From the IMG/VR virus record IMGVR_UViG_3300027881_000042, positions 1 to 36,519 of that record: 36,519 nt of DNA, one strand, 5' to 3'. Positions 1-36,519 of this stretch are shown here, one piece after another (the stretch's first letter is position 1; each line of letters starts with the position of its first letter). A program made the position numbers and the translations under genes. This DNA is from a virus. Below the pieces are notes generated by a model, which had not been told where the DNA came from, did not search any database, and saw nothing but the letters and a program-made list of their open reading frames with translations.

Positions 1-188
1 TCCCTGAGCACGGTGAGGTCTTCTGCGGTGTGCTCATGGAACTCGACAGTACGCACGCGGTCACCTGTAGGCATTCTAAGCCCTACAGGAAGGGTGCTGT
101 CGAGTATGCTATTGACGGTAGGCGGGGGTAGGATAACGTGCGAAGACGCAGGAACGTCTTGCGGAGAGGGGTTTTGTGACGCGGGCAT
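1..188 (-). CDS. Partial tail gene downstream of the tail tube (assembly-chaperone-like?)
   Basis: The reading frame opens with ATG at 188 and runs off the left edge of the window, so only about 62 N-terminal residues are seen. A strong purine-rich ribosome binding site (AAAGGGGGA) lies just before the ATG. The first 35 residues are rich in Pro, Ser and Gln and look flexible. They are followed by a segment with L-P-x-G-L-R-M-P-T-G-D and then V-E-F-H-E-H-T-A-E-D-L. This resembles the 'velr.ltg.de' start of tail assembly chaperone or T4 gp26-type baseplate hub chaperone proteins. The position directly after the tail tube fits that idea. The functional guess is weak because the gene is truncated. 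Confidence 0.6.
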   Translation of the reverse strand, partial: MPASQNPSPQDVPASSHVILPPPTVNSILDSTLPVGLRMPTGDRVRTVEFHEHTAEDLTVLR

Positions 189-233
189 GATTCCCCCTTT
201 GCTGGTTTCTCAAACTGCCTACAAACTACAGGT

Positions 234-263
234 GTAAGCAGGAGCGGAAAAGCCCCTGCCTAC
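234..263 (-). terminator. Hairpin at the tail tube stop codon
   Basis: A 9-bp inverted repeat (234-242 against 255-263, with one G-U pair in the minus-strand RNA) begins at the stop codon of the tail tube gene, and two more GC pairs can form inside the loop. No uridine tract follows, so it is not a classical intrinsic terminator. It may act in RNA processing, 3' end protection or attenuation after the tube gene. Confidence 0.5.
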
Positions 264-724
264 GCCGCTGCCGGAACCTCTTCCCAATAGTCCACGCTGG
301 CCGAATAGCTCTGGTCGAAACCTGCGCCGGAGTTCTTATCGAACGCGGGCATGGACTCGGTGTGGAAGAGTAGACCTGTGAAGCGGACACGGAACTGCAT
401 CTCGCCCTGATGAAACTTCGTCAGGACCCCGGCGAACTTCGTGCCGCTCGCGATGGCTGCGTCCACGAACGACTTGATTTCCGGGTCGGTTGGGTCGTCC
501 GGGTCACGCTGCCGGGTGAAGGTCAGGTCGTTGAACGTCTGCTGATTGTTCGGGAACGTGTAGACGAGGCCAGTACCACCATCGGCCCTAGTCAGGGTTC
601 CCACGCTCCGCTGTAGACCGCTGACGTTGGAAAATGTCGCGAAGGGAACGCCCTCTATCTCCAACAGCCATTGGTTTACGGTCATGTAATCCTGCGGAGC
701 CTGAATTGCTTCAAGCGGCGACAT
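260..724 (-). CDS. Tail tube protein (T4 gp19-like)
   Basis: A 154-residue protein that I read as the inner tail tube subunit of a contractile tail; it would polymerise into hexameric rings inside the sheath. The N-terminal part (M-T-V-N-Q-W-L-L-E-I-E-G-V, then F-x-x-V-S-G-L) is the beta strand and 'v.gl' pattern typical of gp19/Hcp-like tube proteins. It continues with a central 'T-F-N-D-L-T-F-T-R' strand and ends in a strand-rich segment with a D-Y-W-E-E-V near the C-terminus. The size is normal for the family. The gene lies just downstream of the sheath, the usual order in myoviruses. GGAG lies upstream of the ATG at 724. An internal Met at residue 14 is possible as a start but has no better support. 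Confidence 0.88.
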   Translation of the reverse strand: MSPLEAIQAPQDYMTVNQWLLEIEGVPFATFSNVSGLQRSVGTLTRADGGTGLVYTFPNNQQTFNDLTFTRQRDPDDPTDPEIKSFVDAAIASGTKFAGVLTKFHQGEMQFRVRFTGLLFHTESMPAFDKNSGAGFDQSYSASVDYWEEVPAAA

Positions 725-752
725 ATTTCTCTACTCCGTGTGAGGGGTAAAC

Positions 753-777
753 CCCGGTGGGCCAGTAGCCCACCGGG
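753..777 (-). terminator. Strong hairpin between sheath and tube genes
   Basis: A perfect 10-bp GC-rich stem (753-762 paired with 768-777) with a 5-base loop sits in the 89-base gap between the sheath stop and the tube start. On the minus strand it is followed by GGTTTACCCC, with only three T in a row, so termination would be partial at best. It could reduce read-through or act as an RNA stabiliser, allowing different sheath and tube expression. Confidence 0.65.
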
Positions 778-813
778 ACCAAGAGGCGCTTTACGTCCTC
801 AAGGGATGACCGT

Positions 814-2697
814 TTACGCCACGGACTCTTGAATGAGGATGCCTTCCCTCGTGGCTTGCAGGTTGACCTCGATGAGTTCTGCGATCTCCACGAAGCGGAG
901 CGTCACATCGACCACCAGCTTCCGCTGGTTGACCACCGAGATCGGGTTGTTCTCTTCGTCGCACTTCACGGCCACGTTGTTATCGTAACCACCGCGCTGC
1001 TCAAACATCTCAGCGTTGAAGAGCGTCTGGAAGAAGTTGGTGAGCACGTCCCGCGTCCGCGTGCGGGTCGTCGGGTTGTTCGGCTCCTGCTCCAAGAAGC
1101 CGAGGTTATCAAGGAGCGTTGTGCGAATGAAGTTCAGCGACCGCCGAATATGGACGCTGTAGTTCGGGCTCAGGGTCGATACCGTCCGCGAGGTCCTTAC
1201 CACGAAGCCACGGTTCGGCACGAACATGATCGCGTTGATCCCGATTTCATGCACCAGCCGTTCGAGAGTCGTATCTGAAATGTTGCGGAACTCCAAGTCG
1301 AAGAGATCACGCAGCGATACGTCCAGACCGGCAGGTGCGATGTGCGGGTAGTTGCTCTTGGTGAGCACGCGCCTGATGTAGCCCGCTCCAATGACGTGAC
1401 CAACGCCCGGAATCTGCACCCGTCCGCCTGCTTCGTCATTGACGATGATCCAACCACGGTAGCCAGCGCCCCAAGACTTCTGCTTGAGGACGACCGGCGA
1501 CCAATCGTCTTCGAGTGTATCGAGAGTCAGACTCTCATCGGTTGCCCACACGGCCACAACATCACCGCGACCTTCACAGTAGTCGGCCATCGCCTTCGCG
1601 AAGTCCGCAGTCGTGAGGTCCGCAGTCGTGAGCATCTGAATGTTCTCGCCGTCGAAAGCGTACAGGCCGCTCCCTGCTGACTCCGTTCCCTCGAACTCGC
1701 TGAAGCCCGGATCGGCTCCATCCAATCCGCCCGCCAGAGGTTCGAGCGTGACCGGGTTCGGGTTACCGAGGTCTGTATCAGGAGCATTCGCGACCCACAC
1801 GTAGTTGCTTCCGACATCGGCAGAGTTCAGGAACGCAGCGAAGTCCGCGACCCCTGTGAACGTCTCCTGCACCACCGCCTCACCGCTGATGATCTGAGTG
1901 ATCGTGATGTCGCGGTTGTACTCCGCAGCCACGCTTGGTGTGGCCGTGATGCGAATGGCGTTGCCCCAATCACCGGGATCGGGAAGCCCGCGCTGCCCTG
2001 CCTGCGGGATCGGATCGACCACCGCTGACACGTACAGGGCCGGGTCGCCAGCGACCACAATCGGACTGCCTGAGAAGGCTGTCTCGGTCAGGTCGTCGGG
2101 CAGCTTGTAACCCGCGTAGTTCACTGTCACAAGTAGCGAAGCCGCCAGAGGCCCCGGTGTCGCGTTCAGCGAATACGTTACGAGCGAATCCGCGCCACCT
2201 GTGACACCACGGTTGATCGCATCGCAAAGCTCTGCCGTGTTCCCGATGTTGTCGTAGACCTCGGTGCGTGTCGGAACCACCGCGTCTTTGAGTGTGACCT
2301 TCTTGCCGACAAGTGTACCGGCCTCGATGGTCAGTGTGTAGTTGTTCGGGTTCCCGATGGTGCCGGTCGCCTCGAACTCGTTGTCATCGGAAGCGAGGAT
2401 GACTTCGGCCTCGTCCGATCCTGCTCCTACCACGCGGCTAACGAATACCCTTGCGCCAAAGGGTGCCGCATTGCGATACAACGCCCGGATCGCCAAAGCC
2501 CCATAACGGCCCAACTCCGGCTGAGGACCACCGAACCGAAGCCTTGACTCCGAATCGGATGCAACCTCTGTCGGCGTATTCACAGGGCCACGCTGACTCT
2601 CCACGATGATTCCCGTGTTAGTGATGTCAGCGGGGATGATAGCCGGGCCGGTCGCAGCAGGACGCTCGATTACTGTGACGCCAATCGGCTGTGCCAT
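814..2697 (-). CDS. Tail sheath protein
   Basis: A 627-residue protein with the features of contractile tail sheath subunits (T4 gp18 family). The N-terminus reads I-G-V-T-V-I-E-R-P, the 'pGvyv.E' start common to sheaths, followed by A-D-I-T-N-T-G and 'E-S-Q-R-G-P-V-N-T-P', a typical 'g.a.rGp.n.p..v.s' region. The C-terminal third has F-V-P-N-R-G-F-V-V-R-T-S-R-T-V-S, then R-R-S-L-N-F-I-R, then V-D-V-T-L-R-F-V-E-I-A-E, matching the conserved sheath core. The middle part is the variable surface domain that makes the protein larger than minimal sheaths. The subunits form the contracting outer tube around the tail tube encoded next. The gene is followed by a strong hairpin. Confidence 0.95.
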   Translation of the reverse strand: MAQPIGVTVIERPAATGPAIIPADITNTGIIVESQRGPVNTPTEVASDSESRLRFGGPQPELGRYGALAIRALYRNAAPFGARVFVSRVVGAGSDEAEVILASDDNEFEATGTIGNPNNYTLTIEAGTLVGKKVTLKDAVVPTRTEVYDNIGNTAELCDAINRGVTGGADSLVTYSLNATPGPLAASLLVTVNYAGYKLPDDLTETAFSGSPIVVAGDPALYVSAVVDPIPQAGQRGLPDPGDWGNAIRITATPSVAAEYNRDITITQIISGEAVVQETFTGVADFAAFLNSADVGSNYVWVANAPDTDLGNPNPVTLEPLAGGLDGADPGFSEFEGTESAGSGLYAFDGENIQMLTTADLTTADFAKAMADYCEGRGDVVAVWATDESLTLDTLEDDWSPVVLKQKSWGAGYRGWIIVNDEAGGRVQIPGVGHVIGAGYIRRVLTKSNYPHIAPAGLDVSLRDLFDLEFRNISDTTLERLVHEIGINAIMFVPNRGFVVRTSRTVSTLSPNYSVHIRRSLNFIRTTLLDNLGFLEQEPNNPTTRTRTRDVLTNFFQTLFNAEMFEQRGGYDNNVAVKCDEENNPISVVNQRKLVVDVTLRFVEIAELIEVNLQATREGILIQESVA

Positions 2698-2710
2698 TTG
2701 TCCTACTCCT

Positions 2711-3103
2711 TTACGCCTTGACTTCCACGCGCCCCATTAGCGCGAGATCGTTGAAGTGTGCGCTGTCCAGAATGTCAATGAAGTCCAAAGGAATCGGTGC
2801 GAAGCTCGGACGCACGAACAGCGACTTAGGCTTCCCATCCGCCCCTTTCCAGTTAATAGTGACCGGCTGACCGATGCTCCTGATTAGGATGCTGTTCACC
2901 GGGTCAGGTGGCGGCGGTGGCGCAGGCAAAAAAGTTTCCTTCAGACGCACCACCACTTCGTCGCTTATCCCCTCGATCCTGAATACATCATCTCGAAGGG
3001 CAAGGACAAGCGCCTCTCTGTCGATGTAGACATCCGTAATCCTCTTCGCAGTTGCTATGCCGATTCCTCTGATCTCGACTAGCGACTGTTTCAAGTTTGG
3101 CAT
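2711..3103 (-). CDS. Helix-hairpin-helix small virion/neck protein
   Basis: A 130-residue protein. Residues 5-60 form a helix-hairpin-helix-like unit: I-R-G-I-G-I-A-T-A-K-R-I-T is a 'GIG.ATA..I' hairpin, and a second unit (R-I-E-G-I-S-D-E-V-V) follows. A proline-rich hinge at about residues 75-82 leads to a C-terminal beta domain. Helix-hairpin-helix units usually bind DNA without sequence specificity, but small phage neck and tail proteins also carry them. The gene lies immediately before the tail sheath and starts on the base where the preceding gene ends. A second protein with the same N-terminal unit lies at 4125-4547. No exact function can be assigned. Confidence 0.8.
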   Translation of the reverse strand: MPNLKQSLVEIRGIGIATAKRITDVYIDREALVLALRDDVFRIEGISDEVVVRLKETFLPAPPPPPDPVNSILIRSIGQPVTINWKGADGKPKSLFVRPSFAPIPLDFIDILDSAHFNDLALMGRVEVKA

Positions 3104-3783
3104 CAGAACTCCTTTACCAAAACCTCGGTCTGCAATTCCAAATCACCGAGTCTCTTCCAGTGAATGTTTGCACACCAAGAGAGGATGGTATCCTGTTTTG
3201 CGTCCTCGACTTCTTCGGGCTGCAACGCTTTGCCGAACAGCGCAAGACGCTGAAGCTGCACGATGAAGTCTCTCCTATACGCAGACTCACTACGGAAGGC
3301 AGACGTGTTGATGCTCTGGATGATTATGGGACGGTTCGCTTCGTTCGGCGGATCGATGTCCATCCACCGGACACCCATCGCTTTCGGAAATACGCCATGC
3401 AGTATGTCCCAAGCGCAATCCTCGAAGCGCCGCCTGTTGTCATCGTAGAGCGAAATCTGCCAGTTGAAGTCATACCACTCCGGGGCTTCCCGCATCAAGA
3501 TGCTACCATCGGGAAGCACGAACCGAACGGGGTTGGCTCGCGTCTGAATCTGACTGTTGATCGAGTAGCCCTGAAAATTCAGGATCGCCATCGGGTAGTT
3601 CGTCGGCGGGTTATCCCTGAACTCACGATTGAACCACCAGCAGGCAATTTCTGTCTCGACCGGATCAGTCGGGCGAGTGAACTTTCGTATGTCTACCCCG
3701 CCGCGATCCGAGCCGGTGGCAGGGTGCGTTACCAGAAGGTCCCACACCCTGTCACTAAGCTGCCACGGAGTATAGATCGGCAC
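3103..3783 (-). CDS. Tail terminator/completion-like protein
   Basis: A 226-residue protein without a family I can name with certainty. It is rich in aromatic residues and predicted strands and lacks membrane segments. It contains W-Y-D-F-N-W-Q-I-S-L-Y-D-D-N, a strand pair, and later F-I-V-Q-L-Q-R-L-A. Proteins of this size and composition located between the neck genes and the sheath often cap the tail (T4 gp3/gp15 position). I infer a tail terminator or completion role from position only. It starts 3 bases after the end of the upstream small protein and touches the helix-hairpin-helix gene downstream, so the genes are likely co-translated. Confidence 0.75.
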   Translation of the reverse strand: MPIYTPWQLSDRVWDLLVTHPATGSDRGGVDIRKFTRPTDPVETEIACWWFNREFRDNPPTNYPMAILNFQGYSINSQIQTRANPVRFVLPDGSILMREAPEWYDFNWQISLYDDNRRRFEDCAWDILHGVFPKAMGVRWMDIDPPNEANRPIIIQSINTSAFRSESAYRRDFIVQLQRLALFGKALQPEEVEDAKQDTILSWCANIHWKRLGDLELQTEVLVKEF

Positions 3784-3786
3784 GGG

Positions 3787-4098
3787 CTACGCGGCTTCGT
3801 TCGCGCCAGCCCACACGACCATCACCGTACCGGCTGCGGTACTCGTGCCGCCAGTGTTGTTGATGGTGTCGTCGGCAGTGATCGTGAACTCACTCGTGAG
3901 ATCGGTCAGCGCGGGTGTCGCCGCATCGTGGTAGAACACGGCTACCAGATCATCGTACTCACCGATCCCGGTCACGGCGATGTCACCTGCCGCTCCACCA
4001 GCCACGACTTTCGCTTCGAGGCCCTGTAGCGGCGAGATTCCACCACCATACCACGGATTCAGGACGCCTTTGTTAGCGTCTGCTCCATACCACGGCAT
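3787..4098 (-). CDS. Small conserved-type phage virion protein
   Basis: A 103-residue beta-rich protein. The N-terminus has the short repeat P-W-Y-G (residues 2-5 and 16-19). The C-terminal half reads A-A-G-D-I-A-V-T-G-I, then L-T-S-E-F-T-I-T-A-D-D-T-I-N-N-T-G-G-T, then V-M-V-V-W-A. This 'facts of strands plus T-I-N-N-T-G-G' pattern is one I associate with small uncharacterised phage structural proteins, perhaps decoration or tail-associated. The position between neck genes and the sheath supports a virion role. No enzymatic motif is visible. Confidence 0.75.
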   Translation of the reverse strand: MPWYGADANKGVLNPWYGGGISPLQGLEAKVVAGGAAGDIAVTGIGEYDDLVAVFYHDAATPALTDLTSEFTITADDTINNTGGTSTAAGTVMVVWAGANEAA

Positions 4099-4124
4099 AG
4101 TTTAGCTCCTTGAGTTGTTGGGGG

Positions 4125-4547
4125 TTAGAGGACGACCAGCCACTTACGAGCCTCGAACGTCTTGAACTCCTTCGTCTTCGTCAGCTTCTCCTGAACGAGA
4201 AGCGTTGAACCGGGAGTCCAGCGTGCGACCGCGACCTTCGAGTTTATCTTGACCTCGCGAAGCGAGTTATTCCTCACCCTGACCATCTTCCTCTTGGCCT
4301 TCGCCTTCGGAGCGGGTGCGGGCTCCGGTTCGGGTTCGACATCGGGCTCTGGCTCATCGGGTTCGGCAGGAGCCTCTTCCGCCAGAGCTTCCATCAGTTC
4401 ATCTGCGAACTGACCCTCGTACTCATCTGCCTTGATGGCTGCAACGAGCGCATCGGCAGTCTCGTACTCTCCCATGATCTCTTCGGCGGTCGCAGGGCCA
4501 ATCCCTTTGATCGCGATGAGAGCAGCTAGGTATTCCTCGTTCGTCAT
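4125..4547 (-). CDS. Helix-hairpin-helix protein with acidic hinge
   Basis: A 140-residue protein with three parts. Residues 1-56 contain the hairpin I-K-G-I-G-P-A-T-A-E-E-I, like that of the protein at 2711-3103; the 'alpha-hairpin-alpha ... Y-x-x-A-x-A-L-V-x-A' arrangement is shared. Residues 57-80 are a Glu/Pro/Ala-rich flexible hinge. Residues 84-140 are a basic beta domain beginning K-A-K-A-K-R-K-M-V-R-V-R. The N-terminal unit may bind DNA or a protein partner. The two related genes, separated by two others, look like a duplication with exchange of the C-terminal domain. Function in the neck or tail is inferred from location. Confidence 0.8.
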   Translation of the reverse strand: MTNEEYLAALIAIKGIGPATAEEIMGEYETADALVAAIKADEYEGQFADELMEALAEEAPAEPDEPEPDVEPEPEPAPAPKAKAKRKMVRVRNNSLREVKINSKVAVARWTPGSTLLVQEKLTKTKEFKTFEARKWLVVL

Positions 4548-4564
4548 GTCGTACCTCTCATCTC

Positions 4565-4942
4565 CTAAGATGTGCCGCCGATGATGATGTCTACCTCGGC
4601 GGGGTCGGAACCACCTGTTATGAGGACATCGGTAAATCCTGCGGTCGGGCCGAACAGGTAGAAGAATCCCCCATCGGGAATGTCGTACAGATTGCCACCT
4701 ACCGAAGTCCTGAGCGAGATGACTGCTCCCGTCACTCCGATGTTCGCCTTGACGTACAGGAACTCAAGCGTGCTCAACTCGGGTGGCAAGAAAGACTCTT
4801 CTCCTGCGCTCGCCGCGATGGTCACGCTCTTCCGAATGAAGTCCTGAACCTCTTGCTGACGCTCCGTGAGAAGGTTCCCCTGTTCACGGTCGCTAATCAG
4901 GAAGGTCAGGTTGTCTGTCGTCTGCAATTTCTTCGTTGCCAT
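4565..4942 (-). CDS. Small beta-rich virion protein
   Basis: A 125-residue protein with a polar N-terminal helix (residues 10-45) and a C-terminal beta-rich domain rich in Gly, Thr and Val (Y-V-K-A-N-I-G-V-T-G-A-V-I-S onward). No signal peptide or membrane segment is seen. It resembles in style the 105-residue protein at 16438-16755 and could be a decoration or tail-associated subunit. The ATG at 4942 overlaps the last base of the upstream gene. The family is unknown to me. Confidence 0.75.
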   Translation of the reverse strand: MATKKLQTTDNLTFLISDREQGNLLTERQQEVQDFIRKSVTIAASAGEESFLPPELSTLEFLYVKANIGVTGAVISLRTSVGGNLYDIPDGGFFYLFGPTAGFTDVLITGGSDPAEVDIIIGGTS

Positions 4943-5556
4943 TACTGACCTCTTGACGGTGGCGGCGGTGTGCCTCGTTCCTTCGCTATGACCTCATCCA
5001 GAGACGGCCTGAACAGCGGCCTCGCCGGAACCTCTGGCGGCTTACGCTTCTTCCCTCTCCGTACTCTCGTAAACGTCTCGCGTAAGGCCGTCCTAAAGAT
5101 CGGCCTCGGCTCCTGCCCGGTACGAGGCATTCCAAACTCTAGCGACTCCGCGATGATCCATGTCGGAATCATCCCCTTGCTGTGATCGAGTGGGTCCAGA
5201 GGATGCTCGGCGTCATCGAAGATACCGGCCATCCATCCGACCCGCACGGTGCTGCCGTCCTTCAGCCTGATCTCGCGTCCCGGCCTTACCTCGATCTGGT
5301 CTATGAGGATGCCGCCAGCGATCCAGATGTTTTCGTTGAGGCCGACATCCTGTTTCCACATCAGGTAGTCAACGCTCAACGGTTCCCACGGCAAGTCCTG
5401 ATTTTGAATGTGCTCGCGTGCTGTCTGAGCGAAGTCCTTTGCGATCCTCTCTGCTGTGGCCGCTGCGACCTTGTTCGCTCGGGCCGAGAGGATGGCCCCA
5501 TCCATTCGGATGCGGACGCTCTCTACCGGCGCTCCTATGCTCCTGATGTCAGGCAA
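4942..5556 (-). CDS. HK97 gp10-like tail completion / neck protein (likely)
   Basis: A 204-residue protein. Residues 20-110 have the layout of HK97 gp10-type neck/tail completion proteins: a long basic helix (A-A-T-A-E-R-I-A-K-D-F-A-Q-T-A-R), then W-E-P-L-S-V-D-Y-L-M-W-K, a predicted 'W.PLs..t...K' motif, then G-G-I-L-I-D-Q-I-E-V and V-R-V-G-W. An E-F-G-M-P segment and 'R-P-I-F-R-T-A-L' near residue 150 match the 'e.Gt..~p.rPfl..a' end of that family. The C-terminal 50 residues are basic and proline-rich. I assign it as a tail completion/head-tail joining protein with moderate confidence. Confidence 0.75.
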   Translation of the reverse strand: MPDIRSIGAPVESVRIRMDGAILSARANKVAAATAERIAKDFAQTAREHIQNQDLPWEPLSVDYLMWKQDVGLNENIWIAGGILIDQIEVRPGREIRLKDGSTVRVGWMAGIFDDAEHPLDPLDHSKGMIPTWIIAESLEFGMPRTGQEPRPIFRTALRETFTRVRRGKKRKPPEVPARPLFRPSLDEVIAKERGTPPPPSRGQ

Positions 5557-6789
5557 CTAGAACCCTTCCGATGCAAGTGCTCTCTTCGCAGCCGTGCCGG
5601 GGGCTACCCCATCGTCATACCAATCCCGGTACGGTTGATCCGCAAGGTCCATATAGCTCAGACCCGCGATCTGCCCCACAGCCTGATCGACTTTGCGCAG
5701 CCAATCCTCGAAGGACATCCGGGCGAACTCCTGCTGCACACTCTCCCACACGAGCCGAATGTTATCGCCGTCCATCTTCGTCGGATCGGGTTTGATCGTC
5801 CCGCGAATGTCAGGGTCCTTGTTGATGATCTCGGCCATGTCCCGAGCAGCCGCAGAGTCACGCGCCCACATCCCTCTGTCGAACCAGAAGTCGAAGGTGT
5901 CGTAACCGTGATCCTTCAGAAGAAGCTCGATCACTTTTTCGAGTCCTTCGTGCTTCACGCTCTCTGCGAACTCACCCGTCTGAAGGATGCCGGTGTCGGG
6001 TAGCACGAGACTCAGTTCGTAGCTGAAGAACTTGCGCCTGCGAGAGTTCTCCCCATCGAGCGCGACCATGAACGCGCCATCCTCGGTGATCTCTGAGATC
6101 GTGCCGAGCGTGCTGCGGTCATCGTCGGTGTCTTCGATCACGGCAACACGGTCGCCTATCGACATCCCGCGCCAGCCGAATAGACCGACTTCATCGATGC
6201 CGGGGTCCCTCTTCGGGAGCATCCTGTCATCGGGCACTGCCGACTGAGAAGGAAGGATGCCGCCCCGCTCGGTATCGACAGGCGGGGGAGTTTCCTCTTG
6301 CTCGTGCCTCAGCATCTCGTTCGTGAGCGTGTGCTTGTTCACGACATCGAAGGTGCCGTCATCGAACTCGATCTCGACTTCTTCTTTCGGGTTGATCGGG
6401 TTGTACGCTCCGGGCACTTCGGGGATGCCCCGGCCCGAAGTCGGAATCGTACCGGGTTGCACGACCGTTCCGGTCTTGCCTCGATTAAGACCACCTTCCG
6501 GTCTGATCTTCACACGGTCACCGGGGAGAGGCCAGAACGTCTCATCCTTCAAGGAGACTTCCACGACCTCTTCGGCGCTCTCGCCTTCAAGGACTTTGGA
6601 GATCAACTGCTCCATGCCCTCTTCCGTCTCTTGGAACGGAGTCAGTTCGCCACCGCACGATGAGCACATCTTGGGATAGCGACCCCTGTAGACAGGAACG
6701 TGAAGGCCGCATTCCTGACACACGAGCTTCGTTCGGCCTCTTCCCATCGCGCTTGCCATACCCCGCGTGATCGAAACTTTCTTAGGCAT
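5557..6789 (-). CDS. Modular cargo-like protein: zinc ribbon, helical motif, two SH3-like barrels, two KHE sites
   Basis: A 410-residue multidomain protein. Residues 24-45 form a zinc ribbon (Cys24, Cys27, Cys42, Cys45). Residues 58-80 are the recurring helical motif (M-E-Q-L-I-S-K-V-L-E-G-E-S-A-E-E-V-V). SH3-like barrels lie at about 88-155 (L-P-G-D-R-V-K-I) and 208-265 (I-G-D-R-V-A-V-I). Each barrel is followed by a putative protease site: L-R-H-E at 160-163 before Q, and V-K-H-E at 278-281 before G. The C-terminal 80 residues include S-F-E-D-W-L-R-K-V-D-Q-A-V and P-Y-R-D-W-Y-D-D-G-V-A-P-G-T-A-A, a pattern I recall from a small phage domain of unknown function. There is no canonical N-terminal leader. 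I infer a capsid-internal polyprotein. Confidence 0.85.
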   Translation of the reverse strand: MPKKVSITRGMASAMGRGRTKLVCQECGLHVPVYRGRYPKMCSSCGGELTPFQETEEGMEQLISKVLEGESAEEVVEVSLKDETFWPLPGDRVKIRPEGGLNRGKTGTVVQPGTIPTSGRGIPEVPGAYNPINPKEEVEIEFDDGTFDVVNKHTLTNEMLRHEQEETPPPVDTERGGILPSQSAVPDDRMLPKRDPGIDEVGLFGWRGMSIGDRVAVIEDTDDDRSTLGTISEITEDGAFMVALDGENSRRRKFFSYELSLVLPDTGILQTGEFAESVKHEGLEKVIELLLKDHGYDTFDFWFDRGMWARDSAAARDMAEIINKDPDIRGTIKPDPTKMDGDNIRLVWESVQQEFARMSFEDWLRKVDQAVGQIAGLSYMDLADQPYRDWYDDGVAPGTAAKRALASEGF

Positions 6790-6794
6790 CTTAC

Positions 6795-7526
6795 TCAGTC
6801 CAGATTAGAGGGACAAAAGACAGGAGAATCGATGTACCACTCGCCGCCTGCGCCTTGTTCCATTGCAAACGGAGCTATGTCATCGAGATTTCTTCGCCTC
6901 AAATTATGAAGAAGGTCAGCCTTAACGATCTGAACGTGAACGACAGCATCGTGCGCCATGCAGGATGCGTAAATCGGTCCTCTCGCAGACTTCACTCTCT
7001 GAATCAACTCCCGAACGGTCACCGGATCGTAAGCCTCGTCCACAAGACCAAGCTCCGATTTGATGTCTTCCCAATCTTCGACAGCCGCATCCTCTAGCTC
7101 AAGGCCACGAGTGCCAGCCCACTCCTTCAGCGCGTCAGCCATCGGTGCGGCATCCGCGCTCGCGCCGACCGGCATTACTTCGTCTTGGCAGGTCAGGTAA
7201 CCAGCGAAGTCGAAGAGCGCCCCGGAGATCACTTCATCAGGTGTCGCGTGTCCCTCGATCAGCATATCAATGGCTCTGTCGAGTGCCTGATGCTTGAAGA
7301 ACTGCACCTGTCCCTCGCGCTCCTTTGCTTTCTCTTTCGAGCTATAGCACCCGAGGTTCTTCCGCTTGCCCTTCGAGTCCTTCTTCTTGGACATCAGGCA
7401 CCACTCGGAACCCCGCTTCGTGATGATCTCTTGAACGATCAAAACGTGCCAGCCCTCTTCGATTTCGACCGGCCTCTCCACGGGAACTTGTTGACGGGAG
7501 AGACTTCCCATCCGCGTCCCTTCCAC
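6795..7526 (-). CDS. Modular protein with 'KRKNLGCYSSKEKA...FKH' domain and helical motif
   Basis: A 243-residue protein. Residues 24-79 hold a small beta-alpha unit (W-C-L-M-S-K-K-K-D-S-K-G-K-R-K, then N-L-G-C-Y-S-S-K-E-K-A-K-E-R-E, then V-Q-F-F-K-H). This resembles a short basic domain often found at the ends of phage proteins ('LG.hpt.ekA..q..ai..~K'). It is followed directly by the recurring helical motif (L-D-R-A-I-D-M-L-I-E-G-H-A-T-P-D-E-V-I). The C-terminal half is mixed and ends M-E-Q-G-A-G-G-E-W-Y-I. The longest frame overlaps the upstream gene by 88 bases. The start is therefore uncertain; later Met 6 (7511) or a GTG at 7481 are alternatives. The role as an internal protein is inferred from the shared modules. 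Confidence 0.75.
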   Translation of the reverse strand: MEGTRMGSLSRQQVPVERPVEIEEGWHVLIVQEIITKRGSEWCLMSKKKDSKGKRKNLGCYSSKEKAKEREGQVQFFKHQALDRAIDMLIEGHATPDEVISGALFDFAGYLTCQDEVMPVGASADAAPMADALKEWAGTRGLELEDAAVEDWEDIKSELGLVDEAYDPVTVRELIQRVKSARGPIYASCMAHDAVVHVQIVKADLLHNLRRRNLDDIAPFAMEQGAGGEWYIDSPVFCPSNLD

Positions 7527-7906
7527 ATCTCGGCCAGCGTTGCAGCCATGACATCGGTTTGAATGACCGCGCTACCCTTACCACCAAGCAGCGTATTGAG
7601 CATCGCGTCCGTTGTCATCGAGCCCTGCGGTGCATCCGCCTGAAGCTCATTCAGGAACTTGCGTGCCTGCGCTTTCGAGAACGGGCCGTACCTGTACTCT
7701 CTCTTGGTAGGCGCGGTTGCGTAGCCGCTCTTTTCGATACCAAAGAAGTAGCCGAAGCCGGGCTCCTGCCATACCCAAATCGGGAACTTGGGAGCACCCT
7801 TCGCCGCGCCCGCCAACGATGACCGCGTTGCGGGTGTCCACACCCGCTCCTGACGCAATCCCCATTCGAGCCACGCTACACGCCGCTGATCTTCCGCCCT
7901 GCCCAT
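7439..7906 (-). CDS. Putative capsid-targeted internal protein (EWG leader)
   Basis: About 155 residues when started at the ATG at 7906; a start 18 bases earlier at 7924 is also possible. Early residues read V-A-W-L-E-W-G-L-R-Q-E-R, a good copy of the leader shared by many genes here and similar to T4 capsid-targeting sequences, with a possible cut after R-Q-E. Here the leader is preceded by about 9 extra polar residues, unlike the other copies, so the true start is not settled. The middle shows F-P-I-W-V-W-Q-E and R-E-Y-R-Y-G-P-F-S-K-A-Q-A-R-K-F-L, a strand-turn-helix unit. The C-terminus is very basic (R-G-R-S-K-S-K-R). The gene overlaps both neighbours. Confidence 0.75.
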   Translation of the reverse strand: MGRAEDQRRVAWLEWGLRQERVWTPATRSSLAGAAKGAPKFPIWVWQEPGFGYFFGIEKSGYATAPTKREYRYGPFSKAQARKFLNELQADAPQGSMTTDAMLNTLLGGKGSAVIQTDVMAATLAEMWKGRGWEVSPVNKFPWRGRSKSKRAGTF

Positions 7907-8373
7907 CGATCCGCTATCGTCCAAACGATTACCGAGTTGCCCTCGAACTCTGCCGTCTCTGCATTGAGCACGGTCCCGCCGAGGTAATGATCCGTCGAGG
8001 CGTTTCCAATTCTACGCACGGAAATCTCACCGGGCTTGCCGACCATCGAACGCAGGACACGCTCGACCAGTAGAGCCGGGTCGTGCCCTTGCTCCACCAG
8101 AGTCACGAGCCGGTCCACACCCTCAACGAAGTCATCGATGATGTCCACCATCTTTTCGATTTCACTCACTGGATCGAACACGTCATCGAATACCTCGGCT
8201 CCGTCCGGGCCGTGGATCGTTAGCCTGACACCCGGAGAGCCGTAAGGGTCTGGCCGAATGAGCCCGCTATGCCTCGATTGCTGACCCTCGAACTCGATGA
8301 GGTCTGGCCTAACGGTGTTCAGCCTTAGTGGTTGAGACGCATCGATAGCGTCTGCGATTTGCTGAAGGCTCAT
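7876..8373 (-). CDS. Modular protein with helical motif and C-terminal beta domain
   Basis: A 165-residue protein with no recognised family. The N-terminal 80 residues are mixed and contain R-L-T-I-H-G-P-D-G-A-E-V-F-D-D-V-F. Residues 85-120 contain the recurring helical motif (V-D-R-L-V-T-L-V-E-Q-G-H-D-P-A-L-L-V-E). The C-terminal 45 residues form a beta-rich unit ending V-I-V-W-T-I-A-D-R-W-A-G. It overlaps the upstream gene by 4 bases (ATGA) and the next gene by about 30 bases. The motif links it to the putative internal protein family. No leader is seen. Confidence 0.8.
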   Translation of the reverse strand: MSLQQIADAIDASQPLRLNTVRPDLIEFEGQQSRHSGLIRPDPYGSPGVRLTIHGPDGAEVFDDVFDPVSEIEKMVDIIDDFVEGVDRLVTLVEQGHDPALLVERVLRSMVGKPGEISVRRIGNASTDHYLGGTVLNAETAEFEGNSVIVWTIADRWAGRKISGV

Positions 8374-8651
8374 CGCGTCGAGGCCGAACCGAACATCCTG
8401 CCGAGCTTACCACACATCGCACCGGCATCCTGAATCTCTGGCTTGTCGCCCAACCGCTCGATGCACTTTGTAATCTTGTGCTCGACGGGGCCGGTCAGAG
8501 AAGCCCAAAATTTCCGCCACTTCTCCGGGTCGTCTTCGATGGCCTCAGCCAGTAGCGAGTCAACGATCTCGGCGGGGTTCATCCCATCCTCGATCATCGA
8601 GAGCGCACGGTCGATGGCCGTCTCATGTTCAGGGCATCCGTTGCAACTCAT
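8370..8651 (-). CDS. Small Cys-containing protein with helical motif
   Basis: A 93-residue protein started at the ATG at 8651, which has GGAG seven bases upstream and lies just after the preceding stop codon; the frame is open further upstream but that start would overlap the preceding gene and lacks this site. It begins M-S-C-N-G-C-P-E-H-E and then goes straight into the recurring helical motif (I-D-R-A-L-S-M-I-E-D-G-M-N-P-A-E-I-V). The P-E-H-E before it resembles the KHE site of its relatives. The rest is helical, with Cys in K-C-I-E-R and M-C-G-K, so four Cys could bind metal. It looks like a minimal member of the family: motif plus one helical domain. Confidence 0.8.
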   Translation of the reverse strand: MSCNGCPEHETAIDRALSMIEDGMNPAEIVDSLLAEAIEDDPEKWRKFWASLTGPVEHKITKCIERLGDKPEIQDAGAMCGKLGRMFGSASTR

Positions 8652-8655
8652 CGTG

Positions 8656-9648
8656 CTACTCCAAGTTGAGGACCTTGCCAATCTCAGTCGCGAACGCAGC
8701 GGGGTCGTTCACGGAAGGCATATTCTCCTTCGCGTAGTTCGAGACATCCCGCCTCTTCCCTGAGAAGCCGATCATAAAGTCACCGAACCGAGCCATGTCG
8801 CGCTGGTCTACTCCCATCGCACTCATCACGGTGAAGACCGACTCGCTGCCCTCGTGCTTCTTCGACTCGATCTCAGGCATTGCCCTGACCGTCTTCGCTG
8901 CGGGAAACATCTCCTTCGCCTTCGCCACGGCATCGGCAGAGTTCATCCCGTCGAACAGCTTGCGGTAGACCTCACCGCTCGGCATCACGATCTCGATGTC
9001 GAAGATGTTTTCATCCTCAGTCTTGCCCGAAGGATTCACGAGGAAGTCGATCACCGCGTCCGGGTCCTCACCGGCCTCGATGAACTCAAGCGCCGACTCG
9101 ACGTACTCGGGATCGTTGCGCTCGTGGAAGGGCTCGCCTTTGATCGCAGCCTCGGCAGCGTGCAGATTGCGCAGGTACTTGCCCGTCCGCTCGTGGCTCG
9201 GTTGCCAGACATCGCAGGTGTGCTCGGAGAACATATCGCCCTCGACAAGCTCACAGCGACCGAGCACTTCGACGCCATCCGGGTTGTCGGTCTGTTCCTC
9301 GAACTCGGGCAACGCCTCTCGGGGCATCAGGAATCGACAGGAAGCGCAGACCTGATTCCGTAGCTCCATGCGAGACTCGTTGAGCCCTGTCCGGTAGTTG
9401 ACCTGCTCCTTCGGAGCCTTGTCCACGCCGTAGTGACTCGGACGCCACAGCCATTGCCGATCCGCAACTACCATGTCGGCGGCGACCGTGTTCTGTTCCT
9501 GCGTAGGAAGTCGCTTACGCATTTTACTCCCCTTAGTCTTCATTCCGATGACCTCTTCCATCGAGAGCGAGGTCAACCCATGCCTCTCAGCCTGAGCACG
9601 TAGCTCCGGCGAGATGGCCTCAAGCTCTTCGAGACTCAGCTTCTTCAC
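8656..9648 (-). CDS. Modular cargo-like protein with four-Cys HiPIP-like motif and KHE site
   Basis: 330 residues from a GTG at 9648, chosen because AGAGG lies nine bases upstream; a longer frame to 9690 would overlap the preceding gene by 71 bases. A possible cut site T-Q-E lies at 49-51 before Q. Residues 101-145 carry C-A-S-C-R-F-L, then G-R-C-E-L-V-E-G, then H-T-C-D-V-W. This spacing resembles phage proteins with a high-potential iron-sulfur-like fold. The recurring helical motif is at 183-204 (V-E-S-A-L-E-F-I-E-A-G-E-D-P). A small strand-helix domain (residues 213-255, V-M-P-S-G-E-V-Y) follows, and then E-S-K-K-H-E at 261-266. The C-terminal 64 residues are helical. It is likely an internal polyprotein. 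Confidence 0.8.
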   Translation of the reverse strand: MKKLSLEELEAISPELRAQAERHGLTSLSMEEVIGMKTKGSKMRKRLPTQEQNTVAADMVVADRQWLWRPSHYGVDKAPKEQVNYRTGLNESRMELRNQVCASCRFLMPREALPEFEEQTDNPDGVEVLGRCELVEGDMFSEHTCDVWQPSHERTGKYLRNLHAAEAAIKGEPFHERNDPEYVESALEFIEAGEDPDAVIDFLVNPSGKTEDENIFDIEIVMPSGEVYRKLFDGMNSADAVAKAKEMFPAAKTVRAMPEIESKKHEGSESVFTVMSAMGVDQRDMARFGDFMIGFSGKRRDVSNYAKENMPSVNDPAAFATEIGKVLNLE

Positions 9649-9811
9649 GTTGATACGCCTCTTTGTAAAGGGCATCCAATGCACTCGCAACCTGCGGGTC
9701 TAGGTCCGTTGGATCAGTCCTGCTCAGGAAAGCATCGGCCCAACGCTTCGGACCCTTCTGCTTCTGCATCTTCCCGAGCTTCATTTCGAGGAACTTGATC
9801 TCTTCCTTCAT
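9620..9811 (-). CDS. Small charged helical protein
   Basis: A 63-residue protein, highly charged, with an N-terminal helix (M-K-E-E-I-K-F-L-E-M-K-L-G-K-M) that could form a coiled coil and a helical C-terminus ending in E-A-E-S-R-R-A. Its start overlaps the stop codon region of the upstream gene and its end overlaps the next gene by 29 bases. It has no recognised domain. It may be a small assembly or regulatory protein; its coding status rests on the overlapping layout and reasonable composition. Confidence 0.6.
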   Translation of the reverse strand: MKEEIKFLEMKLGKMQKQKGPKRWADAFLSRTDPTDLDPQVASALDALYKEAYQREEAESRRA

Positions 9812-10176
9812 CAGTCCTCAATGTCGATGATCTGAATGCCCGCTCGCTGAAGCACGCCTATCGCAATCTCTGCATCTCGTTCTCTTACGAGCACAGACGT
9901 ACCACCGCCACCGAACGGCTCTTCCATCAAATTTTCGATGCCTTCCTTGTCGAGAGCGATTGTCGCTGCTCCCGCATCTCGATCAGAGAGTACAAGTCCA
10001 ACCGTACCGAATCCGACACGACCTAGATCGGTGGTACGGAACTGCTCTTTCTTCTTCCGCTTCTTCCGCTTCTGAGGAAAGGGCGCACGGATCGCAGGAC
10101 CGAGCGGGACATCCGTTGTCGAGATCATCCCGGTCGTCAGGTCCTCGCGTGTTGCCCACTCAAGCCATTGCTTCAT
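9811..10176 (-). CDS. Putative capsid-targeted internal protein with basic patch
   Basis: A 121-residue protein beginning M-K-Q-W-L-E-W-A-T-R-E-D, a clear leader with the likely cut after T-R-E. Residues 35-45 are strongly basic (Q-K-R-K-K-R-K-K-K-E-Q) and could contact packaged DNA. The rest is an alpha-beta domain with V-G-L-V-L-S-D-R and T-S-V-L-V-R-E-R-D-A-E-I-A-I, which resembles a small ACT/ferredoxin-like fold but is not identified. The start overlaps the stop of the 660-residue gene by 4 bases, so translation is probably coupled. Confidence 0.8.
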   Translation of the reverse strand: MKQWLEWATREDLTTGMISTTDVPLGPAIRAPFPQKRKKRKKKEQFRTTDLGRVGFGTVGLVLSDRDAGAATIALDKEGIENLMEEPFGGGGTSVLVRERDAEIAIGVLQRAGIQIIDIED

Positions 10177-12155
10177 GCTGGCGTGAAGCTGAAGTAGAAG
10201 CGCGGCATATGTTGGAACTCCAAACTCCCGCGCTGGCCGTCACTCTTCCTTCGCACCACTACGAAGGGAGCGCCGAATCCTTCGACCTCGAAATCGCGCT
10301 GTAGCTCAGACGTATCCCAAACCTGCCCGAACTCGCGCTCTAGCTCCTGCCGAGTCTGCCCCTGCTCCTGATACCGAGCTTCCACGAGGTCTGCCCTCGT
10401 GCTCGCGTCCCTTCCCGCCCACTGGCCCGAGTCGATCTTGAAGAAAAGCTCGCCGTCCTGAACCGCCGTCACCGTGCCTGTCACCGTGCCATCGCTGCGG
10501 TGGAACGAAGCCTTCTGCCCAAAGAAGAAGCCAACGCCTTTCGGAAGCGTGATGCGGTCACCGACCTGTTTAGGCGTCTGAAGATGCAACGGTATTACTT
10601 CCTGATACCTCGACTCATCGTGAGGCTCGCACTCACCGCTGATCTCGTTCCTGCGCTGGCCCTCGGGACACTTGCGGGGAGAGGTTGACGCGGCGCGGCT
10701 TGCATCGCGTCCCGCACGCCGAGCGAATTGGGAGCCCGCTCCTATGACCGTGTTCTTCGAGCCCTCGATTCCGCCTGCTGGATCAACCACTTCACCGAGT
10801 TCGATCAGCATGAGTTCGGCATCGAGTAGCAGCTTATCCACCGGCTCACCCTCTTCTTCCTCGGCCTCTTCTTCTTCGCCTTCCTCTTCCTCGGGCTCTT
10901 CCTCTTCGGGTTCCTCGGGCTCGGGCTCTTCCTCGGGCGTCAGTTCCGCACCATCACCGAGCAACTGATCGATGGTGATCTCGTGCTTCGCGCCCTCTTC
11001 GTCACGAACGATGAGTGTGTCGCCCTCTTCACCCACGACCGTACCGTTCTTGATCTGACCATCGTTCGTCAGGAAGCGGACGGAGAAGCCGAGTAGCGAT
11101 ACCTCTTCGGGGTCTTCGCTCGGTTCCTCGGTCGGCTTGTCGGCACGAGAAGGATCGACCTCGCCATCGTTATCGGTGCCCTTCTTCGGTGGCTGCTTCG
11201 GAGCTACGAGCCCCTTCTTCTTGTCGTCATCAGGCTCTTCTTGCTCGCGTGTGCTTACCTGCTGGACATCAGCGTTACGCACCCCGGCGTCTTCGAGGCC
11301 GCGCTTGATGTTGAAGGCCGCTCTCGGGCTCGCCCAAAACGTCAGGAAGTTATCGCGGTTGATGTTCACGCGCTTGCCACCAAGCTCCTGAACGATGGCA
11401 CCGATCTCTTCAAGCGGAAGCTGCGAGGCGAACGACCGGAGCAGTAGCTTCACGGCGTCTGCCGGGACAAGCTCTTGACCACGGCCTCGACGGAACGACC
11501 GCTGCTTCGTGGCCGTACCGAGCGAAGGCGCTGGTGCCTCTGGTAGCCGGGAGTGCATCCCTGCGGGACCACGCTGCGGCCCTGAAGGCACGAGGAAGCC
11601 TGTCGGTAGATCGCCCTGCTCCCATTTCGCAGGATCGGCACCGAAGCGTACCAGCGCGGCTTCCTTGTATCGGGTCGGTGGAACATCGCGCACGTCGATG
11701 GGGATGTCGTACATCCCCGGAGCGTAAGCGCGAAGCTCTTCCGCCTCACCCGAGTAGACAAGATGACAAGGCCCGAGCCACGATTTGCCGTCCTCGTGAT
11801 GAAGTGTCTCCTTCGCCCTGCCGAGCGATTCCTTTCTACTCGCGATGACTTCAAGCGCATCGAGTGACTGACGCCCCGCGTCCTCAGCAAAGCGCATCCA
11901 CGAGGACAGGTCCACACGCGGGCCGTAGTAGCGATGGATTTCACCGCTCTCTTCATCAGCCACAACGATGTAATGACCGCCGCTCTCATCATAGAGCGGG
12001 CCTTCCACCGTCAGGCCCTCAGCCCGGAACGAGGACGGAGCCCGACCACCGCCGAAGCGGTACTCATCGAAAACGTCTTGGACGGTTTCGGTGCGAGCCC
12101 TGCCGCTCGTTAGTCTTGACGCTCTGCCGAACGCCTCGATGTCGCTATCACTCAT
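10173..12155 (-). CDS. Large modular internal-type protein with acidic tract, Cys mini-repeat and SH3-like barrels
   Basis: A 660-residue protein. Residues 1-300 are of unknown fold, with H-H-E at 119-121 and a helical domain near 230-300. R-E-Q-E-E lies at 303-307. An SH3-like barrel (about 351-402) is followed by an extreme Glu/Pro tract at 406-438. Next come a degenerate helical motif (L-L-L-D-A-E-L-M-L-I-E-L-G), one Cys mini-repeat at 496-509 (C-P-E-G-Q-R-R-N...G-E-C), and a second barrel (528-592) that ends in A-R-Y-Q-E-Q. The last 60 residues are a compact beta unit with F-E-V-E-G-F-G and F-V-V-V-R-R. Y-Q-E at 595-597 before Q is a plausible cut site. No N-terminal leader is seen. It overlaps both neighbours by 4 bases. 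Confidence 0.85.
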   Translation of the reverse strand: MSDSDIEAFGRASRLTSGRARTETVQDVFDEYRFGGGRAPSSFRAEGLTVEGPLYDESGGHYIVVADEESGEIHRYYGPRVDLSSWMRFAEDAGRQSLDALEVIASRKESLGRAKETLHHEDGKSWLGPCHLVYSGEAEELRAYAPGMYDIPIDVRDVPPTRYKEAALVRFGADPAKWEQGDLPTGFLVPSGPQRGPAGMHSRLPEAPAPSLGTATKQRSFRRGRGQELVPADAVKLLLRSFASQLPLEEIGAIVQELGGKRVNINRDNFLTFWASPRAAFNIKRGLEDAGVRNADVQQVSTREQEEPDDDKKKGLVAPKQPPKKGTDNDGEVDPSRADKPTEEPSEDPEEVSLLGFSVRFLTNDGQIKNGTVVGEEGDTLIVRDEEGAKHEITIDQLLGDGAELTPEEEPEPEEPEEEEPEEEEGEEEEAEEEEGEPVDKLLLDAELMLIELGEVVDPAGGIEGSKNTVIGAGSQFARRAGRDASRAASTSPRKCPEGQRRNEISGECEPHDESRYQEVIPLHLQTPKQVGDRITLPKGVGFFFGQKASFHRSDGTVTGTVTAVQDGELFFKIDSGQWAGRDASTRADLVEARYQEQGQTRQELEREFGQVWDTSELQRDFEVEGFGAPFVVVRRKSDGQRGSLEFQHMPRFYFSFTPA

Positions 12156-12520
12156 TGGGACCCCACTGTAGGTCTACACTCGCCAATCGTCTTGTCCCAA
12201 ACCTGACCCTCGGGGCATGACTCCCGAGGATCAGGCGGGACCATTATCGTTCCGGCAGGTATCTCGCTCAGGTAGCGGATCGCCTCTTCGACCGATGAGC
12301 CTTCAACGATCATGGCTACCGCATGGTCGATGGCTTTGCCTTCCAAGCGGCCACCGAACCCCTGAATGAACTGCGCGACACGAGCACGGTTATCCGTTCT
12401 CACAGTCAACACATCGCCTGCCAGAGAGACAACCTGATCGCCCAAACGGTCTTCGATTGCAGTTGTCAACTCAATCCGTTCCGCTGGCGACACGCCACGG
12501 ATATTCGCTGTCACCAACAT
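12152..12520 (-). CDS. Small modular protein: helical motif plus one Cys mini-repeat
   Basis: A 122-residue protein. Residues 1-60 form an alpha-beta unit of unknown family. The recurring helical motif follows (A-I-D-H-A-V-A-M-I-V-E-G-S-S-V-E-E-A-I). The C-terminus is a single Cys mini-repeat (C-P-E-G-Q-V-W-D-K-T-I-G-E-C-R-P), the same unit found once in the next gene and five times in the 843-residue protein at 31799-34330. It overlaps the next gene by ATGA. It may once have been part of that gene, or the two products may act together. Confidence 0.8.
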   Translation of the reverse strand: MLVTANIRGVSPAERIELTTAIEDRLGDQVVSLAGDVLTVRTDNRARVAQFIQGFGGRLEGKAIDHAVAMIVEGSSVEEAIRYLSEIPAGTIMVPPDPRESCPEGQVWDKTIGECRPTVGSQ

Positions 12521-12538
12521 CTCGGCAATGGCGTCTCC

Positions 12539-13036
12539 TTAGACCGCTGACGGTAGACCCGGTTCATCATCGAATGGTAGGTCTAGGTTCTCTGGAATCT
12601 TCTCCAACCTCTTCAGGTCCAGCTTCACATCGAGGTTGAAGGGCGTGTTCGTGATGTAGTTCTCCTTGTGCGCATCCTTGACCTCGTAGAAGATGTCAGA
12701 GATGCGCACAAGGTCTTTCGACTTGGGCTCAAGCTGCGCACGTACCAACTGCTCGTAACTGATGATGCATTCCATCTCAACCTCTGGACCCGGAGCCTGT
12801 TCACCTGTTGGCCGGGTCGCGTGCGGCTGCGTAGGAGATCGAGCAGTCACCAGAGCGTTCAGCCTGATGTGTGAGTAGAAGCCCATGTTCTCAGTCTCCT
12901 TCGTAACCGGGTCGAACGCACTCGTATCTTCATTGACTGCGAAGTAGAGTACGGGCACACCGGCCCATCGGTCACGATCCCACGCCTGCTCACGCAAATA
13001 GCGCAGGTCTTTGACTGAGATGTTTCCTTGTGGCAT
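12539..13036 (-). CDS. Putative head-completion/neck protein
   Basis: A 165-residue protein without leader, KHE sites or modules, so it differs from its neighbours. It contains V-P-V-L-Y-F-A-V-N-E-D, then M-G-F-Y-S-H-I-R-L-N-A-L-V, then V-E-M-E-C-I-I-S-Y-E-Q-L-V-R-A, and ends in an extended acidic tail. The strand-rich pattern suggests a small virion subunit. Its place beside the structural genes at 13954-15261 suggests a head-completion or neck role. I do not recognise the family. Confidence 0.7.
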   Translation of the reverse strand: MPQGNISVKDLRYLREQAWDRDRWAGVPVLYFAVNEDTSAFDPVTKETENMGFYSHIRLNALVTARSPTQPHATRPTGEQAPGPEVEMECIISYEQLVRAQLEPKSKDLVRISDIFYEVKDAHKENYITNTPFNLDVKLDLKRLEKIPENLDLPFDDEPGLPSAV

Positions 13037-13039
13037 GAG

Positions 13040-13918
13040 CTAGTTAATGGCCGGGCCGATGTCTGTCTCGGAACCGAAGTCCACGACTTCCTCTTCGGCC
13101 TCACCCTCTTCGGGGTCCTTCTCCCGAAGGTCAGGAATGTCCTGCGGCTCATCCCCTGACACATCGTCAGCGGGCACGCCGAGGATTTCACCCTTGAGGC
13201 GAGCCTGATTCCGGTACACGACCATCTGCGTACCGCTGGAAGTCTCCACGAGAACGTGAGTGTTGTCCGCAGCGAGCACCCTGCACTCACCGACTCCACG
13301 GACATCCACCCTGTCACCCTTCAGAAGCTCGGTCGAGCGACGAAGGCTCTCTTCTTCCTCTTCGCCCTCTTCCTCATCTTCCTCGGGCTCTTCCTCATCC
13401 TGCTCGGGACGGTACAGGCTCTCGACCTGAGCACCTGACGCGAGGTTCACCCCACCCTCGTTCGCGCCCTGTGCCGGATCGGTGATGTCCGTATCGCCCG
13501 AGATGCTCGGGTACATAGGACCGAACTCGCCTATGTTGTCTGGTACGGGATCGGGCGGCACCGGCTTGCCGAGGATTTCCTTCAGCAGCGGAGCACCGAT
13601 CTTCGAGCGCAACCGTGCCTCGGTCGCCACGTTGGCCGCTAGGCCGTGGACACCGGCCACCAGTTCATCTATCTGCTTCCTGATGGCATCGGCATTGCTC
13701 ATGGTCGGGTTCTTATCGACCGTGGCCCGGACTTCGGCCAGCAGGTCGATCATCTGCGAGAGGTTCGGCGGCAGATCGCTTTCCTCACTCGCAGCGGGTT
13801 CGACTGCGGGCTCTTCACCCGTCATGTCGGCTACCGCCTGATCGACAGCGACCTCGGCATCCTCTTGCTCGAATGCCACGCGCTCGATCAAGGAGCGTCC
13901 GTAGTTCTTCGCTTTCAT
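13040..13918 (-). CDS. Modular internal/scaffold-like protein with acidic tract and SH3-like barrel
   Basis: A 292-residue protein. It begins M-K-A-K-N-Y-G-R-S-L-I-E-R-V-A-F-E-Q, a possible variant leader with a cut after F-E at residue 17. Residues 45-105 are a helical region (N-L-S-Q-M-I-D-L-L-A-E-V-R). Residues 172-190 are almost only Glu and Asp. An SH3-like barrel follows at 198-245 (L-L-K-G-D-R-V-D-V). The C-terminus is again acidic. Acidic internal or scaffold proteins are common in T4-like heads, but the role here is inferred. It is flanked by structural genes. Confidence 0.8.
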   Translation of the reverse strand: MKAKNYGRSLIERVAFEQEDAEVAVDQAVADMTGEEPAVEPAASEESDLPPNLSQMIDLLAEVRATVDKNPTMSNADAIRKQIDELVAGVHGLAANVATEARLRSKIGAPLLKEILGKPVPPDPVPDNIGEFGPMYPSISGDTDITDPAQGANEGGVNLASGAQVESLYRPEQDEEEPEEDEEEGEEEEESLRRSTELLKGDRVDVRGVGECRVLAADNTHVLVETSSGTQMVVYRNQARLKGEILGVPADDVSGDEPQDIPDLREKDPEEGEAEEEVVDFGSETDIGPAIN

Positions 13919-13953
13919 TGTACGCTACTCTCCTTCGAGGTTGAGGTCAGCGA

Positions 13954-14418
13954 TTAAAACCGACCAACTGAGCCCTCAGCCGCCCGGAACGCATCCCACA
14001 TCGCACCCTCTTTGTCGTCATGGACGCGAGTGAAGCCAGCCGGGTACGCGAGGTCTGCGGTGAACTTGTCGGTGCCACTGCCGTCCACTGTTCCATCCGG
14101 CAGTGCGTCCCAATCGTCTTCGAGGTCGGTTGTCGCGAACAAGATGTCCGCGAAGACTTCATCCGCCGCGCTCGGATCGAAGACCAGCCTGCGGTACGTG
14201 ACGCCCGCGCCCATCCGGCCAATACGCTGATCCATCACGCCGAGCACATCGCTCTTACGCGGGTTCATCTGCGGATAGGACGGCTCGGCATCGAGATCAC
14301 CGACAGTCAGGTTAGCACTGCTCGCTCCGATCTTCCCGCGAGGCTTGATGAGCAACCTCTTGATTGCGTTGAGGGTGCTCGCCACGCCTACGTTGCTGCG
14401 AGGATTTGGAAACGCCAT
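13954..14418 (-). CDS. Structural protein, neck/tail type
   Basis: A 154-residue protein. It starts M-A-F-P-N-P-R-S-N-V-G-V-A-S-T-L-N, has a basic patch (L-L-I-K-P-R-G-K-I-G) and a middle part with Y-R-R-L-V-F-D-P-S-A-A-D-E-V-F-A-D-I-L. There is no signal peptide, membrane segment or leader. AGAGGG lies upstream of the ATG. It is set in a short block with 14500-15261 that looks like connector genes. The family is not recognised; a virion role is inferred from position. Confidence 0.7.
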   Translation of the reverse strand: MAFPNPRSNVGVASTLNAIKRLLIKPRGKIGASSANLTVGDLDAEPSYPQMNPRKSDVLGVMDQRIGRMGAGVTYRRLVFDPSAADEVFADILFATTDLEDDWDALPDGTVDGSGTDKFTADLAYPAGFTRVHDDKEGAMWDAFRAAEGSVGRF

Positions 14419-14499
14419 TTCAATACCCTCTTCTAAGGTTACAACGGTTATCGGTTTCTAGGGGTGAACACGATCTATCTTTCAAGGCTATAACTGCCG

Positions 14500-15261
14500 T
14501 TACTGTCTCGGACCATAGCCAAACGACACGCCTCTCTTCTTGATCTCTTCGTCAAGCTCCCTGAGCATGGCGGTCGCTTCCTGCACCATCGAACTACCGT
14601 CCATCCTGAGACGATCTTCCCACTTCCGCCGCGTGTGGCCTAGTGACAACTTCGCGAGCGCAAGTGAGTAGCTTCGGAACCAATCTTCATCGGTCGAGCG
14701 CAAATCTTCAAGCGCCGGAATCTTCGCGAAGCTGAACTCGACCTCGTTCGGTGGATTCCCATCGTTGAAGTGCGGGTTGATGTAGAGGACTCCGTGCGTC
14801 TTGATGTCGGGGGTCCCACCGGGATTTTCGTCTATCTCTTCAAACCGCCACTCCCACGCGAACTCTGAGGCCGTTCCTCTCCGAAGATTCTCAAGCTCCA
14901 TCGACCTCGCGAGGAAGTCGGGTAGCTCGCTCGCTGGATGAGTTGGCAGCAGGTTCCCCGGAATGCCGAGCAGGCTCGTGTCGATGTTCCCAATGGGAAT
15001 ACGATCCACAGGCCCCCGGCAGTCAACCACACGCTCACCGAAGTCGATGCTCATCTCGGTCAGGTCGTAGCGCGAGCGGTTCGCCTGAATGAAGAATCGG
15101 TTCCAGCGAATCGTCGGACGCCACCGACTGTAGACGCTCATCGCCTGTTCGATGATCGCACTGATGTTCCCATCCGGCCCGGTCGTCAATTCGGAATCGA
15201 CCAGCGGGCCACCGAGCATCAGCTTCAGGTACTTTGTGATTCCCTGTGTAGAGAGAGGCAT
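14500..15261 (-). CDS. Putative head-tail connector / neck protein
   Basis: A 253-residue protein. The first 60 residues (L-S-T-Q-G-I-T-K-Y-L-K-L-M-L-G-G-P, then I-I-E-Q-A-M-S-V-Y-S-R-W-R-P) form helices like those of phage connector/neck proteins, followed by strands (Y-D-L-T-E-M-S-I-D) and V-D-R-I-P-I-G. The C-terminal half ends in a long helix (A-M-L-R-E-L-D-E-E-I-K-K-R-G). I read it as a neck protein in the position of T4 gp13/14, mainly by layout and composition. The 81 bases after it (14419-14499) hold no gene. Confidence 0.7.
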   Translation of the reverse strand: MPLSTQGITKYLKLMLGGPLVDSELTTGPDGNISAIIEQAMSVYSRWRPTIRWNRFFIQANRSRYDLTEMSIDFGERVVDCRGPVDRIPIGNIDTSLLGIPGNLLPTHPASELPDFLARSMELENLRRGTASEFAWEWRFEEIDENPGGTPDIKTHGVLYINPHFNDGNPPNEVEFSFAKIPALEDLRSTDEDWFRSYSLALAKLSLGHTRRKWEDRLRMDGSSMVQEATAMLRELDEEIKKRGVSFGYGPRQ

Positions 15262-15264
15262 TGC

Positions 15265-15570
15265 CTATCGCGTCTCAAGGCTGGAAGAGAGTTCCCTCAG
15301 CCCGTGTCCTGTTTCGGGGAAATCGAGAGTGCCACCGCGCATCGTCCAATCGCCAATGCCGTTCACCGTGACCACGATTCCGTTCCTCGGGTTCTTGAAC
15401 GTGATCGTCATGCCTGTTGCCTGATCCGGCATCTCGGTGAAGCCTGCCCGCTTCATCAGATCACGGAACGGCTTCGGATCGACAATCTGCTCATCCTTCA
15501 GCATTGCTCTCTCACGATGGTACTTCTCCATCGCCTGCTGAATACGAGGACGCTCACTGAACTTCGGCAT
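15265..15570 (-). CDS. Small protein of unknown function after the structured RNA region
   Basis: About 101 residues from the ATG at 15570, chosen because GGAG sits six bases upstream; the ATG at 15582 four codons earlier is possible. The N-terminal 50 residues are charged and helical (I-Q-Q-A-M-E-K-Y-H-R-E-R-A-M-L-K-D-E-Q). The second half is a small beta unit (M-T-I-T-F-K-N-P-R-N-G-I-V-V-T-V-N-G-I-G-D-W split by turns) that resembles the recurring 'GF...W' module of the cargo-like proteins. It lies directly downstream of two folded RNA candidates. Function unknown. Confidence 0.7.
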   Translation of the reverse strand: MPKFSERPRIQQAMEKYHRERAMLKDEQIVDPKPFRDLMKRAGFTEMPDQATGMTITFKNPRNGIVVTVNGIGDWTMRGGTLDFPETGHGLRELSSSLETR

Positions 15571-15586
15571 CGTGATCTCCATGTTT

Positions 15587-15662
15587 GGCCTAGCTACTGC
15601 CTTGTCGGATTTGCGCTACTGCCGCGCCGGGAAACGCGGTGATCCGCCCCTGTAGCTAGGCC
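15587..15662 (-). other. Structured RNA candidate A (nested stem-loop)
   Basis: An 11-bp perfect inverted repeat (15587-15597 with 15652-15662) encloses a second stem (15606-15610 with 15642-15646) and a third (15622-15626 with 15635-15639) closed by an 8-base loop. The nested stems with asymmetric internal loops look like a real folded RNA rather than a simple terminator. It lies in the untranslated region directly upstream of the 15265-15570 gene. The strand that functions is inferred from transcription direction. Confidence 0.6.
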
Positions 15663-15670
15663 GTATTTAT

Positions 15671-15739
15671 TAGCTGCCGCCAACCGGAGTTGCCCGCGTA
15701 ACTCGCGACCCACCGTGAGGCGAGCGGTGACGGCAGCTA
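15671..15739 (-). other. Structured RNA candidate B (three-way junction)
   Basis: A 9-bp inverted repeat (15671-15679 with 15731-15739) encloses two 5-bp hairpins (15687-15691 with 15700-15704; 15711-15715 with 15725-15729), giving a three-way junction. It starts at the stop codon of the 15737-16438 gene. The AT-rich octet between A and B (TAATAAATA on the minus strand) is unusual for this GC-rich region and slightly like a T4 late promoter, but only one copy is seen. Confidence 0.55.
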
Positions 15740-16438
15740 GTTACTTGCGAACGATAGGTCGAAGGCGGCTGAGATACCTGTGTCATTTGCCGAGCACTCA
15801 GCAGCCCGAACTCGAATGTCAGCCTTACTCGGAATCTTCAACGGCACCGCAGGGTTGATTTCAAAGCCCCCGCCTTGACTATTGATCGCACGGATGTCCT
15901 TCGTCTGCCACGCTTCGCCAAACGGTTTAACCTGAAACGCTAGAAGAGCAGTGGTCGCCTGCACCCTACCGATTGACGCTTCCCATCCCAACCACTGAGC
16001 GTAACCATAGTCTGCCGGGATCGTGTAGATCGCCATGAGCGTTTGGCCCGCTGCGGGGGTAATGATCGCGCCTGTTCCTACGCCAATCTTGACTGTGATA
16101 GTGCCTTCATTGCCTTCGCTCGCACCAGCGGCACGGACGACAGCACGGAAGACTCGAAGGTACTCGTACTTGAGCGCCACGGGAGTTTGCCCATCCATCG
16201 TGGCGATCTCGTTCCGCATCAAGTAATCGGCGTCGAGCCCATAGACCTCTACAGTACGTGCGCCAGAGTCACCGTCAGCGTCATCTACATCGCTGCTCTG
16301 GATGGTCGAGGCTGCGGCTACCGATGCGAACGTATAGACACCGCCGCCATCCCAAATGTCTTCAGGTGTCGAGCCCGCATCTACATCAGGGTTGTACCCG
16401 AACTTCCGCTCGGATGCTACACCGATTACGCCAGACAC
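15737..16438 (-). CDS. Beta-rich virion protein
   Basis: A 233-residue protein, rich in Gly, Ala, Thr and Val and free of leader and KHE sites. It begins M-S-G-V-I-G-V-A-S-E-R-K-F-G-Y. It contains L-M-R-N-E-I-A-T-M-D-G-Q-T-P-V-A-L and later F-E-I-N-P-A-V-P-L-K-I-P-S-K-A-D-I-R-V-R-A, which look like successive beta strands of a jelly-roll or sandwich. Proteins of this type are frequent as decoration or fibre-associated subunits in environmental phages. It starts at the last base of the preceding small gene. No catalytic motif is visible. Confidence 0.75.
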   Translation of the reverse strand: MSGVIGVASERKFGYNPDVDAGSTPEDIWDGGGVYTFASVAAASTIQSSDVDDADGDSGARTVEVYGLDADYLMRNEIATMDGQTPVALKYEYLRVFRAVVRAAGASEGNEGTITVKIGVGTGAIITPAAGQTLMAIYTIPADYGYAQWLGWEASIGRVQATTALLAFQVKPFGEAWQTKDIRAINSQGGGFEINPAVPLKIPSKADIRVRAAECSANDTGISAAFDLSFASN

Positions 16439-16755
16439 TAAACCGGGATGGTATGGTAGACGATCTCGCCAGACACAGCACCGGCTGACGTGACCTCTAG
16501 GTTATCGTTGTCATCGCCCGTGAGGCCGACCACGACAGGGTGGCTCAGGACGAAGGGAACAGCACCGCTGTTCGAGATGACCTGCTGGCCCCCGGTCCCA
16601 AAGGCAAGCGTTCCCTCTCCGCTCACATGAACACTGTGAATGCGAAGACGGAAACCCGCGCCCGGAGCGGCGATTACTTCAGTGCTTGCCTGAGCAATCG
16701 CGAAGTCGAACGTAGCTCGCTCGTAACCAAACTCAATCGCTGCTGGGAGTGTCAT
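16438..16755 (-). CDS. Small beta-sandwich virion protein (decoration-like)
   Basis: A 105-residue protein made almost only of predicted strands: A-T-F-D-F-A-I-A-Q-A, G-F-R-L-R-I-H-S-V-H-V-S, and I-V-Y-H-T-I-P-V at the end. No membrane segment or leader. The size and composition suggest a small capsid decoration or tail-associated protein, probably working with the next gene, with which it shares one base. The family is not recognised. Confidence 0.75.
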   Translation of the reverse strand: MTLPAAIEFGYERATFDFAIAQASTEVIAAPGAGFRLRIHSVHVSGEGTLAFGTGGQQVISNSGAVPFVLSHPVVVGLTGDDNDNLEVTSAGAVSGEIVYHTIPV

Positions 16756-16764
16756 AGTTCTCTC

Positions 16765-17064
16765 CTACGTGAGTTCGCCAGAGTCAGGCCCGAGTCTGCT
16801 CAGATCACTCTGAAGGATCGGTTTAACCTTCGCTGCCGCCGTATGTGCGTTTACGTCTTCCATCAGGTCGAGCACGAACTGGTACGCCGCGAAGATGTCC
16901 CAATCAAGCTGTGTCCCTATGCTACTCACAGCCCTTTGCCAACTCGCCTGATCTTCGGGCGCAAGGGCTTCTTGCTTGGGCGGCTGCTTCTGCATCTGCG
17001 GACGCCGAGCCCGGCCTTCAATGAAAACCTCGGGTGCCTTGCTTGCCCATGCCATCCAACTCAT
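16765..17064 (-). CDS. Small putative capsid-targeted internal protein
   Basis: A 99-residue protein when started at the ATG at 17064, which overlaps the stop of the upstream gene by 4 bases (ATGA), the standard arrangement here. The frame is open further upstream but that would add an overlap of about 50 bases. It begins M-S-W-M-A-W-A-S-K-A-P-E-V-F-I-E-G, a weaker version of the leader in which the W-A-S-K-x-P part matches the protein at 24334-25098; the cut might follow F-I-E. A Gln/Pro linker leads to a helical domain (A-A-Y-Q-F-V-L-D-L-M-E-D-V). Confidence 0.75.
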   Translation of the reverse strand: MSWMAWASKAPEVFIEGRARRPQMQKQPPKQEALAPEDQASWQRAVSSIGTQLDWDIFAAYQFVLDLMEDVNAHTAAAKVKPILQSDLSRLGPDSGELT

Positions 17065-17435
17065 GTCAGCCTCGCTATCATTTCCCAACGCCCCGATCCC
17101 ATCTCCTGCCACGACACCGAGAGCATTGAGTTGTCGATCTCGATAGGAGAAAACGGATCGTCCCGGTTCGAGAAGGCAACGTCGAACGTCTTCGGTGGCC
17201 TTCCAAACGAATACGTATCCATCGCGTTGAAGCCCTGCCCGGTGACCTCGATACCGTGCTGTTCGAGCGTATCGGTAATCGCGTTCAGACCTATACCGAT
17301 GCTGTCAAAAGGACGGTTGCCATCGAGGCCCTTCTGAGACATGAGCGCGTTCACTCGCTCGCGCAATCCCCGGTCGAGGGTTGACGCCTTCTTAGCTTCG
17401 TGCTTCAGCGCCCACTCTAGGTAGGACCTCTTCAT
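17061..17435 (-). CDS. Putative capsid-targeted internal protein
   Basis: A 124-residue protein beginning M-K-R-S-Y-L-E-W-A-L-K-H-E-A, one of the best copies of the leader; here the leader itself ends in K-H-E, linking it to the internal KHE motif. Residues 15-35 are helical. The rest is one copy of the recurring 'GF...W' type module: L-N-A-I-T-D-T-L-E-Q-H-G-I-E-V, strands, and G-S-G-R-W-E-M-I-A-R. Predicted mature size is about 111 residues. It overlaps both neighbours by 4 bases. Confidence 0.85.
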   Translation of the reverse strand: MKRSYLEWALKHEAKKASTLDRGLRERVNALMSQKGLDGNRPFDSIGIGLNAITDTLEQHGIEVTGQGFNAMDTYSFGRPPKTFDVAFSNRDDPFSPIEIDNSMLSVSWQEMGSGRWEMIARLT

Positions 17436-17818
17436 TTGGTTTCTCCGTTACGCGCCTGAGCGTGCCTAATGGAATCGTGACCGGCCTCGAAATGCGTCTC
17501 GCGCTTGTGCTTGAACTGGCGCACGCTGATGAGCATCCAGCCGGAGACGAAACCGAGCCACGCGATGAAGACCTCTAGGTGGATGATCTCCGGCTCTCCC
17601 CACTCCGGGTCGGATGCGTACTTGAAGGCGAGGATGATCTTGATGATCCACGTCACGAAATAGAAGAACCCGGTGATGACTCCCATCCCTACGCCTGTGA
17701 ACGTCAGCCAGTTCGTAGTGTTGAGATCATCAATCGCGCTCTTCCACTCCACGAAGGACTCACGGAGACTGAAGAACTTGCCGACCTTCTGGCCGACCTT
17801 CTCGAAATCAAAGCTCAT
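17432..17818 (-). CDS. Two-span membrane protein (holin-like?)
   Basis: A 128-residue protein with an amphipathic N-terminal 30 residues, two hydrophobic segments (about 38-66 and 81-98) and a basic, hydrophilic tail (F-K-H-K-R-E-T-H-F). This is compatible with a class II-like holin or another small inner-membrane protein. No endolysin gene is seen nearby, so the lysis role is only a possibility. It is coupled by 4-base overlaps to the coiled-coil membrane protein upstream and the leader protein downstream. Confidence 0.75.
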   Translation of the reverse strand: MSFDFEKVGQKVGKFFSLRESFVEWKSAIDDLNTTNWLTFTGVGMGVITGFFYFVTWIIKIILAFKYASDPEWGEPEIIHLEVFIAWLGFVSGWMLISVRQFKHKRETHFEAGHDSIRHAQARNGETK

Positions 17819-18279
17819 CGTTCTGTCGGTGGTGTGTCGCCTACCTGTCGGGCGATCCCAAGAGAGTCGGTGCAGAAGCGGAGCAGGCTGATCTCACCCA
17901 CACGCATCCGGGCGAGAAGTTGCGCTTGATCTGCGAGGCAACGGTCGGTGAGCATGATGAGTTTGATGTCACCGAAGTCTTCTCTCATCGCACGCTGCTC
18001 GACCTGCACATCTTCCATGATCTCTGTGCGAGCCCGGCGTCCCACATCTTTCACAGCCTCGATGGAGTCGAACTGAAGTTGCTCCATTTCGTGATAGTCG
18101 TCCTGCTCTTCACGAACTACTTCAGCAGTGTCATGCGCCACTTCCCGCATCTCGATCTGTTGGTACTCCGCTGGCGAAAGGTACTTCCCGCCGACCCAAT
18201 TGATTATCGCGAAGAGAGCGGCAACGATTACGCCGATGGCTGTGATCGCGCCTGCTGTCTTCTTCAGGTCGATCTTCAC
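17815..18279 (-). CDS. Membrane-anchored coiled-coil protein (spanin-like?)
   Basis: A 154-residue protein with an N-terminal basic start, one membrane segment (about 9-27) and a long charged helical domain (residues 35-115, many Glu, Gln, Arg) followed by two Cys-containing stretches (D-R-C-L-A and R-F-C-T-D). This topology, a short cytoplasmic end with a periplasmic coiled coil, is that of inner-membrane spanin subunits. No overlapping lipoprotein gene is present inside it, so the identification is weak. It overlaps the neighbouring genes by 4 bases on both sides. Confidence 0.75.
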   Translation of the reverse strand: MKIDLKKTAGAITAIGVIVAALFAIINWVGGKYLSPAEYQQIEMREVAHDTAEVVREEQDDYHEMEQLQFDSIEAVKDVGRRARTEIMEDVQVEQRAMREDFGDIKLIMLTDRCLADQAQLLARMRVGEISLLRFCTDSLGIARQVGDTPPTER

Positions 18280-19058
18280 AGCCAGCCAAGCCTCTCGAAT
18301 GCGTCTCGGAGCGATGCAGCCCCAATCCCACCCTCACCCGCAGGACCACGCGCAGGACGACCGCCGATGAAGATTTGCCAGCCCTCGATCTCTGTCTCCA
18401 TCTCACCGCCTTCTCCCCAAATCGGGCCGACTTCGATCATTCTTCGCTCAGACGGGTTACCGGCCAAGCTCTGCAAGGCGACCCACTCATCGAAGTGGCC
18501 CTTCGCGCCTTGAAACGTGAACCCGTTCTGCAAGAGGAAGTTCTGCATCGGTAGGGACGTAAAGGCTTGCTCGTGCTTGAGCGTACCTTCCTGCATCACG
18601 AGATGCCGAGCCGGGATGTCCATCGTACCCTTCTCGGTTTCGATGGACACGATGTCACCGCCCTCTTTCGTCCCGATCACCTTGCCGGTAAGCGGAGCCG
18701 GTAGACCTTGCACGAGCACATGATGGCCGGGCTTGAACTCCGGCACCGCGCTCTCCACTACCTTCTTCGGGTCCGCTCCCTGAGCAACCTGTTCTACCAG
18801 TGCATCGATATTCATCTTCCGACTCTCCAACAGCGACAGGCTGTTCTGATGGAAGCTCATCTTCGTGCCGACGACATCCCGGCGTCCGAACTCATCGGGT
18901 GGGATGTTCCCCGAGGCTTCCTTGATCCTGACGACATACCATCCCGGCTTCGATGGCCCTTCGAGTCCGACCACAACACCGCGAAAGAAGAACCCCGGCC
19001 CGGACTGCCCGGAAACTTCATCGCCTACGCGCAACTCTCTTGTCACGAATCCGGTCAT
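18276..19058 (-). CDS. Modular cargo-like protein with two SH3-like barrels, helical motif and KHEQ
   Basis: A 260-residue protein with four modules: an SH3-like barrel (9-78, L-R-V-G-D-E-V), the recurring helical motif (84-105, I-D-A-L-V-E-Q-V-A-Q-G-A-D-P-K-K-V-V), a second barrel (108-157, F-K-P-G-H-H-V-L-V), then T-L-K-H-E at 159-163 before Q, and a C-terminal 'GF...W-I' module (L-Q-N-G-F-T-F-Q, E-G-W-Q-I-F-I-G-G, then a helix). The N-terminus M-T-G-F-V-T-R-E is not a standard leader. It is the first gene after a 117-base gap with an inverted repeat. Cutting at KHE would split it into pieces of 163 and 97 residues. Confidence 0.85.
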   Translation of the reverse strand: MTGFVTRELRVGDEVSGQSGPGFFFRGVVVGLEGPSKPGWYVVRIKEASGNIPPDEFGRRDVVGTKMSFHQNSLSLLESRKMNIDALVEQVAQGADPKKVVESAVPEFKPGHHVLVQGLPAPLTGKVIGTKEGGDIVSIETEKGTMDIPARHLVMQEGTLKHEQAFTSLPMQNFLLQNGFTFQGAKGHFDEWVALQSLAGNPSERRMIEVGPIWGEGGEMETEIEGWQIFIGGRPARGPAGEGGIGAASLRDAFERLGWL

Positions 19059-19089
19059 CGTGTTGCATCCTGTTGCAAAGTGTGGCAGG

Positions 19090-19165
19090 GTGGCTCCGAG
19101 GCCGGAGATGAGAACTAGGCCCTTTAGACGGCTACCCTCGGGACCGATTTGAACCTCGGAGCCAC
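19090..19165 (-). repeat. 12-bp inverted repeat in the 18276-19176 gap
   Basis: Positions 19090-19101 and 19154-19165 form a perfect 12-bp inverted repeat around a 52-base loop, in the noncoding 117 bases between two genes. Read on the minus strand, the first arm is followed directly by TTCAAAT, the T-loop consensus of tRNAs, as in the hairpin at 26174-26204. No tRNA can be folded. A 7-base direct repeat (TGTTGCA twice) lies next to it at 19061-19078, just upstream of the next start codon. Confidence 0.6.
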
Positions 19166-19175
19166 TAAATTTTCG

Positions 19176-19475
19176 TTAGAACGGTAGAGCGAGTGACGGG
19201 AAGAGGACTTCCATCACAGCCTTCGCGAACTTCTCCTGCTCCTGCTCGCGCTCCATGCCGAGGTCACGTTCAGCGAACCCCATCAAGAAGTGCAGCTTGT
19301 CCAGATTGTCGCCATCGTTAAAGCCCGGCGAACCGACGAACTCAAGGAGCTTGTTCTTCTCCAACTGACTCAGGCCGAACTCAGTGCCGATCAGGTTCAG
19401 TTGTCGGACGTTGACGCCTAGCTGCTCGCACAGCTTGCGCTGTCTGATGTAAGCGTACTTGATTCGACGGTGCAT
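19176..19475 (-). CDS. Small helical protein of unknown function
   Basis: A 99-residue, mostly helical protein with a basic N-terminus (M-H-R-R-I-K-Y-A-Y-I-R-Q-R-K) followed by L-G-V-N-V-R-Q-L-N-L-I-G-T-E-F-G-L, which has the look of a small helix-turn-helix, and a C-terminal M-E-R-E-Q-E-Q-E-K-F-A-K-A-V-M-E-V-L. The E-Q-E-Q-E stretch could be a protease site, as in the gene upstream. It is the last gene before the structured gap. Confidence 0.7.
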   Translation of the reverse strand: MHRRIKYAYIRQRKLCEQLGVNVRQLNLIGTEFGLSQLEKNKLLEFVGSPGFNDGDNLDKLHFLMGFAERDLGMEREQEQEKFAKAVMEVLFPSLALPF

Positions 19476-19478
19476 AAG

Positions 19479-20126
19479 CTAGAAGAACAAAATGTCTGGA
19501 AAGTTCTGTTCCCGCGCAAGGTCGTCGCAGTTCATATCCCCAATGTTCTTGAGTTCTCTCCCGCCCTCGAATGCTCTGAACGTCCCGTCATGGAAAAGGC
19601 GAATCACTTTATCGCCCTTCGACCAGACGGCAACTCGACCTTTTGGGAATCCGGTCGGAGCTTCCGCGTCCTCTAATCCATCCAGTGACCAGCCGTTCCT
19701 CTGTAACGCAGCGACACAAATGCCGGGCGGCTGCTCCTGCTCCTGCACTGGCTCGCCCTTCAATTCTCGCTCTACGAGGAAGTCGATGTCCGCACCGCGC
19801 TCTGCGCTCTCGATCATCTTGTCGATTTTCTTCATGCTCTCTTCTTCCCCACTCTTCTCTTTTGCCTCATCGCACATCTGCTTGTCGTCAACGAATCGGC
19901 AGGGGTCCACGAGTTTGCGATGGTCGAGGCCGGTTTCCATCTCGAACCTCTCAGACCCATCACCATCCCATCCGAACTTGATCTCGCGTGAGGCTCCGAT
20001 ACCACCGAGCCACGACAGCGTTGCGAGCAGCGCCGTGACCTTCTCGATTACCTCGGGTCGTCCCTTGATCTCGATGGAGCGAGTCACTTCATCGGGACGA
20101 CTGATCTCACGGAAGGAGTAGTTCAT
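19479..20126 (-). CDS. Modular cargo-like protein with helical motif and QEQ site
   Basis: A 215-residue protein. The N-terminal 95 residues are an alpha-beta domain with D-P-C-R-F-V-D-D-K-Q-M-C-D. Then E-S-M-K-K and the recurring helical motif (I-D-K-M-I-E-S-A-E-R-G-A-D-I-D-F-L-V) follow at 95-121. P-V-Q-E-Q-E-Q at 126-132 is a likely cut region. The C-terminal module (V-A-A-L-Q-R-N-G-W-S-L-D-G, V-A-V-W-S-K-G-D-K-V-I-R-L-F) is a 'GF...' type alpha-beta unit. It overlaps the upstream gene by 20 bases. Confidence 0.8.
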   Translation of the reverse strand: MNYSFREISRPDEVTRSIEIKGRPEVIEKVTALLATLSWLGGIGASREIKFGWDGDGSERFEMETGLDHRKLVDPCRFVDDKQMCDEAKEKSGEEESMKKIDKMIESAERGADIDFLVERELKGEPVQEQEQPPGICVAALQRNGWSLDGLEDAEAPTGFPKGRVAVWSKGDKVIRLFHDGTFRAFEGGRELKNIGDMNCDDLAREQNFPDILFF

Positions 20127-20397
20127 CGAACCGTTGGAAGTATTCGGTCAGCGCAGTAGCTCCGAGTCCTTCGGATAGCTTCTCTCCGCTCTGTAGCACT
20201 CGCCAGTTCCACCCGCGCCATCCGACTTTCGTTTCGAGGTTCGTGTTGACCGCGTGACGCCAGACATCCTTACCGGCCTCGATGTGCGGTCGGCCATTCA
20301 GTCCGGGGTCTTCCTGCACCGTCTCTATGAAGGCGAAGCCGAGCCCTTCAAGAACTTCGGCCACATCCCATTGCGTGATCGGGTAGGTCTGATGCAC
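20107..20397 (-). CDS. Single-module protein ('GF...W' type)
   Basis: A 96-residue protein that consists of one copy of the recurring alpha-beta module: I-T-Q-W-D-V-A-E-V-L-E-G-L-G-F-A-F-I, a long strand region, W-R-G-W-N-W-R-V-L, and a final helix (L-T-E-Y-F-Q-R-F-D-E-L-L). It starts with GTG immediately after the TGA of the methyltransferase gene. In other genes this module sits behind a KHEQ site; here it stands alone, as if it were a separate mature product. Confidence 0.75.
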   Translation of the reverse strand: MHQTYPITQWDVAEVLEGLGFAFIETVQEDPGLNGRPHIEAGKDVWRHAVNTNLETKVGWRGWNWRVLQSGEKLSEGLGATALTEYFQRFDELLLP

Positions 20398-21057
20398 TCA
20401 CCACTTCTCCGGTTTGAATCCCCATCCCAATGGGTCACCGACTCCATGCCCCCACTCGATCCACCTATCGCGATGACCGTTCCTCGCGAAGAGGTCCAGC
20501 CACGGCCCCCGACACACCCGGATGACCTCGGAGTAAAATTTCGTCGGCTTCACCGAATGGCCCTCTGGCGGGGCGAAGATCACCGAGGGCATATCTCGGC
20601 GCTTCAGCTTGTTGTTCTTGCCCCTGACGGCAAGTATGGCCGTCTCGTGAGCGTTCCGTAGGTAGTACCCGAGGCCGATCCGTAAGGCTTCTTGCAAATC
20701 AAGGATCGGTCGAGCCTTTGTCGCTGACGGTTGAGCCCGCACCAGCCGGTACACTCCCCGAGGCCGGGCCACCGAGAGCTTCACCGTCTTCACCCATACC
20801 AACTGACCCACCGGGCGGTAGCCCCACGCCTCACAGACCTTGACGTGATCGCCCTTGTTGACGTGGTGCGTAGGGCACCACAACCACAGGTAGCCGTTCT
20901 TCATCGCGACCTCGGGAACCGGGAGCTTGCAAATCTGCTCCACGGTCAGGGTCGGATAATGTTCGCGGCTCCGGCTTACCTGCCGCTGCCACAGCCAGCC
21001 CTTCTCATAGGGCCACGGCGGGTCACATACGATTGTTCTGAAGCGTCTCGCGGGCAC
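20398..21057 (-). CDS. MT-A70 family adenine methyltransferase
   Basis: A 219-residue protein with the family signature: I-V-C-D-P-P-W-P-Y (D-P-P-W at 12-15, the catalytic N6-adenine motif), L-W-L-W-C-P-T (the 'lwlW.t' strand), G-Y-R-P-V-G-Q-L-V-W-V-K, and near the end F-Y-S-E-V-I-R-V-C-R-G-P-W-L-D-L-F-A-R (the 'K....ie......~lELFaR' end). It probably uses S-adenosylmethionine to methylate adenine in DNA, which could protect phage DNA from restriction. It is the only clear metabolic or modification enzyme in the window and is set among putative internal proteins. It lacks the leader, so I see no sign that it is packaged. Confidence 0.92.
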   Translation of the reverse strand: MPARRFRTIVCDPPWPYEKGWLWQRQVSRSREHYPTLTVEQICKLPVPEVAMKNGYLWLWCPTHHVNKGDHVKVCEAWGYRPVGQLVWVKTVKLSVARPRGVYRLVRAQPSATKARPILDLQEALRIGLGYYLRNAHETAILAVRGKNNKLKRRDMPSVIFAPPEGHSVKPTKFYSEVIRVCRGPWLDLFARNGHRDRWIEWGHGVGDPLGWGFKPEKW

Positions 21058-21092
21058 GGCGCTTCTCCTTTCGGTTACGGCGGGAGTCGGCG

Positions 21093-22373
21093 CTATCTCC
21101 TACTCTGCTCGACGGAGCGAACACCAGCATCGAACGTGCTGAGGTTCGGTCCAGCCGCCAGCTTGATCCTGTTGAACGTCATCACCCAAGCCCCGGTTTC
21201 CCGGTTTACCTGCAACTGCACACCGGCCAGCGAAGACCCATCGTGGGGCTGGTGGAATAGTTGCGGGCCGAATGATAGTGAACCGGGACTCGGGATGAAA
21301 CCGTAGCGACCGACGATCATCGACGCATCGATCTGCTCGTGCTTCATGCTCTCACCGAGGAACTGTCGCAGGTCCTTCTCTAGCTCCTTCGCTCCGGTGC
21401 CCCGTGCAACTGGATCGGGTGCGTCCTTCCGATCAACCGGGAAGTCGTAGATCACCCACGAGCCGTTGTTCTTGACCTCGACGCCTGCGACCACCTTCGT
21501 CGGAGTGCGCTTGATCCAAAGAGGTACGCTGTACTGGCCGGAGACGGTATCGAAGCCACGCGCTCTCAGCACGCGCTCGATGTCCGGGTCGATGGCCTGC
21601 TCGTGCTTCGCGGCTTCAAGACCGAGGGCACGCATCGCAGCACTCGGGTTCGGGTGCTCTGCTATCGTCTCGAACATATCGAGGACATCCTGAACCTCTT
21701 GGGGATGCAGACCGCCATCGTCAAGAATCTCAGCAGCCTCTTCCATCGTGAACTCATCTTCCTTGAACGCATCCCATGCGGTCGCAAGGAGTCGAGCACC
21801 GAACTTCGCCTTCGCAGTACCGAGGTCAGTGACCCGCTGCTGCTCGTGTTTCGCGGACTCGGTGAAGTCTGAGAGACGCACGTTCGCCACGGTCGTCACG
21901 CCGCCCGACTGACCAGCCCGGTTCCTGATAGAGACGGGATCGCCAGCCTGCGCATTCGTCTTGAGCCAGCGCAATGCCTCATCCGCTTTGCCGATGAACT
22001 CCATCTCGCCGCCGAAGAAGACGTTCCATGCGCCCGGATCGAACGCATCTGGAATGACTTCCCATCCGCCTGACGGACTGCTGCCGAGTGCGGGCATGAA
22101 CCCAAACTGCTCTGCCCTCAACGCGGAGACAGGGACCTCAGCCACGCCGAAGATCGCGGTGCCGCTCTCGGAGATGTCGGCCATGTTGCCCCGAACAGCC
22201 ACGACTATCGCGCCCTTCGAGTTGATCGTCTTCACGAGCTTCAGGTACGGCGGTGCGCCAGCGCCCCTCGCCTTCAGTTCGGGGTCGCCCATGTTGACCT
22301 TGACGCGCATCCCCGGCTGAAGCGTGACGCTCTCGCGGTACGCCCTCTGTTGCATCCAACCGATGTTGCTCAT
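21093..22373 (-). CDS. Four-module polyprotein with three KHEQ sites
   Basis: A 426-residue protein and the clearest polyprotein of the set. It starts M-S-N-I-G-W-M-Q-Q-R-A-Y-R-E, a second leader type shared with the gene at 22705-23016. An SH3-like barrel (19-86) and a 'GF...W' module (87-140) follow. K-H-E-Q occurs at 175-178 (T-E-S-A-K-H-E), 256-259 (L-E-A-A-K-H-E) and 344-347 (G-E-S-M-K-H-E). The pieces between sites are 81, 88 and 80 residues. Piece two is helical and includes M-E-E-A-A-E-I-L-D-D-G; pieces three and four are further alpha-beta modules (R-A-R-G-F, G-S-W-V-I; V-G-R-Y-G-F, G-A-W-V-M). The start overlaps the upstream stop (TGATG). Confidence 0.88.
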   Translation of the reverse strand: MSNIGWMQQRAYRESVTLQPGMRVKVNMGDPELKARGAGAPPYLKLVKTINSKGAIVVAVRGNMADISESGTAIFGVAEVPVSALRAEQFGFMPALGSSPSGGWEVIPDAFDPGAWNVFFGGEMEFIGKADEALRWLKTNAQAGDPVSIRNRAGQSGGVTTVANVRLSDFTESAKHEQQRVTDLGTAKAKFGARLLATAWDAFKEDEFTMEEAAEILDDGGLHPQEVQDVLDMFETIAEHPNPSAAMRALGLEAAKHEQAIDPDIERVLRARGFDTVSGQYSVPLWIKRTPTKVVAGVEVKNNGSWVIYDFPVDRKDAPDPVARGTGAKELEKDLRQFLGESMKHEQIDASMIVGRYGFIPSPGSLSFGPQLFHQPHDGSSLAGVQLQVNRETGAWVMTFNRIKLAAGPNLSTFDAGVRSVEQSRR

Positions 22374-22705
22374 CAGAATGCCCTGTTCTCTAGTGCTCGC
22401 ATGAAGGACGGGTCCTTCAGAGCCTCGAACATTCTCGCGCCTGTAAGAGCCGCCCCGTGTGGAGTCATCTTCCCGATCTGATCCATGACGGTTGAGATGT
22501 TGCCGTTGATGAACGACTCGATCAGTTCCTCGATCTCTCCCATCGCGACTTCATGCTTCGAGCTTGCTTGCTCCTGCACGAGTCCGACCGGGTGCGGAAC
22601 CTTCGACCCCTTCGCCTGCTGCGCTGGCCGGGCCGGTTGCTCCTGTCCGCGCATCTTCTCCCACGCTGTCATGGCGATGCGTAGGTCTTCAGCGATTGTA
22701 CTCAT
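22373..22705 (-). CDS. Small modular protein with QEQ and KHE sites and helical motif
   Basis: A 110-residue protein. The N-terminal 50 residues are polar, rich in Gln, Pro and Ala, and contain three candidate protease sites: R-G-Q-E-Q, L-V-Q-E-Q and S-S-K-H-E-V. The remaining part is the recurring helical motif (I-E-E-L-I-E-S-F-I-N-G-N-I) and another helical stretch. It looks like a long leader or linker followed by a single helical module. Starts and stops overlap with both neighbours. Confidence 0.8.
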   Translation of the reverse strand: MSTIAEDLRIAMTAWEKMRGQEQPARPAQQAKGSKVPHPVGLVQEQASSKHEVAMGEIEELIESFINGNISTVMDQIGKMTPHGAALTGARMFEALKDPSFMRALENRAF

Positions 22706-23016
22706 CAGATTCTCCTAGTCGGTGCCATGCCGGTGACATCGAAGGTGGCCGTGCCACCCAACTCATCGATGACGCCCCTGATCGCAGCCTGAAAATTCGG
22801 GTCCGAACCCGAGGTCGCCCCGAACGTCTGCAACTCTCGAATCGCCTGATCGACTTTCGCATCTTCTAGCAGCGCGATGACCGCACCAAGCTGTCGGGAA
22901 GTGCCGGGACTCAATCTCACCAGCCCCTTGAGCAAGCCGATGGCGTTGAAGACATTATCTGCTGTCTCCTTCATCATGCGCCTGTACGCCCGGCGCTGCA
23001 TCCAACCGATCATCAT
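22705..23016 (-). CDS. Small helical protein with the WMQRRAYR leader
   Basis: A 103-residue protein. The start M-M-I-G-W-M-Q-R-R-A-Y-R-R repeats the leader of the four-module polyprotein two genes downstream (G-W-M-Q-Q-R-A-Y-R-E). The rest is helical (A-I-G-L-L-K-G-L-V-R-L and A-V-I-A-L-L-E-D-A-K-V-D-Q-A-I-R-E-L), followed by a short variable end. AGGAG lies upstream of the ATG pair. I infer a packaged protein, with less certainty than for proteins with the E-W-A leader. Confidence 0.75.
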   Translation of the reverse strand: MMIGWMQRRAYRRMMKETADNVFNAIGLLKGLVRLSPGTSRQLGAVIALLEDAKVDQAIRELQTFGATSGSDPNFQAAIRGVIDELGGTATFDVTGMAPTRRI

Positions 23017-23053
23017 GCTCTCCTAAGTAACGCGCTCGAAGGCCGAGAACTGC

Positions 23054-23563
23054 CTACGGGAACGCAGGGAACGTACAGACCCAATTGTTGCTGTTGCCCC
23101 GCCGCCTCTCACAGAACTGCTCGAAGATCGCAAGGGTGTCTGCTGGCTCGAAGATCGTATCGACCACGATGACGGTATCGACCACGATGAGCGTGTCGAT
23201 GACCGTCAAAGTGTCAACGATTGTGTCCCACACAAACAGCGTATCCACGAGGGTTACGGTGTCTGTGACGATCAGAGTGTCTACCACGATGACCGTATCC
23301 GTGACCAGCACGGTGTCCGTCACGAAGACGGTATCGACGCGGCTCGAATCAACGAAGATGGTGTCGGTCTGAGTGACTGTATCGACCCGAAGGATCGTGT
23401 CGAAGATGGTGACCTCTATGAAGGTCGTGTCACCTTTGACCTCGACTTCGGTGAGAGTGCTCCGGTCTACCTCACACGCTGCGAGCAGTAATGCAGCGGG
23501 CAGTGCGAGGATCGACACCAGCAGCAGCCTTTCGACTGCGTTCTTCACGCGGGCTAGATTCAC
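23054..23563 (-). CDS. Lipoprotein with Asp-Thr hexad repeats
   Basis: A 169-residue protein with a lipoprotein signal: basic start, hydrophobic segment (12-29) and lipobox L-A-A-C with Cys30. Residues 55-138 are a tandem repeat of about six residues, (V/I)-x-D-T-(V/I/L)-x, e.g. V-D-T-V-F-V-T-D-T-V-L-V, predicted to be an extended beta stack or solenoid. The C-terminus has two Cys (151 and 163) in a basic, aromatic segment. The lipid anchor points to a Gram-negative envelope. Possible roles are outer-membrane spanin, superinfection exclusion, or host-derived surface protein; none is proven. It lies between leader proteins. Confidence 0.85.
   Translation of the reverse strand: MNLARVKNAVERLLLVSILALPAALLLAACEVDRSTLTEVEVKGDTTFIEVTIFDTILRVDTVTQTDTIFVDSSRVDTVFVTDTVLVTDTVIVVDTLIVTDTVTLVDTLFVWDTIVDTLTVIDTLIVVDTVIVVDTIFEPADTLAIFEQFCERRRGNSNNWVCTFPAFP
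23150..23401 (-). repeat. Tandem degenerate 18-base repeats encoding the hexads
   Basis: The DNA coding for residues 55-138 of the lipoprotein is built of short units such as GTATCGACCACGATGACC and variants, roughly 18 bases each, with substitutions mostly at third positions. The unit number could change by slippage. The repeats are contiguous without spacers and the frame is kept throughout. Confidence 0.8.
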
Positions 23564-23564
23564 G

Positions 23565-24146
23565 TTACCCTACCAATCCGTCTATCGCTTGAAGGAGTTG
23601 ATCGAAGTAGACATCGTTGACTTCGCCTATGACCTTCCACGCGCCACCCGAGGCGTTCCCGGCGATGACATCGTAGAGGTCCCTGCCATTGAGCAGGATG
23701 ATGATCTTCCCGCCGCGTCCCATACCCGGCTTCGTTCCCCGGACCATGAACATGACGCCGCCGAGATGATTCCCCGGAATGCCGATCAGCGCGTGCCCCG
23801 CAGGGAGTCCCACGAAATCTTTAGCTCCCCACGAGGGAAGAGCCATCGGGTCCATCGCCTTGATCTGTTGCAGGATCGTATTGGCGACATCCTGCTCGTG
23901 CTTCATGGCCTCTACGAAGTGAGCGTCATCGATCCCCGAGCCCAAGAGCGCATGGAGCACATCGACGGAAACTGCCCGGTCAACGGCAATCGTAATCCCA
24001 TCGGGGTCGTCGGACACCACGCTGAATCGAGGCGTCAGCCCGGCGCTCACCATCGCATCTTCGACATCCCCCGATCCACAACCGGGGCAGCGAATCTTGA
24101 ACTTCTGCTCTTGGCGCAGAGCCCACTCCATGTACGCTTTCATCAA
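23565..24146 (-). CDS. Capsid-targeted polyprotein with two modules (leader RQEQ, internal KHEQ)
   Basis: A 193-residue protein. It begins M-M-K-A-Y-M-E-W-A-L-R-Q-E-Q, close to the T4 internal-protein leader; the cut is predicted after residue 13. Residues 20-80 start with C-P-G-C-G-S-G and form an alpha-beta unit (I-T-I-A-V-D-R-A-V-S-V-D-V-L-H-A-L-L-G-S-G). A-M-K-H-E-Q at 80-85 is the second site. Residues 85-193 form a second alpha-beta unit with K-I-I-I-L-L-N-G-R-D and G-A-W-K-V-I-G-E. Mature pieces would be about 71 and 109 residues. It overlaps the upstream membrane gene by 4 bases. Confidence 0.88.
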   Translation of the reverse strand: MMKAYMEWALRQEQKFKIRCPGCGSGDVEDAMVSAGLTPRFSVVSDDPDGITIAVDRAVSVDVLHALLGSGIDDAHFVEAMKHEQDVANTILQQIKAMDPMALPSWGAKDFVGLPAGHALIGIPGNHLGGVMFMVRGTKPGMGRGGKIIILLNGRDLYDVIAGNASGGAWKVIGEVNDVYFDQLLQAIDGLVG

Positions 24147-24337
24147 TCGCTCAACCTCTCTACGAAGCCGCCTACCGACTCAAGCCACTCCTTCGCTTCG
24201 GACGGAGTGGTGGGCAACAGGTCTGCCCACATGAGCAGGCCGATGATAATGATGATGAGAATCCACCACTTCATTCGCTCGAAGAAGTTCATCCAAAGCG
24301 CGAGGCGGTCCTGCTTCTGTGGCTGCTCTTCGGTCAC
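24143..24337 (-). CDS. Small single-span membrane protein
   Basis: A 64-residue protein with a charged N-terminus, a strongly hydrophobic segment at about 24-40 (W-W-I-L-I-I-I-I-I-G-L-L-M-W) and an amphipathic C-terminal helix. It might be a small holin or a membrane regulator. It is coupled by 4-base overlaps to leader proteins on both sides, so it is co-translated with putative cargo. Confidence 0.75.
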   Translation of the reverse strand: MTEEQPQKQDRLALWMNFFERMKWWILIIIIIGLLMWADLLPTTPSEAKEWLESVGGFVERLSD

Positions 24338-25098
24338 AGGATTCCCGCGTCTTCCAATTCGCGAGTGATGTTACCGACAGCGGCCCCGCCGCCAAGTTGC
24401 TGAAACAGTTTGTCTGTGAAGTCATCGAGCATCATTCCGCCCGACCAGAACGAGGAGATTAGGTCCACGATGAGATTCATGTCCATCTCACCGATCCTAT
24501 ATGTCTCCTTGATCCTTTTCAGGGCGGCCCGCTCGATGGCAGAGAAATCGGTTCCCTCGAAATCCTCGTGCTTCTTCGACTCACGCCGTAGGAGTTCGGC
24601 GTCACGCATCGAAGAGAAGTGCTGCTCGCCATCGTCACCGATGACCATGATCTCATCGCCGTCAACGTGCTCGACCTCGCCCTCGAACGGATTGAAGATG
24701 CCCATCTTGCCGATGTCGATCTGCACGATGTCACCGACCTTGATCCGCTGCTCGCGCTTCTGGCTCTCACCGACCGGGAGTCTCCCCACTACAGAGGCAT
24801 CCACAGGAACGATGAGCGTCTTCGTTGACATCGCGAACGTCAGGAGCCCCATTCTGGTCGCAAGGAATGACCCGGCATCTTCCGCGTTCAGGACAGCACT
24901 TGGCCCGGCCAAAACGACCCGTGGTGCCTCTATGCCACCGACTGTGGGCACGCCCTGTTCGACCTCAACGATCTTGTAGCGGATTTCCCTGATCGCAGCA
25001 AGGAACTCATCCACGTTCGAGGACGTGACCTTCTCTAACCCCTGTTCGAGAACCGGACGCGGCGTCTTGCTCGCCCATTCCTGCCATACTTTTCTCAT
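24334..25098 (-). CDS. Capsid-targeted polyprotein with SH3-like barrel and KKHE site
   Basis: 254 residues from the ATG at 25098, which overlaps the upstream stop by ATGA; a longer open frame to 25188 has no leader at its start and overlaps the upstream gene. The leader is M-R-K-V-W-Q-E-W-A-S-K-T-P-R-P-V-L-E-Q, cut expected after residue 18. Further candidate sites are Q-K-R-E at 113-116 before Q and S-K-K-H-E at 174-178 before D. The piece 19-116 is alpha-beta; 117-178 is an SH3-like barrel (I-K-V-G-D-I-V-Q-I); 179-254 is helical, with a variant helical motif and a terminal G-G-G-A-A-V-G-N. Confidence 0.87.
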   Translation of the reverse strand: MRKVWQEWASKTPRPVLEQGLEKVTSSNVDEFLAAIREIRYKIVEVEQGVPTVGGIEAPRVVLAGPSAVLNAEDAGSFLATRMGLLTFAMSTKTLIVPVDASVVGRLPVGESQKREQRIKVGDIVQIDIGKMGIFNPFEGEVEHVDGDEIMVIGDDGEQHFSSMRDAELLRRESKKHEDFEGTDFSAIERAALKRIKETYRIGEMDMNLIVDLISSFWSGGMMLDDFTDKLFQQLGGGAAVGNITRELEDAGIL

Positions 25099-25859
25099 CG
25101 TGCTTCCCACCACCAGAAGGTTGCGACACCCACCGCGACTCCGACGACTGTGATTATCACGCCGTCCGATACCTGCGGTGAGTACCAATCATGGCCGATC
25201 TCCGGTGGCTGGCACACGTCAGGCACCACGCTATCGACCTGCGCATCCATGTTGATCCACGCCGGGCCTTCGAGGTCTACGGCGGGTCGGTTGACCGCAA
25301 CGCAGCGAAGGTCCACGGCCACAGGCACGGGCCTGATGTTCATGTTCGAGAGGTTGAGGACAGGCACGACATCTACCACGCCGGGAATCTCGACCTCGAT
25401 CTCGCCATCGAATCGTTCATCCTTGACCGGAACCGTCACCTTACGCGGCGGCGGTATGACGATCACGGACTCAGGCAATACCTCGATCACGGTGTTGAGC
25501 TTCGTGATCGTATCGACCATCTGTTCCTCGACCTGAGCCAGCCGGGTCTGAGTCGATTCGAGCGTGTCCACCGTCTCGATCAAGACCTGCCTGACCGTGC
25601 GAACGGTGTCCTCTAGCTCTTCGATGATCTGCTGCTGTGAGGTCGCGAGCCCCCGAGCTTCGTCGCGCTCTTCGGTGAGGCTCGTAACCTGCTGGTTCGC
25701 ATCACCGAGATCGGTCGAGAGGTCGCCTGCTTCTTCCATGCTCATACAGAGTGCAACTGCCATAGCCGCGAGCACGATGGCGACGAACGCCCTCAGTCTG
25801 TAACGCTTGTACCTCGACTCTGCTGCTGTTGGAGACTTCTGATTTCCATCGGTATCCAT
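25095..25859 (-). CDS. Membrane protein with coiled coil and C-terminal span
   Basis: A 254-residue protein. A membrane segment lies at 22-40 after a basic cytoplasmic start, followed by a coiled coil (about 45-120, V-T-S-L-T-E-E-R-D-E-A-R-G-L-A), a proline-flanked beta region (P-P-P-R-K-V-T-V-P-V) with three Cys, and a second hydrophobic segment at the very end (about 233-250, followed by W-W-W-E-A-R). Two spans with a coiled coil between are unusual; spanin-like envelope fusion is one possibility, a structural role another. AAGGAG lies seven bases before the ATG. Confidence 0.8.
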   Translation of the reverse strand: MDTDGNQKSPTAAESRYKRYRLRAFVAIVLAAMAVALCMSMEEAGDLSTDLGDANQQVTSLTEERDEARGLATSQQQIIEELEDTVRTVRQVLIETVDTLESTQTRLAQVEEQMVDTITKLNTVIEVLPESVIVIPPPRKVTVPVKDERFDGEIEVEIPGVVDVVPVLNLSNMNIRPVPVAVDLRCVAVNRPAVDLEGPAWINMDAQVDSVVPDVCQPPEIGHDWYSPQVSDGVIITVVGVAVGVATFWWWEAR

Positions 25860-25884
25860 GCGGGCACTCCTTGTTCAGAGATGA

Positions 25885-25954
25885 GCCAGCCCTTAGACCC
25901 AAGCACCCCTGCTCGCGTTCTCAAACGAAGAAGAAGAACGAACTAAGGGCTGGC
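25885..25954 (-). repeat. 12-bp inverted repeat at the end of the 55-residue gene
   Basis: Positions 25885-25896 and 25943-25954 are exact reverse complements, separated by 46 bases that include an A/G-rich stretch. One arm contains the stop codon of the small gene upstream. No uridine run follows on the minus strand, so a simple terminator is unlikely; it could expose or hide the ribosome binding site of the 25095-25859 gene. Confidence 0.55.
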
Positions 25955-26110
25955 CTTATCTCTTTCCGGTCGCTCACGCTTCTTGCCTTCCTGCTTCGGC
26001 TCCTTGTGTCGGTCGCGCTCCATGATCTCTTCGATCACTTCCTTCGGAGACTGACCTTCACGGACCCGTTCGACAAGTTCCGTGATGCTAAAATCCTCTC
26101 TGTGTGTCAT
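25943..26110 (-). CDS. 55-residue protein made of one helical motif and a basic tail
   Basis: A short gene from ATG at 26110 to TAG at 25943. The product starts M-T-H-R-E-D-F-S, continues with the recurring helical motif (I-T-E-L-V-E-R-V-R-E-G-Q-S-P-K-E-V-I) and ends in a strongly charged tail (K-K-R-E-R-P-E-R-D-K). The motif match to at least twelve other genes in the window is the main reason to accept it, since a ribosome binding site is not clear. It is the smallest carrier of that motif and directly follows the major capsid protein gene. Confidence 0.75.
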   Translation of the reverse strand: MTHREDFSITELVERVREGQSPKEVIEEIMERDRHKEPKQEGKKRERPERDKASP

Positions 26111-26117
26111 GGTCTTT

Positions 26118-26168
26118 GCGAGTGGAGAGTGAAACTACTCCGCTTCCACGCGACCCATCGCCACTCGC
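26118..26168 (-). repeat. 8-bp inverted repeat in the capsid gene 3' region
   Basis: Positions 26118-26125 and 26161-26168 form a perfect 8-bp inverted repeat with a 35-base loop that holds a further GGAG/CTCC pairing. It lies just upstream of the 55-residue gene and could occlude its start region. Confidence 0.4.
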
Positions 26169-26173
26169 GAATT

Positions 26174-26204
26174 GGTAGGCAGGGGAGTTGAACCCCCGCC
26201 TACC
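26174..26204 (-). other. tRNA acceptor/T-arm-like hairpin after the capsid gene
   Basis: A 31-base hairpin on the minus strand, 10 bases after the major capsid stop codon. It has exactly the layout of a tRNA acceptor stem stacked on a T arm: 7 bp (GGTAGGC/GCCTACC), 5 bp (GGGGG/CCCCT, one G-U), and a 7-base loop TTCAACT that fits the T-loop consensus TTCRANY with the closing G-C pair. The 3' side reads CCTACCA. There is no D or anticodon arm, so it is not a tRNA gene. Confidence 0.65.
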
Positions 26205-26214
26205 GAGCACAGCC

Positions 26215-27681
26215 TTAGCTCTGGACGATCTTCCCCTTGATGTAGAAGTCGCCGTTGATGAGCTTCGTGCCATACCGCGAGGCGATACCCTTGCGAATCT
26301 TGAAGTCATCCAGACTCACAGTCGGGGTCGCGTAGAGCGGCACGTAGGGTGAATAGATGTAGCCCGTGTCGAAGAACGTCTGTCCTTTGTAGCCCATGAT
26401 GAAGTGGTCCTGAGAACCACCGGACAGAGTATCCATCGCCGGGTTGAGGTAGACTGCCCACCGGCTCCAATCACCGATCTTCCGAATGCCACGACCCTGA
26501 AACGATGCGTTGGGATCGGGAACGAAATCTTCCTGAGACTCGATGATGTCGGAGACGTTGTAGCCCACGACGATCCAGTTGGGATTCGCACGAGCGGTAC
26601 GCAGGTTCACGATGCTCGCACCGGAGATCAAGATGTCCTTGAAGGACGACTTATGATCGCGCCAACTGACGCCGGGCGCTGGGTTCTTGTTCCAGTCAGG
26701 AAGCTCGCTGGTGGGCGGATCGTAAGCCGCGTTCCAGAGAGCCGAGAGAATTTCGAGGTCGATCTCGAAGCGAAGCTCGGTGGTTACCTCAGCCGTCAGT
26801 TCGGTTTCGGCTTCCAGACCATGAATCGCCTTGAGGTCCTGCTGCGCCTCGAAGGACCAGCGTGTACGCAGCTTCCTCTCTTCAGCCGTGACCGGAGCTT
26901 TCGAGAGAACGATGTCCACCTGTGGAATGTTCTCCTGATTCTCAAGCTCGTAGTCGTAAGTCACGATCACGTCCACAGCAGCATCGACCGCTGCGGAGAA
27001 GCTGGTGTCGATTGCGCCCGTGGCGTAGTCGATGGTGTCAGCACCACCTGAACCAACGTCACCGGCAAGGTTGCCAGCACCATCGTCCTCGATGGTCTGC
27101 GTGCCAGCAGCCGAGGCGTGACTGATCGTCACCGTACCCGGCTTGATCGGCAACCACGAGAGGGTCGCTGTGATCTGCGCATTCGCGGCGATGATACCCG
27201 TACCGATCACTTCCTCATCGATGGTAGCCGATGAGTACGCCGCGTTCGGGTTCTCGAAGAGCTTCGTGCCCGCTGTTACCGTGCCCTTCGTGTTTGAGTA
27301 GATGTAGTCGAGGAAGAAGACCAACGATGCGGGTCCGCTCATCGGCTGTACCGACACGAGGTCGGTCGCGGCCAACTGAGGGAACAGCGCCCGAATGATC
27401 GGGAACGCGAACTTGTCGAAAGTCGCGATGTCGCCTGTCGTCAGGTCTTCCATGAATCCGCGAGCGTACCGCTTCTGGTTTTCCAGAAGCAGCGCGATGT
27501 CGCGGCGCATCTTGTTGTCTCGGATGCCTTCGAGAAGAGGCTCCCACCTGTAGGTGAGTTCTTCCTTGATCCGCTCCATCTCTTCCATGAAGACGTTGGA
27601 CTCGCTCACACCCGAACCGAGGGCGCGGGCCATTCCTCTTGCCTCACGGACGGGAGAGCGGCGTGCGCGTGTTCTACGCAT
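26215..27681 (-). CDS. Major capsid protein (T4 gp23-like, HK97 fold)
   Basis: A 488-residue protein. The N-terminal 55 residues are basic then helical, as in the removable N-arm of gp23. Residues 90-130 read F-A-F-P-I-I-R-A-L-F-P-Q-L, then V-Q-P-M-S-G-P (111-117), the hallmark of the gp23 family ('vqpM.gPt'). Further matches are W-S-F-E-A-Q-Q-D-L-K-A-I-H-G-L and, at the end, I-G-D-W-S-R-W-A-V-Y, then D-D-F-K-I-R-K-G-I-A-S-R-Y-G. The middle (about 195-260) is a Gly/Thr/Asp-rich insertion. The subunits form the capsid shell after cleavage by the protease from the adjacent gene. The cut site is not clear; V-R-E at 11-13 before A is one candidate. Confidence 0.95.
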   Translation of the reverse strand: MRRTRARRSPVREARGMARALGSGVSESNVFMEEMERIKEELTYRWEPLLEGIRDNKMRRDIALLLENQKRYARGFMEDLTTGDIATFDKFAFPIIRALFPQLAATDLVSVQPMSGPASLVFFLDYIYSNTKGTVTAGTKLFENPNAAYSSATIDEEVIGTGIIAANAQITATLSWLPIKPGTVTISHASAAGTQTIEDDGAGNLAGDVGSGGADTIDYATGAIDTSFSAAVDAAVDVIVTYDYELENQENIPQVDIVLSKAPVTAEERKLRTRWSFEAQQDLKAIHGLEAETELTAEVTTELRFEIDLEILSALWNAAYDPPTSELPDWNKNPAPGVSWRDHKSSFKDILISGASIVNLRTARANPNWIVVGYNVSDIIESQEDFVPDPNASFQGRGIRKIGDWSRWAVYLNPAMDTLSGGSQDHFIMGYKGQTFFDTGYIYSPYVPLYATPTVSLDDFKIRKGIASRYGTKLINGDFYIKGKIVQS

Positions 27682-27718
27682 GACTCAAACTCCTGTGAGT
27701 ACGTGAATGGTGTACCGT

Positions 27719-28381
27719 TTACCCACGCTGCTCGAAATGCTCCACGAGCTTCCGGGTTCGGTCAACGATCTCGTTGCCAGACTCTTCCGAGCCTCTGTGC
27801 TCGACGCTCTCCATCACCGGCTGGGCGCGTGCCTTGCCCTTGATGGCTGCCAACACCTGTGCGTCACGCTGTTCCGTCTTCGGCTTGCCGCCGAACGTGA
27901 CGAGGGTACGATACAGGCTGTTAGCCTCGGAAAAGTTCTTGGCTTTCTTCAGTGCCTTCGCGGCTGCTTCCCGCTTCGGTGCGGGGAATCGCTGGATCAA
28001 ACTGGCGATGTGCTCACCGAGGTTGTTCTCATGCGACTCTGCGGCCTTCTTCAAAGAGGACTCTACGACCTTCGCGGCAGCATCTACGCGCTTGCGCTCG
28101 ATGGTCACCTGCCTGCGTGCCTCTTTGGCCTTATCGAGTGCCGCTTCAGCCAGCCGCTTCGCGGCATCGCTGTGCTTCGTCTCGCCACGGAGACGCGCCG
28201 TCATCCGCTCGATCATCTTCATCGCGGATTCGAGCTTCGCCACCATACCCGTACTTGACTCACGGGAGTAAGCGAGGTCGCGGCGCAGCTTGCCGTTCTC
28301 TTCTTCGAGTTCTCCCACCGTGGCGTTCAGAGTGCTCTCGATACGCTCGATGGCCGAACTTTCGGCTGCTGGACGCTCCAT
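27719..28381 (-). CDS. Nested scaffold protein (internal start)
   Basis: An in-frame ATG at 28381 (Met285 of the fusion) would give a 220-residue scaffold alone. It is mostly predicted coiled coil (R-I-E-S-T-L-N-A-T-V-G-E-L-E-E-E-N-G-K-L and onward) and ends in a mixed segment with E-H-F-E-Q. The arrangement parallels lambda C/Nu3, where an internal start makes the scaffold in excess over the protease fusion. The ribosome binding site described next supports it. Whether it is used is inference. Confidence 0.7.
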   Translation of the reverse strand: MERPAAESSAIERIESTLNATVGELEEENGKLRRDLAYSRESSTGMVAKLESAMKMIERMTARLRGETKHSDAAKRLAEAALDKAKEARRQVTIERKRVDAAAKVVESSLKKAAESHENNLGEHIASLIQRFPAPKREAAAKALKKAKNFSEANSLYRTLVTFGGKPKTEQRDAQVLAAIKGKARAQPVMESVEHRGSEESGNEIVDRTRKLVEHFEQRG

Positions 28382-29233
28382 GTTGTGATCTCCTGCTACG
28401 TGTTGAAGTTCATCCTTCTTTTTGCTCTTCTTCTTCGCATCCTTGTCCTTATCCTTCTTCCCATCATAGGCACCTGCCTCGATGGTGCTCTGGACACGAG
28501 CCCGAAGAGACTTCAACGACTCCTGCACTCTATCGTCATCTATCTTGCACGGCGATGATTCGCAGACCGAATCAAGGATGGTCTGATACGCCTCTAACTC
28601 TCTACCTGTTACGGGTGTGTCTTCCTGCTCTTCGTAGCGGTCGAGTCTTTCCTGCACCTGCCTCGCGAAGCGGTCGTAGTGCTCCGTGAGGTTCGCCACC
28701 GGGAAGGCCGCATCGACGGACGGCTCAACCACCATATCGAACCCGCCGAGGTCGAAGTTCTCATCGAGAATTTCGGTCTGGCCTTCTTGATGACTGTCAC
28801 CCCATCCGCGACTCGACGTACCGAGTCTGATCCCTGCCCTGAAGAGTCGCTTGAGGGTATCGCCTGCTGCGGTGTCGAGGATTTCCGACTTGCACCAGAT
28901 GGGAGTACCGCCGCCTTCGAGCTTCTGATCGGACAGAATCTTCATCTCGGTGGTGACGTGGCTGATCTCCTGCGGCGGAACGATGCCGTCCGCAGGGTGC
29001 CCGAGCATACCGACTAGCTGCCGGTGCTTGAGCTTCGACGCGAAGTCATCACTGCCCATCAGGTTCTCGAACAGCTTGAGCGGGTAGACTCGCCCGTTGC
29101 TGTTCTCCATGTCCGCGACCTGATGCACGCCACTGAAGGTCGATACCTTTTTGCCTTCGACCTCTTCTTCGGTAAAGTGTTGAAGGTCGAAGTGGCGAAA
29201 CTCGCTATAGTATTTCTTCGTTGCTGTCGTCAT
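27719..29233 (-). CDS. Prohead protease fused to scaffold
   Basis: A 504-residue protein. Residues 1-215 match phage prohead proteases of the T4 gp21 type (MEROPS S80): N-S-N-G-R-V-Y-P, L-V-G-M-L-G-H-P with the likely catalytic His79, S-H-V-T-T-E-M, and the G-T-S-S-R-G-W-G loop with the likely Ser at 140/141. A lysine-rich linker (about 265-278) leads into a long coiled-coil scaffold (285-504). The C-terminus contains V-M-E-S-V-E-H, close to the E-S-x-K-H-E motif of the cargo proteins. In T4 the protease and scaffold are separate genes (21 and 22). This enzyme is the obvious candidate to cut the leaders and KHE sites of the surrounding genes. Confidence 0.92.
   Translation of the reverse strand: MTTATKKYYSEFRHFDLQHFTEEEVEGKKVSTFSGVHQVADMENSNGRVYPLKLFENLMGSDDFASKLKHRQLVGMLGHPADGIVPPQEISHVTTEMKILSDQKLEGGGTPIWCKSEILDTAAGDTLKRLFRAGIRLGTSSRGWGDSHQEGQTEILDENFDLGGFDMVVEPSVDAAFPVANLTEHYDRFARQVQERLDRYEEQEDTPVTGRELEAYQTILDSVCESSPCKIDDDRVQESLKSLRARVQSTIEAGAYDGKKDKDKDAKKKSKKKDELQHVAGDHNMERPAAESSAIERIESTLNATVGELEEENGKLRRDLAYSRESSTGMVAKLESAMKMIERMTARLRGETKHSDAAKRLAEAALDKAKEARRQVTIERKRVDAAAKVVESSLKKAAESHENNLGEHIASLIQRFPAPKREAAAKALKKAKNFSEANSLYRTLVTFGGKPKTEQRDAQVLAAIKGKARAQPVMESVEHRGSEESGNEIVDRTRKLVEHFEQRG
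28390..28396 (-). promoter_or_regulatory. Internal Shine-Dalgarno for the nested scaffold
   Basis: GCAGGAG on the minus strand lies eight bases before the in-frame ATG at 28381. This is one of the best-spaced ribosome binding sites in the window, although it lies inside a coding region, and it decides in favour of the nested start. Confidence 0.7.
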
Positions 29234-29235
29234 CG

Positions 29236-30039
29236 TTAGAACCTCGCGGTCATTCCGACCATGCGGAGCCCACCTGTGAAGCTGACCTCAGCCGGTCCCT
29301 CGAACTTCGCTTCGTCCGCTGTCGCCTTGTCCAACAGTCCACGCATCTCCAACGTGTCGATCATCGACTCGAACGGTGCCCTCATGTCGATGAAGCCCAT
29401 CTCGATCTCATCATCAAGGTCCTCTTCCGAGATGTACCAGACGGTCTTGCCGGTCGCATCCTCGATGTGGATGTTCGCTTGCCCGCGCTCTTCGTAACCG
29501 CTGATGCTGAACGGAAGCTCGAACGGTGGTCGTCCGATCTCGACGTGCTCGTGCTTCTTCCCTTCGAGGTTCGCCCGGTCCCATCCACGGAGCCACGCAT
29601 CGAGCAATTCTTTCGCGCCACCACCTACAGGTCGTCCGGGGCCGATGAGAGCCATCAACTGCTGATCGACTGCTGGGACTCTCTGCTTACCTGCGCGGAA
29701 CGCCGCATCGCCAAGCTCTTCAGCCTGCCCTTCCGGGGTGGACGAACGGAACCCACGTACCTGCTCTTGCCTCGCACCAGCACGATCACGCGAGGCGATC
29801 ATGCCCTTGCCCGCCTTCTCCGTGATGTCCATGAGCGCCAGCGACCACTCGCGGTCGGTGACGTGCGGCGGCTTGAACTCGGTGACAGACCAGAGAGGGA
29901 CCATGCCGATGCGGATCATCGCCTTCTCGCTGTCGTCCATCTTGTCCCACGCCTTCCACGCGGCAGGCAGGGCTTCCTCTACCGATTCGGCCACCGGCTT
30001 CGGCTTGCGGCGTGCCCACTCCAAGAAGCCTTTCTTCAT
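29236..30039 (-). CDS. Capsid-targeted internal protein with KKHE site
   Basis: A 267-residue protein that begins M-K-K-G-F-L-E-W-A-R-R-K-P-K-P-V-A-E-S; the cut may follow A-E at residue 18. The N-terminal domain is helical (W-K-A-W-D-K-M-D-D-S-E-K-A-M) and contains A-R-Q-E-Q. E-G-K-K-H-E before H lies near residue 167, followed by an alpha-beta module (L-P-F-S-I-S-G-Y, A-N-I-H-I-E-D-A-T-G-K-T-V-W-Y-I, then a helix M-I-D-T-L-E-M-R-G-L-L). It directly precedes the protease/scaffold gene, so cargo and protease may be made together. Confidence 0.87.
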   Translation of the reverse strand: MKKGFLEWARRKPKPVAESVEEALPAAWKAWDKMDDSEKAMIRIGMVPLWSVTEFKPPHVTDREWSLALMDITEKAGKGMIASRDRAGARQEQVRGFRSSTPEGQAEELGDAAFRAGKQRVPAVDQQLMALIGPGRPVGGGAKELLDAWLRGWDRANLEGKKHEHVEIGRPPFELPFSISGYEERGQANIHIEDATGKTVWYISEEDLDDEIEMGFIDMRAPFESMIDTLEMRGLLDKATADEAKFEGPAEVSFTGGLRMVGMTARF

Positions 30040-30722
30040 CGTCCTTGCTCCTTCGCGAAGAAGTCCTCGGCCTCGCGGCCAAGCTCACCTTTGAGCGCAT
30101 AGCCCGGCCTGTCCATGTTGTCCACCGCCATGTCGAGCAGCGCATCGGAGAGCCCGAGGTTCATGTCGAAGCTCCGGTGGCTGCGCTGATCCGCGATGAA
30201 GAAACCTTCGTTGACGTTGTGGATCGACCAATCCCCACTGTCCTCGATCCAGACCTCGATAGCTCGGCCCTGCTCTAGCGCCCAAACCTCTTGCGTCGAT
30301 GTGTCGCCTACCGAGGGATCGGCAGGATGAACTTCCTTGAGGACGAAGCCCGAGTCCTTGAGCGTCTTCTGCACATCGCGGGGCGTGATCTCTGCGGTCT
30401 GCTCGTGCCGCAGCTTCGACTCGAACTGCTTGAACGCACCGCCGAAGATAGGATCGTCGGGGCTCTTGAAAATTCCACCGCCGCCGAAGTTGGCATCGGA
30501 GAACTTGAGCGCCGAGATCGGATAGGTCTTCGCGTGATCTTGTCCTGTGTCCGAGGCGAGCGTAACGAACATGAAGCCCGGCTTCGGTGATACGCCGGTC
30601 CTGATCTTCGCGACTGAGCCCGGACCATCGGGGGTCATCACTCCCATGCCCGCGATGTCGAGGTCAACCGAGAAGCCGCCAAGCTCCTTCTTCAGAGCCC
30701 ACTCTACGAATGACTTTCTCAT
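30036..30722 (-). CDS. Capsid-targeted polyprotein with RHEQ site
   Basis: A 228-residue protein beginning M-R-K-S-F-V-E-W-A-L-K-K-E-L, cut expected after residue 13. Residues 14-100 form a beta-rich domain (M-G-V-M-T-P-D-G-P-G-S-V-A-K-I) akin to the SH3-like barrels. S-K-L-R-H-E at 102-107 before Q is the second site. The 108-228 piece is a clear 'GF...W-I' module: V-Q-K-T-L-K-D-S-G-F-V-L-K, A-I-E-V-W-I-E-D-S-G-D-W-S-I, and a C-terminal helix. The protein ends A-K-E-Q-G-R, perhaps one more cut close to the C-terminus. Overlaps the next gene by 4 bases. Confidence 0.88.
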   Translation of the reverse strand: MRKSFVEWALKKELGGFSVDLDIAGMGVMTPDGPGSVAKIRTGVSPKPGFMFVTLASDTGQDHAKTYPISALKFSDANFGGGGIFKSPDDPIFGGAFKQFESKLRHEQTAEITPRDVQKTLKDSGFVLKEVHPADPSVGDTSTQEVWALEQGRAIEVWIEDSGDWSIHNVNEGFFIADQRSHRSFDMNLGLSDALLDMAVDNMDRPGYALKGELGREAEDFFAKEQGR

Positions 30723-30727
30723 CGTGT

Positions 30728-31501
30728 CTACTCGAACGGTGGTAGGTTGGGAGTCGGAGCCCGCCTGAGTTCAGCGTTCGGCATGATCGACTTCACGATG
30801 CTGAACACATCGTCCTCATCTTCCTCACTGATCGGAGTGATCTCGTACTCACCCATGTTCGGGAACGAGGTCACATCGACATCGATGTACTCAGCCCGGA
30901 TCGCTTGGACGACTCGCCTCGCATCCGCCTCGGTTCCTTTGAAGGCCGATACCTTTCCGAAGACCTGCTCGTGCTTCTTCGACTCGGGGTAGACGCCCAT
31001 CGAGTCGAGCTTGTCCATGAGCGTGTCGCGCCCGATGCCTTCGCCCTGCCCACCGCTGATAATCGTCCAGCGAGCGCCTTGCTTCGTGACGTGGATGGTC
31101 ATCGTGGGACCCGTCGGGTGCCACGGCTGAGGACTGATGCTAAGGGTCGCGCCTTGACCATCGGATGAATCCAAACCGAAGCCAACCGCACGCAGGTAGT
31201 CCACTGCCATCTCGTAATCCCAAGTCTGCTCGTGCTTCATGCTCTCCGAGACAGGCACAAGGTCACGCGCCTTCATGTGGACCTCTTTGCCGTCCTTGTC
31301 GAAGCGAACGACCGTCGAATCGCCGCGCATACCGGGTCCGATGACCAACCCCTCTTGCCCATCATAGAAGGCGGTGTGCGATGAGAGGGCACGGTTCCGC
31401 ATCGGATCAACTCTGACGCGAGTGCCGGGCGGCAACTGGACTTGTTCAACCTTCGGTCGGGGCTTGCGGCGAGCCCACTCTAGGAATCCTTTTCTCATCA
31501 C
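30728..31501 (-). CDS. Capsid-targeted polyprotein with two KHEQ sites
   Basis: A 257-residue protein. The leader M-M-R-K-G-F-L-E-W-A-R-R-K-P-R-P-K-V-E-Q predicts a cut after 19. K-H-E-Q follows at 89-92 (S-E-S-M-K-H-E) and 176-179 (E-S-K-K-H-E). This gives pieces of 72, 87 and 79 residues: an SH3-like barrel (P-P-G-T-R-V-R-V-D), a 'GF...W' alpha-beta module (Y-L-R-A-V-G-F-G-L, G-A-R-W-T-I-I-S-G-G), and a third small alpha-beta unit (V-S-A-F-K-G-T-E-A-D-A-R-R-V-V-Q-A-I). Together with the gene at 21093-22373 it is the best example of regular spacing. It overlaps the upstream gene by 4 bases. Confidence 0.9.
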   Translation of the reverse strand: MMRKGFLEWARRKPRPKVEQVQLPPGTRVRVDPMRNRALSSHTAFYDGQEGLVIGPGMRGDSTVVRFDKDGKEVHMKARDLVPVSESMKHEQTWDYEMAVDYLRAVGFGLDSSDGQGATLSISPQPWHPTGPTMTIHVTKQGARWTIISGGQGEGIGRDTLMDKLDSMGVYPESKKHEQVFGKVSAFKGTEADARRVVQAIRAEYIDVDVTSFPNMGEYEITPISEEDEDDVFSIVKSIMPNAELRRAPTPNLPPFE

Positions 31502-31806
31502 GATGCTCTCTTCTGAAGCGTTGGTATGCCCGTGTGCCTGCTGGTTTCGTCGGGGAACACAAGCAGGCGAGCAAGTAACTCAATCGTCTGCGCCTCATCG
31601 AGCTTCGGGTCGCCTGACATCGTGCCCAACTGACCCGAACCGCGTAGCGCCTCTAGCTGTCTCTTAACGAGGTCCCAAAAGACCGGCTTGCTAACCTGAT
31701 CCTCAGCCAGCTTGATAACCGTGATCGTATCGGGTTGGTCTGTGAATCGGACCCACGGCATACCCTGCTCGTGGACCGACCATTCGAGCCACGCTTCCCT
31801 ACTCAC
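31498..31806 (-). CDS. Small capsid-targeted internal protein
   Basis: 102 residues from the GTG at 31806, which overlaps the upstream stop by 8 bases; a longer frame from 31980 is open but would lie within the upstream gene. It begins (fMet)-S-R-E-A-W-L-E-W-S-V-H-E-Q, a good leader with the cut predicted after V-H-E. The remainder is an alpha-beta domain (M-P-W-V-R-F-T-D, T-I-T-V-I-K-L-A-E-D, then helices including L-L-A-R-L-L-V-F). Predicted mature length is about 90 residues. Confidence 0.82.
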   Translation of the reverse strand: MSREAWLEWSVHEQGMPWVRFTDQPDTITVIKLAEDQVSKPVFWDLVKRQLEALRGSGQLGTMSGDPKLDEAQTIELLARLLVFPDETSRHTGIPTLQKRAS

Positions 31807-34330
31807 GACCCAATCGGAAGACGACTTCATCGCGAAGACCAAGCCTTGAGAGTTCACCATCGATCCACGCCATAGTCGCCCGCTCCCGTTCCGCAGCCTC
31901 AGCGGGCTCACACTCGCCCGTCTCCTTGTTTCGCCGCTGGCCCTTCGGGCATCTCTTACCGGGCTCCGGCTCAGTCCCACCCGGTTGTGGCGGCTCTTCC
32001 GGTTCAGGCTCGGGTTCTAGTTCGGGAGCGGGCTCTTCTGGTTCGGGCTCTTCTTCGGGCTCTTCCTCGGGCTCGCAATGGCCTGTGTCCTTGTTCCACT
32101 TCATTCCCTCGGGGCACTCGGGCGCAGGGCGCTCGGGCTCCTGCTCCGGCTCTTCCTCGGGCTCGGGTTCTGCGATGGCCTTGATCGGCACGCAGCCGCC
32201 CGTCTCGGGATCGAGCTTCTGTCCCTCGGGGCAGGTCTTCTCTACGTCCTTCTCGGGCTCGGGTGCATCGGGGTCGCGCTCGGGCTCGGCGTCCGTCTTC
32301 GCCTGCTCTGGACCCTCGGGCTCATCCTTCTTACGCTTCGACACGCACTGGCCTGTCTCTTTGTCGAGCGCCTGACCGTCCGGGCACTTGATCGGTTCGC
32401 ACGCGCCTGTCGTGGCGTTGCGCTCTGTGCCCTTCGGACAGCCCTTGAACTTCTTGATGACAGCTTTGCCGACTTTCTTTGCAGCCTTCGCTACGCCCTT
32501 GCCGACTTTCTTCGCAGCTTTCGCAGCAGCACCGGGAGCCGCTGTCGCCTTCTCGACGCCCTTCTCTATCCCGGTGCCCTTGAACGGAGTCGCGAGCAGA
32601 CCGACGACCTCATCTATAGAGGCTTCCCCATCGAGCAGCATCTCGATGGCGTTGTCGATCTCGCTATAGTCTTGCTCCATGCTCTCCCCAAACGAGAATG
32701 CGTACCTGTCCTTCGCGTCCTCGATAGCAGCCTCAATGTCCTCGAAGCGGGCATCAGGAAACCGCTGCTTCAACAAGGGGAAGAATCCACCGCCCTTACC
32801 GAGCTTGAGTTCGCTGAGGACTACTTGCACCATAGCCTCGTGATCTGGATGCTGTTGCGCTTCGTGTATCACGTTCTCCGCTCGCCAATATTTTGCGGTC
32901 GTAGAGTAGCCGGTCGCAGACGAGCCCGATCTCCACGAAACTTTTCCACCCTGTCCACCCCGTAGTTCGCCTGCTCTGACCATCCTCTGTAGCACGGTCG
33001 AGACTTCACGCGGCGTCATCTCGTGGCCCTTGAGCTTCAGGACACTCGCCGCTTCCTTCGCTGTGAAGTCGGCTCTACGCTGTGCGAGATCGAGCAGGAT
33101 TTCCCTCACAGCAGAATCGTCCTGCTCGTGCTTCACCGATTCCATCATCTCTGGATGAAACTTCTCAAGCCACGCCATCCATCCTTCCGACTCGGCCTCG
33201 GCTATGCAGTCCGCTCTTCCGTGCCAGTAGAAATCGTTGGGGCCACGAAACTCTGCGTAGCTACCAGCGCCGCCGCCCGACCTGTAACCATGAGCAGCTT
33301 TCCGCTCGGCGGGAGTCGTCACCAGCTTGACCTTCTCCATCACGTCCCTGCGAAGAGCGCGACAGAAAGAATGAGCGTCCTCGTGTATCAGGCTCTCTCC
33401 GATCATCGAGGTAGCGACCTCGATGGCTCGCTGACGGTCAGCCAGCCCTGTCTTCGACCAAGACCCGTCGATGCTCTCTGCCGACCAGAAGCCCGAACCA
33501 CCGACCACATTGAAGATGCGAGCCCTTAGTTCGTCATCCTTGAAGACTCCCCACTCTGCTCGCGCCGGGGAACTGTACGATCCGATCTCGTAGCCTTCGG
33601 CTCCGGTCAGCTTACGAACCTCGATGGCCTCGTGTACCAAGCCCTCACGCTTCACCACGTCCGGTATCTTCACCGTCATCGCCTGAACCTGACCGAGCGG
33701 CATTCCGAGTTGACGACCGACCCACGCGACCAGCGCCGTGAGGAAGCTGAGGCTGAATTGTTCGCGCCCACCTGCCGCACGAACGAACGCGATGATCTCT
33801 TGCAGCAGACCCTCGACTCCGTAGCGCAGCGCGTCCGACTGTTGGAGCGCCTGCAACAGAGGCTCACCGATAGACGCGATGTCGAACTCGTGATAGGTCT
33901 GCTCGGTACGAAGTGCGATTGGCTTCACCGCTCCTGCGTCAAAAGCGGCAACCTCGTAAGGCGTGCCACCCGGCGCACGCGCTCTCTCTACAATGATCGC
34001 ATCGTGCCCCATGCTTTGAACGAATTGTGCGACCGCTCTCGATGCTCCTATGCGGTCTGGACCCCTCACCGTGTTCCCTGTCGTCGGCCACGCCTCTTCC
34101 TCAAGCCACTTGTACGCTTCATCGGTCGTGGCGAACCGCAGCGGGTTTCTGAACGCAGCCTCGACTTCGATGATCGCCGTGCCAAGCGCCCGTGCGCGAG
34201 AGAGGTTGCCAGTGAGGTAGATCGCCCAGCCGAAATCTCCGGGGTCACTGCTCCGCGCTACATTGAGATCGAAGCCGCCTCGAAGAATGCTCTCTGCTGC
34301 TTGGTCGCTCGTTGCGTGAAATAGTCTCAC
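31799..34330 (-). CDS. Giant ADP-ribosyltransferase-type polyvalent protein
   Basis: An 843-residue protein starting with GTG at 34330. Residues 1-140 look like an ADP-ribosyltransferase of the H-Y-E class: L-F-H-A-T-S (His5), G-W-A-I-Y-L-T (34-40) and a late T-P-Y-E-V-A-A-F-D (113-121 region to 131), as in the ART of 'polyvalent proteins' of phages. Candidate cut sites are R-T-E (141-143), V-H-E (232-234), I-H-E (315-317), V-K-H-E-Q (399-403) and I-H-E (488-490). Residues 404-485 look like a winged helix. The helical motif is at 558-580. A Lys/Ala-rich helix (594-630) precedes five Cys mini-repeats (631-808) separated by Glu/Pro linkers. T4 Alt is a packaged ART, a functional parallel. No leader of its own; see the upstream gene. 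Confidence 0.85.
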   Translation of the reverse strand: MRLFHATSDQAAESILRGGFDLNVARSSDPGDFGWAIYLTGNLSRARALGTAIIEVEAAFRNPLRFATTDEAYKWLEEEAWPTTGNTVRGPDRIGASRAVAQFVQSMGHDAIIVERARAPGGTPYEVAAFDAGAVKPIALRTEQTYHEFDIASIGEPLLQALQQSDALRYGVEGLLQEIIAFVRAAGGREQFSLSFLTALVAWVGRQLGMPLGQVQAMTVKIPDVVKREGLVHEAIEVRKLTGAEGYEIGSYSSPARAEWGVFKDDELRARIFNVVGGSGFWSAESIDGSWSKTGLADRQRAIEVATSMIGESLIHEDAHSFCRALRRDVMEKVKLVTTPAERKAAHGYRSGGGAGSYAEFRGPNDFYWHGRADCIAEAESEGWMAWLEKFHPEMMESVKHEQDDSAVREILLDLAQRRADFTAKEAASVLKLKGHEMTPREVSTVLQRMVRAGELRGGQGGKVSWRSGSSATGYSTTAKYWRAENVIHEAQQHPDHEAMVQVVLSELKLGKGGGFFPLLKQRFPDARFEDIEAAIEDAKDRYAFSFGESMEQDYSEIDNAIEMLLDGEASIDEVVGLLATPFKGTGIEKGVEKATAAPGAAAKAAKKVGKGVAKAAKKVGKAVIKKFKGCPKGTERNATTGACEPIKCPDGQALDKETGQCVSKRKKDEPEGPEQAKTDAEPERDPDAPEPEKDVEKTCPEGQKLDPETGGCVPIKAIAEPEPEEEPEQEPERPAPECPEGMKWNKDTGHCEPEEEPEEEPEPEEPAPELEPEPEPEEPPQPGGTEPEPGKRCPKGQRRNKETGECEPAEAAERERATMAWIDGELSRLGLRDEVVFRLGRE

Positions 34331-34336
34331 CGCTGG

Positions 34337-34612
34337 TCATCGTAGTTTGATCGGACCTGATGGGAACGGTGGTTGGTCACGCCTGAGCCACCTGTTCATC
34401 GCACCTACGTCACCCGAGTCCGTTCCGTGCTCCTTCATAAAGGCGATGAGCTTCTGCTGATCCACGTCCGACAGGAACTCGAAATCGCTCATGTTGGTGA
34501 CACCCACTTCGTTGCCGATCTGCTCTTGGTCGTAGTTGTTGAGCGAGTTCCACGCATTGCTCGTGGTGAGCTTCCATGTCAGCCCTCGGGCGAACTCAAG
34601 CCAGACTTTCAT
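34337..34612 (-). CDS. Small protein with leader, in frame with the ART gene
   Basis: A 91-residue protein beginning M-K-V-W-L-E-F-A-R-G-L-T-W, a leader with Phe instead of Trp, like the E-F of T4 internal proteins, but without the usual Glu cut site. The body is helical (A-W-N-S-L-N-N-Y-D-Q-E-Q-I-G and D-V-D-Q-Q-K-L-I-A-F-M-K-E-H-G). It ends with UGA followed by C; the downstream ART frame is the same frame, two codons on. It overlaps the upstream gene by 4 bases. It could be an independent small cargo or the detachable leader part of a read-through product. Confidence 0.78.
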   Translation of the reverse strand: MKVWLEFARGLTWKLTTSNAWNSLNNYDQEQIGNEVGVTNMSDFEFLSDVDQQKLIAFMKEHGTDSGDVGAMNRWLRRDQPPFPSGPIKLR

Positions 34613-34950
34613 TTCCTCACGAGGTTGAGACGAACGACCCGAGCCTCGACGTGCGACTCACCTAGAAACTTCAACACCGACAGCCGGTGGTTTCCGTCGA
34701 GGACCGTTATCAATCCTTCGTAGTCCTGTAGCTGTGGGAGAGCACTGAACCTTCCTGTGCTCTCCCATTCCCGCTTGCACTTCTCTAACCTCTTCTCACT
34801 GATGTACGTCTGCGTCGAGTACACCAAATCGAGGTCCACAATCTCGACCTCGCCTTCCGGCCACTCTTCATCAGGCTTGGGCCAGCCTGTGAACTCACAG
34901 CGCCGAAAGTATGTGAGTGGGAGCAGGTTCTTTACTACGGAACCGGCCAC
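34609..34950 (-). CDS. ParB/sulfiredoxin-like fold protein
   Basis: A 113-residue protein with the core of the ParB/Srx-like superfamily: V-E-I-V-D-L-D-L-V-Y-S-T-Q near the start (the 'i.i..l.~t' strand) and I-T-V-L-D-G-N-H-R-L-S-V-L-K-F-L-G (81-97), the 'v.DGnHRl.al' motif (D-G-N-H-R at 85-89). Members act as nucleases, CTP-dependent clamps or protein-modification enzymes, so the reaction cannot be named. It starts at a GTG at 34950, 16 bases before the upstream gene ends. Such domains are frequent in phage polyvalent proteins and next to ART domains. Confidence 0.82.
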   Translation of the reverse strand: MAGSVVKNLLPLTYFRRCEFTGWPKPDEEWPEGEVEIVDLDLVYSTQTYISEKRLEKCKREWESTGRFSALPQLQDYEGLITVLDGNHRLSVLKFLGESHVEARVVRLNLVRK

Positions 34951-35537
34951 GTCATAATCGGAGTCGTGGTCGCTCCCAAGAAGACTGCCTCGAAGAAGCT
35001 GTGAACGGGACGCTCCTGCATCTCGACGTAGACATCGGCTCCCTGAGACAAGACCACTTTGGTTTCAAAGTAATCTCCCTCTTCGGGAATCCAGAGCCCG
35101 CTGACATTGAAGGCGTAGTCGGTGATTCCCGCCTGTACGTGGTGGAAGATGTCTTGGACGTTAGCGAAGCTGACACCAAGACCATTCTTTTCGATGTTAA
35201 CACCCAAGCCACTCGCCTGCGGGTCTTGAAGCGATGTGAGCGAGAGATGAGCATGGATCAGCCAGATGCCTCGCGGCACGAGATCGTATGACGGAATCGT
35301 GATCTTCGTGTTGGGTCCACCGCTGATGTCGTGAAGGTTGTGAGTGTCGAACGCATTGTGAGTCCACGGGATCAAGAGCGGATCACCGGGCGAGGTATAC
35401 CCTATCGCACCCGCATCGTTGTTCCAAACACGACAGCCGACTCCCTTCGCAGCCATACCCCCGGCCATCTGCTCCAACATCCACGTAATCGGGTTGCCCT
35501 CGATCCCGAGCAGGTCCTTCAGTGCGGCGAGTGACAT
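34935..35537 (-). CDS. Jelly-roll (C1q/TNF-like) virion protein
   Basis: A 200-residue protein. The first 60 residues contain a hydrophobic helix region (I-T-W-M-L-E-Q-M-A-G-G-M-A-A). The rest has the strand pattern of C1q/TNF-like jelly rolls: I-P-W-T-H-N-A-F-D-T, G-I-W-L-I-H-A-H-L-S-L-T-S, L-G-V-N-I-E-K-N-G, S-G-L-W-I-P-E-E-G-D-Y-F-E, V-Y-V-E-M-Q, and S-F-F-E-A-V-F-L-G. These folds often form trimeric head fibres or receptor-binding tips. It stands alone among cargo-type genes. Subunit location is not known. Confidence 0.8.
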   Translation of the reverse strand: MSLAALKDLLGIEGNPITWMLEQMAGGMAAKGVGCRVWNNDAGAIGYTSPGDPLLIPWTHNAFDTHNLHDISGGPNTKITIPSYDLVPRGIWLIHAHLSLTSLQDPQASGLGVNIEKNGLGVSFANVQDIFHHVQAGITDYAFNVSGLWIPEEGDYFETKVVLSQGADVYVEMQERPVHSFFEAVFLGATTTPIMTWPVP

Positions 35538-35558
35538 TGTACTTTCTCCTTCGTTCAG

Positions 35559-36212
35559 TTAGCGCGGGGCGTTCTCCACCAGCATCGAAACGTCTTTCCA
35601 ATTCTCAGGACTGCGTAGCTCGTGATCCAGTGCTTCGAGCGATTCAATGGTCATGCGCACGGCATCACGAGGATCGTTGAAGTCGATCTCGCCTAGCTTG
35701 ACCGCCGCTCGCTTGGCGAGACGTTGAACTCGATTGTAGGTCGGCAGCTTCCGATGCTCATCCGCGTACTTCCTCGCTCGGGGCATGAGCAGGGCGACAG
35801 CCTCATCGAACGTCTGCGGTCCCGGCTCTCCGGGGCGCTTCTCTTTCCGATACTCGATGTTGCTGTTGATCTGGCCGGTCAGGTCCCTCACGTCCGCTTG
35901 GTTCTTGAGCGAGCGCAGCGTCTTCCTCACCTTCTCACTCACCCACTCGTAACCGCCCTCGAAGAAGCTCGGCTTCTGCGCCATGCGGTGCGTGAGGTCG
36001 CCTACGTGCTCACAAAGCCAGCCGTAGATTTGCGCGAGGTCGAGTTTCTGAATCGCTCCCATCGCCATCTCGGGAGCACCACGTTGCTTGCTCGCGAGCG
36101 TCTTGTCAAAGAGGTCGCTGATGTCCTCGTGCTCGTGCGCGAATTTTCCGATCATGTCCGGGCTGAACGACTGCTCCTGTCGTAGAGCCCATTCGAGGTA
36201 AGCGGTCCTCAC
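35559..36212 (-). CDS. Capsid-targeted internal protein (first of the set)
   Basis: 217 residues from the GTG at 36212; the frame is open further upstream but those codons cover the end of another gene, and GTG overlaps the stop of the 28-residue gene (GTGA), the arrangement used elsewhere. It begins (fMet)-R-T-A-Y-L-E-W-A-L-R-Q-E-Q, cut predicted after residue 12. The mature part is helical: M-I-G-K-F-A-H-E-H-E-D-I-S-D-L-F, I-Y-G-W-L-C-E-H-V, and F-D-E-A-V-A-L-L-M-P-R-A-R-K-Y-A, with Arg/Lys-rich surfaces. There is no internal KHE-Q site; F-A-H-E-H-E is the nearest. Function of the mature part unknown. Confidence 0.85.
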   Translation of the reverse strand: MRTAYLEWALRQEQSFSPDMIGKFAHEHEDISDLFDKTLASKQRGAPEMAMGAIQKLDLAQIYGWLCEHVGDLTHRMAQKPSFFEGGYEWVSEKVRKTLRSLKNQADVRDLTGQINSNIEYRKEKRPGEPGPQTFDEAVALLMPRARKYADEHRKLPTYNRVQRLAKRAAVKLGEIDFNDPRDAVRMTIESLEALDHELRSPENWKDVSMLVENAPR

Positions 36213-36295
36213 AGTGAATGGATGAGCGCCCACGTCAGCACCATTACCAGCAACGGTGTCAGCGCAAAACCCACAAGCTTTAGTTCTTCTCTCAT
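36209..36295 (-). CDS. 28-residue single-span membrane peptide
   Basis: A short reading frame from ATG at 36295 to TGA at 36209. The product has a charged start (M-R-E-E-L-K-L) and is then almost wholly hydrophobic (F-A-L-T-P-L-L-V-M-V-L-T-W-A-L-I), i.e. one membrane helix. The stop overlaps the start of the next gene by four bases (GTGA), which supports translation. It could be a tiny holin/antiholin or regulatory peptide. Evidence is limited to layout and composition. Confidence 0.55.
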   Translation of the reverse strand: MREELKLVGFALTPLLVMVLTWALIHSL

Positions 36296-36315
36296 CGACG
36301 GTCGGCCTTGCAAGG

Positions 36316-36519
36316 TTAGTCCTGCCTGATGGCGCGTGGCATCTGCGGTGCTCCATCCTCTCGCACGAAGCAATCCTCTTCAGGCGGCGGTGGCGGCGGT
36401 GGTGACGCCGAGAACGGGCCGGAGGCTTCGTAGCCAAGCTCGTATCCAACGATGTCCGCTACGATCCTGTCCCACGTAGTAAAGTGGAACGGCCCGTCCG
36501 CGAGGTCGTTGCCACGCTT
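36316..36519 (-). CDS. C-terminal end of an unknown gene
   Basis: The frame is open from the right edge of the window to TAA at 36316, giving the last 67 residues of a protein. It contains F-H-F-T-T-W-D-R-I-V-A-D-I-V-G-Y-E-L-G-Y, a run of seven Pro near the middle and a polar tail. The start is outside the window. No family is recognised. Confidence 0.6.
   Translation of the reverse strand, partial: KRGNDLADGPFHFTTWDRIVADIVGYELGYEASGPFSASPPPPPPPEEDCFVREDGAPQMPRAIRQD

Follow-up and report, generated by a model that had tools for sequence, protein, structure and literature searches.

Repeated KHEQ motifs at module boundaries suggest head-cargo polyproteins in a distant T4-superfamily phage

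Results

The window analyzed here, a fragment of viral DNA, comprises 36,519 bases, and its genes are named, where a short name is needed, by their first coordinate (e.g., w20107). The main genes lie on the minus strand and include those for a capsid protein, an S77 prohead protease, a tail sheath and a tail tube; the tail tube was labelled by reading its sequence, and the other three were identified by family searches. A T4 gp23-type major capsid protein is encoded at 26215-27681 (minus strand; PF07068, E = 1.6e-57), and an S77 (T4 gp21-type) prohead protease at 27719-29233 (minus strand; PF03420, E = 4e-11; phrog_207, E = 1.2e-27). The latter scores 43.2 bits with the curated S77 model PF03420, for which the cut-off is 27, and its long C-terminal half appears scaffold-like. 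The closest capsid proteins found are at most 44% identical to that of the window. An MT-A70 family DNA methyltransferase (20398-21057, minus strand) is encoded amid the genes treated below as cargo. At 23054-23563 (minus strand) lies a gene for a 169-residue putative lipoprotein, in which some twenty VDT/TDT-type repeats are flanked by a lipobox-like start and a Cys-bearing end. A family search gave no match for this protein, which we take to be perhaps a unimolecular spanin. By eye, the products of the neighboring genes 2711-3103 and 4125-4547 (minus strand) both begin with a helix-hairpin-helix-like IxGIGxATAxxI string.

The gene at 21093-22373 (minus strand) is a real open reading frame for a 426-residue protein. 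As an earlier note on this DNA had reported, its product contains KHEQ at residues 175-178 (21840-21851), 256-259 (21597-21608) and 344-347 (21333-21344), in the contexts ESAKHE/Q, EAAKHE/Q and ESMKHE/Q, where the slash marks a predicted cut. A fourth predicted site, RAEQ at residues 86-89 (22107-22118, minus strand; SALRAE/Q), was added after the data had been seen. Together the four sites divide the candidate polyprotein into residues 1-88, 89-177, 178-258, 259-346 and 347-426, or pieces of 88, 89, 81, 88 and 80 residues. The note had also regarded the spacing as too regular for chance, which is borne out only in part. With the post hoc E88 included, none of 100,000 random placements was as even, and the pieces of the 30728-31501 protein (91, 87 and 79 residues) are evenly sized as well (P = 0.004). 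The three KHEQ motifs of the 21093-22373 protein alone are not unusually even (P = 0.09), and pieces with sites at both sides vary from 62 to 259 residues across all genes; the apparent regularity partly results from similar module size. The leader of the 21093-22373 protein, IGWMQxRAYR, recurs in the product of 22705-23016 (minus strand) and differs from the aromatic targeting type described below; it is perhaps another targeting peptide. The proteins of 21093-22373, 30036-30722 and 27719-29233 (minus strand) end in E-Q followed by two or three residues (VEQSRR, KEQGR and FEQRG, respectively), perhaps a C-terminal site.

The motif extends well beyond this gene. Among the 52 window ORFs (11,805 residues), KHEQ tops the tetrapeptides in over-representation both by gene number and by count, followed by LEWA and EWAL-type strings. 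Its eight copies in five genes compare with a composition expectation of 0.03 and a shuffle mean of 0.046 (maximum 1 in 1000 shuffles), so that chance is excluded for the motif. The wider pattern [KR][HQ]EQ occurs 13 times (shuffle mean 0.245, maximum 3), and shuffling the 21093-22373 protein by itself produced at least one KHEQ in 0.1% of shuffles. A seven-position profile built from the eight KHEQ copies returned 15 rows with a shuffle expectation of at most 0.17. One row, EGAKHEI at residue 390 of w10173, was dropped although above noise, since it lies in a predicted-looking beta strand. The remaining 14 above-noise sites fall in nine genes: three in w21093, two each in w30728, w24334 and w5557, and one each in w23565, w31799, w18276, w8656 and w29236. 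The sites take the form E-S-x-K-H-E-Q, with the final Q replaced by G, D or H at some of them, and the core is free of large hydrophobic residues at all 15 listed sites. A looser pattern, phi-[KR]-x-E-Q, which adds SALRAE/Q (E88) to the 21093-22373 protein, occurs 18 times in 28 likely-cargo genes (1.0 expected, maximum 4 in 500 shuffles), against a single occurrence in the remaining 24 (0.58 expected); these counts are partly circular because the 28 genes were selected partly by motif, a choice of which the 52-ORF counts are free. The motif observation is real and wider than first reported, covering at least nine genes, and the motif is probably functional.

The other motif genes all lie on the minus strand. 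A second candidate polyprotein of 257 residues (30728-31501) begins with MRKGFLEW, a T4-like aromatic N-terminus of the targeting type, and has KHEQ at 89 (31226-31237) and 176 (30965-30976). The product of 30036-30722 begins with MRKSFVEW, also of the targeting type, and has RHE/Q at 105 (30399-30410), a site that scores below profile noise, so the gene is not among the nine. That of 29236-30039 has the targeting N-terminus MKKGFLEW and carries RQE/Q at 90-92 and KHE/H at 162-164. Gene 24334-25188 encodes KRE/Q at 144 (24748-24759) and KHE/D at 206 (24562-24573) with an SH3-like segment between them, and its targeting motif MRKVWQEW sits at an internal ATG. In 23565-24146, the targeting N-terminus ends in a site of its own, MKAYMEWALRQE/Q, and KHEQ follows at 82 (23892-23903); in 17061-17435 the targeting N-terminus likewise ends in the motif, as MKRSYLEWALKHE/A. 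Single sites occur at KHEQ 161 (18567-18578) of 18276-19058 and at KHE/G 278 (8848-8859) of 8656-9690, whereas 5557-6789 has RHE/Q 161 (6298-6309), KHE/G 279 (5944-5955) and QQE/F 352 (5728-5736), the last of which, taken alone, is within profile noise. Finally, gene 31799-34330 encodes an 843-residue multi-module protein with KHEQ at 400 and a weakly ART-like N-terminus. A repeated Cys motif, CPEGQ..N..TGECEP, with weak CBM_14 matches, is found in the products of 31799-34330 (five to six copies), 10173-12155 and 12152-12520 (minus strand).

Within the 21093-22373 protein, one piece was modelled confidently. Residues 259-346 (21336-21599, minus strand), between two KHE sites, gave a pLDDT of 82.1 and a pTM of 0.73 in AlphaFold2 with a seven-row alignment. 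This module A is predicted as a helix, five strands and a helix, and it ends in KHE, over which confidence drops to 60. In a single-sequence model of the full-length protein (mean pLDDT 38.7), the same residues reached about 26-42 per 10-residue block and KHEQ 175-178 lay in a low-confidence helix; residues ~190-250, between the first two KHEQ motifs, were helical and moderately well modelled (pLDDT 67-80). The note had expected each piece to fold alone with its motif in an exposed linker. Folding alone is predicted for residues 259-346, with KHE at the low-confidence C-terminal edge, and the remaining pieces gave no confident model.

Look-alikes of module A were recognized in w30728, w30036 (after its RHE/Q), w18276 (after its KHEQ), w15265 and w19479, and in the whole of w20107. 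Five of these six come after E/Q; w20107 stands alone as a gene whose product starts (V)HQT. Leave-one-out HMM tests failed for module A, with only w30036 matched (0.0026), and the test for module B passed only for w18276. In split-half profile comparisons module A outscored both shuffled and natural decoys. Because its members had been selected by eye, the predicted structure is the better evidence. A fold search of module A in the PDB gave no match at E <= 0.001. A second PDB comparison gave a best Z of 6.2, with tied matches that include the T4 MotA C-terminal domain (Z 5.0-5.5), and no fold assignment is claimed. The best matches to viral models had E values of 0.01-0.1, and several of them are whole small phage proteins of 75-88 residues.

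Two modules that belong to separate known phage families also border on sites. DUF5419 (PF17441), which has 254 Mycobacterium phage records, forms the C-terminus of w5557 (5560-5727, minus strand; E = 1e-10). Its homologue in phage Hexamo stands alone as a 58-residue protein with 52% identity to the w5557 module over 54 residues, and the Hexamo Met1 aligns with w5557 residue 355, directly after ESVQQE. The match of w5557 to a Zetzy record extends upstream of the DUF5419 start, although the Zetzy gene itself starts at MSFQEW; no DUF5419 was found in the six related viral records searched. In w29236, a phrog_19203 match covers residues 105-158, between RQE/Q 92 and KHE/H 164. Sites therefore coincide with module ends for module A, DUF5419 and phrog_19203. 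A short helical module C of ~25 residues (IDxAIxMLxxGxxPDEVVxxLL) is shared by nine window genes, among them w8656 and w18276 (residues ~83-107). It recurs in five ORFs of three related contigs (L090, L096 and L098) near capsid genes, at or near the N-terminus in four ORFs and at the C-terminus in one. From this placement we would guess that module C is perhaps a second head-targeting tag.

These module contexts bear on whether the motif is simply a conserved edge of duplicated modules, copied along with them and without a function of its own. Module A is preceded by KHE, RHE or KDE before Q in five of its seven copies and by QEQE/Q in a sixth, as such copying would produce. The KHEQ codons are also more alike than expected: an identical run of 12 bases encodes six of the eight copies, where codon usage predicts 31% each (P = 0.013), and some linkers may accordingly be copies carried with their modules. 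However, the motif also precedes SH3-like, helical and other modules, follows modules of several types and ends unrelated targeting peptides, and it occurs in synonymous, K/R and H/Q variants, which makes copying a rather improbable account of the whole. A motif acting at the DNA level was considered as well and set aside, as each of the six exact 12-base copies reads in frame on the strand of its gene and other codons are used in the variants.

Aromatic-x-E-aromatic strings are likewise frequent, with 18 in the 52 ORFs against a shuffle mean of 4.3 (maximum 12 in 2000 shuffles). About twelve of them stand near a possible N-terminus, some requiring a later start codon; examples are MKAYMEWALRQEQ, MKRSYLEWALKHEA, MRKGFLEWARRK and, in the prohead protease itself, KKYYSEF. 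T4 ipII and ipIII start MKTYQEFIAEA and ipI starts MKTFKEF, with the same aromatic-x-E-aromatic spacing; according to the portion of PMC9026906 available to us, positions 4 and 7 are the T4 targeting residues, and positions 8 and 10 serve processing. In the window, the targeting peptides end in EWALRQE/Q twice, EWALKHE/A once and EWSVHE/Q once, and the P3-P1' residues shared with the linkers point to the same signal in both places. Five of the ten motif genes (the nine above noise and w30036) lack an aromatic targeting N-terminus. A similar N-terminal string starts at least one ORF in 20 of 76 related loci (raw count).

The likeness of the motif to the C-terminal half of the targeting peptides could also mean that it is a docking or packaging peptide, which binds scaffold or shell and is repeated for avidity in multi-domain cargo that stays uncut. 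Such a role would fit the conservation of positions -3 and -2 (E and S), which for a gp21-type protease lie well away from P1, as well as a probable capsid cut site that differs from the motif (see below). We nevertheless consider it unlikely: the P1 residue is always E, whereas P1' can be Q, G, D, H or A, modules end exactly at the motif, and E-Q dipeptides are in excess in the 28 partly motif-selected genes (49 against 24 expected), suggesting a constraint like that on a scissile bond.

The capsid protein offers a comparison for the specificity of the enzyme. Alignment with T4 gp23 and four other proteins places its likely cut region at FME/D, where relatives have LLE, LME or NE-type sequences. 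FME/D is T4-like and KHE is not. At P3 the preference of T4 gp21 is for Leu or Ile, whereas Lys or Arg occupies this position at all 14 above-noise sites, and L, I or F stands there in three of the 49 E-Q dipeptides of the 28 chosen genes, more rarely than elsewhere. The contrast of FME/D with KHE/Q, the missing Leu or Ile at P3 and the half of the motif genes without an aromatic signal all count against reading these genes as head-cargo polyproteins cut at the motif, as do the lack of relatives in the searches below, the similar KHEQ codons and the low-confidence helix at KHEQ 175-178. The enzyme may accept varied residues at P3 and P2, two signals may exist, or KHE may not be its site. The mismatch would also fit sites that a host protease cuts after ejection, or that are cut by some other phage enzyme encoded outside this 36.5-kb record, which is only a fragment. 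We regard this as very improbable, since no other protease was seen among the window genes searched and the site is common to head-targeting peptides, which gp21 removes in T4.

Searches for relatives by capsid alignment gave two sets of 80 loci, with one locus in common, and one genome contig. Between window proteins and related loci, only capsid, protease, sheath, neck and head-tail proteins matched, together with one weak coiled-coil match of w25095. KHEQ repeats were found in none of 76 related loci (85 less 9 with fewer than 1,500 ORF residues) and in none of a further 15. In the viral_contigs collection, the 21093-22373 protein gave two pattern hits and no relatives, the capsid protein alone gave no match, and the DNA patterns EWAL[KR][HQ]EQ, EWALKHE and ESMKHEQ hit two, seven and one loci, all unrelated on reading. 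In the phages collection, the 21093-22373 protein had no match up to E = 1, and w31799 and w29236 had none. In PHROGs and Pfam the 21093-22373 protein matched nothing, known internal proteins included, and it had a single NCBIfam match, far below cut-off. Neither a named polyvalent domain family nor an embedded peptidase was detected in the 21093-22373 and 30728-31501 proteins, and models of defense systems matched none of ten cargo proteins.

Discussion

We propose, with somewhat better than even confidence, that at least nine genes of this phage, a distant member of the T4 superfamily, encode head-cargo polyproteins, 21093-22373 among them, and that its prohead protease cuts these after Glu. 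A polyprotein, as the earlier note had claimed, is the best-supported reading, and it draws its support from unlike modules, a piece predicted to fold alone, known families at sites and an S77 protease rather than from regular spacing. The precursor would be drawn into the prohead core, for about half of the genes by a T4-like N-terminal capsid-targeting peptide as judged from sequence. The S77 protease would then cut after Glu in phi-[KR]-[HQ]-E/Q during prohead maturation, acting both at the ends of some targeting peptides and in the linkers between modules. By analogy with T4, the released modules of ~60-120 residues might remain inside the head and pass into the host together with the DNA; the 21093-22373 protein would yield five products of ~80-89 residues. 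In the simplest account, several modules are packed per targeting event and are subsequently separated by the protease. The prohead proteases of T4, SPN3US and phiKZ cut C-terminal to Glu within a short motif that differs between lineages, and P1 Glu is common to the gp21-type proteases studied, as far as the accessible parts of PMC5694885 and PMC10052503 describe them. In T4, targeting peptides, which gp21 cuts off, bring internal proteins into the prohead, and some of these proteins are ejected (PMC9026906, in its available sections).

Several known systems resemble this scheme in part. The system of T4 IPI, IPII, IPIII and Alt resembles the window in aromatic-x-E-aromatic N-termini, seen in several window genes, and in having an S77 protease and a gp23-type capsid gene, a Glu cut being assumed here. 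T4 internal proteins are single products with one N-terminal cut, although Alt loses both an N- and a C-terminal piece (PMC5694885, in the part available), whereas the window genes have up to four predicted internal sites between modules. In addition, P3 is Leu or Ile at T4 sites and Lys or Arg in the window, and no sequence similarity to T4 internal proteins was found; judged by sequence, these genes are not of the T4 internal protein type. The inner-body (ejection) proteins of phiKZ and SPN3US, with the prohead protease gp245, are similar in that many head cargo proteins are cut after Glu at a lineage-specific motif. That of SPN3US is A-x-E, and specificity varies between lineages (available excerpts of PMC10052503 and PMC5694885). 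At 13 of the 14 sites, however, cutting takes off an N-terminal propeptide, and release of several folded modules is not reported in the available text of PMC10052503. Polyvalent proteins, multi-domain products thought to be packaged and injected, are similar in concept and have been compared with RNA-virus polyproteins (Iyer et al. 2017, PMC5512222). Their release is proposed to occur by embedded peptidases; for the window we propose a separate prohead protease, and no peptidase domain was found. Lastly, the anti-restriction proteins DarA, DarB and Hdf of P1 are packaged in the head and carry a targeting signal at the N-terminus. In the portions of the P1 literature available to us, they are described as one product per gene, matured by a different protease, and no repeated linker motif is reported. 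We found no paper describing cutting between the modules of phage cargo in a search that left subscription journals mostly beyond its scope.

If the proposal is true, several small proteins could be supplied to the virus head from a single gene. Phages would then have a polyprotein strategy for injected proteins, as RNA viruses do for theirs, in which the head protease does the processing and the capsid serves as reaction chamber. The specificity of T4-type proteases would be seen to drift while P1 Glu is kept, and small injected anti-defense candidates in long genes without similarity could be found by a simple rule at the sequence level. A more far-reaching version, to which we give a little less than an even chance, is that about ten genes of shuffled small modules are diced in the prohead into some thirty injected proteins, gp21-type specificity having moved to phi-[KR]-[HQ]-E/Q. 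Genes that stand alone would then be separate parts of the same kit; w20107, for example, starts HQT, as would a piece released by cutting. In one related locus (L036), the product of 6738-7244 (plus strand) has a targeting-like start, MKTFSEWLLES, followed by an ART-like RLYHQTSD segment, to which the start of the 31799-34330 protein shows a weak likeness (E = 0.003 in a single comparison).

What the first reader, a model, noticed from the sequence alone, without database searches (positions are those of the whole stretch)
31799..34330. Giant ART-headed polyvalent protein with several possible cut sites
The 843-residue protein has an ADP-ribosyltransferase-like head, a winged-helix-like domain, the helical motif, a Lys/Ala-rich helix and five Cys mini-repeats, with H-E sites between parts. 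'Polyvalent proteins' of phages and conjugative elements join such effector domains, and T4 injects its ART Alt with the DNA. Together this suggests a host-takeover protein delivered from the capsid and cut into parts.
Basis: partly seen in the sequence, partly recalled or inferred. Interest (0 to 1): 0.8.

Follow-up and report, generated by a model that had tools for sequence, protein, structure and literature searches.

The report
Phage effector polyprotein led by ADP-ribosyltransferase
A T4-like phage seems to encode a string of small effector domains, led by an ADP-ribosyltransferase and joined by a repeated peptide that its own head protease probably cuts, so several proteins could be carried in the capsid and injected into the host together; cutting and injection are inferred, not shown.

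Summary
Window 31799-34330, minus strand, is a real 843-aa ORF in a T4-type morphogenesis fragment (Gp23 major capsid protein, S77 prohead protease). Its head is an ADP-ribosyltransferase (ART) by predicted fold (closest solved chains: cyanophage pre-ejectosome protein, tankyrases, diphtheria toxin), with His5, Tyr38 and Glu126 invariant among MuF- and virion-linked phage ARTs. It is an H-Y-E enzyme, not a T4 Alt homologue.

The "H-E sites" are the important part. Across the window they form a peptide, E-[S/G/A]-x-[K/V/I]-H-E|[Q/A/D] (E...HE 21 seen, 1.4 expected; ES[MAVKL][KI]HE 9 versus 0.002). Five lie in this protein, 83-88 residues apart, between ART, four-helix, two unassigned and winged-helix units. 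Ten neighbouring genes begin with "[FYWM]-x-E-[FW]-[AS]", matching the phage T4 capsid-targeting peptide.

Best reading: a capsid cargo polyprotein diced at Glu by the prohead protease during head maturation and ejected with the DNA. Cutting, packaging and enzyme activity are inferred. This protein lacks an N-terminal targeting peptide, the motif departs from T4's [L/I]-x-E, and no close relative was found. New variant of a known kind.

The parts
31799..34330 (-). P0001, 843-aa ART-headed polyprotein (GTG start, TAG stop)
33887..34330 (-). Unit 1 (res 1-148): ADP-ribosyltransferase domain, predicted active residues His5, Tyr38, Glu126; ends ..RTEQTYHE|F
   Evidence: AF2 pLDDT 78, pTM 0.74; fold matches to cyanophage A4 pre-ejectosome chain Z 9.1, tankyrases, diphtheria toxin and anti-CRISPR 6kyf, MuF-ART of phage Schubert E 9e-9; invariant residues
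33629..33886 (-). Unit 2 (res 149-234): four-helix domain; ends ..KREGLVHE|A
   Evidence: AF2 pLDDT about 66-85 over res 149-229, single sequence
33380..33628 (-). Unit 3 (res 235-317), fold not determined; ends ..IGESLIHE|D
   Evidence: site motif; low pLDDT
33125..33379 (-). Unit 4 (res 318-402), fold not determined; contains WMAWLEKF at 384; ends ..MMESVKHE|Q
32861..33124 (-). Unit 5 (res 403-490): winged-helix domain; ends ..RAENVIHE|A
   Evidence: VIA-align Z 8.3 to PadR-family Rv3488, Fur/Zur and other regulators below
32675..32860 (-). Unit 6 (res 491-552), ending in a possible degenerate site GESME|Q
   Evidence: sequence; inference
32591..32659 (-). Helical motif (res 558-580) shared with eight other window proteins
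   Evidence: HMM, iE 3e-7
32441..32563 (-). Lys/Ala-rich basic helix (res 590-630)
31904..32440 (-). Five Cys mini-repeats CPxGxxxxxxTGxC (res 631, 649, 700, 739, 794) with Glu/Pro linkers
   Evidence: CBM_14 match E 5e-6 covers one mini-repeat only
31498..31806 (-). Next gene, GTG start overlapping the P0001 stop; N-terminus MSREAWLEWSVHE|Q (targeting peptide plus site)
34337..34612 (-). Upstream gene with targeting peptide MKVWLEFA; same frame as P0001, separated by one TGA
34609..34950 (-). ParB-like protein (LDGNHRLSVLKF)
   Evidence: sequence; weak phrog ParB-like match E 0.05
30728..31501 (-). Targeting-peptide gene with two ESxKHE|Q sites 87 residues apart
30036..30722 (-). Targeting-peptide gene with one site
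29236..30039 (-). Targeting-peptide gene; unit 93-164 lies between RQE|Q and KHE|H and contains the phrog_19203 match (res 105-158)
27719..29233 (-). Prohead protease S77/gp21 fused to a scaffold-like part; C-terminus holds VMESVEHRG
   Evidence: Pfam E 4e-11, phrog_207 E 1e-27
26215..27681 (-). Major capsid protein, Gp23 family
   Evidence: Pfam E 1.6e-57
24334..25188 (-). Targeting-peptide gene (MRKVWQEWA) with site ESKKHE|D
23565..24146 (-). Targeting-peptide gene (MKAYMEWALRQE|Q) with site EAMKHE|Q
21093..22373 (-). Polyprotein-like gene with three KHE|Q sites (177, 258, 346)
5557..6789 (-). Polyprotein-like gene; unit 282-410 follows ESVKHE|G and holds a phrog_519 match and mycobacteriophage relatives

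Best explanation
P0001 is a cargo polyprotein of a T4-like virion. It is made late, enters the prohead core with about twenty other cargo proteins, and the nearby S77 prohead protease cuts it after Glu at E-x-x-x-H-E sites into an ART, a four-helix unit, two unassigned units, a winged-helix unit and a basic/Cys-rich tail. The pieces are ejected with the DNA; the ART modifies host proteins (as T4 Alt does) and the winged helix binds host or phage DNA. Shown here by computation: the ART and winged-helix folds, the shared site motif, its position between units, targeting peptides on neighbours, and the protease. Inferred: packaging of this protein, cutting, ejection, ART activity and targets.
For: ART fold and residues; its relatives sit in MuF head proteins and an internal virion protein. 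Site motif: KHE 15 seen vs 0.9, KHEQ 8 vs 0.02; E...HE 21 vs 1.4; ES[MAVKL][KI]HE 9 vs 0.002. Sites lie outside recognised domains: after the ART and after the four-helix unit, winged helix starting near Q403 after KHE|Q, and phrog_19203 and phrog_519 matches inside single inter-site units. Targeting motif: 10 minus-strand N-termini, none elsewhere, none on the plus strand; a like motif is 7.6-fold enriched at N-termini of ORFs in 107 T4-like capsid loci and seen in T4 IPI, MKTFKEF; in T4, IPIII residues 4 and 7 target and 8 and 10 direct cutting (PMC9026906). Several targeting peptides end in the same kind of site, e.g. LEWALKHE|A, LEWSVHE|Q, LEWALRQE|Q. Another T4-like contig has targeting peptides, an ART-like head and a ParB-like protein side by side near its capsid gene (L036). 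Prohead proteases of T4, phiKZ, SPN3US and 201phi2-1 all cut after Glu with few other rules.
Against: P0001 has no N-terminal targeting peptide. The motif's P3 (Lys/Val/Ile) differs from T4 [L/I]-x-E, and the major capsid protein has no HE site; its likely site is FME|D (from alignment only). The motif was not found as a repeated feature in related phages, so its conservation could not be tested across genomes. No proteomics. The ART model rests on four sequences, and only two of five models passed pLDDT 60.
Confidence: 0.6

Rival explanations
1. P0001 is an ordinary uncut polyvalent protein: packaged and ejected whole, the ExxxHE peptide being only a flexible linker spread by recombination between cargo genes.
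For: Known polyvalent proteins can be packaged unprocessed, e.g. N4 virion RNA polymerase (PMC5512222); domain shuffling is evident from the shared helical and Cys motifs.
Against: A linker need not keep a fixed E...KHEQ register; the same ending closes targeting peptides, which in T4 are cut off.
Confidence: 0.2
2. The ExxxHE peptide is a docking motif for the scaffold core (an internal targeting signal) rather than a cut site.
For: It resembles the targeting peptide with W replaced by S (FLGESMKHEQ versus YLEWALKHEA); it occurs in proteins lacking an N-terminal targeting peptide, P0001 included.
Against: In T4 targeting sits mainly in residues 4 and 7 and processing in residues 8 and 10; the internal copies keep the end and lose the aromatics.
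Confidence: 0.15
3. P0001 is not a virion protein but an intracellular ART made during infection.
For: No N-terminal targeting peptide on P0001; T4 ModA and ModB are ARTs deployed after infection (PMC9503650).
Against: Its stop overlaps the start of a targeting-peptide gene and it lies 2.6 kb from the protease in a same-strand structural cluster; it shares motifs with the cargo-like proteins.
Confidence: 0.1

Closest known systems
MuF-ART fusion of Microbacterium phage Schubert and relatives (ART-PolyVal, PF18760)
   Same: Same ART fold, H/Y/E residues and C-terminal strand with the Glu; head-associated
   Different: Schubert's ART is fused to MuF and passes PF18760; P0001 has no MuF, is followed by a chain of units and does not pass PF18760
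Phage T4 Alt and internal proteins IPI-III with gp21
   Same: Protease-linked head cargo, targeting peptide of the form Y/F-x-E-F, cutting after Glu, ART delivered with DNA
   Different: Alt is an R-S-E ART; T4 internal proteins are single units with terminal propeptides; site rule L/I-x-E
Polyvalent proteins (Iyer et al. 2017, PMC5512222)
   Same: Large phage protein joining an ART with unrelated domains
   Different: That work proposes release by embedded peptidase domains; here the candidate cutter is the separate prohead protease and the sites are a repeated peptide
SPN3US / phiKZ head proteins cut by gp245 / gp175
   Same: Many head proteins cut after Glu, with several sites per propeptide
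   Different: There propeptides are removed; here at least some folded units, not propeptides, lie between sites

Membership tests
ADP-ribosyltransferase superfamily, H-Y-E class | ART fold | tested here: met
   AF2 model and fold matches
ADP-ribosyltransferase superfamily, H-Y-E class | His in strand 1, Tyr in strand 2, Glu/Asp in strand 5 | tested here: met
   H5, Y38, E126 invariant in four sequences and on strands 2-7, 37-40, 125-129; spatial closeness not measured
ADP-ribosyltransferase superfamily, H-Y-E class | NAD-dependent transferase activity | not testable with these tools
   needs biochemistry
ART-PolyVal (PF18760) | Passes the curated profile score | tested here: not met
   no match at E 10, while relatives L095 and L096 pass
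T4 Alt (Alt/VIP2 clade) | R-S-E active site | tested here: not met
   triad is H-Y-E; clade rule from PMC5512222
T4-type internal proteins | N-terminal capsid-targeting peptide | tested here: not met
   absent from P0001; present on ten neighbours
T4-type internal proteins | Cut by the prohead protease after Glu | not testable with these tools
   sites predicted only
Substrates of T4 gp21 | L/I-x-E site | tested here: not met
   sites mostly read [K/V/Y]-H-E, two I-H-E; other prohead proteases have other rules
Polyvalent proteins | Several domains of unrelated function in one phage protein | tested here: met
   ART, winged helix and further units
Polyvalent proteins | Two or more different enzymatic domains | tested here: inconclusive
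   only the ART recognised; units 3, 4 and 6 have no assigned fold

The most novel reading that the evidence does not exclude
The phage runs a polyprotein strategy for injected effectors: about ten or more genes encode strings of small effector units joined by a dedicated E-S-x-K-H-E|Q peptide, an eroded capsid-targeting peptide left by fusion of cargo genes, and the prohead protease dices them inside the head so that one targeting event loads several effectors.
Probability: 0.45. Interest if true: 0.75.

Novelty: new variant of a known kind. Interest (0 to 1): 0.62.

Why it matters
Internal head proteins are among the least understood injected weapons of phages. A motif that marks both where cargo is targeted and where it is cut would let cargo effectors be read directly from metagenomic phage sequence (here about 20 candidates in 36 kb), and would show a way to load many effectors through one targeting signal. 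A like targeting motif, [FYW]-x-E-[FW], was also enriched at N-termini in 107 other T4-like loci, so part of this is testable broadly.

Tried and rejected
Whole-protein searches found no relative in phages or IMG/VR, PHROGs, PDB sequences, and nothing credible in NCBIfam. Pfam's CBM_14 hit covers 20 residues of one Cys mini-repeat and was not taken as chitin binding. Capsid-gene searches found 80 viral and 27 genome loci, best 40% identity, none with the KHE motif enriched; L029 has five E...HE, not followed up. A DNA scan for the targeting peptide gave two unrelated contigs, L092 and L093. Homology between inter-site units: none found beyond targeting peptides and the Cys motif, so the units are not internal repeats. 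Tripeptide enrichment in other T4-like loci reflected ordinary repeats or chance. The helical motif was not found in relatives; its absence from targeting-peptide genes is not significant (P 0.12). L036's ART-like head scores only a weak KptA match, so it is called ART-like only. A tblastn of the phrog_19203 unit found no phage match. Readthrough of the TGA before P0001 was considered; nothing here tests it.

Full report
Setting. The window is an IMG/VR virus fragment of 36,519 bases, its recognised genes on the minus strand, with Gp23 capsid protein (26215-27681), S77/gp21 prohead protease fused to a scaffold-like part (27719-29233) and tail sheath (814-2697). No tRNA was found. The nearest capsid protein found in the collections is 40% identical.

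The protein. The finding lies on the minus strand: 843 residues from GTG 34330 to TAG 31799. Its codon-position GC pattern is similar to that of the structural genes. Its stop overlaps the GTG of the next gene, which begins MSREAWLEWSVHEQ.

The head is an ART. Sequence search alone gave only a weak PARP match (E 0.11, residues 2-46). A tblastn of the first 143 residues gave five weak matches, among them the internal virion protein of Synechococcus phage P60 (E 0.1) and the MuF-like head protein of Microbacterium phage Schubert (E 4). These and a further MuF-like fusion (L096) align over the domain with H5, Y38 and E126 invariant, and two of them pass Pfam ART-PolyVal. A four-sequence AlphaFold2 model (pLDDT 78, pTM 0.74) matches the cyanophage A4 pre-ejectosome chain (Z 9.1), tankyrases (Z 8.8) and diphtheria toxin (Z 8.6), an anti-CRISPR (6kyf) and the Schubert MuF-ART (E 9e-9; Schubert was in the input alignment, so that match is not independent). 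The first-stage refutation test is passed. The enzyme is H-Y-E and so not of the Alt clade, which is R-S-E (PMC5512222).

The sites. KHE occurs 15 times against 0.9 in shuffles, KHEQ 8 against 0.02. Around the 24 best sites, Glu stands at P6 in 19, Ser at P5 in 10, Lys at P3 in 15 and Gln at P1' in 11; ES[MAVKL][KI]HE occurs 9 times against 0.002 (that pattern was written after reading the sites). All five P0001 sites have the P6 Glu, and they are spaced 86, 83, 85 and 88 (chosen after seeing the data). Recognised domains do not straddle a site: the ART ends before E148, a four-helix unit fills about 149-229, a winged helix begins near Q403; in other genes phrog_19203 and phrog_519 matches lie inside single units.

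Targeting peptides. Ten genes begin with [FYWM]-[LVMQ]-E-[WF]-[AS]; the pattern occurs nowhere else on either strand. T4 IPI begins MKTFKEF, and in T4 IPIII residues 4 and 7 direct targeting while 8 and 10 direct processing (PMC9026906). In 107 related loci [FYW]-x-E-[FW] plus a small or hydrophobic residue is 7.6 times more frequent at N-termini than elsewhere, including MKTFSEWL on a protein continuing VRLYHQTSD, an ART-like head, beside a ParB-like protein (L036). In the window several targeting peptides end in the same kind of site (LEWALKHE|A, LEWSVHE|Q, LEWALRQE|Q), which ties the motif to head processing.

Mechanism. The simplest account is cargo polyproteins: gene fusions placed several cargo units behind one targeting element, the internal copies kept the cut site and lost the aromatic targeting residues, and the prohead protease frees the units in the head. 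Prohead proteases of T4, SPN3US, phiKZ and 201phi2-1 share only the P1 Glu rule, so a new P3-P2 preference is plausible but unproved. The exact scissile bond is also open: each motif holds two Glu five residues apart (E-S-x-K-H-E), and cutting after the first, before Ser/Gly/Ala, is not excluded. How P0001 itself is loaded is open: candidates are the WMAWLEKF stretch at 384 and the helical motif at 558; it has no N-terminal targeting peptide. It lies in frame with the upstream targeting-peptide gene, behind one TGA; readthrough is possible but untested.

Limits. No relative of the whole protein was found, so conservation of site positions could not be tested. Units 3, 4 and 6 have no assigned fold. 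The searches of the paper library showed no phage effector polyprotein cut by a prohead protease, but the library is partial. Nothing here shows packaging, cutting or enzymatic activity.

Noticed in passing
window 34337-34339: One TGA separates the targeting-peptide gene 34337-34612 from P0001 in the same frame; no clear Shine-Dalgarno precedes the P0001 GTG. Readthrough, reinitiation or a sequence error are all possible.
   Followed up: partly
L036:5270-7244: Another T4-like contig carries three genes with targeting-like N-termini (MKTFYEWL, MKTFVKWL, MKTFSEWL) next to its capsid gene, one ParB-like and one with an ART-like head.
   Followed up: partly
window 8370-8681, 12152-12520, 18276-19058 and six others: A 23-residue helical motif, consensus about [IV]DxAIxMIxxGxxPxEVVxxLL, occurs once in each of nine proteins, none of which has the N-terminal targeting peptide; perhaps a second targeting element.
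   Followed up: partly
window 5557-6789, 10173-12155, 18276-19058, 30728-31501: Many of the cargo-like proteins seem to contain small SH3/KOW-like beta domains (..GDRVxV..GxVxxxxxxxVxxxxG..); by eye only.
   Followed up: no
window 23054-23563: Predicted lipoprotein (LLLAACEVD) with a long run of [VI]DT[VIL] repeats.
   Followed up: no
window 2711-3103 and 4125-4547: Two tail-region proteins begin with helix-hairpin-helix-like sequence (IRGIGIATAKRI, IKGIGPATAEEI).
   Followed up: no
window 20398-21057: MT-A70 DNA methyltransferase (Pfam E 3e-20) within the structural cluster.
   Followed up: no
window 27719-29233: The protease's own C-terminus holds VMESVEHRG, close to the MMESVKHEQ site of P0001; possible self-processing site.
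   Followed up: no
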